Shown: positions 1-64,000 of the stretch, piece by piece
Layout: the number at the start of each line of letters is the position of its first letter
How positions within the stretch are numbered: the stretch's first letter is position 1
NCBI GenBank assembly: GCA_029582155.1
Contig: CM055901.1
Span: 20,005,597 to 20,069,596, forward strand
Reading direction: 5' to 3'
Length of the DNA: 64,000 nt
From: Panopea generosa
Taxonomy: Eukaryota; Mollusca; Bivalvia; Adapedonta; Hiatellidae
Program-made: the position numbers and the translations under genes
The notes under the pieces: model-generated
Databases searched by the model: none
Told to the model about the DNA's origin: nothing
Seen by the model: only the letters and a program-made list of their open reading frames with translations

Positions 1-209
1 GAAATGTTTGAGAAATGACATAATTAGTGTGAATGACATAATCAGTGTGAGAGTGTGGTTTTATTGCAAAATGCGCTGGACTAATGGTGAATTCAATAGA
101 CTTAACAGGTATGCCTCTTACTGATTATTATATAGACAATATGAATATTACATATTGTATAAGATACTGGTACAGTGTGTAATATTTATATGGAAAATTA
201 TTTATACAG

Positions 210-479
210 AATCAGCAACAAGGGCAGATAAATCATCAGCACCATCCGGGATGTTTAAACCTCTTCAAGGGAGTGAACTGCAGGACAGGCTCAAAGAAAA
301 GTATGGCAGTGTTGACGATGACAGTGTTAGTGTGAAAACAGAACATTTATCTGATTTGGTATTCCATGGTAAATCGTCAGGCACCAGACTGGGCAGCGGT
401 GGTTCTGGTTCCAGGTCTAACAAATCAGGGGGTCAGTCAAAAAAAGGTGTTGTTGCAACAGGAGGGGAACCAGTAAAAG
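210..479 (+). CDS. ERCC6L2: ERCC6L2-like exon 1 of those in the window (N-terminal linker)
   Basis: Acceptor TTTATACAG ends at 209 and donor AAAG/GTAAAA starts at 480. It enters with two bases of a split codon, so an upstream exon must exist outside the window. It encodes residues 1-89 of the model, including [18 protein letters not shown] and a Gly/Ser/Lys-rich tail ([14 protein letters not shown]). This region lies between the expected Tudor domain and the ATPase core and is probably disordered. The donor phase (1) fits exon 2 exactly. Confidence 0.75.
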
Positions 480-3400
480 GTAAAAGTTTCATTTTAATAT
501 TTTATTACTGTGATTATCTCATATTAAAACCATATTCTAGCAATTATAACACATCCCAGAGTATTATAGGCAGGCTGGTTTTGAGACCAAAATCCATGGG
601 AGAAAACGTCTAACCCAAAATGATACGAAGGCATATTGAAATCTGATCTTTTGGCCAAATTGTCATCACGGATCATAGACATTAATCAGATAAATAATCT
701 CTGGCCATTAGTGCAGAGCAATGTTTTATTGATTAATCAGATATTTCAGATGATCGATTTACAATTAAAACTGTGATACATTCATGATATTTTCTTTTTA
801 ATAGAATACTGTGAAATCATTAATTTTCATGGGGTATTAATTTTCTTGGATTTCGTGGGGAGCCTAGACAATGAAATCAAATACCACAAACTTAGTTTAA
901 GCTATGTTGTGTTGTCAACATATAAATAATCTCTGTTTTCATATGCCTAGGTGCATCGCATTGTGGTAAATAAACCATCCTTTATTTATATATTCTCTTT
1001 CGTCATATTGCATATTGCATAACTTACTCTATTTTTGGAAATTGGGTTTCAACGAATTTAAGTCCTCACGAATATGTCTTTTAAGCGGAAACCACGAAAT
1101 TTCATACCCACAAAAATAAATGATTTCACAGTAATGGAAAATTATTTTTTTATTTATCCTTAGAGGATAGAATGTTCATCTTAATCTTTGTCCATCAGGT
1201 TGGTAAATTGATCAGCTGCCTGACTTCATTTTCGTCTGATTATAAGAAAGAATGACAACTCTTACACAGTAATTAGTAAAATTCATCGACAAACAAATAT
1301 CCATAGTCGATGATTGTGCCGGTGACTTTCGGTAACACTTTTGCAATTGACCCAACGGAGGAATCACTTTTGCTTCACCCACTGGTCACGTGCCATTGTT
1401 TGTCCAAGTAAATACAATGAAATATTTACTTAGACATTATTTGTTTGTCTTAGGAAAATGGTGTCATCAACCAATATCAATCGCAGGTGCGATCACTGAC
1501 TTGTTTGATTGGCAGCCCGGTGTCAGGAATATTAATCAGAACACTGCCATTCATCAGCCAATCTATGATACCAAACACAATGGAGGCTCTGATTTCTTCC
1601 ATGGACAATCAACACTTAGTTTAAAATTATTAGGCATTGCTTCTATTCAATGTTTTACCAGTACATGTATTGCATTGAAACTTCCCATAAGACTTCTCAG
1701 TCATCAAACCTACTACAATAACTAAGTTTGATCAATCTTGCTTGAATACAATGCAAATTATGGCCCTTGTTTGACTTAGAAATTCTAGTTAAAATTTTGC
1801 GTGCAAGTGCCATCATAGTCCATATCTTGCTAGTTACTGGATGTATCTTATTGAAACTTCACGCAAGACTTTCCAGTCATCAAACCTACTAAAATAGCAA
1901 TTTGCTGATTTTAAAATATGGTTTGATTGGTAAAGGTATACCTGCTTTTCTTATGTTACATATAGATATCATGCACTGTTCTATGAAAAGCTAAAAAGTA
2001 GATTTATAACTGTTCTCCAAGAACTTTTGTTCTCATTAATAAGTTGTTCATAAGCTTAGTCCATTCAAAATTTGAAAAAAAGTTGACAGATGAATTCAGG
2101 TGAGCGACTACAGCCCATTTGTGCCTCTTGTTTTAATATTCAGGATAGTTAATACCACAGGTTTAAGTACATGTCAGAATCGTTATAGCAGTCTTTGATT
2201 TGTGTAAAAGGGGAAGTCTGTGGCTGAATGGTCTAACACGCAGTCTCAAGATTACTTGTCTCTTACCGCCAAGGTTTGGTTCCACTCACTTCAAAAACTT
2301 AATGTAAGAAAGTTAGCCAGTTACTTGCAGAAGGATGGTTGTTCTGCTCAGATTCATTCTGAGGTCTTCCTCCACCAAAAAAATTGGATATGCCATATAT
2401 AACCTAAAACGAGTTGGGGGAAAAAAAAGCGATTTAATTATAAGAGTATATAAACGTGTTTGCAGTTGGGTATTGAAAATAATACAAAAACAGAAGTCTT
2501 GTTACAGATATAGAATATATTTCAATTTGTTTATAGTAATTCTCTAAATATTGTCCAAGTTTCCAAATATTTAAATATTACACAAAATTCTACAAAATCA
2601 TACAAGTTCTTCAAAGAAGCATAATCAGTATTGTGTACTCTTTCAATAAATAACTGATATAATTGTAATATTGTATATAAATTGTGGCTACATGTATCTG
2701 GATCATATCTGGTGCAGAATACCTTTGTTTTACTGTAAAAAAACATGTATTTCTCTATTGTCACTTACATTTCAATTAGACCTGATCCGTGGAATAGCGT
2801 CAATGATTTAGTATTTAAGCAGAGTTATATTGGTAAACATTCAAAAATGTTCAGGTATCATTAAATATCTAAACTGAGTAAGTGGTTAAGTGTAAGAGAA
2901 TATCTAAACGTCCAATTTTGTGATATTCCTTCATGGTCGAGTGGTCATATCCATGGATTATGACTCAAACGATCCGGTTTCGAATCCTGTGATAAGTAAG
3001 TCATTTGCACATGTTTTAATTATGACAAAAGGCATGTATATTTTTCTTAAGACAAATATATATATTAAAACATAGCTAAATTGAAAGAGAGAGAGAGAGA
3101 GAGCGAGCGAAAGAGAGAGAGAGAGGAACTTACCTTACAATAGATACAACTTGTCTTGCAATTTTCAGAGCAAACAGAACAAGAATACGCTTTAACCATT
3201 TTGATAATAATGACATTATCCAAACTTATCAGAGTTATATATTCTTCTAAAATATTGAGGAATGTGGTATAGCAAACATTCATAATGTTAACTGCATGCC
3301 GATTAACCAATAAACAATAAAAAGAAGAGAATAATGACAAAACATAAGGTGTGAAAACGATTTGGTATCTTAAAAGATACCAGGGCTTTAATTATATATT

Positions 3401-6400
3401 GTCACAACCAATCAACAGGATACAGAGAGTTAATCCCTCTCGGTATTTTAATAATCCACAAACACTATTATATAATTAGTGATTGAGCTTTATGTAGCAG
3501 AAATAAAACAATATATTGATTTATTATAACATTGATTTATTTACAAAAATATTAAATATTTTTGGTTTATAAACATGTATTTTAACAAGCCTATCCTACA
3601 AAGTCATGCTAAAGCATCGGTGAATGCTATATCTGAGCACTTCGAGACCACCTTCCTTGTACCCGGGATGAACCATGTCTCTGTCGTATTGTCTAGGGTA
3701 TTTTATTTTATTTTCTATATTCACAAAATCATCACCAAATTTTTTCTTCATTTTCTTGTTAACGGCACTTCTAATCTTATTGAAGCTATTAGCTGTCATT
3801 CCGGTCCAGTGCAGAAAGGATCCCCTCTGAATTATCGACGCCACAAAAACGCGTTTGACACCATGTTCTTTAAGTTCTTAAACTATGTTGACTATATCAT
3901 GAAATATATTGGCTGGGCTGCAACTGGTATCAATATTGTTTCCTCCCAAATTCAGGAAAAGGTATCTGGAAAAAAAATCATAAAATATTAGCAATGCACA
4001 TAATATTATATGCAATTACATAACAAATTACCATTCTAAATATTGAAGTATTTATACTTCATTAAAATATATAAAATGTTTGTAATTTACTTTATATACC
4101 TGGACAATATGATAGCAGTCGATCAAAAGTTGGCTGGAACTCCTTTTTGGTAGACATACCGGATACGCAAGAAATTACAGTGGTGCTTAAATCGTATATT
4201 GCCGTTCGTAAAACTTTCTAATCTTGTTACATAGCTGTCTCCAAATATGGCATACATGATGAATCAGCAAAGTGTTTTGATAGAAATTGTCAATATAGTT
4301 ATATATAAATATACATAGCATCAACTTTAAAAACATTAATTACTCAAATTCTAATTTCAATAATTGATTGTATTAATTGTAAGCATTAATTAGCACTCGC
4401 TTGTTCATGACATTAACACGCACTCCATGTATTAATTTATTGTAATTAATAATTAACACTGGCTTGTTCATTAATTACTCATTTGTCTGACACGTTCTCA
4501 GTGTTTTCATTTATTGTAATAAATAATTAGCACTGGCTTGTTCATTAACTACTCATGTCCACGACACGTTATCCACATATTCAGTTATTGAACAAAATAC
4601 CAAAAATGTGTGTTTTGTAGGACCTTTCCATGCAGAAAAACCCTTTCCGCAGAGCCTTTTGAGTCGTAATTATTAGTTTTATTGTTATGAAATCTTTAAT
4701 ATACAGCTTAAATTGATAAAACTCCCAGATATATCCTAAAACATGTTGATAAATGATTAAAAGTCAACTTAAATGATTTGCACCAAAAATGTGTGTTTTG
4801 CAGGACCTTTCTGTGCAGAAAAGCCCTTTCCGCAGAGCTGTTTTGAGTCATAATTATTAGTTTAATTATCATAAAATCATTAAAATACAACATTAATTGA
4901 TAAAACTCCCAGATATATCCTAAAACATGTTTATAAACGATTTAAAGTCCCTTTTATTTGATTTGCACCAAAAATGTGTGTTTTGTAGACCCTTTCCGTG
5001 CAGAAAAGTCCTTTCTGCAGAGCTGCTTTTTAGTTATAATTTGTTTTATTGTTATAAAATCTTTAAAATACAACTTAAATTGATAAAACTCCCAGATATA
5101 TCCTAAAACATGTTTATATACAATTAAAAGTCCATTTTATATGATTTGCACCAAAAATGTGTGTTTTGTAGGCCCTTTCAATATAGAAAATATTTTTTTT
5201 TAGCGGAAAGGGCCCTTTCCGGTGTTTAGTCATACCCTTCTGTAACTGTTTGAAATGGTTCATACATATCTAAGTGGTCTTAGGCCCCGTCTCTCACCCC
5301 TAAGGTCGTAGGTTCGAGCTCTACTTTATGTAAGAAAGTGTCCAGTTACTTGCAGAAAGATGGTGGTTCTACTCAGTCTGACTCAGTCTGAGGTCTTCCT
5401 CCACCAGTAGATATACCATATATAACCTGAAATGTGTTGAGCATGGCGTTAAACTCCATTCAAAAAAAAATTGAAGTTACGACTAAGGCTCAATTTTTAA
5501 TTGCATAATATACTTAAAATATCTTTATTTTAGAAAAAAAAATAACAAAAAAAAATGAAGTTCTTTTTTTGTTACCAGTAAGATGTTGTTAATGCTGATA
5601 AAATATTTGCATTTTTGAGTCTGGGTTTTTAAACTCAAATATTAGATAAAATATTCATTTCACTAAATCAATTTAAATGTTTTATATTTTCAATAAGGCT
5701 ATTAAAATATAAAATATTTTAAGTTAAGCCATTAAAATATCAATTATTTTAAACCAGTTAGAATATTTTGTATTTAAATCCGTTAAAATATATGATATAC
5801 TGAGCAAAATAAGAAACTTTACATCCAGTTCGATTCAAATTTACTGTTGTTCTGTTCTTACGTTGATAGTGATTTTTACCACAAATAAAATGCATTTATT
5901 TGTTAATTGGATGAACGTTTCAAAATGAATATCGATTGCAGCATTTTCGTGTGACAACAGTTAAAACACGCCAGGGCTCATTTTAAAAAAACTTGGAATA
6001 AGTGTCTTAGTCACAGATAAGGTAAACTGATGATTTCCATCGATGTATGCTTATTTTATCATGGTAATTTGACATTTGTTTGTTAATATTGAGTGTGGCC
6101 TCTGTTTGATACAATGCATGCCATGATTCGCCGACGCATCAAGTTAACATTACGCTGTATAAAAGCATTATGCAATGCTTGCCATTTGTGTTCTAAGACT
6201 CTTTCCAGGTCATGAACTGTGTCAATTTGATAATTCTGTCTCACTCGACAATCATGTTCATCCCAGATATGCTCAATTGGGTTCATGGGTGAAGAAACAG
6301 CGGGCCATTCAAGGACTGCGACGTTGTTTTGTGCAAGATACTGTCTTGTTATCCTGGCAGTATGCAGCCTTGCATTATCATGTAGGAATATCGTACCTGG

Positions 6401-9400
6401 TCCGTGGTTTTGCACAAGCAGTATGGCATGTCGGGTCAAAATTCCATTAATGTAACGAACTGCATTAAGATTCCCCGTATAACCACCAAGTCAGTTTTAT
6501 GACCACCCATTATTCAACCCCAGACCATGAAGCTACCCCTACCAAACCGATTTCTCTCCAGAACACAACAATCTGCAAAACTTTTATTTCTACGGCGATA
6601 GACACGAGTTCTGCTGTCAGAATGACTAACAGCAAAGTGAGACTGATCACTGAATAAGACCGAATTCCAGTCTACACGTCTCCAGTTAATGTGATGCCTT
6701 GCCCATAATAGCCTTGTACGTCTGTGCAGTTGAGTCATTATTTGACCTGTATAGGGACGACGTGCATGGATAGAATTCATGTTCACACATAATCCATTGC
6801 GGATTGTTAGGGCCGACAAACAATAACGTCTAGCAGTTACTGTTGCGGGTAAAAAATGTTGATGTAAGTGCGTTAACGTCATGTAAGCATCGGTGCGTGC
6901 AGTGGTTGCTAGGGGTCTTCCAGTTCGTACACGGTCCTGAACAGAGGCAGTATTAGCATAGCGGGTTCTAAGATTATTAATTGTCTGTCTGGAACACCCA
7001 AACCTCTGGGAAACATCAATAACTGACGTGACTGCCAATAGCATCCCTATTGCTCTACTTCTGTCAGCTTTTGACAGTCATGGCATCTTTATTTTTTATA
7101 AAGTTTAAAAAGTTATGTGATTTTATTCTTATTGGGAACACAGAGAAATAAACTGTATGATTAAAATAGTCCACAAACGTAAGATACAGTCTGCACCAGA
7201 AAAACGTGCCAAACACCAAAAATCGTGATTTTCATTTTTTTTGCCATCTTTATTTTCGAAACAAATTAGTGTATTGTTATCTCCATAGATTAGGCTTACA
7301 AAACGTTTAAATTGTTTAATGTGCGCGTATTTGGAATTACAGTCATATATAAAATATAAAGTTTCTTATTTTGCTGAGTATATTTTAGAGCAAGCCATTA
7401 AAATATGTAAATATATTAAAGCAATTGAAATAATTGATATTTTGAGTCGTGTGGTTATAATATTTGATATTTTGAGTCTGAGCTTTAAGGTTCCAAACTT
7501 TGATGAATTTTTGTCCTCAGACACTTGTAAAAAGATATTGAGATTTTGTACATTTCATGATTTTAATTTTAAATGTGTTGATAGTAACATTATTTGAAAC
7601 AGAATTACCCCCCACTCCCCTCCCAGCTTGCTTATATTTAAAGTCCTCAGGAGTGGAATCGCAGATGCACACAGACGTGTCATTATATTCAAGTGTGGTT
7701 TACACATAAGTGAAGACAGTACCGGTACTTGTCAAGTGATAGTCAGTATATATTTTTGGGTACATTTTATTTAGTAGACTATTTTATTTTCCAAATTAGG
7801 TCACTGGTTTTGAAACCAATATCAAGGTATTTTTTTTTGTCCATAGCACATTCGACTATCAGAAGGCCATCTCCTGGAAACAAAAAGAAATGGTTAGAAG
7901 GAATTGAGGATGCAGTGACATCACCTTCTACCAAGAAAAAGTGTCATCTGGATGTTCGTGGGGGAGCTGCCGTTGATTTTGCCAAGGAGTTGTAAGTAGG
8001 ACTGTGTCAGCGAATGGGAGAAGGGGTGGGATGCAGGAAATTTTTTCATTTTCCCCCAACCATTCGAAGATTTGTGAAGGTGGATTAAGTGTTACCCCTG
8101 TTCACGTGTCCGTTCGTTCATCCGTCCGAGGTAAAAATTGGTTTCCAATAAATAACTTCTGAAGGGGTCTGTTATGTATTTCATCAATATTTGGTGTGAT
8201 GCTGTATAATTATAAAATACAGTTTAAAGATGAATCACTTATTACTTCTGTCCAGAAAATGTTTGAAAGTTTATTGAATCACATCCAGGAACGTCCCATT
8301 CGAAGATCATGGTTGATCTGTCCTTGAAGTTTATCTTATTTATGAGAAAGTCATAAATACACAGGTCGGCATTTTCCATTTTATTTGTCCATGTTTTAGC
8401 ATAACCCGATACTGGCCAATGAGTGATTTTATCGCAGGCTGCGGTTTAGTATTTTTCAAGTCTTTGGTATGATCTGGCTGAGGATCGAAACCAAGTCCTT
8501 TTATATATGAGGCAGATGCTCAACCACTAGGCCACCACTGCGTAGTAGAGATAGATAGAATTTAACATATACATGTACATTTAATTGATGAACATTTTCA
8601 GAAGAACAAGTAAGAGATTATCTGACATTTCCTCTGTCGTGGATCCAGTGTCAGTGCAACATGCTCTTGATAAACAGAGATACGATTCTAATACTGATGT
8701 CTCTGCTGCTGCTGCTGATGATGATAATGTTGATGCTGCTGCTGATGATAATGATATTGTTGAGGGTGATATTGAAGGTACTTCTTTTGAATTTGGTAAA
8801 AATGCTTTAAATTCACATTTAATTGGAAGAATAACCTTGGATGTAAAACTGAAGCTGTTTTATTGTAAACATTTGTGAGGTCTGGTGATTATTTTAATTA
8901 TAAATAATTAATTAGATATACTAGTTTTGCAGTAAGTCCTCAATATGTGGCATGACGTTGACTACAAATGTACAAAATAACAGATAAAAACAATTGTCTT
9001 CCATTGCCAAGTGGTTTAAGTCATTGTCTCAAGATCACTTGCCTGTTATAGCTGTTTGCTAAGGTTGTAAGTTCCAGCCCAGCTTGGTCTGTAAACTGTA
9101 TGTGAGAAATTTCCCAGTTTCTTGCAGAGGAATGGTGGGTAATTATTAATAATACATGTAATATGTCCAAAATGGCATTAAGCTCCACATTCAGATGAAA
9201 AAGGTGGATTCTTTCAGCTACCAAAAATGCACATTTTGGCTCAGGTGAATTGCTAATAATAAATTTTACACTTTAGACCATAATAGATTAATTGCTTGAA
9301 TATCATCCCTGCCTGCTCACTTATTTTCGTGCCACTGTTACTCCTTTTTTTCATAAAAAAAATGAAAATAATAATAATAAATAAATAAATTTTCTCCCTC

Positions 9401-12400
9401 CCTGTCCCCCTTTTTAAGAAAAATTTGGATGAGAATCTAGCAATTATTTTATATTGGTCTTACATTCACTTAAGAAAATGAGCCAAGAACAACTGCAAGA
9501 CTGCAAGGGTTCAACAAATAAATAAAGGTAATCATGTATTTATACTAATTATTTTTGCTTGATTATGTAGAAAGCTTGAAATTTTTGTGAATAAAATTGA
9601 GTCCACAACATCGGTAGAACCTGTACTGGGCATTGTTTTTTAAGAGGAAATTAGTTTGAAACTGGTACTGAACTTGCAATCTCTGTTGTGAGTAGCCAAC
9701 TGCCTAACCATCATCCCTGTTTAAATTACTTCTCACACTGTTCTACATAGATAAACGCACTTCTGGAACACTGAACACATTACCAATTGTTCTAAAAGCA
9801 TCTTGTTTCTATAGATTGTCATCAATTGCTCCAAATATTCAGGAAAAAATATGGGGTTGACCAGGTTGTTTTTTCACAATATCCATGATTTGATGACAGT
9901 CCTTCATTTTTGACAATTCTGTTTATTTCTTGCAATGTTGAAACTGTTATATCTTCATCAAACAGCACCTAGTGTCAGTCGAACATGGCACAACTCCTGA
10001 CAATGTTCGATTCTTTTCATCTGTAGAGAAAAAAAGATCATTTAAAGCATTTTCAAAAAAAATATGCCAAACCAATTTACACAGCTCTAATTTCTCGGGC
10101 ATAATAATCTGCTACTGTTATTTAAGGGAGGTAATTCTTAAGTGAGACATTTAGCAAGACTCTTTATTTTCGTACGCTTAGTCCTAGTTTTGCCTAGGGA
10201 GACATTTAGCAAGACTCTTTATTTTCGTACGCTTAGTCCTAGTTTTGCCTAGGGAGACATTTAGCAAGACTCTTTATTTTCGTACGCTTAGTACTAGTTT
10301 TGCCTAGGGAGACATTTAGCAAGACTCTTTATTTTCGTACGCTTAGTACTAGTTTTGCCTAGGGAGACATTTAGCAAGACTCTTTATTTTCGTACGCTTA
10401 GTCCTAGTTTTGCCTAGGGAGACATTTAGCAAGACTCTTTATTTTCGTACGCTTAGTCCTAGTTTTGCCTAGGGAGACATTTAGCAAGACTCTTTATTTT
10501 CGTACGCTTAGTCCTAGTTTTGCCTAGGGAGACATTTAGCAAGACTCTTTATTTTCGTACGCTTAGTCCTAGTTTTGCCTAGGGAGACATTTAGCAAGAC
10601 TCTTTATTTTCGTACGCTTAGTCCTAGTTTTGCCTAGGGAGACATTTAGCAAGACTCTTTATTTTCGTACGCTTAGTACTAGTTTTGCCTAGGGAGACAT
10701 TTAGCAAGACTCTTTATTTTCGTACGCTTAGTCCTAGTTTTGCCTAGGGAGACATTTAGCAAGACTCTTTATTTTCGTACGCTTAGTCCTAGTTTTGCCT
10801 AGGGAGACATTTAGCAAGACTCTTTATTTTCGTACGCTTAGTACTAGTTTTGCCTAGGGAGACATTTAGCAAGACTCTTTATTTTCGTACGCTTAGTCCT
10901 AGTTTTGCCTAGGGAGACATTTAGCAAGACTCTTTATTTTCGTACGCTTAGTACTAGTTTTGCCTAGGGAGACATTTAGCAAGATTTGTCTAAGTTGTAA
11001 AAACTTACTTCACAATCAATATAAAATAAATCGATTTAAACTAGTTTGCACTTATAATGTTAGAGAGATTTATATGAATGCAGGTTTTGATGAGGAGGAC
11101 ATGGAGAAACCCAGGTTTACTTATAAGCCAGAAGGAGCCAAGGTTCCATACATTTTGTCACACAATGGAGAAACACCAGTCGTACAGGTACAGTGGAACA
11201 TGATGGAAATTAGTAACCAATGATTATACTAGTTCTGTGAAATTCACATCTCACTTTTTCCCCATGGTTACATGATTCTTACGCTTAAAAAAGTCCTAGG
11301 TAATTTGGTTTTGAAATATTTTCAAAATGGTTCATAGTGGCTGGGATTTCTTGATTTCAACATTATACATGTATTTATGAGCATTTGAGGACTTCTTTTT
11401 AAAAAAATCTTAGGGTGTTACTGCACTCTCTTTAAAAATAACCAAGCCAGTCATTTTTATGTGGGTATACTTTCCTGCTATGAGAAAATAATACTTTTAA
11501 AAAAAATTCTATGTTGTATTTTTGTTTCACATTGGAAATCCTAGACCTTATTTTATATAGAACAAAGAACAAAATTCATCTGTGTAGTGAGACCTTTAGG
11601 AAGAGTAGTCCCTGTCTGGCTATACCTGCCTTACAGGTCTTACTACACTGTTTAATTCTGCTCTTTGTTGTAGATAAAATATATGATATTGAGGGCTAAC
11701 AGACAATCAGTTAACCTAACCACTCTTTCCTGGAATCCTAGAAAGTTGACCAGTAATCAAGCATACCTCTGCAAGTAACTGATAACTTTCTGACTTGAAT
11801 CAGTGGTGAGTGACAAATATCAATGAGATGCAATGTCGTATAACTACCTTCATGGAAACTGTGGCCGGGCGGGGATCCAAAGTCGAAACCAATGGATTAA
11901 TAGTCGGACATGTTACCTACTATGCTAACCGAGCCCATCTGTAATACTTTTCTTTTTAAAATAGACTTAAAAACATTTAGACTACCAAAGATAATGATAT
12001 TGACTTATACATCATAAAGTGTTCTAAACAAAGTAACCGATCCATTGTTCTGTCTATTGTAGGTTCCAGCATCAGTCAATCAGTATTTACGCGACTATCA
12101 GAGAGAGGGAATCAACTTTCTTTATAGTCACTACAAGTATGATAGAGGGGCAATACTAGGGGATGATATGGGGTTAGGAAAAACAGTCCAGGTAAGAACT
12201 GGAGAAAGTCTAGTTTCTTTATAGTCACTACAAGTATGATAGAGGGGCTATACTAGGGGATGATATGAGGTTAGGTAAAACAGTCCAGGTAAGAACTAGA
12301 GAAAGTCTAGTTTTTTTATAGTCACTACAAGTATCATAGAGGGGCAATACTAGGGGATGATATGGGGTTAGGTAAAACAGTCCAGGTAATAACTAGAGAA

Positions 12401-15400
12401 AGTCTAGTTTCTTTATAGTCACTACAAGCATGATAGAGGGGCAATACTAGGGGATGATATGGGGTTAGGTAAAACAGCCAAGGTAAGAACTAGAGAAAGT
12501 CTAGTTTCTTTTTAGTCACTACAAGTATGATAGAGGGGCAATACTAGTTGATGATATGGGGTTAGGTAAAACAGTCAAGGTAAGAACTGGAGAAAGTCTA
12601 GTTTCTTTTTAGTCACTACAAGTATGATAGAGGGGCAATACTAGGGGATGATATGGGGTTAGGTAAAACAGTCAAGGTAAGAACTGGAGAAAGTCTAGTT
12701 TCTTTTTAGTCACTACAAGTATGATAGAGGGGCAATACTAGGGGATGATATGGGGTTAGGTAAAACAGTCCAGGTAAGAACTAGAGAAAGTCTAGTTTTT
12801 TTATAGTCACTTCAAGTATGATAGAGGGGCAATACTAGGGGATGATATGGGGTTAGGTAAAACAGTCCAGGTAAGAACTAGAGAAAGTCTAGTTTCTTTA
12901 TAGTCACTACAAGCATGATAGAGGGACTATACTAGGGGATGATATGGGGTTAGGTAAAACTGTCCAGGTATGATTTTTTCATTATAATTATTTATAATTT
13001 ACCTTTCAATAATTAGTTTCAGCTATTGGATTTGCACTGTTTCTTGCCCTCTTCATCACAAAGGGATATTTTTTAACTTGATTATTCTATTGGTCCAGAG
13101 GTCTGTGTTGGCGTTTAGCCCTTGGAATCTGTTTGTTACCTGTGTTAAGGTTTTTATATTTATTTTATAAGTGTGCACGACTTGCAGTTATAAGGATGGC
13201 TTTTATATAAATAGGCCTCCTTATACTCTGATGCAGTATGTGACATATCTAGGCTCCTTACTTCAAAGTCAAGGTCATATTGAAGGGTGAATAGGTCACA
13301 TTTGCCTTTAAACTCTGCATTTATGTTTTGGCGCAAGTTATGATTTACTGTGCATACAGTCAAACCTGTCTTAAGCAGCCAGTCAAGGGAAAGAGAAAAG
13401 ATGGCCTTTTAAGACAGATTGTTGCTTAATACAGGTTAATTTACTCTGAAAGTTTGAAAGCATAGAAATGGGAAATAGAAAACATGGTTGTTTAAGACAG
13501 GTGGCTGCTTAATAGAGGTGACCGCTTACACAGGTTTAACTATACTTACAGTTATATGAATGTAACTTGGCACAAGGGTGTATACTTATACCTCAGAGAA
13601 ATTTTGTACCATAAAAGGGGCTGCTATATTTAAGTTCAGGGCGAAATATTGGAATGAAGAGAAGAAGTTATCTTGGTTTAGGTGCAAGTTGTATATAATT
13701 GTAGGTATTACTGTTAACTTGGTATTATGATTCAAATGTTGGCTCCATTATTTTTATTTTTAAATGTGTATCATATAGAACATTACAACTTTTGTGTACA
13801 AGACCATATCTCAGAAACCATTTCATGTATTGAATTGAAACTTTACACAAGACTTCCCAGTCATCTAACCTACTATACGTTAGATAACTCTTGCTTGAAT
13901 ATAATGCCAATTATGACCCTTGTTTGACTTTGAAATTCTGGTTAAAATTTTGTATGCAAGTTCCATCAAGTCCATATCACACCAATAACTCAAAGTATTT
14001 GATTGAGACTTCACCACACAAGATTTCCAAGTCATCAAACCTACTACAATAACTAAGTTAAGTTTTTGTATGAATATACTGCACATTATGGCCCTTGTAT
14101 GACTTAAAAATCCCTCTTTATTAATTTTGTTGTTGTTGTGTTAAATATTCAGCCCTGTTTTAACTTTTAAACTTCATAACCTGCCCAAGTCTTACCACCA
14201 CCAATTCCCCCCTTCATTTTTTTTTTAAATTCTGTATTGAATTCTCTGCCCCATTTCAACTTTTGTACTTTACATTTTTTTTTGACAGAATTATCGGCCT
14301 TGTTGGATGACTTAGGTTGCATTTATATACTTTACTTACTTTAGAAACCAGTTTATTCTTATAAAACATATCAAAACATAAATTGTTTATGTTTTAAGGC
14401 ATTTCAGTGTTTCTTATACATAGTGTCAGTGTCTATTTCTGCATGCTTCAAGTTTTTAAGTAGCCAAAATTCAATTTAGGCAAGTCGTGGTGAAAGTCTT
14501 TTTGATGACATGTTTTAATGAGAAATGATTTAGATATTTCACAATGTTTCGTCAATTTCAGGTTATAGGGTTCCTTTCAGCTCTTTTGGGTAAACAAGGA
14601 AACAGGGTTGATGTCATGAGGCAAAAACCTCGCTTCATTAGAAAGGTAATTAAAAGTACATTTTAACCATGATTTGCTCAGAATATTTGTAATTTATTGT
14701 TTTCTTTATTATATATAATCGCTTTGCTCAGGTGTATAGCGTATAAGTAACATGCACGATGAAACAGTAATATTTTTAAAAACAACATATTTCAGCTGTC
14801 GGATTCTGCCTGTATAAAAGATGATGCTGTGACAAGGGATCCCTTTTTGATTATTGGCCCTGGCTGTGTCCTGTACAACTGGATTGATGAGCTTGAAACA
14901 TGGGGATACTTTACTGTCAGGTAACCACTCAACCTACTCATGTTGTCAAGTAACCACTCGACCTAGTCATGTTGTCAGGTCACCACTCTACCTACTAATG
15001 TTGTCAGGTCACCACTCTACCTACTAATGTTGTCAGATAACCACTTGACTAAGTCATATTGTCATGTAAACACTCCATCTAGTCATGTTGTCAGGTAACC
15101 TCTCAACCTACTCATGTTGTCAGGTAACTTCTCAACCTACTCATGTTGTCTGGTAACCACTCAACCTAATCAAGTTGTCTGGTAACCACTCAACCTGCTC
15201 ATGTTGTCTGGTTACCACTCAACTAAGTCATGATGTCAGGTAACAACTCAACATACTCATGTTGTCAGGTAAGCACTCAACCTAGACATATTGTCAAGTA
15301 ACAAGTTGACCTAGTCATGTTGTCAGGTAACCACTCAACAAACTCATGTTGTCAGGTAAGCCCTTAACCTAGACATATTGTCCGGTATCAAGTTGACTTA

Positions 15401-18400
15401 GTCATGTTGTCAGGTAACCACTCAACCTAATCATACTGTTAGATAACCATTCAACCTATTAATTTTTTTTTCTAGTCATGTTGTCAGGTGATCTCTCAAC
15501 CTACTCATGATGTCAGGTAACTGCTCAACCTAGTCATATTGTCAGGTAACCACTCAACCTAGTCATGTTGTAAGGTAACAACTAAACATACTCATGTTGC
15601 TAGGTAATCACTTGACCTACTCATGTTGTCAGGAAACAACTCAACCTAGTCATGTTGTCAGATAACCACACAACCTAGTCATGTTGTCAGGAAACCAGTC
15701 AATATACTCATATTATCAGGTAACCACTCAACCTTGTCATGTTGTCAGGCCTAGTCATGTTGTCTGGTAACTGTTCAACCTTGTCATGTTGTCAGGTAAC
15801 CACTAGACCCAGTCATGTTGTCAGTTAACTGCTTAACCAAGTCATGTTGTCAGGTAAGCACTTGACCTGCTTATGTTGTCAGGAAACCACAAACCTGCTC
15901 ATGTTGTCAGGTAACCACTGAACCTATTTATGTTGCCAGGTAACTACTCAACCTAGTCATGTTGTCAGGTATCTACTTTACCTACACATGTTATAAGGTA
16001 ACCACTCAACCTACTCATATTGTCAGGTAACCACTCAACCTAGTCATGTTGTCAGCTAACCACTCAATCTAGTCATATTGTCAGGTAACCAAAAAACCTA
16101 GTCATACTGTCAGGTAACCACTCAACCTATTAAAGTGTTCATCAGAGTAAAATTAAAGGGGCTGAGAAAACAATTTCTTTGTACATTAACACAATTCAGG
16201 AAATACCACGGGGCTGTCAAACCTCTACATTCTATAAAACATGTATACCTGTACTGCAGAAAATACCATAGGGCTGACAAGTTACCACTTACCTATAAAC
16301 ATGTATACCTGTACTGCAGAAAATACCACAGGGCTGACAAATTACCTCTTACCTATAAGCATGTATAACTACAATGCAGAAAATACCACAGAGCTGACAA
16401 ATTACCACTTACCTATAAACATGTATACCTGTACTGCAGAAAATACCACAGGGCTGACAAATTACCTCTTACCTATAAGCATGTATAACTACAATGCAGA
16501 AAATACCACAGAGCTGACAAATTACCTCTTACCTATAAACATGTATACCTGTACTGCAGAAAATACCACAGAGCTGACAAATTACCTCTTACCTATAAGC
16601 ATGTATAACTACAATGCAGAAAATACCACAGAGCTGACAAATTACCACTTACCTATAAACATGTATACCTGTACTGCAGAAAATACCACAGGGCTGACAA
16701 ATTACCTCTTACCTATAAGCATGTATAACTACAATGCAGAAAATACCACAGAGCTGACAAATTACCACTTACCTATAAACATGTATACCTGTACTGCAGA
16801 AAATACCACAGAGCTGACAAATTACCACTTACCTATAAACATGTATACCTGTACTGCAGAAAATACTACAGGGCTGACAAATTACCACTTACCTATAAGC
16901 ATGTATAACTACAATGCAGAAAATACCACAGAGCTGACAAATTACCACTTACCTATAAGCATGTATACCTACACTGCAGAAAATACCACAGAGCTGACAA
17001 ATTACCACTTACCTATAAACATGTATACCTACACTGCAGAAAATACCACAGAGCTGACAAATTACCACTTACCTATAAACATGTATACCTACACTGCAGA
17101 AAATACCACAGAGCTGACAAATTACCACTTACCTATAAACATGTATACCTGTACTGCAGAAAATACCACAGAGCTGACAAATTACCACTTACCTATAAAC
17201 ATGTATACCTACACTGCAGAAAATACCACAGAGCTGACAAATTACCACTTACCTATAAACATGTATACCTACACTGCAGAAAATACCACAGAGCTGACAA
17301 ATTATCACTTTTCTATATAAATGTATATTGACACTGCAGAAAATACCATGGGGCTGACAAGGCAGAGTGTTTAGCAGATGTAAAAAAAGGAAAACTGGAA
17401 ATTGTTGTCACCACCTTTGAAACATTTAGGGAACACCAGGTAGGTAAATTTAAAACATATTTACATCAGGACATATCAAATATGTCTGTATTGTTTGTGT
17501 TTAGTTTAGTCCTGCACATACATTCAAGTACAGGGAAACTTCGATAACTCAGAGTTAATGTCTGCACTCTGCCAGTATGTAACACATAACCTTCTGGTAT
17601 CCTATCAGAGCAGTTTCTCACCATTGCAATCCAAAGCTAGAATCCTTATCCTAGCAGAGGGAAAGGCTACTCAGTGGTTATTGGTAAGGTCAAATCTTGT
17701 GAACATTCGACACACATTACTTAGATATGCCAGGCCTGGTTAGCTCAGTTGGTAGCTAGTTTGAATCCCCCCTCTGCCACAGTCTCCGTGATAATTGATA
17801 CAGGACATTGTGTCTCATTGTCATTATCACCGCTGATTAAAGTCGAAAAGTTATCAGTTACTTGCAGGAATGGTTGTGCTCGAGTACTGGTTAATCTTTC
17901 AGGATCGCAGGAAAGATGGTTAGATTTTCTAATGGTTTGTTAGCCATCGATGGCATAAAAATGATGCTTAACAGCATCCAAACAAACAAACATTCCTAAA
18001 TGAATAAGAGAACAAATATTTGAAGATTCAGTTGTTATAGTTGCCATGGAAACAAAAACAGTCTGTATAATTATAATGTTTATATTTCTAGGACAGTTTG
18101 AATGCAATAAACTGGAGTGCAGTGATTGTAGATGAGGTGCATAAAATCAAGGTAAGTCCGCCTCGCATGTGGAAGGTCATGGGTTTGATCCCTGGCTGGT
18201 GTCATATTATATTTTCACCCGCCTAAAAATTCACTACTTATGTACTTATGATAAAGAAAGCATCAAACCTGAATGTTAAAATGTTTTTTGAAGAAAAGAG
18301 AGGCGGGTGAAAATATTATAGAATTTTGCTATAATTTCCCTCCCCCCCCCCCCCTTTTTTTTTCTTCAAAATTGATCACCACTACTTATTATGATAAAGA

Positions 18401-21400
18401 AAGCATCAAACTTGAATGTTAAAATGTATTTTGAAGAAAAGAGAGGCGGGTGAAAATATTATAGAATTTTGCTATAATATTTTTTCCCCTACTCCCCAGC
18501 CCCCTCTTAAAAATACTCTTTTATCCCAAGTTGATTATCTACACTATAATGACTATACTTTAACAAACAATAGTAATCATATTGAGAAAGTAAAGAAAGG
18601 TATTTTGTTAGAAAAGAGGGGCGTGTGAAAATATTATAGCCATTATACTTTCACCTTCCCCTGACAAAAAAATACAACTGTAATGCTTTCTTTATCATAA
18701 TAAGAAGTTGTGTTCATTTTTGAAAATAATATTTGGGGGTAGTGGATGAAAATATATTGACTCTTTCCTCATCATAAGTACAACTGTAATGCTTTCTTTA
18801 TTATAATAAGAAGTGTTTGTTTTTTAAAAAAATATAAGGGGTGGTGGGTGAAAATATACTGGCTATAATATTTTCACCCGCCCCTCTTTCCTCATCAGAT
18901 AAATTATTTCAATAAAGCAAAAATATTTTTTTGTCTGATAAAGCATATAAGTCATACTACTGAATGTAATCATTTAAAACTGAAGATGGGATAAATGAGA
19001 TGAGTGGGAGGGGTTGAAAATATAATGGCTATAATATTTTCACCCTCCTATATTATATATTTCATTCAAGTTTGCTTCATCTTAAATGCAAGTTTTATGC
19101 TTTCTTTGTCATAAAAAGTATTTGTGTTCATTTTTTTAAAAATATAATCGGGGAGGGGGGAGGTGGGTGAAAATATTATAGCAAAATTTTATAATATTTT
19201 CACCAGCAGGTGAAAATATTATATGGGTGAAAATATTATCTGACACCAGGTCATAACAAAGACTTGAAAATGGTATAAGAAGCTTCCTTGCTTGATGCTC
19301 AGCATTTGGGTTTACTACTAAAGTTGGCAAATCAGATGGGGAAAAAAAACACAATAGAATTATTTTATAAAGGTTATCGAAATACGACTTAAGTTGCGTC
19401 AGATATTTTGTGAAATATGCACATGCGTATCTGCAACTAAATAATGAGTTTGGATCATTAAAAGAAATACATTGAGAAACTTGCAGTATGGCTGCTTTGA
19501 AAAATTTCTCTATAAAAATGTGAAATATAGCCAAGGTCAATAACTGGATATCAGCTGTTTGTTTGCTGTGGATTTTTCTGTATATCAATAAGGTTTTGGG
19601 TCAGGTATAGAAGGAAATTCCTATTTGTAATAAGCCCAACAGGTCATCATCTTTCATCTGATATTATCCATTTGTGAGGACTTTATTGTATTTTTCAGAC
19701 ATGCAGAGCAAACTTTATCTGGATATTGCTTGTTAGAATAAAAATTACATTGTCATATATGAATGAAAAAAATACATTTCAGGGTTTGAAAGCTCAAACG
19801 ACAAAAGCATTAAGGACCTTAAACACTCGTAGAAGATATGGTCTTACTGGAACAGCATTGCAGAACAATTTGTTGGAGTTCTGGAGTCTACTTGACTGGT
19901 AGGTGTTGACATAATGTCCCAGTGCTTCATTTAGTCCATCAGGGTTCTGGAGTCTACTTGACTGGTAGGTGTTGACATAATGTCCCAGTGCTTCATTTAG
20001 TCCATCAGGGTTCTGGAGTTTACTTGAATGGAAGGTGTTGACATAATGTCCAAGTGCTTCATTTTGTCCATCAGGGTTCTGGAGTCTACTTGACTGGTAG
20101 GTGTTGACATTATGTCCCAGTGCTTCATTTTGTCCATCAGGGTTCTGGAGTCTACTTGACTGGTAGGTGTTGACATTATGTCCCAGTGCTTCATTTGTCC
20201 ATCAGGGTTCTGGAGTCTACTTGACTGGTAGGTGTTGACATAATGTCCCAGTGCTTCATTTTGTCCATCAGGATTCTGGAGTCTTCTTGACTGGTAGGTG
20301 TTGACATTATGTCCCAGTGCTTCATTTTGTCCATCAGGGTTCTGGAGTCTACTTGACTGGTAGGTGTTGACATTATGTCCCAGTGCTTCATTTGTCCATC
20401 AGGGTTCTGGAGTCTACTTGACTGGTAGGTGTTGACATAATGTCCCAGTGCTTCATTTTGTCCATCAGGGTTCTGAAGTCTACTTGACTGGTAGGTGTTG
20501 ACAAAATGTCCCAGTGTTCCTTTTTTGTTCCATCAGGGTTCTGGAGTCTACTTGATTGGTAGGTGTTGACATAATGTCCCAGTGCTTCATTTTGTTCATC
20601 ATGGTTCTGGAGTCTACTTAACATGTAGGTGTTGACATAATGTCCCAGTGCTTCATTTTGTCCATCAGGGTTCTGGAGTCTACTTGACTGGTAGGTGTTG
20701 ACATAATGTCCCAGTGCTTCATTTTGTCCATCATGGTTCTGGAGTCTACTTGACTGGTAGGTGTTGACATAATGTCCCAGTGCTTCATATTGTCCATCAG
20801 GATTCTGGAGTCTTCTTGACTGGTAGGTGTTGACATAATGTCCCAGTGCTTCATTTTGTCCATCAGGGTTCTGGAGTCTTCTTGACTGGTAGGTGTTGAC
20901 ATAATGTCCCAGTGCTTCATTTTGTCCATCAGGATTCTGGAGTCTACTTGACTGGTAGGTGTTGACATAATGTCCCAGTGCTTCATATTGTCCATCAGGA
21001 TTCTGGAGTCTTCTTGACTGGTAGGTGTTGACATAATGTCCCAGTGCTTCATTTTGTCCATCAGGGTTCTGGAGTCTTCTTGACTGGTAGGTGTTGACAT
21101 AATGTCCCAGTGCTTCATTTTGTCCATCAGGGTTCTGGAGTCAACTTGACTGGTAGGTGTTGACATAATGTCCCAGTGCTTCATTTTGTCCACCAGGGTT
21201 CTGGAATCTACTTGACTGGTAGGTGTTGACATAATGTCCCAGTGCTTCATTTAGTCCATCAGGGTTCTGGAGTCTACTTGACTGGTAGGTGTTGACATAA
21301 TGTCCCAGTGCTTCATTTAGTCCATCAGGGTTCTGGAGTTTACTTGAATGGAAGGTGTTGACATAATGTCCAAGTGCTTCATTTTGTCCATCAGGGTTCT

Positions 21401-24400
21401 GGAGTCTACTTGACTGGTAGGTGTTGACATTATGTCCCAGTGCTTCATTTTGTCCATCAGGGTTCTGGAGTCTACTTGACTGGTAGGTGTTGACATTATG
21501 TCCCAGTGCTTCATTTGTCCATCAGGGTTCTGGAGTCTACTTGACTGGTAGGTGTTGACATAATGTCCCAGTGCTTCATTTTGTCCATCAGGATTCTGGA
21601 GTCTTCTTGACTGGTAGGTGTTGACATTATGTCCCAGTGCTTCATTTTGTCCATCAGGGTTCTGGAGTCTACTTGACTGGTAGGTGTTGACATTATGTCC
21701 CAGTGCTTCATTTGTCCATCAGGGTTCTGGAGTCTACTTGACTGGTAGGTGTTGACATAATGTCCCAGTGCTTCATTTTGTCCATCAGGGTTCTGAAGTC
21801 TACTTGACTGGTAGGTGTTGACAAAATGTCCCAGTGTTCCTTTTTTGTTCCATCAGGGTTCTGGAGTCTACTTGATTGGTAGGTGTTGACATAATGTCCC
21901 AGTGCTTCATTTTGTTCATCATGGTTCTGGAGTCTACTTAACATGTAGGTGTTGACATAATGTCCCAGTGCTTCATTTTGTCCATCAGGGTTCTGGAGTC
22001 TACTTGACTGGTAGGTGTTGACATAATGTCCCAGTGCTTCATTTTGTCCATCATGGTTCTGGAGTCTACTTGACTGGTAGGTGTTGACATAATGTCCCAG
22101 TGCTTCATATTGTCCATCAGGATTCTGGAGTCTTCTTGACTGGTAGGTGTTGACATAATGTCCCAGTGCTTCATTTTGTCCATCAGGGTTCTGGAGTCTT
22201 CTTGACTGGTAGGTGTTGACATAATGTCCCAGTGCTTCATTTTGTCCATCAGGATTCTGGAGTCTACTTGACTGGTAGGTGTTGACATAATGTCCCAGTG
22301 CTTCATATTGTCCATCAGGATTCTGGAGTCTTCTTGACTGGTAGGTGTTGACATAATGTCCCAGTGCTTCATTTTGTCCATCAGGGTTCTGGAGTCTTCT
22401 TGACTGGTAGGTGTTGACATAATGTCCCAGTGCTTCATTTTGTCCATCAGGGTTCTGGAATCTACTTGACTGGTAGGTGTTGACATAATGTCCCAGTGCT
22501 TCATTTTGTCCACCAGGGTTCTGGAATCTACTTGACTGGTAGGTGTTGAGATAATGTCCCAGTGCTTCATTTTGTCCATCAGGGTTCTGGAGTCTACTTG
22601 ACTGGTAGGTGTTGACATAATGTCCCAGTGCTTCATTTTGTCCATCAGGGTTCTGGAGTCTTCTTGACTGGTAGGTGTTGACATAATGTCCCAGTGCTTC
22701 ATTTTGTTCATCAGGGCAAGACATTTTATCTTTAATACTCATGTTGGACCTTTCCAGCAAGGCATGCAGTAAAATGTGTTTCATGATCATATGAAACCAA
22801 ACTCTGATACTAGATAATTTTCTATATACAGGGTTACTGTGTAAGTGGTCACCTTTATTAAAGAGCCACTTGTCTTAAGCTGCCACATTTGTTATTTCCC
22901 ATTTATATGCTTTCAGACCAAATTCATCTGCATTAAACAACCTGTCTAAAAAGGCCACTTTTGCTCCTTGACTGGCTTCTTAAGACAGGTTTGACTGTAT
23001 TCTAATGCTGTTATCTATTTCCTGTAGGGCCCAACCGGGCTGCTTGGGGAGACAGACGGACTTTGAAGTTGAATATGTGCATGCAATAGAGGGGGGTCAG
23101 AGACACGATGCCAATAAACGAGAACTTGCCCTCGCCAGAAAAAGTAGGTCAAAATTTATTATGACCAATAATTATGGTTCAGATATTTGTTGTTTTTTTA
23201 CCAGATTAATCCCCACACTTACTAATTGAAAATGGAAGTTGCAGTTGTATGCTGTTTAGCTAAGTGTTTATTAGAGACAGTATTCTAAGCATTACCTCAC
23301 AGAAATATCATGCCGCAGACACATGGTATGATACCCCAACCAGTCATATTATACTGATACCGGGCTGACTAGACCTCAAACTATTCTCTAAATGCTGACC
23401 GCCAAGTGAGGAAGTGTACATTACCAATTTTCAAGTGTTTGGTATATCCCAGCCGGGAATTGAACCCAAGACCTTCAGCATGCAAAGCTGATGCTCTACC
23501 ATTAGACTAACGCTGTGGTCTTATACAAATTGGGTTTCATTAATAAATTGAAACTAAAATTGAAAAAATTTTAAACAACATCTTTCTGAAATCCCGTATT
23601 CAATGTGAATCATCCTAGACTAAATTTATATAATGTATATATTTATGTATAAAAATGACATCTGCTTTAAAACCACAATATTGATTTTAATAAAAACTTT
23701 ATCACGATGGTGTTCCTTGCAATTTGCAATTTCAGACTTAAGGGGTGTAACACAAAGTCTGAATGGGCACTCATGTTTTTCAGTACATATATAGTGGATT
23801 TTGATAAAATATGAGAGTTTAGGGGGTTAGTATCATTTTTTTTTTTTAAAGAGTACATCCGTCATTGTTATTATACTTGGGCCAATTTTTCTTAAGTTTG
23901 TGTTTTCCTCTTCGTAAAATACTCAAGAAGGCCACGTTATATTTTGAAATCAGATGAGTATATCGGGGCCATTGTCAGCCATCTTGTTTTAAAATTTTGA
24001 ATTCATGTAATACAGTCAAACCTGTGTAAGCGGTCACCTTCTCTAACAAGCAGCCACTTATTAACACTTTACTTTATATAGATGCCTTTGGACACTTAAT
24101 ATAGAAGGCTTTTGAATTATTGGGTGAATTATGTTTATATTAACTGACAGACTGGAAAACAGTGCAGGAAGTGTTCAGATTGCTCTGAATCTAAGCTGTT
24201 TTAAGCAACAACCTGTCTTAAAAGACCATTTTTGCTCCTTCCATTGACTTACTGCTGGTGACAGGTTTGACTATTTCACATGGGTATAATGAAGTTCACA
24301 GAATATTGCACAATATATTTACACTTTGGATATTTGGTTATATAATTATGTACATTATCAATACGGTACATATTTTAAGTCCATTTATTTTGTAAAAAAA

Positions 24401-27400
24401 TTACTTTGTCATCGGATGAATGGTAAAAAAACATCAAACCATTATTTTATATGCAATTTGGTCATTCTTGTAGAGAAAAAGAAAACATTTGACGCAGATA
24501 GGGAATATGGGTCAGGCTCCATTTTTACAAAGCTTCCTTTTTAGTATATGCATTCAGGCTGAAATATTTTTGAAAATTTACATACTGATATCAGATAAAT
24601 TTGTGAAAAATATTTGCATTTAAAATGTTGTGACAAAGCGTTAAAAATAATTAACAGTGATTATAATTGACAGTGATACAATTTACAGTGATATTATTGA
24701 CAGTGATACAATTGACAGTGATTCAATTGACAGTTATACTATTGATTTTGATATAATTGACTGATAATAATTGACAGTGATACAATTGACAGTGATATAA
24801 CTGACAGTGATAATAATTGACAGTGATACAATTGACAATGATATAATTGACAGTGATATAATTGACAGTGATAATAACTAACAGTGGTATAATAATTGAC
24901 AGTGATACAATTGACAGTGATACAATTGACAGTGATATAATTAACAGTGATATAATTGACAGTGATAATAATTGACAGTGGTACAATTGACAGTGATATA
25001 ATTGACAGTGATACAATTGACTTGACAGTGAAATAATTGACAGTGATATAATTGACAGTGATAAAATTTACCTTGATATAATTTAAACTGTTCAGAACTA
25101 GGAATGTTAATTGAAAAGTAAATTTCAAATTAAGCAGATACTGAAGTTTAGGTGTTATGTAAATGCGGGGCCAGTACTGTTAAAAAGCAGGTGCTTGTGG
25201 CTTGTATACATGTCTCTTTTGAATTTGGTAAATACTGGTATTGAAAAAAATATGAAAATAATTTCATTCATCAGTTGATACTTTATTGGATATTGTGGAA
25301 AGTTAGAGATCCAAGTTATTTTTATGCAACTTTTTGCACTGTTCCAGAGAAAGAGAAGTTTGCTGAGATAAGGCGTGGCATGATGATACGGAGACTGAAA
25401 ACTCTCATTGCTGACCAGTTACCCAAGAAAGGTCAGATTCTGTTTGTTTTGTCAATAATACTGTGTGAATAAAGAGTGTAATGTTTGTGATGATGATGCT
25501 GTTGATATGATGATAATTGTGATGGTGATGCTGTTGATATAGTGATTGTGATGATGATGCTGTTGATATGATGATGCTGTTGATATGATTATTATAGTGA
25601 CGATGATGCTGTTGATATGGTGATGCTGTTGATATGATGATTATTGTGATGATGCTGTTAATATGGTGATTATTGTGATGATGATGCTGTTGATGTGGTG
25701 ATGGTAATGCTGTTGATATGATGATTATTATGATGATGATGTTGATATGATGATTATGGTGATGCTATTGATATGCAGATTATTGTGATGATGCTGTTGA
25801 TATGATGATGATGCTGTTGATATTATGATTATTGTGAAGATGATGCTGTTGATATGGTATGGTGATGCTGTTGATATGATGATTATTGTGATGATGATGT
25901 TGTTGATATGATGATTATTGTGATGGGGATGCTGTTGATGTGATGATGATGCTGTTGATATGCAGATTATTGTGATTATGATGTTGATAAAGTGATGGTG
26001 ATGCTGTTAATATGATGATTACTGTGATGATGATGATGCTGTTGATATGATGATTATTATGATGGTGATGCTATTAATATGATTATTGTGATGGTGATGC
26101 TGCTGATATGATTATTGTGATGATGATGCTGTTGATGTGGTGATGGTAATGCTGTTGATATGATGATTATTATGATGATGATGTTGATATGATGATTATG
26201 GTGATGCTATTGATATGCAGATTATTGTGATGATGCTGTTGATATGATGATGATGCTGTTGATATTATGATTATTGTGAAGATGATGCTGTTGATATGGT
26301 ATGGTGATGCTGTTGATATGATGATTATTGTGATGATGATGTTGTTGATATGATGATTATTGTGATGGGGATGCTGTTGATGTGATGATGATGCTGTTGA
26401 TATGCAGATTATTGTGATTATGATGTTGATAAAGTGATGGTGATGCTGTTAATATGATGATTACTGTGATGATGATGATGCTGTTGATATGATGATTATT
26501 ATGATGGTGATGCTATTAATATGATTATTGTGATGGTGATGCTGCTGATATGATGATTGTGATGATGATGCTGTTGATATGATGATTATTGTGATAATGA
26601 CGCTGTTTATATGATGATTATTGTGATGATGCTGTTAGTATGGTGATTATTTTGATGATGATGCTGTTGATATGATGATGATGCTGTTGATATGATGATT
26701 ACTGTGATGGTGATGCTGTTGATATGATGATTGTGATGATGATACTGTTGATATAGTGATTGTGATGCTGTTGATATGATGGTTATTGTGATGGTGATGC
26801 TGTTGATATGATGATTGTGATGATGATGCTGTTGATATAGTGATTGTGATGATGATGATGTTGAAATGCTGATGCTGTTGATATGATGATTATAGTGATG
26901 CTGTTGATATGAGGATTATGGGGATGCTGTTGATATGATGATTATTGTGATGATGCTGTTAATATGGTGATGATTGTGATGATGATGATGTTGATATAGT
27001 GATTGTGATGATGATGCTGTTGATATGATGATGCTGTTTATATGATGATTATAGTGATGATGATGATGTTGATATGGTGATGCTGTTGATATGATGATTA
27101 TTGTGATGATGATGCTGTTAATGTGATGATTATTGTTGTGATGATGCTGTTGATATGATGATTATTGTGATGATGATGCTGTTAATGTGATGATTATTGT
27201 TGTGATGATAATTTTTGTGATGATGATGCTGTTAATGTGATGATTATTGTGATGATGATGCTGTTGATATGATGATTATGGTGATGCTGTTGATATGATG
27301 ATTATGGTGATGTTGATGCTGTTGATATGATGATTATGGGGATGATGTTGATATGATGATTATTGTGATGATGATTCTGTTTATATGATGATTACTGTGA

Positions 27401-30400
27401 TGAGGATGCTGTTGATATGATGATTATTGAGATGATGATGCTGTTAATATGATGATTAGTGTGATGAGGATGCTGTTGATATGATGATTATTGTGATGAT
27501 GATGCTGTTAATATGATGAGTATTGTGATGATACTGTTAATATGATGATTATTGTGATGATGATGCTGTTGATATAGTGACTATTGTGATGCTGCTGTTA
27601 ATATGATGATTATTGCAATGCTGATGCTGTTAATATGATGATTATGATGATATTGATGCTGTTGATATGAGGATTATGGGGATGATGTTGATATGATGAT
27701 TATGGTTATGATGTTGCAGACAGCAGTGAGGATGAAAGAATTAATAGTGGTTAGAGATGGTGGTGTAGGTGATGATGATAGACATTCTGGAAACAGACAT
27801 TAAGACAGATGTCCTGGGTACTCAAGTGAGATACTGAAGTGAAGATCTGCATACATTTTAGCTGGGCCTGGTGTTGTTGATAGGGTGTTGGCTCCCTATA
27901 ACAGTAATCACAAGTTCTATCCTGGACTTGGTGCAGTGACTTCTCGTAAACAGTTCTCAGTGCTAGTTTGATTCTGGAAATAGGCTCAATGGTGATTCTT
28001 AAAAACTCTGAGAGCTTACATTGCAGTTGAGCTTAAATAAATTAGCTAAAACAATAATTATAAATATATTGCTATTATTAAAAGGTAATGGTTGTAATAT
28101 TTACATCTGATTTTGCAGACGACAATGTGGTGTTCTGTAAGTTGAGTCAACTCCAGACAAGCATTTACAAAACCATCCTAAACAATCCGAGCATGCACCT
28201 GGTCTTACACAAGGATGACCCCTGCTCCTGTGATAGTGGCAAACAGCAGGGTAAATGTTGCTTCAAGGTAAGTTATCACACAGACTGTAAACTGTAACAA
28301 TCCCAGCATGCACCTGGTCTTACACAAGGATGACCTCTGCTCCTGTGACCATACAGCAGGGTAAATGTTGCTTCAAGGTAAGTCATCACACAGACTTTAT
28401 ACTGTAACAATCCCAGCATGCACCTGATTTACACAAGGATGACCCCTGCTCCTGTGATAGTGGCATACAGCAGAGTAAATGTTGCTTCAAGGTAAGTCAT
28501 CACCACACTGTATACTGTAACAATCCTAGCATGCACCTGGTCTTACACAAGGATGACCCCTGCTCCTGTGATAGTGGCATACAGCATTGTAAATGTTGCT
28601 TCAAGGTAAGTCATCCCACAGACTGTATACTGTAACAATCCCAGCATGCACCTGGTCTTACACAAGGATGACCCCTGCTCCTGTGATAGTGGCATACAGC
28701 AGAGTAAATGTTGCTTCAAATTAAGTCATCACCACACTGTAACAATCCCAGCATGCACCTGGTCTTACACAAGGATGACCCCTGCTCCTGTGATAGTGGC
28801 ATACAGCAGAGTAAATGTTTCAAGGTAAGTCATCACACAGACTGTATACTGTAACAATCCCAGCATGCACCTGGTCTTACACAAGGATGACCTCTGCTCC
28901 TGTGATAATGGCATACAGCAGTGTAAATGTTGCTTTAAGGTAAGTCATCACACAGACTGTAAACTGTAACAATCCCAGCATGCACCTGGTCTTACACAAG
29001 GATGACCTCTGCTCCTGTGATCATACAGCAGTGTAAATGTTGCTTCAAGGTAAGTCATCACACAGACTGTATACCGTAACAATCCCAGCATGCACCTGGT
29101 CTTACAGAAGGATGACCCCTGCTCCTGTGATAGTGGCATACAGCAGAGTAAATGTTGCTTCAAGGTAAGTCATCACCACACTGTATACTGTAACAATCCC
29201 AGCATGCACCTGGTCTTACACAAGGATGACCCCTGCTCCTGTGATAATGGCATACAGCAGAGTAAATGTTGCTGCAAGGTAAGTCATTACACAGACTTTA
29301 TACTGTAACAATCCCAGCATGCACCTGGTCTTACACAAGGATGACCTCTGCTCCTGTGATAGTGACATACAGCAGTGTAAATGTTGCTTTAAGGTAAGTC
29401 ATCACACAGACTGTAAACTGTAACAATCCCAGCATGCACCTGGTCTTACACAAGGATGACCTCTGCTCCTGTGATAGTGGCATACAACATTGTAAATGTT
29501 GCTTCAAGGTAAGTCATCACACAGACTGTAAACTGTAACAATCCCAGCATGCACCTGGTCTTACACAAGGATGGCCCCTGCTCCTGTGATAGTGGCATAC
29601 AGCAGAGTAAATGTTGCTTCAAGGTAAGTCATCAAACAGACTTTATACTGTAACAATCCCAGCATGCACCTGGTCTTACACAAGGATGACCCCTGCTCCT
29701 GTGATAGTTGCATACAGCAGTGTAAATGTTGCTTTAAGGTAAGTCATCACACAGACTGTAAACTGTAACAATCCCAGCATGCACCTGGTCTTACACAAGG
29801 ATGACCTCTGCTCCTTTGATAGTGGCATACAGCAGTGTAAATGTTGCTTCAAGGTAAGTCATCACACAGACTGTAAACTGTAACAATCCCAGCATGCACC
29901 TGGTGTTACACAAGGATGACCTCTGCTCCTGTGATCATACAGCAGGGTAAATGTTGCTTCAAGGTAAGTCATCACACAGACTTTATACTGTAACAATCCC
30001 AGCATGCACCTGGTCTTACACAAGGATGACCCCTGCTCCTGTGATAGTGGCATACAGCAGAGTAAATGTTGTTTCAAGGTAAGTCATCACCACTCTGTAT
30101 ACTGTAACAATCCCAGCATGCACCTGGTCTTACACAAGGATGACACCTGCTCCTGTGATAGTGGCATACAGCAGAGTAAATGTTGCTTCAAGGTAAGTCA
30201 TCACACAGACTTTATACTGTAACAATCCCAGCATGCACCTGGTCTTACACAAGGATGACCCCTGCTCCTGTGATAGTGGCATACAGCAGAGTTAATGTTG
30301 CTTCAAGGTAAGTCATCACCACACTGTATACTGTAACAATCCCAGCATGCACCTGGTCTTACACAAGGATGACCCCTGCTCCTGTGATAGTGGCATACAG

Positions 30401-33400
30401 CAGAGTAAATGTTGTTTCAAGGTAAGTCATCACACAGACTGTATACTGTAACAATCCTAGCATGCACCTGGTCTTACACAAGGATGACCCCTGCTCCTGT
30501 GATAGTGGCATACAGCATTGTAAATGTTGCTTCAAGGTAAGTCATCCCACAGACTGTATACTGTAACAATCCCAGCATGCACCTGGTCTTACACAAGGAT
30601 GACCCCTGCTCCTGTGATAGTGGCATACAGCAGAGTAAATGTTGCTTCAAATTAAGTCATCACCACACTGTAACAATCCCAGCATGCACCTGGTCTTACA
30701 CAAGGATGACCCCTGCTCCTGTGATAGTGGCATACAGCAGAGTAAATGTTGCTTCAAATTAAGTCATCACCACACTGTAACAATCCCAGCATGCACCTGG
30801 TCTTACACAAGGATGACCCCTGCTCCTGTGATAGTGGCATACAGCAGAGTAAATGTTTCAAGGTAAGTCATCACACAGACTGTATACTGTAACAATCCCA
30901 GCATGCACCTGGTCTTACACAAGGATGACCTCTGCTCCTGTGATAATGGCATACAGCAGTGTAAATGTTGCTTTAAGGTAAGTCATCACACAGACTGTAA
31001 ACTGTAACAATCCCAGCATGCACCTGGTCTTACACAAGGATGGCCTCTGCTCCTGTGATAATGGCATACAGCAGTGTAAATGTTGCTTCAAGGTTAGTCA
31101 TCACACAGACTGTATACCGTAACAATCCCAGCATGCACCTGGTCTTACAGAAGGATGACCCCTGCTCCTGTGATAGTGGCATACAGCAGAGTAAATGTTG
31201 CTTCAAGGTAAGTCATCACCACACTGTATACTGTAACAATCCCAGCATGCACCTGGTCTTACACAAGGATGACCCCTGCTCCTGTGATAATGGCATACAG
31301 CAGAGTAAATGTTGCTGCAAGGTAACTCATTACACAGACTTTATACTGTAACAATCCCAGCATGCACCTGGTCTTACACAAGGATGACCTCTGCTCCTGT
31401 GATAGTGACATACAGCAGTGTAAATGTTGCTTTAAGGTAAGTCATCACACAGACTGTAAACTGTAACAATCCCAGCATGCACCTGGTCTTACACAAGGAT
31501 GACACCTGCTCCTGTGATAGTGGCATACAGCAGAGTACATGTTGCTTCAAGGTAAGTCATCACACAGACTTTATACTGTAACAATCCTAGCATGCACCTG
31601 GTCTTACACAAGGATGACCCCTGCTACTGTGATAGTGGCATACAGCAGAGTAAATGATGCATCAAGGTAAGTCATCACCACACTGTATACGGTAACAATC
31701 CCAGCATGCACCTGGTCTTACACAAGGATGACCCCTGCTCCTGTGATAGTGGCATACAGCAGAGTAAATGTTGCTTCAAGGTAAGTCATCACCACACTGT
31801 ATACGGTAACAATCCCAGCATGCACCTGGTCTTACACAAGGATGACCCCTGCTCCTGTGATAGTGGCATACAACAGAGTAAATGTTGCTTCAAGATAAGT
31901 CATCACACAGACTTTATACTGTAACAATCCCAGCATGCACCTGGTCTTACACAAGGATGACCCCTGCTCCTGTGATAGTGGCATACAGCAGTGTAAATGT
32001 TGCTTCAAGGTAAGTCATCACACAGACTTTATACTGTAACAATCCCAGCATGCACCTGGTTTACACAAGGATGACCCCTGCTCCTGTGATAGTGGCATAC
32101 AGCAGAGTAAATGTTGCTTCAAGGTAAGTCATCACCACACTGTATACTGTAACAATCCCAGCATGCACCTGGTCTTACACAAGGATGACCCCTGCTCCTG
32201 TGATAGTGGCATACAGCAGTGTAAATGTTGCTTCAAGGTAAGTCATCACACAGACTGTATACTGTAACAATCCCAGCATGCACCTGGTCTTACACAAGGA
32301 TGACCCCTGCTCCTGTGATAGTGGCATACAGCAGAGTAAATGTTGCTTCAAGGTAAGTCATCACACAGACTGTAAACTGTAACAATCCCAGCATGCACCA
32401 GGTCTTACACAAGGATGACCCCTGCTCCTGTGATAGTGGCATACAGCAGAGTAAATGTTTCAAGGTAAGTCATCACACAGACTGTATACTGTAACAATCC
32501 AAGCATGCACCTGGTCTTACACAAGGATGACCTCTGCTCCTGTGATAATGGCATACAGCAGTGTAAATGTTGCTTTAAGGTAAGTCATCACACAGACTGT
32601 AAACTGTAACAATCCCAGCATGCACCTGGTCTTACACAAGGATGACCTCTGCTCCTGTGATCATACAGCAGTGTAAATGTTGCTTCAAGGTAAGTCATCA
32701 CACAGACTTTATACTGTAACAATCCCAGCATGCAACTGGTCTTACACAAGGATGACCCCTGCTCCTGTGATAGTGGCATACAGCAGAGTAAATGTTGCTT
32801 CAAGGTAAGTCATCACCACACTGTATACTGTAACAATCCCAGCATGCACCTGGTCTTACACAAGGATGACCCCTGCTCCCGTGATAATGGCATACGGCAG
32901 AGTAAATGTTGCTGCAAGGTAAGTCATCACACAGACTTTATACTGTAACAATCCCAGCATGCACCTGGTCTTACACAAGGATGACCTCTGCTCCTGTGAT
33001 AGTGACATACAGCAGTGTAAATGTTGCTTTAAGGTAAGTCATCACACAGACTGTAAACTGTAACAATCCCAGCATGCACCTAGTCTTACACAAGGATGAC
33101 CTCTGCTCCTGTGATAGTGGCATACAGCAGTGTAAATGTTGCTTCAAGGTAAGTCATCACACAGACTGTAAACTGTAACAATCCCAGCATGCACCTGGTC
33201 TTACACAAGGATGACCCCTGCTCCTGTGATAGTTGCATACAGCAGTGTAAATGTTGCTTCAAGGTAAGTCATCAAACAGACTTTATACTGTAACAATCCC
33301 AGCATGCACCTGGTCTTACACAAGGATGACCCCTGCTCCTGTGATAGTGGCATACAGCAGTGTAAATGTTGCTTCAAGGTAAGTCATCACACAGACTGTA

Positions 33401-36400
33401 TACTGTAACAATCCCAGCATGCACCTGGTCTTACACAAGGATGACCCCTGCTCCTGTGATAGTGGCATACAGCAGTGTAAATGTTGCTTCAAGGTAAGTC
33501 ATCACACAGACTTTATACTGTAACAATCCCAGCATGCACCTGGTCTTACACAAGGATGACCTCTGCTCCTGTGATAGTGACATACAGCAGTGTGAATGTT
33601 GCTTTAAGGTAAGTCATCACACAGACTGTAAACTGTAATAATCCCAGCATGCACCTGGTCTTACACAAGGATGACCTCTGCTCCTGTGATAATGGAATGT
33701 TGCTTCAAGGTAAGTCATCACCACACTGTATACTGTAACAAATAGTATAGCCATAATACTTTCACCCTCCCCCGACAAAAAAATCTTTTATCCAAAGTTT
33801 CATTTTTTTAAATGATAGCTTGATTATCTTCACTTTAATGACAAACTATACTGGAACAAACAAAAGCAATCTAATTGAGATAGTTACTCAATGTAAAGGG
33901 ATGGTGGGTGAAAATATACTGGCTATAATGTTTTCACCCGCCCCTCTTTCCTCATCAGATAAATTATTTCAATAAAGCAAATATATTCTTTTGTCTGATA
34001 AAGCATATAAGTCATACAATTGAATGTAATCATTTAAAACGGAAGTTGGGATAAATGAGATGAGTGGGAGGGGGGGGGTGAAAATATAATAGCTATAATA
34101 TTTTCACCCCCTCTGTTATTTTTAGCTCACCTGAGCCGAAGGCTCACAGGTGAGCTTTTGTGATCACCTGGTGTCCGTTATCTGTCGCCCATCATTAACT
34201 TTTAGCTTTTAACAACTTCTCCTCTGAAACCATCTGGGCCAATTTTGATATAATTTCACAGAAATGTTGCTTGGGTGATCCTCTACCAAGTATGGCGGCC
34301 AGGGGGTGGGGTTAGTTTACTTTATAAGCTATAGTAAAAACTTAAAAAATCTTCTTGTCAGAAACTACTGGTTTGATAATAAAATAATTTCACAGAAATG
34401 TTTATTGGGTGACTCTCTACCAAGTTTGTTCAAGCCATCTTGATTCATCAAAAAACATGGCAGCCAGGGGGTGGGGTTAGTTTTACGTCAAATAACTTCC
34501 CCTTGTTTTATAGCATAAATGTCTGTATATAGCAATTATTATAAGAAGTGGTAATAAACTCTTTAAATAAACTTTTTTTTGCTATTATTATACAATATTA
34601 TACCAGATATAAGTTTTAAAAGATAATTCATCATAAAAAAATGCATGATACAATTATGATCAATGATTGAAATATTATTCATATATCATGAACCATTTTT
34701 CTGAAAATAAGTCAGAGTTTTTATGGTTCAGACAGGGATTGTTTACTGCTTCATAATAAAGCAATACCATATTTTTAGCTAATTTCATCACAGCAAGAAG
34801 TCTGCTTGAGATTTTCAGTGTCAAAGTGTACTTGAAATCTTGGAGGAGGAGCTTAATTGTTTTTGGGGGAGAGTGCACTGCTACAAAGATTCTTTCAAGC
34901 AATAGACTTTGGGAAGGCTTGCGTTTGAAACTCATAGGAATATTTATTGTGCTGGAACTGTGGATTATTTCATGCACAATAGTTAAGTCTGATGCTTTAG
35001 TTTGAAACCATTCTCAAACATAACAGGTTAGTTTTGTGCTGGAACTGGATTTTTATCTTAGTTCGTAGACTTAGTAGCTATAGTAAAAACTTCAAAAGCC
35101 TTCTTGTCAGAATCTACTGACCTGATTTTGATGTAATTTTATGACATTTACCATGGGTGAACCTCTACCAAGTTTGAACTCTTCTATGCATCTGTTACAT
35201 CGTCAAAACAAATCAAAATTCTAACTACTTGCCCATCTCGTCTTTCTGGAATTTTGAGTGTACATGTATTATATAATCTTCTTAAGTTGGGTGACTTAAG
35301 GTCAGTCAGGTTAGCGATATAGAGTCATCTTGGCCCTCTTGTTTTCTTTCAAGTTTGCTTCATCATCAATGCAAGTTTTATGCTTTCTTTATCATAATAA
35401 GTAGTTGTGTTCATTTTTAGCTCACCTGAGCAGAAGGCTCACAGGTGAGCTTTTGTGAGCGCCTGGTGTCCATCATCTGTCTACCATCGTCTGTCGTCCG
35501 TCGTTAACTTTGAGCATCTAACAACTTCTCTGAAACAGTTGGGTCAATTTTGATATAACTTGGGTGAACCTCTACCAAGTTTGAACTCTTCTACGTATCT
35601 GTTACATCTTCAAAACAAATCAAAATTCTAACTACTTGCCCATCTCATTTTTCTGGAATTGTAAGTGTACATGTTTTATATAATCTACTTAAGTTGGGTC
35701 AATCAGGTGAGTGATATATGGCCATCTTGGTCCTCTTGTTTTAAAACTATAATTGGGTGTGTGTGTGTGGGGGGGGGGGGGGGGGGGGGGTGAAAATCTT
35801 ATATTATACGGTACAGATAAAAAAATTACATCTTAAGGGATAACTCTTCATGTTTGGCGGGAATGATAGCCATTTTTGGACAGCTTCTTGTAATTGAGCG
35901 CCCAGTCTTCAGATGAGTTTTGATGTTTATATTCTTATGATTAACTGTCGGGGACTCTCTCATACTATTGTTAATGTGAATCAACTGTCTTTTGGTGTGT
36001 TTTTTTCAAACACCCTGCTTTCTATTTCTTCATCAGAAAACTCCGGAGGGTGAATCTGTGAAATCGCTCATGTTCACATTTATGCATCTGTTACTGAAGA
36101 CATCCAATCATGTGGCTCTTCTCATACCAACAAACAAAACAAGCGAGAAGCAGGCTAAACAATCAAGGAAAATCTGTGAAGCAGCCTTCAAGGAACATCC
36201 CGAGTTTGTGGCTCAGACAAAGGAAGCATCATTTAAAACACTGTCTGATCCGAAATATTGTGGGAAAATGAAAGTGAGTTGTTTGCCATCTTAAAACTGC
36301 TTAAGTTATATTTTAAAAGCACTAAATGATAGATCTGTTATTCACAAAATATAATATGTGAAGGGTTTGAAATTTAACTTCGAAAAGCATATACATTGTA

Positions 36401-39400
36401 GAAGTAAAAATTGGAAAAGGATTTTATCCTTAACTCTTTACTCCATAGATACGCGTTTTCCCGCACCAATCACAGAAGGCCTTTGAAAACTGTGCAGTTT
36501 CCACTCTTTCAATTAATATAAACATAATTCACCCATTGCTGGTACGTGGTGAATTAATGCTTTCAATTTGGAAGAGTCCAAGAAAATGCTTATGGAGCGA
36601 AGAGTTAAAAGCTTTATTGAATATTTAGCATCATTTTTATGCCTTCGAGGGGGAATAGATGATAACCTGGGATCGTGGAAGGTTAATAAGTATTCAAGCT
36701 CACCCATCTCCACAAGTAACTGATAACTTTTCCACTTTGAATTAGAGAGAGATGGTAAGAGACGAAGGACTACGAGACATAATGTTGTATATCAATCATC
36801 ATTTAAACTGTGGCCTGGCAGGGATTTGAACTCGCTATCCCTGGATTGATAGACACACTACACTCTGAGCTAACCAGGCCAGACGTTACATCATATGACG
36901 ACTGACGGAAACTAATATGTCCGGTTTATTTATCATTCCTTATAGAATCAGTCTGCTAAATAAATGGTAAATATACAACTTACTCGAGTTATGTGATTAA
37001 AAGAATCTTACATTCGTGCTCATTTATATATTCAGGCTAGTCAAAAAGTAGATCGGCATTTTACGTATGTGAACAAAATTATACGGAAAACACCAAGCAT
37101 TGAATAAAAAATGATTTTACACTAGGTTGATATCAAAATGATGTCATGGGTTTATTGCCAGGGTTAAAAAGTATTTTTTCTTATAAACAATAGAGTCAAT
37201 AGAATCAGACTGACAGTTTGATTTGATAAACATGGATTATACTTGTTCAAGCATGTACATGGAAATGTGCACATTGGTTTTATCTGACACATAATAATTT
37301 GTCAAAACTGTGTACAAGGTCATTTTACATGTTCATTTATTTTTATAGCATTAAAAATAGATGTATGAAAATCGTAAGTTTCCTGTTTTGTTCACTATAC
37401 AAGTGTTTATTCTTTCAGATCTTACAAGGTTTGCTGAAAGTGTTTTGTAAGGAGCATAGCAAAGTGCTTCTGTTTTCTTATTCTACACAGGTTGGTCGAC
37501 AATTTCATACTCAAATTTTTAAGAAAGATATACCTGGTGACGTCATATTTAGCTTATCTGAGTGAAGGTGAGCTGAGCTATTCCTCTAGCTGGCTGTCTG
37601 TTGTCCATACATCATCCCTGTCCAAAATTTCTTTTTCTCAGAAACCACTGAATGGATTTTGTGGAAACTTATACCGTATATAGGGAAAAGTATAAATATT
37701 ACAACTCTAAAATTGCTCAACCAATTTAGATAAATTTTAATATACATGTTTGTGTTTTTTTCCCCTGTCCTGAATACAATATGGCAAAAGTACTTAAAAT
37801 AGACAAGAATTGAGCAAATTTTAAACATCTTCTTTGTTACCCATTGTTCCTTGTTTTTCATACTTAATGTGAATGATTCTTGGGTCAACTTTTCTTATAT
37901 TTAGTTTATACGAATTCATTCTAGCTCAGTTGTGAAGAAAGTTTATAGCTTATATGAACCATTTTCAAGTGTGCTTCCTTGATAGAACCAGTACTGCATG
38001 TTGTTGTTGTTCGAGAGGCCATTTTGTCGAGATTTGGATCGAACTGGCAACCTCTTTGTGTTTTTCATTCTTATGAAATATACAAGATGGCCGCCACAGG
38101 ACACAAACTTTGCATTGAGTTACATGGGGAAATATATAAGAATGACAACAACTCTAAAACCACTAAACCAGTTTTGATAAACTGTCACCACAATGTTCCT
38201 ATGATGGAGCCCGTCTTACAATGGTTTTGTTGTAAATTTCATGACAGTGTTCTAATACAGATCATGGTTTAAAATCAAGACGAATCAAAGTATCAAAAGT
38301 ACTGATTGCCAATCTTTAATGAATATTTATAGCCTTCCAAATTTGACTGATATTATTGTAGTGTTTAGTTTATTTTATGCAATTTATTTTTTTAAATGAC
38401 ATGATACAATGTCCAGAATTTATTTTTATTGCTTGAATTTGTTCTAATTTCTTTTAGCTCGATTGAGATGAAAGCTCGGAGCTTATATGAACTGCTCTCG
38501 AGTCCACTTCCTGAGTAGAACTGGAGATTGAACCTGCAACCTCTGGTGTGACAGCCAACACCCTATCCATTAGAGTACCACCAAGCTTTATGAAAATCAT
38601 ATGATTTAATTCCTTCGAAGATTGTTATTCGGATACCTCCGTTTTTATCTGTTTAATCCTGTTCTAGGTATTGGACATTATAGAGCAGTACCTGATGAGT
38701 ACCGGGTACGAGTACCGCAGGATTGACGGAGCTGTGTCTGCTAGGAAGAGGCTAACGATAGTGAAAGAGTTCAACTCCGACCCCAACATCTTTATCTGTA
38801 TCATTTCTACTAAGTATGATATTGTTTTTGATATGATTTTCAATTGCTGATTTGTTTGAGGTTGCAGGTGTTATTCCCAGTCTAGGGGTATATCTGTGTT
38901 TTTGATATTTGACATGTAGCTGACAGGTAATCATTAAATATTAAATCAAGTTCTCAAAAATTTCAATATCTGGCCTGCAATTTATGTTTATTCATTTCTG
39001 CAAAATAAGAAGATTTGAAACTATTTTCTCTGCAAAACTGTTTGATTTGAAACAAATTTCTGTAAACTTTATTTCTTTGAGAGTTTGAGAAACTAATGTT
39101 CACAAAAATAAAATGGATTTTTTTCTGCTTTCTTTCAGGATTTGAGATATTATTTTTTTTCTAAAACTGGATTTCTAAAATATTTAGTCTCGTGTTTCAA
39201 GCCTACATAACATTGTTTCCAACAGTAGTCAACTGAAATTATCTGAACATAAAAAAAATTCACTGGGAATGCAATTTCTTGTTTGGAATAGAGTTATTTC
39301 CCTTGGATCACAAAATCAATTAATGTGTAAACTGATTTCTCATACAAGTTTTCCAGAGCCCAGCGAGTTGGAGTCAACAAAGTTTAACTGTACTTTATTA

Positions 39401-42400
39401 AATGTCTATGGATTTCTTCTTGGTAACTGAATGAAAGGAAGAATATCAGGAATTTTCAAAATTTTAGAATTATCAAAATAATTGTTTTGACGATATATAT
39501 ATCATGCCTATTATTCACTGAGCCCTTAATGCCTTAAATATGTCTATTTAAACATGCATAAATAATGAATTGAAAAAGGATTTCTTAACTTGGCCTACGT
39601 GCCCAGGATAGAGTAAAAAAGAAATTCCCGCTTAAATTGCAGCATAATTTATGACACGTCATATGAGTCCATTTTAATTTTGATCTGTCATATGGTTACA
39701 CGTTGTATTTGGTTAATCTAAGAAAAAGTCAGGGGAATATCGTCAGACAGTATGTGCATAATATTTATTTTTAGAATATGGATTTCGTCTCAATATCACT
39801 ACTCAACTAAAATATCGTACTTTGCCAAGTTTGAGCAGAAATTCCAATGCATTCATATTTTCTTTATAAACCCTGGTGAAATGCTTTGTACTCATTTTTG
39901 AAATGCATATTATTTAGACAATTTCTGACACACTGACTTTATGTATACAATATTATATGATTGTTACTTGTGTGTTACAGAGCTGGAGGTCTAGGTCTGA
40001 ATCTGACAGGGGCCAACAAGGTGGTCATATTTGACCCCAACTGGAACCCCACTCATGATCTGCAGGCACAAGACAGGTATAGAAATATTACTCGTTAAGA
40101 AAAACAGTGTTACCTTTAAAGTAACTGAAAAGCTTTATTATAGATCTTTATATATCATTATGAATTCTTCAGTCTGATTCCTTCAAAACTGAAACAAATC
40201 AGGTAAAATAAAATGAACTACATGTAATGGACCTTTTAACCTGTTAAGATTGGTTTTATCTGTTTGTAGAGTCAGTTTAACCCTTTACTCCATAGATACA
40301 TGTTTTCTCACCCCAATCACAGAAGGCCTTTGAAAACAGTGCAGGAAGAGTTCGGATAACTCGTAGCAAGCAATCTGAACACTTCCTGCACTGTTTTCCA
40401 CTCTGTCAGTTAATATTAACATAATTCACCCAATAACTCAAAAGCCTTCTATATTAGAGGTGTCCAAAGGCATCTATATTAGAGGTGTCCAAAGGCATCT
40501 ATATTAGAGATGTCCAAAGGCATCTCTATGAAGTAAAGGGTTAAAAAGAAAAACTTAAAGGTGGTGTAAAGCTAGTTTCAGGAAGACCTCGGGGGACTTG
40601 AAGTTAATTGTTGTTAGTCCTTTGCAAGTAACTTTCTCACATAAAATGTTTGGACCTGGCTAGAATCTCAGCTACAAGCTCCAAGGGGTTGAACTTATCT
40701 TGAGACATCACCTTTGACCCTTCAGCGCCCACATAGGTTCAGTTCTGTTAAACGTTTGATAACATAAGTCAACTTCGTTAACACACTTAACCAAACTGAA
40801 CGCAGTCCTGGTGGATGTGTTCTGTCACGTGTATTTATTGACCATGAGGGTGATTGGCCTCTTTATTTTGACATGTATTTCTCTACCCTTTAAGAGCTTA
40901 CAGGATTGGACAGCGGCGAAATGTACAGGTGTTCAGGCTTGTCACCGCGGGAACCATTGAGGAAAACATGTACCTCAGGCAGATATACAAACAGGTACTT
41001 AAGTTAGGATATGCATGTATGTACTTTTTGGCATTTTCCTTTTAAATGTAAGCTAAACCTAGATATCTCTGTCAGTAGCATGTCTGACCATCAATCGAGG
41101 GGCCCTGAGTTGGAATCCATACCTGGCCACGGTCTCAGATATTCTTAAGAAGAAATTTTTTCAGTTCTTGTTTTTTTGAATGAAGTTAACATCACTTTAA
41201 ACACATTACAGGTTATATACGACAACCAGGATTCTGTTACACCAACATTTTGCTTAAATACTTAAAAATTGAACTTTGACTGGTTATTTATCTATTATAT
41301 TATATAAATGAAACCATGTACAGTTTTACTTGATCCAGTTTAAAATGATGATCACCTTGCTGCATTTATTAATTTTAATTTTTTTTTATGTATTTAAGTA
41401 TATATGTCTCGTACACAATTTTCTGAGTAGAACCACTACCATCCATAAATGTTAACAGAGCTGGGCTCTACCCTCAACCGCCATGGTGAGAGGTTCGTGA
41501 TCTTGAGACAGTGCCATAGACTACTCCTTCAGAATCTAACAACCTCCCGTCAAAAACTGTGTTTAAGGTTTTGTAGTAGTATTCTTCACAGTATACAGTC
41601 AAACCTGTTTAAGTGGTCACCTCTATTAAGCAACCTCTTGTCTCAAGCAACCACATTTTCTATTTACCATTTCTACGCTTCCAGAGCAGATTTATCTGTA
41701 TTAAGCAACAACCTGACTGAAAAGGCCACTTTTTCTCATTACCTTGACTCGCTGCAGAAGACAGGTTTGACTGTATTTTTAACTGTTTGCTGAAAGCTTT
41801 AGGTAAAAAAGTTACTTCTTCCGCATTATTATCACAAAGAAATACTGCCCACGATATCAGGTAAGCCTGTGTTAGAGATGTGTTTTTCTGCATGCAGCAA
41901 CTGTTGAATGTAACGGTAGAGGATGAGAATGCACGACGTTACTTTTATGCCGTCCAGGGCAGCAGGAAACAGAAAGGTGAATTGTTTGGTGTAAACAACA
42001 TGTTTCAGCTGCAAACCGGAGAGTCCTGTCTCACAATGGATATACTGAAGGTAGTGCTAGCTGAATATTCCGATTATATTTATACTTGTGACGTAACTCG
42101 TACAATGTACCTAGAATAGAATTTGGTGTTCATTTCCCATGAATAGAAATTCATGAATGTTTGTTTTAGCTTGTGTTTTTAAAAAAAAATGAGAGCTATC
42201 GTCATGACACGGAGTCAGTGGCGTTGTTATTGATTTTGTTAAGTTAAAGTGTTAGCTCAGCCTTTTCTCTGTTTCAAAACCAATTACTTATGTTATAGGG
42301 ACATCATGTTATACAAAGTTTAACATTGCATATAAAAGTTACCCAAGTTTCCATATAATATTATTATAAGCTCTAAATCCTTAGCATGGATTTGAAAATT

Positions 42401-45400
42401 TACATCTCTGACCTTGACCTACTTAATGAACTCAGTTAAAACTTGCATTGTTTAGCTAAGCTTTTTTCTCAATTTCTCAACAAACTACTTATGGATCATA
42501 GTTTTGGCAATGCTTCAGTTTCAGTCGCAACATTTCGAACACTAAAATTTACTGGAAGAAAAAAGAAATTGAAGTATATTTGGAAACCTGCCAAAAAAAA
42601 AACTTTTTATTTGGTCAACCCTTTTTGTCAAATAATGACTGGTGATTGGAGAAATAACAAATACTATGTCATCATCAAATTAAATGTATGCCTTTGCCAG
42701 ATGTAAAATAGTGAAATATAAGTAGAATATCAAACCCAAGGTTGTGGGTTAGATCCTCTAACACAGCTATGTGTTGTACAAACCTATTTTACAATTGATG
42801 TAAATTAGATTAGAATTAATAAGAAAAATTACCTAGTTGATGTTTCTTGTTGAATTGAATTTATTATAAACTTGTATTATGTTTACTTACAATTATCAGA
42901 GGAACGAGAGAGTGGAGTCTGCCCTGGCCGGCTTCGAGATCACACGTTATCTACCACCTGTGATAAGTACGGATGAGGAAGAAGACAGTAGTGATGACAA
43001 GGCAGACACTGCGACATCCGAGTCTGAGGAAGACGTGTTTGCTCAGTTCTTCTCTTCACAAGGTGAGTCATTGACAGCAAAAATAAACGGACACAAAAAT
43101 CTACTGATTTTTTATCAAATGTACTGATTTCTAATCCCAAATCTACTGATTTGAAATCTCAGATTCAGCAAATCCTCTATTGGTCATAGGCAAAAATTTG
43201 TTAAATCCATACTACCGGTATATAGAATTGACCTTTACCCGACTTGTGTTTCGCAAGCTATACATTATCCAAAATTTTCTGTCTCATAATACCCAGTAAT
43301 GTTCTTTGTGTTACAAGTAATGAATACCGGTAATAATATAATTGAAATATTTAACCATTAAAGTGTATTGATTAAGTTTAAATATGGTTACTGCATTTAA
43401 TTCTCAAGACAATTTCATGAACATTTGTATACATGTCTACGTAGTGGTCTTACAGTGCTTTTGCTATGAGGGAGTTTTCATTTTCAGTCATGTGTTGCGT
43501 TACCATGCAAACAGTAAGTCAAACAACAAAGTTTTACTTTTCTGGTGCAAAAACTCCAAAACCTAGTGGTCTTGTAGTGTTTTTTGCTATGAAGTCTTTA
43601 TTTTCACGTTTCGGAACATCTAAGTAAAATACCCCTTGGCAGGATATATTGATGACTATGTCTTAAGTTTTCTAAAAGCAGTAGATACTGATGATACAGT
43701 TGTTGTTTGTACTTTCAGGTCCAGTTAATGATGATGAAATAAATCTGTTAGATGAAAATATCAACACTGGTTATCCGTCTGCTGGCTCAGCAAACATATT
43801 AAAGAAGAGTTCGGCAAAGGGAAACAACTCTAGATTGAGAAAGAAAAGCAGCGAAGAAAGGGAATCAAACAATGACGAATGTGACACAAGTGTTGATGTA
43901 AAAACTGCAAAAAGAAAGAAATGTGTTTCTTTTAAAGAAATAGACAGTGTGAACATGGATGAAACAAACACAGTTTCACTGAAAACTCCACAAAACAAGG
44001 GAAAGGTCAGATTTGAAACTTCTGTAAGAACCAGTGTAGGTAAAGTGCAACCATCTAAAAGTGTTACTGGGAAAGCTCTGTTAAAAAAGAAGGCTGAGAC
44101 AGATGACGAGGATACTTGTACCAAGTTTGATCAAACACTGGCTGGTACATTTAATGATGTTTCTGATGTCTTTGGTAAGTTGTGTGCATTTTGTACTAAT
44201 GTTCCAAAAAAAAGTTGAGTTGGCTGCTTTGTATACTTTACCTCAAATATAGTTGTCTTTTACTTCTGTCATTTTTAAACATGGTGGCCATGTGGAGTCG
44301 AGGAATGGAATGATGTTATAATTAACAATATCTCGTCATTGAAGTATATTGAGCATTTATTTCGTTTTTGCTACTTCAGTTGCTTTCACTAAAGGGTAAC
44401 CACTGCAGGGTGCACTGGTGGATTATATTTAGAAAACCAATTTGAATTGATTAAGCATAAATTATTTTTGCATTAAAGTTACCCTTTAAACAATTTTTAC
44501 GTAACTTTACATCAGGCCCAATTAGCTCAGTCGGTAGCATGTCTTGACTATCAATACAGGGGTTGTGAGTTCCAATCCCACGCCCATCCACAATGTCCAT
44601 GATGATTGGTATACGACATTATGTCTTATTGTCATTCATCTTTCTGTTAAGTGGGAAATTTATCAGTTACATGTGGAGTGTGCTTGAGTACTGGTTATCC
44701 TTCCCAGGAAACAGTGATTAGGTTAACTGATTATTACTTAGACCTTGATGACATAAAAATGATGCTGAATATTCAAAGAAACAAAATTTTACTCATATCA
44801 AGGCAGTATGCAATTCTCTTTACCTTTTATTTGTGCAAAGTTTTTAAAACGTATTTAATAAATAACACCAAGGACTTGTATAGAAGGAAAGGAAACTTGC
44901 ATCTTCTGATTATATGTTGATGAAACAGCACACGAAGGATTCATAATTTGCAAATTAATCATTCATAATTCACAGGCAACTGATTTCTTGTACATAAACT
45001 TTAAGTTTTATGTAAATGCTCTTGAATGAAAGATATTGCGGTTTTAACGAAAAATTATCGTAATTTGTCTTTATTTTAGCTGCAGTGTATACATTTTGTA
45101 ATCACAAGTACTTCAACAATTTGAAACATACATTTCTGGGACTGGTATTGTTTTGATGACAACTGCATTTTGCAGTGTAAGAATTCTGATTTGTGTTCCT
45201 GAAATGAATGGATGTGAAGATAATTAAAAATGAGTTATTGTGAGATTTTGTGTGAATACGCAAGCCTTCACAAAAATTCAATCAGTTGCTTTTCCTTCTT
45301 TATATAATTCCTTGATCAAACATTGCTGTTATATTTTTCTGTATTTATGTTTTTGGCTATTATTATTATATATAATATGTTGCAAATCTGAACGTTTAAA

Positions 45401-48400
45401 AATTAAATTGAAAATTTAATAATATATTAAAATATTCAGTTAAAAAGATTACCAGTTTTTCAAGTCAGGCTGCAACATAATATTGGTCTGATATTTTACA
45501 GATAACTGTGGCGTTGTTCACATCCACGAGAATGTGAAGGTTGTGGGAGGCAGCAAGGCAGAAGATCACATGACCAGGTGCGCTATCACAGATGTATACG
45601 AACTCCACCAGAACTCCCAGGACCTGGCTGTACAATGTGAACTGTTGTCAGAGGTATATGTAATTCAGTTTGTTTATTTTTATATTAAGCATTGTTGTTA
45701 TGTCATTGCGGGCTAACAGACAATCAATTAACATAACCACTCTTTCTTGGATCCTGGAAGGTTAACCAGCATTTGTGTACACACATCTCTACAAGTAACT
45801 TACAACTTTCCCACTTGAATCAGTGGTGAGAGACTAATGACAGAGACAAAATGTTGAATATCATTATCTCAGAAACCAGCTGGGTGGGGATTAGAACTCA
45901 AGACCCTTTGATTGCTAGTCTAACTGGGCCTGGCATTTAATTCAAGCTATCATTTCTATATCAAACCTGTTGTTCAGCCAAACATCTCCGTAACATTCAG
46001 GCTAAATATTCTGTATCATATATGTAGTTCATGTTAATATTTATATAGCATATATTGTAGTTCACAAACACGAACTACATGTACTTTATACACAATATTG
46101 TTCATGACATATTTTCATAATTTCATTGGTCAAATTTTACTTTTCAGAATCACAGGAAAGAGTGGTTAGGTTAACTGCTCATCTGTTAGCCCTCGATGGC
46201 ATAAAAATGATGTTAAATATCCAAACAAAGCTAACTTTGTTCCGACTTCAAGTTGACATCACAATAGATTTTTGGTTTAGACCTCAGAATCAACCACCTC
46301 CTTTTCGCAAGCAACTGGCAAAAATGCAGAAAATATTTTGGATGGAACTGGGGGTCAAACCCATGACCTTGTGTGTAACAATCGATCTTAAAACAGTGTG
46401 GAGAGTCGCGGTAGCCTTGTGTAATGTAATGTGACATTGTTACTTACAACAAATAACTTTCATAGCCACTGGTCTCTGAGATCATGAGTTTGGGTGCCCA
46501 CAGTTAGTTATCAGTTACATAGGGAGATTGGTGTGCTCAATAAACCTTCCAGTATCTGAAGAAAGAGTGGTTAGGCTAACTGATCATTTGTATACCATCG
46601 AAGGCATAAACATGGGGCTATATGTTCAATCGATTAATCAATCGATCTACCTCTCCTAATTGAGAGCTGTTATACTCAAATATAACAGCAGGTAATCCAG
46701 CTATTATTTCACAATACAGCATTAATCATATTGTCATATTGTGTCGGATTTGATTAATGTAAGGTGTCCTCCATGGCCGATTGGTCTAATGCATCATCTA
46801 AAGGTTGCTTACCTATCATCACCAAGGTCATTGGTTCGAGTCTGGCCCACTCCAAAAGCTTTATGAGAAAGTTTGCAAGTTACTTGTTGAAGGATGGTGG
46901 TTCTACTAAAATTCATTCTGAGGTCTTCCTCCACCAATAAAACTGGATAATGCCATATATAACAGAAATGGCATTGTACTCCATTAAAAATAATTTGACT
47001 GATGTCTGCTGACTGGTTGAAATCTTTGTTTCTACAGCCTATAGGGGTTGACTTATTCATCCTTTGTTTCAGTCCAGTGAAGATGAAGTGCCTGAACCAG
47101 CCCAACAAGGTCGTCGCAGAAAACAGCCAATCAATGACCATAATACAATTCGCTCAACTGTGATTGGTAAAATGAAAGTTCTCATTGGTCAGACTCCAAA
47201 GGGTTTCAGAATGTAAGTGAGTGGTTTTTATCATATACTGCATGTATTCAAATACACACATGCTACAGAAAAACAAGTTGGCTGCTTTAAAAAACTGTCT
47301 TTATATTTCTGTTGTTTTGAATAAAAATAAACAACTATAGCTGTTTAATTGTGTTATTGTTTTCATTGTTATGGTTTCAGCATATTATAATAATTGAGAA
47401 AATACATCGTTATTTGAAAATTATTTACATTAACTTGGTAGGAATCTGTCAGAAACAGCCATAAGAAAATTTCTTGATTGAAGGCATTATCATTTTATTC
47501 CTAATTAAATATGCAAAGAACAATTTATAGTGATCTCAATTAGGGCATTAAAACGTCACAATCAACTATGACACACACCGCATTTGAATTTTCCTTTTAG
47601 CCGGAAAGTGGTCTAAAAACATGACTAGGTTTTAATAATTCCCATGATGCACTGTTTAGAAAAACAATGGCGACCTCCATGTGGTGAATGCCGTGTTTTT
47701 AACACGTGATCGTGATGTTTCAATATGGCAGCGCCCAGAGTCAATTTCTTAACTCGCCCTTATATAGGGTTCAGTCGTTCATGTGACCTAACCAAAAATA
47801 TAGTAGGAAAGCAACAGGAATAAGAAATAACAAAGCAAGAAATCCCATAAATACTTTTTGGCAATGAGTTGGTGATATGTTCTTCTGGTGATAGGCCAAT
47901 AAAATAATATCTGATAAAAGGAAGCCAAACCAAAACAAAGAAAAAAGCAGACTGGGTTTATAGGAACATGCAACACCCCTCACACCCCTTAGTACCCGCT
48001 CTAGTGGTGTTCTCTTGAGCAGCATTGAATGAGCTCCATGATTGCAAGAAATCTGAAATAAGCCTTTTGTAATGATACTAAAAGATTGGTCAATGATCCA
48101 AATGCTATAGCTGTAAAGGATTTGTTTTGTTATTTGAATATTTAGCATTATTTTAAGCCATCAAGAGTTTTCTGATGATCACTTAACCTTACCACTCCTT
48201 CCTGGGATCCTGGAAGGTTAACCAGTACTCAAACTCACCTGTCTCCACAAGTAACTGATAACTTTTCCACTTGAATCAGCATTGAGAAACAAAGTATGCA
48301 GTGTTGTACATGCATATCAATCATCACCGAGACTGGCTGGGCGGGGATTAGAATTCATGATCCCTGGATCGATAGTCAGATAGCTATAAAGGTTATTACA

Positions 48401-51400
48401 TGTCAGATATTAGTTAAAGGTCAGATAAAGTGTTTGATAGAGTTTCATAATTATATAAGTGTTGGAGTCGAAACTTAAACTTGGGGTGGCATATAGTAGT
48501 TGCAGTGTCCGTCCGTCCTTCCATTCGGTATTTCGTGTCTGGCTTGTAACTTTATCATGCATTGATGGATCTTATTAATATTTGCTATAAATGATAAACA
48601 TAACATGATGATGTGTCATTCATGGTCACAATTTAACTTTGTTTGACAACACTTTCAGTCTGTTTGAAATTTTGTGTCCAGTCCGTAACTTTGTTATCTA
48701 TAGATAGATTTCATAAACACTTGGCTTAATGGTCAAGGTCACACTTTGAGTTTGTTTGACAACACTGAGTCTGTGTGAGTTTTCATGTCCAGTCTGTAGA
48801 TTTGGCATGCATAGATGGATTTTATAAATACTTACTACAAATGATCAACATAGCATGGTGATGTGTCATGCGTAAATCCAGACTTCAACTTCAAAGGTCA
48901 AGGTCACACTTTGACAACCTTTTCAATCTGTTTGAGATTTTATTTCTAGTCTGTAACTTTGTTATCGATGGATAATTCTTTTTTAAAAATGGCTCAATTC
49001 ATCAGCATGACATGACAATGTGTTGCGGGTAAAACCCACATCCATACCTCAATGGTCAAGGTCACACTTTGCTTTTGTTTGACAACACTGAGTCTTTATG
49101 AGTTTTTGTGTCTGGCCTGTAACTGTGACATTCATAGATGGAATTTATAAATACTTAATACAAATGATCAACACCCAGACTCCTGCTTCTAAGGTCAAGG
49201 TCACACTTTAACTTTGTTTGACAACCCTTTCAGTCTGTTTGAGATTTCTTTCCAGTCTGATACTTTGTTCTGCTTCAGATTATCAGATAATAGTTTCAGT
49301 TATATAGCTGTTATTTTGAATCCAAAACATCTTACTTTTTGTTTTTTAAATTTCTAGAAAGCATGTTGAAGGCATGAGTCAATTCCATAAATCTGGTTCC
49401 CTGCTAGAGTTTGCTGAACTGGTTCTCAACTCCAGTCTTGAGGAGAGAGTAGTCCTTCTAAACAGTTACTACGGAAACATGGATCCAGCTTTGAAAGATA
49501 TTTTTCAGACCAATGAAAACAGATTACTGGAGAGTATGACACACAAAGACAGGAGTGATAGTAACAGTAAGGATGTTTTTCTCTTTGTTCTTTTTATGCC
49601 CCACCATTCAAAGAAAGGTGATGGGGCACAATGTGTTACACTGTCTGTCTGTTCATGCATCTATGTATCCGTTTGTCAGTCCATCCCTGCACCCGTCGGT
49701 CAAATTGGTTTCTGATGAACAACTTCTAAAAGAGTCTAACGGTATGTATGGTCTACCTGGATAATTATAAAATACAGGTCAAGTTCGGTGTTCGTTAACG
49801 TTGGTTTAATTTAAAAGGAGTTACGGTCCATTTGACATAATTTTTTATTAAATATCACATTTCTAGTTTTAGCAGGTCTCGGTTAGCGTATTCTGTGTGG
49901 GAAAAGTAACATATTATAAAATAAAACATTATCCCCCAGTATATATAAATATATTTTTAGGCTATATGATTGACCTATAGATTAACGGGGAAAAGAAATT
50001 GTCTGTAGTTTTTCTCCTTATAACCGACGTCTGCATTGTAAATGGCTGATATCTATAGTGTAAATGGCTGATATCTATAGTGTAAATTGCTGATATTTAT
50101 AGTGTAAATTGCTGATATCAATAGTGTAAATGGCTGATATCTATAGTGTAAATGGCTGATATCAATAGTGTAAATGGCTGATATCAATAGTGTAAATGGC
50201 TGATATCTATAGTGTAAATGGCTGATATCTATAGTGTATATGGCTGCTATATATAGTGTAAATGACTGATATCTATAGTGTAAATGACTGATATCTATAT
50301 TGTAAATGGCTGATATCTATAGTGTAAATGGCTGATATCTATAGTGTAAATGGCTGATATCTATAGTGTAAATGACTGATATCTATAGTGTAAATGGCTG
50401 ATATCTATAGTGTAAATGGCTGATATCTATAGTGTAAATGACTGATATCTATAGTGTAAATGACTGATATCTATAGTGTAAATGACTGATATCTATATTG
50501 TAAATGGCTGATATCTATAGTGTAAATGGCTTCTATATATAGTGTAAATGGCTGATATCTATAGTGTAAATTGCTGATATCTATAGTGTAAATTGCTGAT
50601 ATCAATAGTGTAAATGGCTGATATCTATAGTGTAAATGGCTGATATCTATAGTGTAAATGACTGATATCTATATTGTAAATGGCTGATATCTATAGTGTA
50701 AATGGCTGATATCTATAGTGTAAATGGCTGATATCTATAGTGTAAATGGCTGATATCTATAGTGTAAATGGCTGATATCTATAGTGTAAATGACTGATAT
50801 CTATAGTGTAAATGGCTGATATCTATAGTGTAAATGCATGATATCTACATTGTAAATGCCCGATATCTATATTAAATAAAAGTACATTTACCATTACAAA
50901 ATATTATCTCACCAAACAGAAATATTCTTTCTTTTGAACATGGGTTGGATTAGCAAGTTAAGATGACGGGTAATTGTTGCAAACAAAAATAAAATAAATT
51001 AATTAACGTATGCATGTAAGTTTAAAAATAGTCTGAAAAATAATTTTTACATTGAAACTTATTAGATGTAGCATTGTAAATACCATTTCATTCTTCCATT
51101 ATTGTCCTGGCTACTGTGTGAAGGCATAACATTGATCCAGCAGTCAGATGAAGTAAAAACAATCTAAAACCTCTATAAACTGGAAACCCCTCTAAATTGA
51201 ACATTTTGTTTGGTCTGGAGTTGTCCACTTTACAGAGGTTGCACTGTAATGCATTTATTTTAATTTTTTAGCTCTCCTGGCCAAAGGCAAGCAGGGCTTA
51301 TGTCATGGTAAATTGTCTGTCATCAGTCTGTCCTTCCTTCCTTTAACCTTTTTCTTGTAGACATGATAGCAACTTTATTTGTCATTGAATCTTAACTTAA

Positions 51401-53247
51401 TTTGCACAGCATATTATAACCACAAGATCTGGGATGAGTTTTTGAAACGGCGTCATTCAACCGTAAATGCCCCCGCCACAGGAATTATAAACACATTTTA
51501 AGTAAAATTTTAAAAAACAGTTTCTCTGAAAGTTCAAGGCCTAGACCTTAACAATTTTACATGTAACATCTGTTGTAAGTAGAGCAATTCAGGTCCTCTT
51601 GGGCCTCTTGTTAATTTTCGTAAAGTAAAATTATGCAATATTACTAGTTTAAAGGATAACAAAAATCTTGATTTCAAAGAATGTTCTTTGGTATGATGTT
51701 GCTTTTTTAGCTAGCCGGGACGAAGTCCAAGGAGAGTTATTGTCATGACCCCGGCAGCGGCGTCTGTAGACACCCAGGTTAAACTTTTGTGTTTAAGTTT
51801 AAGATATCTATGCAACCACTCATTGGATGTGAATGAAACTTTGCATGTGTGTTCACCATCATCAATGGAACACACACAGACAAGAACCATGACTCTGGAT
51901 TGCATTTTGACACAGTTATGGCCCTTTTTTGGACTTCTTTAAGGTTTTTTAAAAATGCTTTAAAAGATTAACAATTAAAATATGATCTTGTGTTATTTCT
52001 ATTTGTTTTTAGAAAAAAAATCTTCGACAAACAAAAAGAGACACCAACAGAAAGAAAAAAATGCACAGAGCATCAGTTTCCTAGACGAGGCTTTCTCTGA
52101 AGACAGTAAATCAAACAGTCTTACTGCTAACATTGACAGACAGCTTAAAACTGAAAATGATGCTTCTATGGAAGAAGACTCAAGTATGGACATAGGATTG
52201 AATTTGTCTCCAGGACGACGAAAAAGAACTGTCTGCATGAAGAGGACTCCACAAAGGCAGACACAGAGATTATGGACAGGAGATAGATATCATAGTGCAG
52301 TACCTCCTAGTTACTTGGAATATGGAAGAGAATCAATGGAAAAGGTATTGGATTCCAAAGGTAGATATGGTTTTGGAGAGAAAGATGCGAAGACATCAAG
52401 AATTAAAAATATATCAGGAAATCAAAACACATTTGCAGACGAATGTGATATTGATTCTAGTGTTTTACTTGATGAGATGGGTAAGGAGAGTGAAGAGAAT
52501 AGCCATGAGCATGATTCTGTAATAGCATGGGATTCCATAGATGGAAATGCTGGTGACAATTCTTGTAAGTTTCATAAGCAGACGGCACGGGCTACAGATT
52601 TTCAGGACAAAAGAAAGTGTCAGAATTTGAAAGAAAAGCATGGGAAAAGAACCATTACAAATATAGAAGATGATGATGCAGTGGCGTTAGGCAATTATGA
52701 ATTGAAAAAGAAAGTTAAATCGGGGAATTTAAATTCATTTGAAAGTGACGAAAAGTCAGCTACTAAACAACAATCAGAGATTTCCATTCTAGATGCACTA
52801 TTTACACACACTACTACTAACTCTCCAATAAAGAGAAAACCTCCCCCTTCCAAAAGCAAACATGCTATTAATGAAAACAAACCAAAAATTGTTCAAGCAG
52901 AAAGTAACAAACTTAACAATGAATTTGATCCTTTTAAAGTTGTTGATGATATCTTCAGTGAAGGAGCAGATGTAAGTGATACTGACGCACTTTTGGCAAA
53001 CAATACACTAAAGGATGACAGTTACGACTGCTTTGATGACCCCAAAATGTGGAAAAGAAGAAAAAGAAAAGTGCTGCCAGATGAGAGAAACATTGTTGAT
53101 AAACTGATAGCAGACAGTGATGCTGAATATGCTGACCTCTTCACGAGTGGAAAAATGCGGAGGAGAGAAATTAGACAGGAGGAGAGCAACAAGAACAAAG
53201 AACTTTCAGCTGATGAAGTTGATGGATCATTAAGTTTGTTTAGTTAA
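210..53247 (+). CDS. ERCC6L2: ERCC6L2-like SNF2/Rad54-type DNA-dependent ATPase, 25 exons, 5' end outside window
   Basis: Spliced gene model, 1604 residues plus stop. ERCC6L2 proteins are SNF2-family translocases acting in the nucleus in double-strand-break repair and transcription-linked genome stability; human loss causes a bone-marrow-failure syndrome (known of the family). Seen here: Walker [10 protein letters not shown] (residue about 264), GPGCVLYNW and ETWGYF (about 325-340), DEVH (391), [10 protein letters not shown] (about 417), the Cys-rich segment PCSCDSG...KCCFK (about 536-552), [37 protein letters not shown] (705), DPNWNP, RAYRIGQ (736), [26 protein letters not shown], then C-terminal blocks [23 protein letters not shown] and IGQTPKGF that match human ERCC6L2 as I recall it. 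All 24 internal junctions are GT-AG and phase-compatible. The Tudor-bearing N-terminus of the family is not in the window. Five introns carry arrays copied from exon edges. Orthology rests on recalled alignment, not a search. Confidence 0.93.
807..1133. mobile_element. MITE-like inverted-repeat element, family 1
   Basis: The ends are inverted copies of about 25 bp: TACTGTGAAATCATT at 807 and its near-complement AATGATTTCACAGTA at 1119-1133. No coding capacity. A TA duplication is compatible with a Tc1/mariner-mobilised MITE. Confidence 0.7.
1640..1890 (+). repeat. Dispersed repeat, family D1
   Basis: A text resembling 13730-14110 in the same orientation: blocks such as TGTATTGAATTGAAACTT, CAGTCATCAAACCTACT and ATGGCCCTTGTTTGACTT recur in both. 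Within this copy the CAGTCATCAAACCTACT block is itself repeated about 180 bp apart. Confidence 0.6.
2214..2420 (+). mobile_element. tRNA-derived SINE, family A
   Basis: It has a tRNA-like head (A box GGCTGAATGGTCTA, weak B box GGTTTGGTTCC). The body TCCAGTTACTTGCAGAAGG-like sequence, CTGAGGTCTTCCTCCACC and GCCATATATAACCT is shared with copies near 5263 and 46766. Confidence 0.65.
2925..2998 (+). repeat. tRNA-like sequence, probable SINE head
   Basis: A-box-like TGGTCGAGTGGTC and B-box-like GGTTTCGAATCC are spaced as in a tRNA. I could not fold a convincing acceptor stem, so this is probably a SINE remnant. Confidence 0.4.
3085..3124 (+). repeat. (GA)n microsatellite
   Basis: Imperfect GA dinucleotide run interrupted by GCGAGCGAAA. 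Confidence 0.9.
4599..5200 (+). repeat. Tandem repeat, unit about 184 bp, just over 3 copies
   Basis: CCAAAAATGTGTGTTTTG recurs near 4600, 4783, 4968 and 5151. Each unit also has CCCTTTCCGCAGAGC and ACTCCCAGATATATCCTAAA. It sits inside intron 1 and no coding is seen. Confidence 0.85.
5263..5472 (+). mobile_element. tRNA-derived SINE, family A
   Basis: B-box GGTTCGAGCTC, then CCAGTTACTTGCAGAAAG, GAGGTCTTCCTCCACCA, ATATACCATATATAACCT and the tail GGCGTTAAACTCCATTC followed by A-run. Best-preserved 3' end of the family in the window. Confidence 0.7.
5796..7382 (-). mobile_element. Tc1/mariner-superfamily DNA transposon, degenerate
   Basis: Terminal inverted repeats of about 26 bp with one mismatch: TATACTGAGCAAAATAAGAA at 5796 and its complement ending at 7382. 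TA at the outer ends fits a TA target duplication. About 1.59 kb, the expected size for a single-gene Tc1-like element. It contains a broken DD34E transposase on the minus strand, inserted in intron 1 opposite to the host gene. Confidence 0.92.
6083..7086 (-). pseudogene. Tc1-like DD34E transposase, inactivated
   Basis: Reading on the minus strand from ATG at 7086: the third codon is TGA, then [13 protein letters not shown] leads into a helix-turn-helix ([19 protein letters not shown]). VLFSDQSHF carries the first catalytic Asp and [11 protein letters not shown] the second. NPIEHIWDE carries the Glu, with 34 residues between the second Asp and the Glu. The frame changes between about 6514 and 6440, so the two halves are not joined. 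The nonsense codon and the frameshift make it non-autonomous as read. Family known for cut-and-paste at TA sites. Confidence 0.92.
7847..7991 (+). CDS. ERCC6L2: ERCC6L2-like exon 2 (basic linker)
   Basis: Acceptor GTCCATAG ends at 7846; donor GTAAGT starts at 7992. It encodes a basic stretch with [19 protein letters not shown] and [11 protein letters not shown]. Phase 1 in, phase 2 out, matching both neighbours. Lysine clusters could act as a nuclear localisation signal (inference). No domain recognised. Confidence 0.75.
8602..8777 (+). CDS. ERCC6L2: ERCC6L2-like exon 3 (Ala/Asp-rich acidic linker)
   Basis: Acceptor ATTTTCAG ends at 8601; donor GTACTT starts at 8778. It encodes [16 protein letters not shown] and then an Ala/Asp low-complexity run ([19 protein letters not shown]) ending DIVEGDIEG. 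Phase 2 in, phase 1 out. The repetitive GCTGCTGCTGATGATGAT codons suggest a slippage-prone linker. Confidence 0.75.
8996..9205 (+). mobile_element. tRNA-derived SINE, family A, diverged
   Basis: Head ATTGCCAAGTGGTTTAAG with GGTTGTAAGTTCCAGCCC, then CCCAGTTTCTTGCAGAGGAA and AAAATGGCATTAAGCTCCA; same order as other family A copies. Confidence 0.5.
10143..10984 (+). repeat. 55-bp minisatellite, about 15 nearly identical copies
   Basis: Unit starts GAGACATTTAGCAAGACTCT and includes CGTACGCTTAGT(C/A)CTAG. The copies differ at essentially one position (C or A), in the order CCAACCCCCACCACA as I read it. It lies in intron 3, ending 100 bp before exon 4. Confidence 0.97.
11084..11187 (+). CDS. ERCC6L2: ERCC6L2-like exon 4 (entry to ATPase core)
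   Basis: Acceptor ATGAATGCAG ends at 11083; donor CAG/GTACAG starts at 11188. It encodes [20 protein letters not shown] and [13 protein letters not shown]. The FDEEDMEKP block matches the FDDEDLEKP block I recall just upstream of the helicase core in vertebrate ERCC6L2. Phase 1 in, 0 out. A 55-bp array ends about 100 bp upstream but does not include this splice site. Confidence 0.88.
11692..11945 (-). mobile_element. tRNA-derived SINE, family B
   Basis: Minus-strand copy: complementary to the 44514 element (GGGCTAACAGACAATCAGTT, CCTGGAATCCTAGAAAG, CAAGTAACTGATAACTTT), ending in a tRNA-like head that includes GCTAACCGAGCCC on the plus strand. Confidence 0.7.
12063..12191 (+). CDS. ERCC6L2: ERCC6L2-like exon 5 (Walker A / motif I)
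   Basis: Acceptor TCTATTGTAG ends at 12062; donor CAG/GTAAGA starts at 12192. 43 codons, phase 0-0: [20 protein letters not shown] then the ATP-binding loop GDDMGLGKT at 12159-12185. QYLRDYQ and the P-loop are SNF2 hallmarks. Its last 64 bases are the source of the 97-bp array that follows. The coding copy spells the P-loop glycine before Lys as GGA, while every array copy has GGT. Confidence 0.96.
12192..12967 (+). repeat. 97-bp array duplicating the Walker A exon end and its 5' splice site, 8 copies
   Basis: Exactly 8 x 97 bp follow the donor of exon 5. Each unit is 33 bp of intron start (GTAAGAACTAGAGAAAGTCT...) plus the last 64 bases of exon 5, ending with a donor-like junction (CCAG or CAAG before GTAA/GTAT). 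Each also has an acceptor-like TTCTTT(A/T)TAG. All copies read GGT at the P-loop glycine, unlike the coding exon (GGA). One copy changes a P-loop Gly codon to AGG. Reading through the first donor meets TAG after 11 codons, so only the first donor supports the protein. Confidence 0.97.
13354..13543. mobile_element. MITE-like element, family 2
   Basis: Inverted ends ATACAGTCAAACCTGT and ACAGGTTTAACTATA. The interior is also partly palindromic (AAGACAG/GGTGACC). Same family as 22825, 24010 and 41593. Confidence 0.75.
13730..14110 (+). repeat. Dispersed repeat, family D1
   Basis: Second copy of the repeat at 1640-1890, with GAATTGAAACTTTACACAAG, CCAGTCATCTAACCTACTA and ATGGCCCTTGTATGACTT; intron 5. 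Confidence 0.6.
14562..14645 (+). CDS. ERCC6L2: ERCC6L2-like exon 6
   Basis: Acceptor TCAATTTCAG ends at 14561; donor AAAG/GTAATT starts at 14646. 28 codons, phase 0-0: [15 protein letters not shown], then a basic tail ending KPRFIRK. It continues the helix after motif I (V-I-x-F-L in SNF2 proteins). Confidence 0.9.
14796..14920 (+). CDS. ERCC6L2: ERCC6L2-like exon 7 (motif Ia)
   Basis: Acceptor ATATTTCAG ends at 14795; donor TGTCAG/GTAACC starts at 14921. It encodes [20 protein letters not shown] and GYFTV, the motif Ia region (P-x-S-V-L-x-N-W in relatives). Phase 0 in, 2 out. The last six exon bases plus the first 23 intron bases form the unit of the 29-bp array that follows. Confidence 0.95.
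14921..16130 (+). repeat. 29-bp array duplicating the exon 7 donor, about 40 copies
   Basis: Unit GTAACCACTCAACCTACTCA plus TGTTGTCAG. It equals the first 23 intron bases plus exon-like TGTCAG, so most units recreate a TCAG/GTAA donor. Copies diverge by substitutions and a few indels. It fills the 5' half of intron 7. Confidence 0.93.
16200..17339 (+). repeat. 60-bp array duplicating the exon 8 acceptor and exon start, 19 copies
   Basis: Unit of exactly 60 bp: about 20 bases of exon 8 start (AAAATACCACAGAGCTGACA) plus intron-end sequence finishing CTGCAG. From 16261 to 16800 two variants (ATACCTGTACTGCAG and ATAACTACAATGCAG) mostly alternate, forming a 120-bp dimer; a third variant (ATACCTACACTGCAG) dominates the 3' end. 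The most upstream copy has its own acceptor ATTCAG/G at 16199. The long open frames across it follow from the 20-codon period. Confidence 0.97.
17340..17439 (+). CDS. ERCC6L2: ERCC6L2-like exon 8
   Basis: Acceptor ACACTGCAG ends at 17339; donor CACCAG/GTAGGT starts at 17440. The first base completes an Arg codon with exon 7, then [20 protein letters not shown] and [13 protein letters not shown] (the TTYE-type motif). Its first 20 bases and its acceptor are repeated upstream in the 60-bp array. Only this last acceptor gives an open frame: copies further upstream hit TAA within the array or the TGA in the final unit. Confidence 0.93.
17732..17995 (+). mobile_element. tRNA-derived SINE, family B
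   Basis: tRNA-like head GGCCTGGTTAGCTCAGTTGG and GTTTGAATCCC, then TGATAATTGATACAGGACAT, ATCAGTTACTTGCAGGAATG and the tail CATCGATGGCATAAAAATGA, CAAACAAACA. Intron 8. Confidence 0.75.
18092..18151 (+). CDS. ERCC6L2: ERCC6L2-like exon 9 (motif II, DEVH box)
   Basis: Acceptor ATTTCTAG ends at 18091; donor CAAG/GTAAGT starts at 18152. 20 codons, phase 0-0: [24 protein letters not shown] at 18131-18142 replaces the DEAH of most SNF2 proteins; the catalytic Asp-Glu pair and the His are kept. Confidence 0.95.
18205..19240. repeat. Cluster of inverted repeats with GTGAAAATATTATAGC ends, family 4
   Basis: GGGTGAAAATATTATAGC and its complement GCTATAATATTTTCACCC occur repeatedly in both orientations, with C/T-rich or G-rich borders. 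18839-19049 is closely repeated at 33899-34112. It fills most of intron 9; no coding seen. Confidence 0.75.
19783..19898 (+). CDS. ERCC6L2: ERCC6L2-like exon 10 (motif III)
   Basis: Acceptor ACATTTCAG ends at 19782; donor GACTG/GTAGGT starts at 19899. It encodes [13 protein letters not shown], then [19 protein letters not shown] (motif III, LTGT-x-LQN). Phase 0 in, 2 out; the split Trp codon is completed by exon 11. The last 21 bases are repeated about 42 times in the following 66-bp array. Confidence 0.95.
19899..22712 (+). repeat. 66-bp array duplicating the exon 10 end and donor, about 42 copies
   Basis: Unit: GTAGGTGTTGACATAATGTC, CCAGTGCTTCATTTTGTCC, ATCAGG and then exon 10's last 21 bases (GTTCTGGAGTCTACTTGACT + G). 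Each unit therefore has a pyrimidine-rich acceptor-like CATCAG, a 22-base exon-like piece and the donor CTG/GTAGGT. 19921-21240 and 21241-22560 are a direct 1,320-bp duplication with about three differences seen. Long minus-strand open frames (22-codon period) are a by-product. Confidence 0.97.
22825..23000. mobile_element. MITE-like element, family 2
   Basis: Ends TATATACAGGGTTACTGT (diverged) and ACAGGTTTGACTGTAT. The interior (GTGGTCACCTTTATTAA, TTGACTGGCTTCTTAAG) matches 41593. It lies immediately upstream of the exon 11 acceptor. Confidence 0.7.
23028..23143 (+). CDS. ERCC6L2: ERCC6L2-like exon 11
   Basis: Acceptor TTCCTGTAG ends at 23027; donor GTAGGT starts at 23144. It encodes [20 protein letters not shown] and [22 protein letters not shown]-x-x-x-KRELA matches the human protein closely. 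Phase 2 in, 1 out. A MITE ends at about 23000, only 27 bases before the acceptor, so it supplies part of the branch-point region. Confidence 0.93.
23295..23525 (-). mobile_element. tRNA-derived SINE, other family
   Basis: On the minus strand the head reads like a tRNA-Ala(UGC): TCAGC-TTTGCAT-GCTGA anticodon arm and GGGTTCAATTCCCGG T-arm. The acceptor stem is not paired and a non-tRNA body follows (AAACACTTGAAAATTGG on that strand), so it is called a SINE, not a tRNA gene. Confidence 0.55.
24010..24274. mobile_element. MITE family 2 copy interrupted by a family 3 fragment
   Basis: Outer ends TACAGTCAAACCTGT and ACAGGTTTGACTAT belong to family 2. The middle (about 24065-24185) carries ATGCCTTTGGACACTTAATA, AATTATTGGGTGAATTATG and AACAGTGCAGGAAGTGTTC, which is the complement of family 3 at 40277. 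Nested insertion. Confidence 0.65.
24650..25085 (+). repeat. 15-bp AT-rich array
   Basis: ACAGTGATATAATTG with variants (ATACAATTG, ATAATAATTG), about 28 copies. Intron 11. Confidence 0.95.
25348..25431 (+). CDS. ERCC6L2: ERCC6L2-like exon 12 (motif IIIa-type RR-x-K block)
   Basis: Acceptor CACTGTTCCAG ends at 25347; donor AAAG/GTCAGA starts at 25432 (a weaker donor). It encodes [20 protein letters not shown] and ADQLPKK, equal in length to the human RRTKTLIKDQLPKK segment. Phase 1 in and out. Confidence 0.93.
25480..27720 (+). repeat. GATGATGCTGTTGATATGATGATTATTGT-type array
   Basis: Degenerate units built on GATGATGCTGTTGATATGAT and GATTATTGTGATGATG over 2.2 kb. A block near 25689 is repeated near 26131 (about 442 bp offset; shared GTTGATGTGGTGATGGTAAT). 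Intron 12; does not include a splice site. Confidence 0.93.
28119..28267 (+). CDS. ERCC6L2: ERCC6L2-like exon 13 (Cys-rich segment)
   Basis: Acceptor GATTTTGCAG ends at 28118; donor TTCAAG/GTAAGT starts at 28268. It encodes [19 protein letters not shown], then [16 protein letters not shown] and KCCFK. The C-x-C...CC cluster is diagnostic for ERCC6L2 as I recall it and may form a small metal knuckle (inference). Phase 1 in, 0 out. The 3' half is copied about 48 times in the 115-bp array downstream. Confidence 0.95.
28268..33740 (+). repeat. About 115-bp array duplicating the Cys-rich exon end and donor, about 48 copies
   Basis: Each unit begins with the GTAAGTCATCACACAGACTG intron start and ends with the last ~80 bases of exon 13 (CATGCACCTGGTCTTACACA ... 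TGTTGCTTCAAG), renewing a CAAG/GTAAGT donor. Most copies carry CATACAGCAG where the exon has CAAACAGCAG. Some lack 5 bases in GTGATAGTGGC. Blocks recur at about 1.9-2.0 kb (for example CAGCATTGTAAATG near 28583 and 30514), so larger segments were duplicated too. Short open frames here repeat the exon 13 peptide [15 protein letters not shown]. Confidence 0.97.
33745..34112. repeat. Inverted-repeat element, family 4
   Basis: GGGTGAAAATATACTGGCTA and AGCTATAATATTTTCACCC. The interior matches 18839-19049 almost base for base (CCTCATCAGATAAATTATTT, GATAAAGCATATAAGTCATA). Confidence 0.75.
34121..35344 (+). repeat. Dispersed repeat with CTCACCTGAG palindromic head, family D2, long copy
   Basis: It starts TTTTAGCTCACCTGAGCCGA with an immediate inverted copy CTCACAGGTGAGCTTTTG, and ends ATCTTGGCCCTCTTGTTT. 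The 35418 copy has the same ends in about 325 bp, so this one carries extra sequence or an insertion (roughly 34500-35080). Confidence 0.65.
35418..35742 (+). repeat. Dispersed repeat family D2, short copy
   Basis: Head TTAGCTCACCTGAGCAGAAG, middle TTGAACTCTTCTACGTATCT, end GCCATCTTGGTCCTCTTG; shared with 34121-35344. Confidence 0.7.
35769..35790 (+). repeat. Poly-G run of 22 bases
   Basis: An uninterrupted G tract after GTGTGTGTG, bordering a GTGAAAATCTTATA family 4-like end. Likely G-quadruplex forming; its length is uncertain in any assembly. Confidence 0.9.
36037..36273 (+). CDS. ERCC6L2: ERCC6L2-like exon 14
   Basis: Acceptor TTCTTCATCAG ends at 36036; donor AAA/GTGAGT starts at 36274. 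79 codons, phase 0-0: [41 protein letters not shown]-like acidic helix and [11 protein letters not shown]. The last block matches LSDPKYSGKMK of vertebrate ERCC6L2. Confidence 0.95.
36430..36608. mobile_element. MITE-like element, family 3
   Basis: Ends TTAACTCTTTACTCCATA and TATGGAGCGAAGAGTTAA; interior CAATCACAGAAGGCCTTTGA and AACATAATTCACCCA shared with 40277-40544. Intron 14. Confidence 0.75.
36672..36888 (-). mobile_element. tRNA-derived SINE, family B
   Basis: Minus-strand copy with CAAGTAACTGATAACTTTTC and a tRNA-like head complementary to GAGCTAACCAGGCCAGA. Intron 14. Confidence 0.65.
37419..37490 (+). CDS. ERCC6L2: ERCC6L2-like exon 15 (motif IV)
   Basis: Acceptor TTCTTTCAG ends at 37418; donor CACAG/GTTGGT starts at 37491. 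24 codons, phase 0-0: [20 protein letters not shown] then YSTQ. KVLLFSxST is SNF2 motif IV at the start of the second RecA-like lobe. Confidence 0.94.
37560..37690 (+). repeat. Possible D2-like repeat fragment
   Basis: AGGTGAGCTGAGCTATTCCT and CTGTCTGTTGTCCATACATC resemble the D2 head; the rest of intron 15 up to 38470 shows nothing I can assign. Confidence 0.35.
38478..38592 (-). repeat. SINE-like remnant
   Basis: GAACCTGCAACCTCTGGTGT and CCATTAGAGTACCACCAAG read as a tRNA-like B box and A box on the minus strand. Confidence 0.4.
38668..38813 (+). CDS. ERCC6L2: ERCC6L2-like exon 16
   Basis: Acceptor CTGTTCTAG ends at 38667; donor TAA/GTATGA starts at 38814. It encodes [38 protein letters not shown] and [12 protein letters not shown]-x-DG and IVKEFN are conserved family blocks. 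Phase 0 in, 2 out. Confidence 0.95.
38814..39980 (+). other. Intron 16, no element recognised
   Basis: AT-rich sequence of about 1.17 kb; I see no repeat family, open frame or RNA gene in it. Confidence 0.6.
39981..40076 (+). CDS. ERCC6L2: ERCC6L2-like exon 17 (motif V)
   Basis: Acceptor TGTGTTACAG ends at 39980; donor GACAG/GTATAG starts at 40077. It encodes [20 protein letters not shown] then [18 protein letters not shown] and DPxWNP are textbook SNF2 motif V and following sequence. Phase 2 in and out. Confidence 0.96.
40277..40544. mobile_element. MITE-like element, family 3
   Basis: Ends TTAACCCTTTACTCCATAGA and its near-complement CTCTATGAAGTAAAGGGTTA. A long internal palindrome lies around CACTTCCTGCACTGTTTTCC. 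The right arm holds a small triplication of TATTAGAGGTGTCCAAAGGC. Confidence 0.85.
40560..40728 (-). mobile_element. tRNA-derived SINE, family A, minus strand
   Basis: AGGAAGACCTC, TTGCAAGTAACTTTCTCACA and CAAGGGGTTGAACTTATCTT are the complements of family A body and head blocks in the expected order. Confidence 0.5.
40895..40994 (+). CDS. ERCC6L2: ERCC6L2-like exon 18 (motif VI)
   Basis: Acceptor CCCTTTAAG ends at 40894; donor AAACAG/GTACTT starts at 40995. It encodes [20 protein letters not shown] then [16 protein letters not shown]-x-R-IGQ is the arginine-finger motif VI. Phase 2 in, 0 out. Confidence 0.96.
41593..41776. mobile_element. MITE-like element, family 2, best copy
   Basis: Perfect inverted ends ATACAGTCAAACCTGT and ACAGGTTTGACTGTAT with flanking TA. 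About 184 bp; intron 18. Confidence 0.85.
41898..42050 (+). CDS. ERCC6L2: ERCC6L2-like exon 19
   Basis: Acceptor GCATGCAG ends at 41897; donor CTGAAG/GTAGTG starts at 42051. 51 codons, phase 0-0: [36 protein letters not shown] and [11 protein letters not shown]. This is the post-core brace block shared with ERCC6L2 proteins (ENAxRYFxAVQGS, GELFG). Confidence 0.95.
42051..42899 (+). other. Intron 19, no element recognised
   Basis: AT-rich, no repeat family or credible coding frame seen. The 87-codon frame near 42443-42706 has no family resemblance and no splice context. Confidence 0.5.
42900..43062 (+). CDS. ERCC6L2: ERCC6L2-like exon 20 (acidic tail start)
   Basis: Acceptor AATTATCAG ends at 42899; donor AAG/GTGAGT starts at 43063. 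It encodes [18 protein letters not shown], then an acidic Ser/Asp/Glu stretch ([14 protein letters not shown]) and [12 protein letters not shown]. The Ser-Asp-Glu clusters resemble CK2 sites. Phase 0 in, 1 out. Confidence 0.85.
43063..43718 (+). other. Intron 20, no element recognised
   Basis: AT-rich, without recognised repeats; a short duplicated phrase (TAGTGGTCTT...TTTGCTATGA near 43443 and 43565) is visible. Confidence 0.5.
43719..44174 (+). CDS. ERCC6L2: ERCC6L2-like exon 21 (long disordered region)
   Basis: Acceptor GTACTTTCAG ends at 43718; donor TTTG/GTAAGT starts at 44175. It encodes about 151 residues rich in Lys, Ser, Asp and Thr, with no fold recognised. Two RVxF-like PP1-docking candidates are visible: KCVSF at 43919-43933 and KVRF at 44003-44014. 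It ends with FNDVSDVFG. Phase 1 in and out. Confidence 0.85.
44514..44785 (+). mobile_element. tRNA-derived SINE, family B, good copy
   Basis: Head GGCCCAATTAGCTCAGTCGG, B-box-like GAGTTCCAATCCCA, body GATGATTGGTATACGACATT, tail GATGACATAAAAATGATGCT. Intron 21; the rest of this intron shows no other element. Confidence 0.78.
45502..45653 (+). CDS. ERCC6L2: ERCC6L2-like exon 22 (conserved C-terminal block)
   Basis: Acceptor ATATTTTACAG ends at 45501; donor TCAGAG/GTATAT starts at 45654. It encodes [20 protein letters not shown] then [19 protein letters not shown]. It matches the human C-terminal block with IHSNQNVIGSSKAENHMSR. This may be part of the region called HEBO in the literature (recalled, not checked). 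Phase 1 in, 0 out. Confidence 0.93.
45708..45938 (-). mobile_element. tRNA-derived SINE, family B, minus strand
   Basis: GGGCTAACAGACAATCAATT, ACCACTCTTTCTTGGATCCT, CAAGTAACTTACAACTTTCC and TAACTGGGCCTGGC are complements of the family B blocks. Confidence 0.7.
46140..46640 (+). repeat. Two family B SINE 3' fragments
   Basis: CACAGGAAAGAGTGGTTAGG, CTGCTCATCTGTTAGCC and CGATGGCATAAAAATGATGT at 46145-46215. A second fragment with ATCAGTTACATAGGGAG and AAGAAAGAGTGGTTAGG lies at 46500-46615. Confidence 0.6.
46766..46992 (+). mobile_element. tRNA-derived SINE, family A
   Basis: Head ATGGCCGATTGGTCTAATGC, B box GGTTCGAGTCT, body GTTACTTGTTGAAGGATGG, CTGAGGTCTTCCTCCACC, AATGCCATATATAAC; A-rich end. 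Intron 22. Confidence 0.7.
47073..47212 (+). CDS. ERCC6L2: ERCC6L2-like exon 23 (C-terminal block)
   Basis: Acceptor TTTGTTTCAG ends at 47072; donor AT/GTAAGT starts at 47213. It encodes [18 protein letters not shown], then [21 protein letters not shown]-x-TPKG matches human IIGETPKGIRR. The RRRK cluster is a possible nuclear localisation signal. Phase 0 in, 2 out. Confidence 0.92.
48160..48390 (-). mobile_element. tRNA-derived SINE, family B, minus strand
   Basis: TTAACCTTACCACTCCTTCC, CAAGTAACTGATAACTTTTC, ATCAATCATCACCGAGACTG and the head complement GGCGGGGATTAGAATTCATG. Confidence 0.65.
48490..49275 (+). repeat. Imperfect tandem/dispersed repeat, about 140-180 bp units
   Basis: TCAAGGTCACACTTT recurs near 48744, 48899, 49060 and 49197, with GTCTGTTTGAGATTT and GTCTGTAACTTTGTTAT between. 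About four degenerate units in intron 23. Confidence 0.7.
49358..49566 (+). CDS. ERCC6L2: ERCC6L2-like exon 24 (C-terminal helical block)
   Basis: Acceptor AATTTCTAG ends at 49357; donor AACA/GTAAGG starts at 49567. It encodes [36 protein letters not shown] and then a linker. It corresponds to the human segment with NEFAKHITNATSEERQKML. Phase 2 in, 1 out. An in-phase alternative donor GATA/GTAACA at 49561 would remove two residues. Confidence 0.9.
49590..49795 (+). repeat. Dispersed repeat with GCCCCACC...GGTGATGGGGC hairpin head
   Basis: TTATGCCCCACCATTC is followed by AGGTGATGGGGCACAATG and then CTGTCTGTCTGTTCATG and GTCCATCC. This type of head is common in mollusc introns (recalled). Intron 24. 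Confidence 0.5.
50037..50877 (+). repeat. 22-bp minisatellite, about 38 copies
   Basis: Unit TGTAAATGGCTGATATCTATAG with few variants (TGACTG, TCAATAG). The palindromes GATATC and CTATAG overlap in each unit. Intron 24. Confidence 0.96.
51268..51615 (+). repeat. Dispersed repeat, D2-like
   Basis: Starts TTTTTTAGCTCTCCTGGCCA with an AGGCAAGCAGGGCTT partial complement and ends CAGGTCCTCTTGGGCCTCTT, the same layout as D2. Confidence 0.5.
51705..51950 (+). repeat. Dispersed repeat, family D3
   Basis: AGCTAGCCGGGACGAAGTCC, GAATGAAACTTTGCATGTGT and CAGTTATGGCCCTTTTTTGG. It resembles a repeat type frequent in mollusc genomes (recalled) and shares the ATGGCCCTT phrase with D1. It ends about 60 bp before the exon 25 acceptor. 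Confidence 0.5.
52013..53247 (+). CDS. ERCC6L2: ERCC6L2-like exon 25 (terminal coding exon, disordered tail)
   Basis: Acceptor TTTGTTTTTAG ends at 52012; stop TAA at 53245-53247. 410 residues, largely polar and probably disordered, rich in Lys, Asp and Ser. SILDALF...NSP matches a C-terminal motif of human ERCC6L2 (SILDDLF...NSP), which supports this as the true last exon. Related short motifs recur: [14 protein letters not shown] and [14 protein letters not shown] is a strong nuclear-localisation candidate. Phase 1 in. Confidence 0.92.
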
Positions 53248-53269
53248 GTTTCAAATTTAAACAACTGTA

Positions 53270-56200
53270 CCACGGTCTCCATGTGTACAGTCTCCATATA
53301 CACCAGTGTACCACAGTCTCTAGGGGTATTAATAGTTTACACCATTGTACTAAGGTCTCTAGGGGTCTTGTAGTCTACACCACTGTACCAGTCTCTAGGG
53401 GTATTGTAGTCTACACCACTGTACTAAGGTCTCTAGGGGTCTTGTAATCTACACCACTGTACCACAGTCTCTAGGGGTATTGTAGTCTACATCACTGTAC
53501 TAAGGTCTCTAGGGGTCTTGTATTCTACATCATTGTACAATGGTCTCTGGAGGTGTATGGTCTTGTAGTCTACTCCACTGTACCATGGTCGCTGGAGGTG
53601 TATGGTCTTGTAGTCTACACTACTGTACCATGGTCTCTGGAGGTGTATGGTCTTGTAGTCTACACCACTGTTCCAAGGTCTCTGGAGATGCATGGTCTTG
53701 TTGTCTACACTACTGTACCACATTCTCTGGAGGTGTAAGGTCTTGTAGTCTACACTCCTTTTCCATGGTTTTGGAGGTGTATGGTCTTGTAGTATACACC
53801 ACTATACCATGGTCTCTGGAGGTGTATGGTCTTGTAGTCTACACCACTGTACCATGGTCTCTGGAGGTGTATGGTCTTGTAGTCTACACCACTGTTCCAC
53901 TGTCTCTGGAGGTGTATGGTCTTGTAGTCTACACCACTGTACCACTGTCTCTGGAGGTGTATGGTCTTGTAGTCTACACCACTGTACCACTGTCTCTGGA
54001 GGTGTATGGTCTTGTAGTCTACACCACTGTTTCACAGTCTCTGGTGGTGTATGGTCTTCTAGTCTATACAACTGTTCCACAGTCTCCGAAGGTGTATGGT
54101 CTTGTAGTCTACACCACTGTACCACTGTCTCTGGAGGTGTATGGTCTTGTAGTCTACACCACTGTACAATGGTCTCTGGAGGTGTATGGTCTTGTAGTCT
54201 ACACCACTGTACCACTGTCTCTGGAGGTGTATGGTCTTGTAGTCTACACCACTGTACCACTGTCTCTGGAGGTGTATGGTCTTGTAGTCTACACCACTGT
54301 ACCACTGTCTCTGGAGGTGTATGGTCTTGTAGTCTACACCACTGTTCCACTGTCTCTCGAGGTGTATGGTCTTGTAGTCAACACCACTGTACCATGGTCT
54401 CTGGAGGTGTATGGTTTTGTAGTCTACACCACTGTACCACAGTCTCTGGATGTGTATGGTCTTGTAGTCTACACCACTGTACCAGTCTCTGGAGGTGTGT
54501 GGTCTTGTAGTCTACACCACTGTACCATTGTCTCTGGAGGTGTATGGCCTTGTAGTCTACACCACTGTACCAGGGTCTCTGGAGGTGTATGGTCTTGTAG
54601 TCTACACCACTGTATCATGGTCTCTGGAGGTGTATGGTCTTGTAGTCTTCACCTCTGTACCATGGTCTCTGGAGGTGTATGGTCTTGTAGTCTTCACTAC
54701 TGTACCATGGTCTCTGTAGGTGTATGGATTTGTAGTCTACACTATTGTACCATGGTCTCTGGAGGTGTATGGTCTTGTAGTTTACACCACTGTACCATGG
54801 TTTTCTGGAGGTGTATGGTCTTGTAATCTACACTGCTGTTCCACAGTCTCTGGAGGTGTATGGTCTTGTAGTCCTTTCTACTGTACCACGGACTCTAGAG
54901 GTGTATGGTCTTGTAGTCTACACCAATGTACAACGGTCTCTGGAGGTGTATGGTCTTGTAGTCAACACTACTGTACCATGGTCTCTGGAGGTGAATGATC
55001 TTGTAGTCTACACCACTGTACCATGGTCTCTGGAGGTGTATGGTCTTGTAGTCTACACCACTGTTCCATGCTCTCTGGAGAGGTGTATTGTATTGTTGTC
55101 TACACCACTGTTCCACAGTCTCTGGAGTTGTATGGTCTTGTGGTGTTCACCACTGTTCCACAGTCTCTAGTGGTGTACAGTCTTGTAGTGCACACCACTG
55201 TTCCACAGTCTTGTAGTGTACACAACTGTTCCACAGTCTCCGGAGGTGTATGATCTTGTAGTATACACCACTGTACCACGGTCTCTGGAGGTGTATGGTC
55301 TTGTAGTCTACACCACGGTACCATGGTCTCTGGAAGTGTGTGGTCATGTAGTCTACAACACTGTTCCATGGTCTCTGGAGGTGTATGGTCATGTAGTCTA
55401 CAACACTGTTTCACGGTCTTTGGAGGTGTATGGTCTTGTAGTCTACAACACTGTTTCACGGTCTCTGGAGGTGTATGGTATTGTAGTCTACACTACTGTA
55501 CCATGGTCTCTGGAGGTGAATGATCTTGTAGTCTACACCACTGTACCATGGTCTCTGGAGGTGTATGGTCTTGTAGTCTACACCACTGTTCCATGCTCTC
55601 TGGAGGTGTATTGTATTGATGTCTACACCACTGTTCCACAGTCTCTGGAGTTGTATGGTCATGTAGTGCACACCACTGTTCCACAGTCTCCGGAGGTGTA
55701 TGATCTTGTAGTATACACCACTGTACCACGGTCTCTGGAGGTGTATGGTCTTGTAGTCTACACCACGGTACCATGGTCTCTGGAAGTGTGTGGTCATGTA
55801 GTCTACAACACTGTTCCATGGTCTCTGGAGGTGTATGGTCATGTAGTCTACAACAATGTTTCACGGTCTTTGGAGGTGTATGGTCTTGTAGTCTACACAA
55901 TTGTTCCATGGTTTCTGGAGGTGTATGGTCTTGTAGTCTACACTACTGTACCATGGTCTCTGTAGGTGTATAGTCTTGTAGTCTACACAATTGTTCCATG
56001 GTTTCTGGAGGTGTATGATCTTGTAGTTTACACCACTGTACCATGGTCTTTGTAGTCTACACCACTGTACCATGTTCTCTGGAGGTGTACAGTCTTGTAG
56101 TCTAAACCATTGTACCACAGTCTCTGGAGGTGTATGGTCTTGAAGTCTACACCACTGTTCCACGGTCTCTGGAGGTGTATGGTCTTGTAGTCTACACCAC

Positions 56201-56482
56201 TGTATCACGGTCTCTGGAGGTGTATGGTCTTGTAGTCTACAACACTGTACCACGGTCTCTGGAATGTATGGCCTTGTAGTCTACAACACTGTACCATGGT
56301 CTCTGGAGGTGTATGGTCTTGTAGTCTACACCACTGTACCAACAGTCTCTGGAGGTGTATGGTCTTGTAGTCTACACCACTGTACCACCGTCTCTGGAGG
56401 TGTATGGTCTTGTAGTCTACACTACTGTACCATGGTCTCTGGAGGTGTATGGTCTTGTAGTCTACACCACTGTACCAAATCT
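53270..56482 (+). repeat. 45-bp minisatellite downstream of the stop codon, about 70 copies
   Basis: Unit GGTCTCTGGAGGTGTATGGT, CTTGTAGTCTACACCACTGT and ACCAT. The first 250 bp are a diverged form (TCTCTAGGGGTATTGTAGTC). A block near 55040-55420 is repeated near 55535-55870. It starts 23 bp after the ERCC6L2-like stop, so it may be transcribed as 3' UTR. Forward and reverse open frames up to 428 codons come from the 15-codon period. Confidence 0.96.
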
Positions 56483-56845
56483 TGTATCAATTGAACAATA
56501 TTGGTGGTTGAAAATATTGTTTTTTCAAAATTCATTGAATACTTTTGTCTATATATTTATTATACAATGCAAAATTGTGGTTTACGTTTAAGAATTGTGT
56601 TTAGCAGCGGATGATATGAAATGATTTAATAACATTCCTATGCCTCGTATAACAGGTTTTAATACATTTTTCAACAGTATTTCTGTCAGTTGTAGCGATC
56701 AGCATACCTAATCATCATTCCTGGGATCAGCTAAGCAGTAAACCAGCAGATGTATGGTATGTTAACCAGTACTAGACACACAGTTCTCAACAGGTCTTCC
56801 TCACATATTTATAAGTGGGAGATTCATAGCCATAGAACAAAATTC
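56483..56845 (+). other. Spacer between arrays
   Basis: Unique AT-rich sequence; no AATAAA signal seen in it, no coding frame supported. Confidence 0.5.
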
Positions 56846-56847
56846 AT

Positions 56848-59800
56848 GGTCAGTCATCACAGACACTGTGGCTGTGTCTGACATCACAGAGAATGTGGCT
56901 GTGTCTGACATCACAGAGACTGTGGCTGTGTCTGACATCACAGAGACTGTGGCTGTGACTGACATCACAGAGACTGTGGCTGTGTCTGACATCACAGAGA
57001 CTGTGGCTGTGTCTGACATCACAGAGACTGTGGCTGTGTCTGACATCACAGAGACTGTGGCTGTGTCTGACATCACAGAGACTGTGGCTGTGTCTGACAT
57101 CACAGAGACTGTGGCTGTGTCTGACATCACAGAGACTGTGGCTGTGTCTGACATCACAGAGACTGTGGCTGTGTCTGACATCACATAGACTGTGGCTGTG
57201 TCTGTCATCACAGAGACTGTGGCTGTGTCTGACATCACAGAGACTGTGGCTGTGTCTGACATCACAGAGACTGTGGCTGTGTCTGACATCACAGAGACTG
57301 TGGCTGTGTCTGACATCACAGAAACTGGCCATGTCTGACATCACAGAGACTGTGGCTGTGTCCGTCATCACAGAGACTGTGGCTGTGTCTGACAGCACAG
57401 AGACTGTGGCCGTGTCTGTCATCACAGAAACTGGCCATGTCTGTCATCACAGAGACTGTGGCCATGTCTGACATCATAGAGAATGTGGCCATGTCCGTCA
57501 TCACAGAGACTGTGGCTGTGTCTGACATCACAGAGACTGTGGCTGTGTCAGTCATCACAGAGACTGTGGCTGTGTCTGACAGCACAGAGACTGTGGCCAT
57601 GTCTGTCATCACAGAAACTGGCCATGTCTGTCATCACAGAGACTGTGGCCATGTCTGACATCATAGAGAATGTGGCCATGTCCGTCATCACAGAGACTGT
57701 GGCTGTGTCCGACATCACAGAGACTGTGGCTGTGTCCGTCATCACAGAGACTGTGGCCATGTCTGTCATCACAGAGACTGTGGCCATGTCTGTCATCACA
57801 GAGACTGTGGCCATGTCCGTCATCACAGAGACTGTGGCCGTGTCTGACATCACAGAGACTGTGGCCGTGTCTGTCATCACAGAGACTGTGGCCATGTCTG
57901 TCATCACAGAGACTGTGGCTGTGTCCGTCATCACAGAGACTGTGGCTGTGTCTGACAGCACAGAAACTGTGGCAATGTCTGTCATCACAGAAACTGGCCA
58001 TGTCTGTCATCACAGAGACTGTGGCCATGTCTGACATCATAGAGAATGTGGCCATGTCCGTCATCACAGAGACTGTGGCTGTGTCTGACATCACAGAGAC
58101 TGTGGCTGTGTCAGTCATCACAGAGACTGTGGCTGTGTCTGACAGCACAGAGACTGTGGCCATGTCTGTCATCACAGAAACTGGCCATGTCTGTCATCAC
58201 AGAGACTGTGGCCATGTCTGACATCATAGAGAATGTGGCCATGTCCGTCATCACAGAGACTGTGGCCGTGTCTGACATCACAGAGACTGTGGCCATGTCT
58301 GTCATCACAGAGACTGTGGCCATGTCTGTCATCACAGAGACTGTGGCCATGTCTGTCATCACAGAGACTGTGGCCATGTCCGTCATCACAGAGACTGTGG
58401 CCGTGTCTGACATCACAGAGACTGTGGCCGTGTCTGTCATCACAGAGACTGTGGCCGTGTCTGTCATCACAGTGACTGTGGCTGTGTCCGTCATCACAGA
58501 GACTGTGGCTGTGTCTGACATCACAGAGACTGTGGCTGTGTCCGTCATCACAGAGACTGTGGCTGTGTCTGACATCACAGAGACTGTGGCTGTGTCTGAC
58601 ATCACAGAGACTGTGGCCATGTCTGTCATCACAGAAACAGGCCATGTCTGTCATCACAGAGAATGTGGCCATGACTGTCATCACAGAGACTGTGGCCATG
58701 TCTGTCATCACAGAAAAGTGGCCATGTCTGTCATCACAGAGAATATGGCCATGTCTTGTCATCACAGAGACTGTGGCCATGTCTGTCATCACAGAGAATG
58801 TGGCCATGTCTGTCATCACAGAAACTGTGGTCATGTCTGTCATCACAGAGACTGTGGCCATGTCTGTCATCACAGAGAATGTGGCCATGTCCGTCATCAC
58901 CGAGACTGTGGCCATGTCTGTCATCACAGAGACTGTGGCCATGTCTGTCATCACAGAGAATATGGCCATGTCTGTCATCACAGAGACTGTGGCCATGTCT
59001 GTCATCACAGAAACTGTGGCCATGTCTGTCATCACAGAGAATATGGCCATGTCTTTCATCACAGAGACTGTGGCCATGTCTGTCATCACAGAGAATGTTG
59101 CCATGTCTGTCATCACAGAGACTGTGGCTGTGTCCGTCATCACAGAGACTGGCCGTGTCTGTCATCACAGAGACTGTGGCTGTGTCCGTCATCACAGAGA
59201 CTGTGGCTATGTCCATCACAGAGACTGTGGCCATGTCCATCATCACAGAGACTGTGGCTATGATCGTCATCACAGAGACTGTGGCCGTGTCTGTCATCAC
59301 AGAGAATGTGGCTGTGACCGTCATCACAGAGAATGTGGCTATGTCCGTCATCACAGAGACTGTGGCCGTGTCCGTCATCACAGAGAATGTGGCCGTGTCT
59401 TGTCATCACAGAGACTGTGGCCGTGTCCGTCATCACAGAGACTGTGGCTATGTCCGTCATCACAGAGACTGTGGCCGTGTCCGTCATCACAGAGACTGTG
59501 GCCGTGTCTGTCATCACAGAGACTGTGGCCGTGTCTTTCATCACAGAGAATGTGGCCGTGTCTGTCATCACAGAGACTGTGGCCGTGTCTGTCATCACAG
59601 AGAATGTGGCCGTGTCTTTCATCACAGAGACTGTGGCCATGTCCGTCATCACAGAGAATGTGGCCGTGTCCGTCATCACAGAGACTGTGGCCGTGTCCGT
59701 CATCACAGAGACTGTGGCCGTGTCCGTCATCACAGAGACTGTGGCCGTGTCCGTCATCACAGAGAATGTGGCTGTGTCCGTCATCACAGAGACTGTGGCT

Positions 59801-60705
59801 GTGTCCGTCATCACAGAGACTGTGGCTGTGTCCGTCATCACAGAGACTGTGGCCGTGTCTGTCATCACAGAGAATGTGGCCGTGTATTGTCATCACAGAG
59901 ACTGTGGCCATGTCTGTCATCACAGAGACTGTGGCTATGTCCGTCATCACAGAGACTGTGACCGTGTCCGTCATCACAGAGACTGTGGCCGTGTCCGTGG
60001 TCACAGAGACTGCGGCCGTGGCTGTCGTCACAGAGACTGCGGCCATGTCTGTCGTCACAGAGACTGTGGCCCTGTCAGTCGTCACAGAGACTGTGGCTGT
60101 GTCCGTCGTCACAGAGATTGTGGCCGTGGCTGTCGTCACAATGTCTGCGGCCATGTCTTTCGTCACAGAGACTGCGGCCGTGGCTGTCATCACAGAGACT
60201 GCGGCCGTATCCATCGTCACAGAGACTGTGGCCGTGTCCATCATCACAGAGACTGTGGCCGTGTCCGTCGTCACAGAGACTGTGGCCGTGTCTGTCATCA
60301 CAGAGATTGTGGCCGTGTCCGTCGTCACAGAAACTTTGGCCGTGTCCGTCGTCACAGAGACTGTGGCCATGTCTGTCATCACAGAAACTGTGGCCGTGTC
60401 TGTCGTCACAGAGACCGTGGCCGTGTCTGTCATCACAGAGACTGTGGCCGTGTCCGTCATCACAGAGACTGTGGCCGTGTCCGTCGTCACAGAGACTGTG
60501 GCCGTGTCTGTCATCACAGAGATTGTGGCCGTGTCCGTCGTCACAGAAACTTTGGCCGTGTCCGTCGTCACAGAGACTGTGGCCATGTCTGTCGTCACAG
60601 AAACTGTGGCCGTGTCTGTCGTCACAGAGACCGTGGCCGTGTCTGTCATCACAGAGACTGTGGCCGTGTCCGTCGTCATAGAGACTGTGGCCGTGTTGGT
60701 GGAGA
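56848..60705 (+). repeat. 27-bp minisatellite, about 143 copies, graded variants
   Basis: Unit (GACATC/GTCATC/GTCGTC)ACAGAGACTGTGGC plus (TGTGTCT/CATGTCT/CGTGTCC). GACATC...TGTGTCT dominates at the 5' end, GTCATC...CATGTCT in the middle and GTCGTC...CGTGTCC at the 3' end. Near 57425, 57608, 57987 and 58176 the same GAAACTGGCCATG-marked block recurs at about 189-bp multiples. All frames are largely open because the unit has nine codons without stops. Confidence 0.97.
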
Positions 60706-61280
60706 TTCAACCTTGTACTCTCTGGACTGACAGTCAGATGTGTTACCAACAAGCTATCCTGGCCCAAAGTAATAGTGTATTCTTTATCATTCTAATAGTT
60801 CCCCCTGCTAGTTAACTATTTGCCCAGAGAAAGAATTTTCTAGCTGATTTCTTCCCCTCCAATACCTTTTAAATTTTAAGTGACAGACTAACTAATTCTC
60901 GTCCCTATATTTTTAATGGTAATCTAAAACTTAAATGGTTTAAACAATTGGTTAATTTATTTTTCAACTTTTATATTTGATATCTGCTTGCAATAAAATA
61001 GTTTATTTGTTTCAGATTTTATGATGGAAACATTACATATTTTTTATATATTTTGTCTTGTTAATGGTACAGCGAAATATTTGAATTGAATGAATTCACT
61101 ATATTGAATATTTTATTGACATTAATTTTTATATTTTTATATTTTTATAGCTAAATAAAAATTTAAAAAAAATGAATTTTTGTTTATATTTCTGTTTTTT
61201 TACCAAAGATTATTATCTAAGCAATTTAGTAAGTTGATATCCACTGTCTGTGTTCTGTATGTTCTTTTTCTGAAAATTTA
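60706..61280 (+). other. AT-rich spacer with AATAAA motifs
   Basis: Unique sequence. Canonical AATAAA occurs at 60992-60997 and 61154-61159. If the ERCC6L2-like transcript runs through both arrays it could end here, giving a 3' UTR of about 7.7 kb; this is inference only. Confidence 0.3.
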
Positions 61281-63062
61281 ATGTCAACTTAATGACTGAA
61301 TGTCTACTTGATGTGTGGTATGTATAGAATTCTAAATTGATGTTCTAGACCATACGTTTTGTATTAAATTTCCAGTTAATGTACATTTAAAGGGAATGCC
61401 CACTTGATGTATGCTATCTACTGAAAGTCCACTTGATGTATGTTATCTACTGAATGTCCACTTGATGTATGTTATCTACTGAGTGTCTACTTGATGTACT
61501 GAATGTTAACGTGATGTACTGAATGTCCACTTGATGTACATTTTGTACTGAATGTCCAGTTAATGTACATTTTGTACTGAATGTCCACTGAATGTATGGT
61601 ATTCACTGTATGTCAACTTGATGCTGAATATCCATTTCATAAGGTGTCTATTGAATTTCCACATGTATGTTATGAACTGAATGTCAACTTGATGTACAGT
61701 ATATACTAAATGTCCACTTGATGTACTGTATAAACTAATGTCCACTTGATGTAAGGAAAGTACTGCATGTCAACTTGATGTACAGTTTATACTGAATGAC
61801 CACTTGATATACTGTATATACAAATGTCCACTTGATGCAAGGCAAGTACTGAATGTCAACTTGATGTACTGTATGTACTGAATGACCACTTGATATACTG
61901 TATATACTAATGTCCACTTGATGTTAGGTATGTACTGAATGTCCATGTGATGTGTGGTATGTACTGAATGCCAACTTAATGTACTTATGTCCACTTGCTG
62001 TAAGGTTTGACTGAATGTCAACTTGGTGTGTGATATGTACTGAATGTCTACTTGATGTATAATATGTATTGAAGGTCCACTTGAACTATGGTAAGTACAG
62101 AATGTCTACTTGATGTATGGTAGGTACTGAATGTCCACTTGATGTATGATAAGTACTGAAAGGCCACTTTATGTACTGAATGTCTACTTGATGTATGGTA
62201 TGTACTGAATGTCTTCTTGATGTATGGTATGAACTGATTGTCTGTGTGATGTATGGTATGTACTGAATGCCAGCTTGATGTGTGGTATGTACTGAATGCC
62301 AGCTTGATGTATGGCATGTTCTGAATGTCCACTTGATGTATGGCATGAACTGAATGTCCACTTGATGTATGGCATGTACTGAATGTCCACTTGATGTATG
62401 TTATGTACTGAATGTTTACTTGATGTATGGTATGTACTGAATGTCCATGTGATATATGGTATGTACTGAATGTCCACTTGATGTATGGTATGTACTGAAT
62501 ATTAATGGGATGTATGGTATGTACTGAATGTCCACTTGAGGTACGGTAAGTACTGAATATCAATGGGATATATGGTATGTACTGAATGCCCACTTGATGT
62601 ATGGTATGAACTGAATGTCCACTTGATGTATGGTATGTACTGAATGTCCACTTAATGTATGGTATCTACTGAATATCACTGGGATGTATGGCATGTACTG
62701 AATGTCCACTTGATGTATGGTATGAACTGAATGTCCACTTAATGTATAGTTTGTACTGAATGTCCACTAGATCTTTATTATGTACTGAATGTCCACTTGA
62801 TGTATAGTATGTACTGAATGTCCACTTGATGTATGGTATGTACTGAATGTCCACTTAATGTATAGTTTGTACTGAATGTCCACTAGATCTATATTATGTA
62901 CTGAATGTCCTCTTGATCTATGGTATGTACTGAATATCAGTGGGATGTATGGTATGTACTGAATGCCCACTTGATGTATGGTATGTACTGAATATCCACT
63001 TAATGTATAGTTTGTACTGAATGTCCACTAGATCTATATTATGTACTGAATGTCCACTTTAT
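61280..63062 (+). repeat. 29-bp minisatellite, about 60 degenerate copies
   Basis: Unit TACTGAATGTCCACTTGATG plus TATGGTATG. The 5' part (to about 61700) is much more diverged than the 3' part; two blocks around 62560-62770 and 62820-63020 are near copies. Short minus-strand frames (HSVHTIHQVDIQY type) are by-products. Confidence 0.95.
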
Positions 63063-63174
63063 TTACTATCCACAAGGCTTATTACATTGGGGTAAAAGGC
63101 ATTTCAGTTGTGAAAATTGCATACACAAACAAGAATAACGTGGAGAAGAGGCCTAAGTAGGCCTAGAGCCATCA

Positions 63175-63775
63175 GTGGTAGTTGAGGAAGGGCAACTGTC
63201 CTGTTTACATTACCTATATTTGCAGTTGAGGAAGGGCAACTGTCCTGTTTACATTACTGATATTTGCAGTTGAGGAAGGGCAACTGTCCTGTTTACATTA
63301 CTTATATTTGCAGTTGAGGAAGGGCAACTGTCCTGTTTACATTACTTATATTTGCAGTTGAGGAAGGGCAACTGTCCTGTTTACATTACTGATATTTGCA
63401 CTTGAGGTAGGGCAACTGTCCTGTTTACATTACTTATATTTGCAGTTGAGGAAGGGTAACTGTCCTGTTTACATTACTGATATTTGTACTTGAGGTAGGG
63501 CAACTGTCCTGTTTACATTACTTATATTTGCAGTTGAGGAAGGGCAACTGTCCTGTTTACATAACTTATATTTGCAGTTGAGGAAGGGCAACTGTCCTGG
63601 AAGGGCAACTGTCCTGTTTACATAACTTATATTTGCAGTTGAAGAAGGGCAACTGTCCTGTTTACATAACTTATATTTGCAGTTGAGGAAGGGCAACTGT
63701 CCTGTTTACATTACTAATATTTGCAGTTGAGGAAGGGCAACTGTCCTGTTTACATTACTTATATTTGCAGTCACT
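63175..63775 (+). repeat. 44-bp minisatellite, about 14 copies
   Basis: Unit TTGCAGTTGAGGAAGGGCAA, CTGTCCTGTTTACATTACTT and ATAT. Every unit has an acceptor-like pyrimidine-rich tract ending TTTGCAG. One unit near 63590 has a local internal duplication of GGAAGGGCAACTGTCCTG. Confidence 0.95.
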
Positions 63776-63844
63776 TTAGAAACAATTTCACAATAGTGGA
63801 CAGAAAATAATTTCAGAAAGATGTTGCTTGAAATCCGTGAAACA

Positions 63845-64000
63845 AATACAGCCCTGTCAGGCAGTGGTGGTTAGAGTGTTGGCAGCTCACACTAGAGATG
63901 GGATGTCCTATCCCCAGCTGGATCCTTTGACACCTCAAAACAACACACAGCACTGGTTCTACCCAGGAACTGAACTCCTGACTGGCTCTTATAAGCTTAG
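63845..64000 (+). repeat. Possible SINE start, cut by window end
   Basis: GTGGTTAGAGTGTTGGCAGC resembles an A box, and GGTTCTACCCAGGAACTGAA follows. Truncated by the window edge. Confidence 0.35.

Follow-up and report, generated by a model that had tools for sequence, protein, structure and literature searches.

The window, i.e. the whole stretch of 64,000 nt analysed here, spans positions 20005597-20069596 of one contig in a genome of 1.474 Gb and 39 contigs. It carries an ERCC6L2-like gene, all exons of which are predicted (Table 1). The SNF2/helicase part of the gene matches the Pfam domains SNF2-rel_dom (1e-57) and Helicase_C (2.9e-23), and the best protein match of a 400-residue query is ERCC6L2 of Dreissena polymorpha, which is 68% identical along the full length of the query. 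The top ERCC6L2 matches cover 100% of this query, and the predicted spliced protein is intact and collinear with ERCC6L2. Taken together, the domain matches and the ERCC6L2 protein matches identify the predicted gene as an ERCC6L2 orthologue. Tandem arrays fill 40% of the window.

Tandem arrays at exon edges of the ERCC6L2-like gene

Five arrays located by TRF were matched to predicted exons and lie at four donors (exons 5, 7, 10, and 13) and one acceptor (exon 8). TRF and the predicted exons thus agree with an earlier note on this DNA, which had described five arrays with these places, unit lengths, and exon numbers.

Table 1 Predicted exons, junction arrays, and intron 7 of the ERCC6L2-like gene (window positions).
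Feature	Position	Strand	Remarks
ERCC6L2-like gene	211..53247	+	25 predicted exons; predicted exon 1 possibly not the actual first
Exon 5	12063..12191	+	Donor 12191/12192; predicted, within translated query
97-bp array, exon 5 donor	12117..12970	+	TRF 97 bp x 8.8
Exon 7	14796..14920	+	Donor 14920/14921; predicted
29-bp array, exon 7 donor	14915..16129	+	TRF 29 bp x 42.8
Intron 7	14921..17339	+	Array makes up 2,317/2,419 bases (96%)
60-bp array, exon 8 acceptor	16232..17360	+	TRF 60 bp x 18.8
Exon 8	17340..17439	+	Acceptor 17339/17340; predicted
Exon 10	19783..19898	+	Donor 19898/19899; predicted
66-bp array, exon 10 donor	19878..22716	+	TRF 66 bp x 43
Exon 13	28119..28267	+	Donor 28267/28268; predicted
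115-bp array, exon 13 donor	28181..33695	+	TRF 115 bp x 48.5

The units consist of contiguous local exon and intron sequence, each matching the exon edge at which it lies. The 97-bp unit comprises 75 exonic and 22 intronic bases and is present in nine copies, all with an intact GT (9/9). Six exonic bases (TGTCAG) belong to the 29-bp unit, the GT of which is intact in 33/42 copies, while 21 exonic bases belong to the 60-bp unit, with AG intact in 19/19 copies. The 66-bp unit (21 exonic and 45 intronic bases) and the 115-bp unit (87 exonic and 28 intronic bases) have retained GT in 41/43 and 44/48 copies, respectively. Over the five arrays, we counted 161 junction copies, of which 146 have an intact splice dinucleotide; the figure of roughly 150 splice-site copies given earlier was therefore close. 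An AG|GT core is found in three of the four donor units and is absent from the 66-bp unit.

The extra copies of all five arrays sit on the intron side, as an intact protein would require. Within intron 7, the donor array and the acceptor array nearly meet. To the left of the 60-bp array, down to about position 16137, degenerate resemblances to the start of exon 8 were seen by eye.

Junction arrays in other genes and their expected number

We determined the frequency of such arrays at SNF2-domain exons elsewhere in the genome and at kinesin motor exons, which represent an independent family. The SNF2 sample started from 57 matches, of which 51 were entered (three of the six omitted lie in ERCC6L2 and three outside the retrieved stretches); four of the 51 were skipped because the match contained stops or ran over several exons, so that 47 exons with 94 edges remained. 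From 126 kinesin matches, 94 were entered after omission of the weakest, of those with at least two stops, and of near-identical twin places, and the best 56 regions were taken, four being passed over (one overlapping, one adjoining, and two near-identical places). The 81 myosin matches were left out of all counts. All edges outside ERCC6L2 are predicted from domain matches and a score for splice sites that had been trained on those of ERCC6L2; 11/94 SNF2 and 17/112 kinesin edges score low (<4).

Outside ERCC6L2, 10/206 predicted edges (4.9%, 95% interval 2.4-8.7%) lie within arrays of at least 2.5 copies, so that ERCC6L2 as the sole gene of this kind is rejected. These comprise 8/94 SNF2 edges (9/94 at a threshold of at least 1.8 copies), namely 5/47 acceptors and 3/47 donors, and 2/112 edges of the 56 kinesin exons, both confirmed by eye. 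The frequencies of the two families differ with a Fisher P of 0.046. Reading the sequence by eye, we found that the unit includes the exon edge at seven SNF2 loci; at L023, one exon has arrays at both edges. Three further junction arrays were recognized by eye at uncounted exons (L012, L015, and L017) and are excluded from the 10/206, as is the L019 array of 1.9 copies. Similar junction arrays are spread over nine contigs of 69-100 Mb. The array load is 17% (34,871/200,000 bases) in twenty 10-kb SNF2 regions.

The earlier note had judged five junction arrays in one gene unlikely to arise by chance and had proposed a comparison with shuffled positions, which we made for the sampled loci. Each array (at least 2.5 copies, score of at least 150, unit of at most 300) was collapsed to one unit, and positions were shuffled within the locus. 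In ERCC6L2, 5/11 arrays span an edge in collapsed coordinates compared to 0.96 expected (5.2-fold, P 7e-4), and random placement of the 11 units gave 0.60-0.63 expected on an edge, with P(>=5) of 1.1-1.2e-4; the permutation is the stricter of the two tests, and both P values are post hoc, the gene having been chosen on account of these arrays. The judgement is thus borne out within ERCC6L2, with this reservation. In the SNF2 set, 8/39 arrays span an edge versus 1.90 expected (4.2-fold, P 5e-4), whereas the kinesin set shows no excess (2/17 versus 2.24, P 0.69). Both sets combined gave 10/56 versus 4.18 (2.4-fold, P 0.0045), and all three sets gave 15/67 versus 5.13 (P 2e-4). Under the most permissive TRF settings, 11 spanning arrays were counted outside ERCC6L2 versus 5.31 expected (ratio 2.1, P 0.02). 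P values were stronger in an expected-count test assuming a flat array density; we preferred the permutation. The excess outside ERCC6L2 comes from the SNF2 genes alone and may reflect either a junction-linked effect or an uneven density of arrays.

At the ERCC6L2 and SNF2 loci, 13/142 junctions lie in arrays, compared to a coverage of 1.8-3.6% per 100-bp bin of collapsed intron. Arrays that do not span the edge are not overrepresented in the first 80 intronic bases there, numbering 0 in ERCC6L2 and 1 in the SNF2 set versus 0.70 and 1.44 expected, respectively; the kinesin set behaves the other way round, with five such arrays no more than 80 bases from an edge versus 2.34 expected. A sharp peak at the junction, seen early on in ERCC6L2 and SNF2, was not reproduced by the kinesin genes as an independent family. 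The splice-like motifs of 35 arrays located elsewhere than at known exon edges are no stronger than those of random windows of the same length (mean upper-tail fraction 0.552; 2/35 in the top tenth), and a sequence motif alone as the trigger is therefore not supported.

The excess could stem from a junction-linked mutational process that would seed duplications at real junctions in transcribed genes. The earlier note had suggested such a process, for example through co-transcriptional breaks or R-loops; stalling where the chromatin changes between exon and intron would be another candidate. The 4.2-fold excess in the SNF2 set and, post hoc, the 5.2-fold excess in ERCC6L2 favour such a process, as does the fact that donors and acceptors are both affected, including both edges of the L023 exon. 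Splice-like motifs away from edges attract no arrays, which would imply that a real junction is needed. Against it stand the kinesin genes, the borderline difference between the two families, and the selection of ERCC6L2 for the very feature in question. Since the junction peak failed in the kinesin set, we have low confidence in this process and regard it as rather doubtful: the excess beyond ERCC6L2 holds, but is confined to the SNF2 genes sampled.

Origin, growth, and fate of the repeat units

Selection for decoy splice sites had been considered in that note as well; extra sites might also be kept because they promote recognition of the exon. The retention of GT or AG in most of the ERCC6L2 copies, many of which score equal to the real site, would fit this idea. 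However, in 12 junction arrays, 48/680 dinucleotide positions are off consensus compared to an expectation of about 41 based on the average of each unit (our own sum), i.e. the splice dinucleotides vary about as much as the rest of the unit. Of the 48 positions, 13 are contributed by one acceptor array, L013, the consensus unit of which has lost its AG. In addition, splicing at a decoy would in many cases put the transcript out of frame, the unit lengths of 97, 29, and 115 not being divisible by three. The similarity of observed and expected counts argues against selection on the copies, which, judged by their apparently neutral dinucleotides, would be neither kept nor purged. Decoy selection is therefore not supported and appears very improbable.

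Slippage promoted by splice-site-like sequence itself (AGGT, pyrimidine tracts) would agree with the AG|GT core of three of the four ERCC6L2 donor arrays, but the 66-bp array lacks it, and the 35 arrays not known to touch an edge have motifs no stronger than random windows, so that we reject this idea as very improbable. An assembly artefact deserves mention, as long tandem arrays are open to misassembly and the copy numbers are taken from the assembly; nevertheless, individual copies diverge from the consensus, some of them by several percent, and comparable arrays occur at the 10 edges in other genes on nine contigs, which makes an artefact highly improbable. The insertion of dispersed mobile or introner-like elements carrying splice sites has nothing in its favour except the intron-like look of the units and can practically be dismissed, given that every unit matches its own exon edge and that, for the 115-bp unit, the only one of the five covered by a search that skips very common words, all 49/49 genome matches lie at the ERCC6L2 locus, with similar sequence at no other locus. 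For this unit, the matches point to local tandem duplication rather than to a mobile repeat, and an introner-like dispersed element is not supported.

Array ends and internal structure provide additional information on how the arrays may have arisen. The ends of the 66-bp array share 1 bp of microhomology according to the automatic estimate, and those of the 115-bp array share AACAA as determined by eye, the automatic estimate being wrong here as it took the penultimate copy; in both arrays, the ends resemble those of simple duplications. This estimate is only partly usable, several distal array ends being eroded or cut by the retrieved stretch. Clean ends as expected for a simple duplication are absent in 8/16 arrays (A+C-L negative; L017, one of the eight, is cut by the end of its stretch). 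Comparison of the 66-bp array with itself at a displacement of 1,320 bp, exactly 20 units, gives a match of 99.2%; a block of 20 units was therefore duplicated in this array, an outcome expected from unequal exchange or a related mechanism.

We consider it probable that the arrays are minisatellites of the type termed 'mirages' in amphioxus (see below), i.e. ordinary tandem duplications which spanned junctions by chance, were tolerated via splicing, and were then amplified by exchange between repeats. According to this explanation, a stretch of 29-115 bp across a splice junction would by chance undergo tandem duplication, probably by template switching at the scale of microhomology. One copy would suffice for splicing, the copy next to the exon remaining the exon edge, and the surplus copies would leave with the intron. 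Duplications at the edge would thus be tolerated because splicing removes the extra copies, unlike duplications within an exon, which would be harmful. Exchange or slippage between repeats would then have let the arrays grow and become homogeneous, as the block of 20 units in the 66-bp array exemplifies. Such events would be frequent in the sampled regions because the minisatellite load is heavy there, and some genes may add a modest preference for junctions. Several observations speak against this explanation: seeding by chance alone under-predicts the spanning arrays (15 versus 5.13 in all sets, 10 versus 4.18 without ERCC6L2), the ERCC6L2 and SNF2 junctions lie in arrays more often than the collapsed intron nearby, where non-spanning arrays show no excess (unlike in the kinesin set), and 8/16 arrays lack clean simple-duplication ends.

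A further-reaching interpretation, which we put forward tentatively, is that real junctions of transcribed genes are hotspots of tandem duplication in this genome, such that several percent of junctions become minisatellites, unequally among gene classes, and some introns, such as intron 7, end up being built nearly entirely from repeats of their two ends.

Relation to known systems

Minisatellites across exon-intron boundaries have been described as 'mirages' in a few amphioxus genes, where RT-PCR suggested that regular splicing is undisturbed and such repeats were proposed to give rise to new introns (PMC3087553, PMC3902484). Copy-number polymorphism and somatic instability have been reported for amphioxus Adh3. 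The arrays described here resemble the mirages in several respects. The unit holds exon and intron sequence across the boundary (here of predicted exons), and either the donor or the acceptor is duplicated, as in the four donors and one acceptor of ERCC6L2 and the five acceptors and three donors of the SNF2 set. Likewise, units measure 10-160 bp, AG or GT is kept in many copies, and the copies are homogenised within a cluster. At the sequence level, the structure matches the amphioxus definition. In contrast to amphioxus, the present arrays come from a different phylum, a single gene has five of them, and their frequency could be estimated (the 10/206 predicted edges). They are also larger, with up to 48 copies and 5.5 kb compared to three and six units in the two haplotypes of BflGb6. 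The RT-PCR results concern the amphioxus mirages; the present arrays are described at the level of DNA and predicted protein.

Two further systems are related. In the Rogers model, as cited in PMC3087553, introns are gained by tandem genomic duplication of AGGT-bearing sequence, and potato RdRp is a reported case of intron gain by tandem duplication (PMC4974935). As in these examples, duplication across AG|GT, the core present in most of the donor units, can give unit-length introns of the form GT...AG; unlike them, existing introns were enlarged here, and no newly gained intron is shown. In the polyubiquitin gene UBC, AG|GT cores in tandem repeats can serve as dual-specific splice sites (PMC10809524). 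The arrays share with UBC the tandem AGGT cores, each in principle usable as a 5' or 3' splice site. In UBC, however, the repeats are coding and spliced stochastically, whereas the present copies are intronic and usable as sites in principle only.

Among the titles and opening lines of abstracts listed for the open-access literature, outside which most subscription journals lie, we found no report of such arrays in a bivalve and no genome-wide count. According to the earlier note, no gene is known to have five such arrays; the kind as such had already been described, and other genes of the same genome have it too. What the present data add are the taxon, the size of the arrays, and an estimate of their frequency; the structure itself is known from amphioxus.

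Overall, minisatellites at splice junctions are frequent outside amphioxus too, at least in the genome sampled here, with an estimated 4.9% of the sampled edges affected. Automatic gene models and the mapping of short reads across splice sites are likely to err at such loci. At the same time, the arrays lend themselves to studying how the spliceosome selects one donor out of dozens that are nearly identical, to testing models in which tandem duplication enlarges or creates introns, and to asking whether splicing or transcription breaks DNA at exon edges.

Arrays within and downstream of the ERCC6L2-like gene

We found that tandem arrays, including the 27-bp array downstream of the ERCC6L2-like gene, together make up ~25.6 kb, or 40%, of the window. 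The 45-bp array sets in ~50 bases past the stop codon of this gene and is presumed to lie in its 3' UTR or just beyond. Additionally, a short repeat bearing a palindrome (AGCTCACCTGAGC...AGGCTCACAGGTGAGCTTTT) was present in two copies, which are perhaps the ends of a small DNA transposon.

Coordinates and copy numbers of arrays, repeats and exons
Feature	Location	Unit (bp)	Copies
45-bp array	window 53299-56478	45	72 (TRF row)
27-bp array	window 56849-60696	27	~143
Palindrome-bearing repeat	window, about 34124-34160 and 35419-35455		2
L023 (G000:C6:71007500-71017499), donor array	local 770-1710 and 1785-3350 (both arrays)	50	19
L023, acceptor array	as for donor array	49	31
L013 (G000:C8:6494500-6504499), acceptor array	local 6774-10000, continuing beyond		~33 (fetched stretch)
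Kinesin exons, first set	G000:C3:268755-273301 (+)
Kinesin exons, second set	G000:C3:4500416-4505040 (-)

Junction arrays at other SNF2 exons

One exon of another SNF2 gene (L023) has both of its predicted edges in arrays. At a further SNF2 region (L013), the AG is gone from the consensus unit of the acceptor array, while TACAG is retained at the real acceptor.

A putatively duplicated set of kinesin exons

Two sets of kinesin exons with equal or nearly equal scores were found on the same contig in inverted order, with ~4.2 Mb between them. They would represent either a duplicated gene or a haplotype duplication, and the pair could reveal a change in array length between copies.
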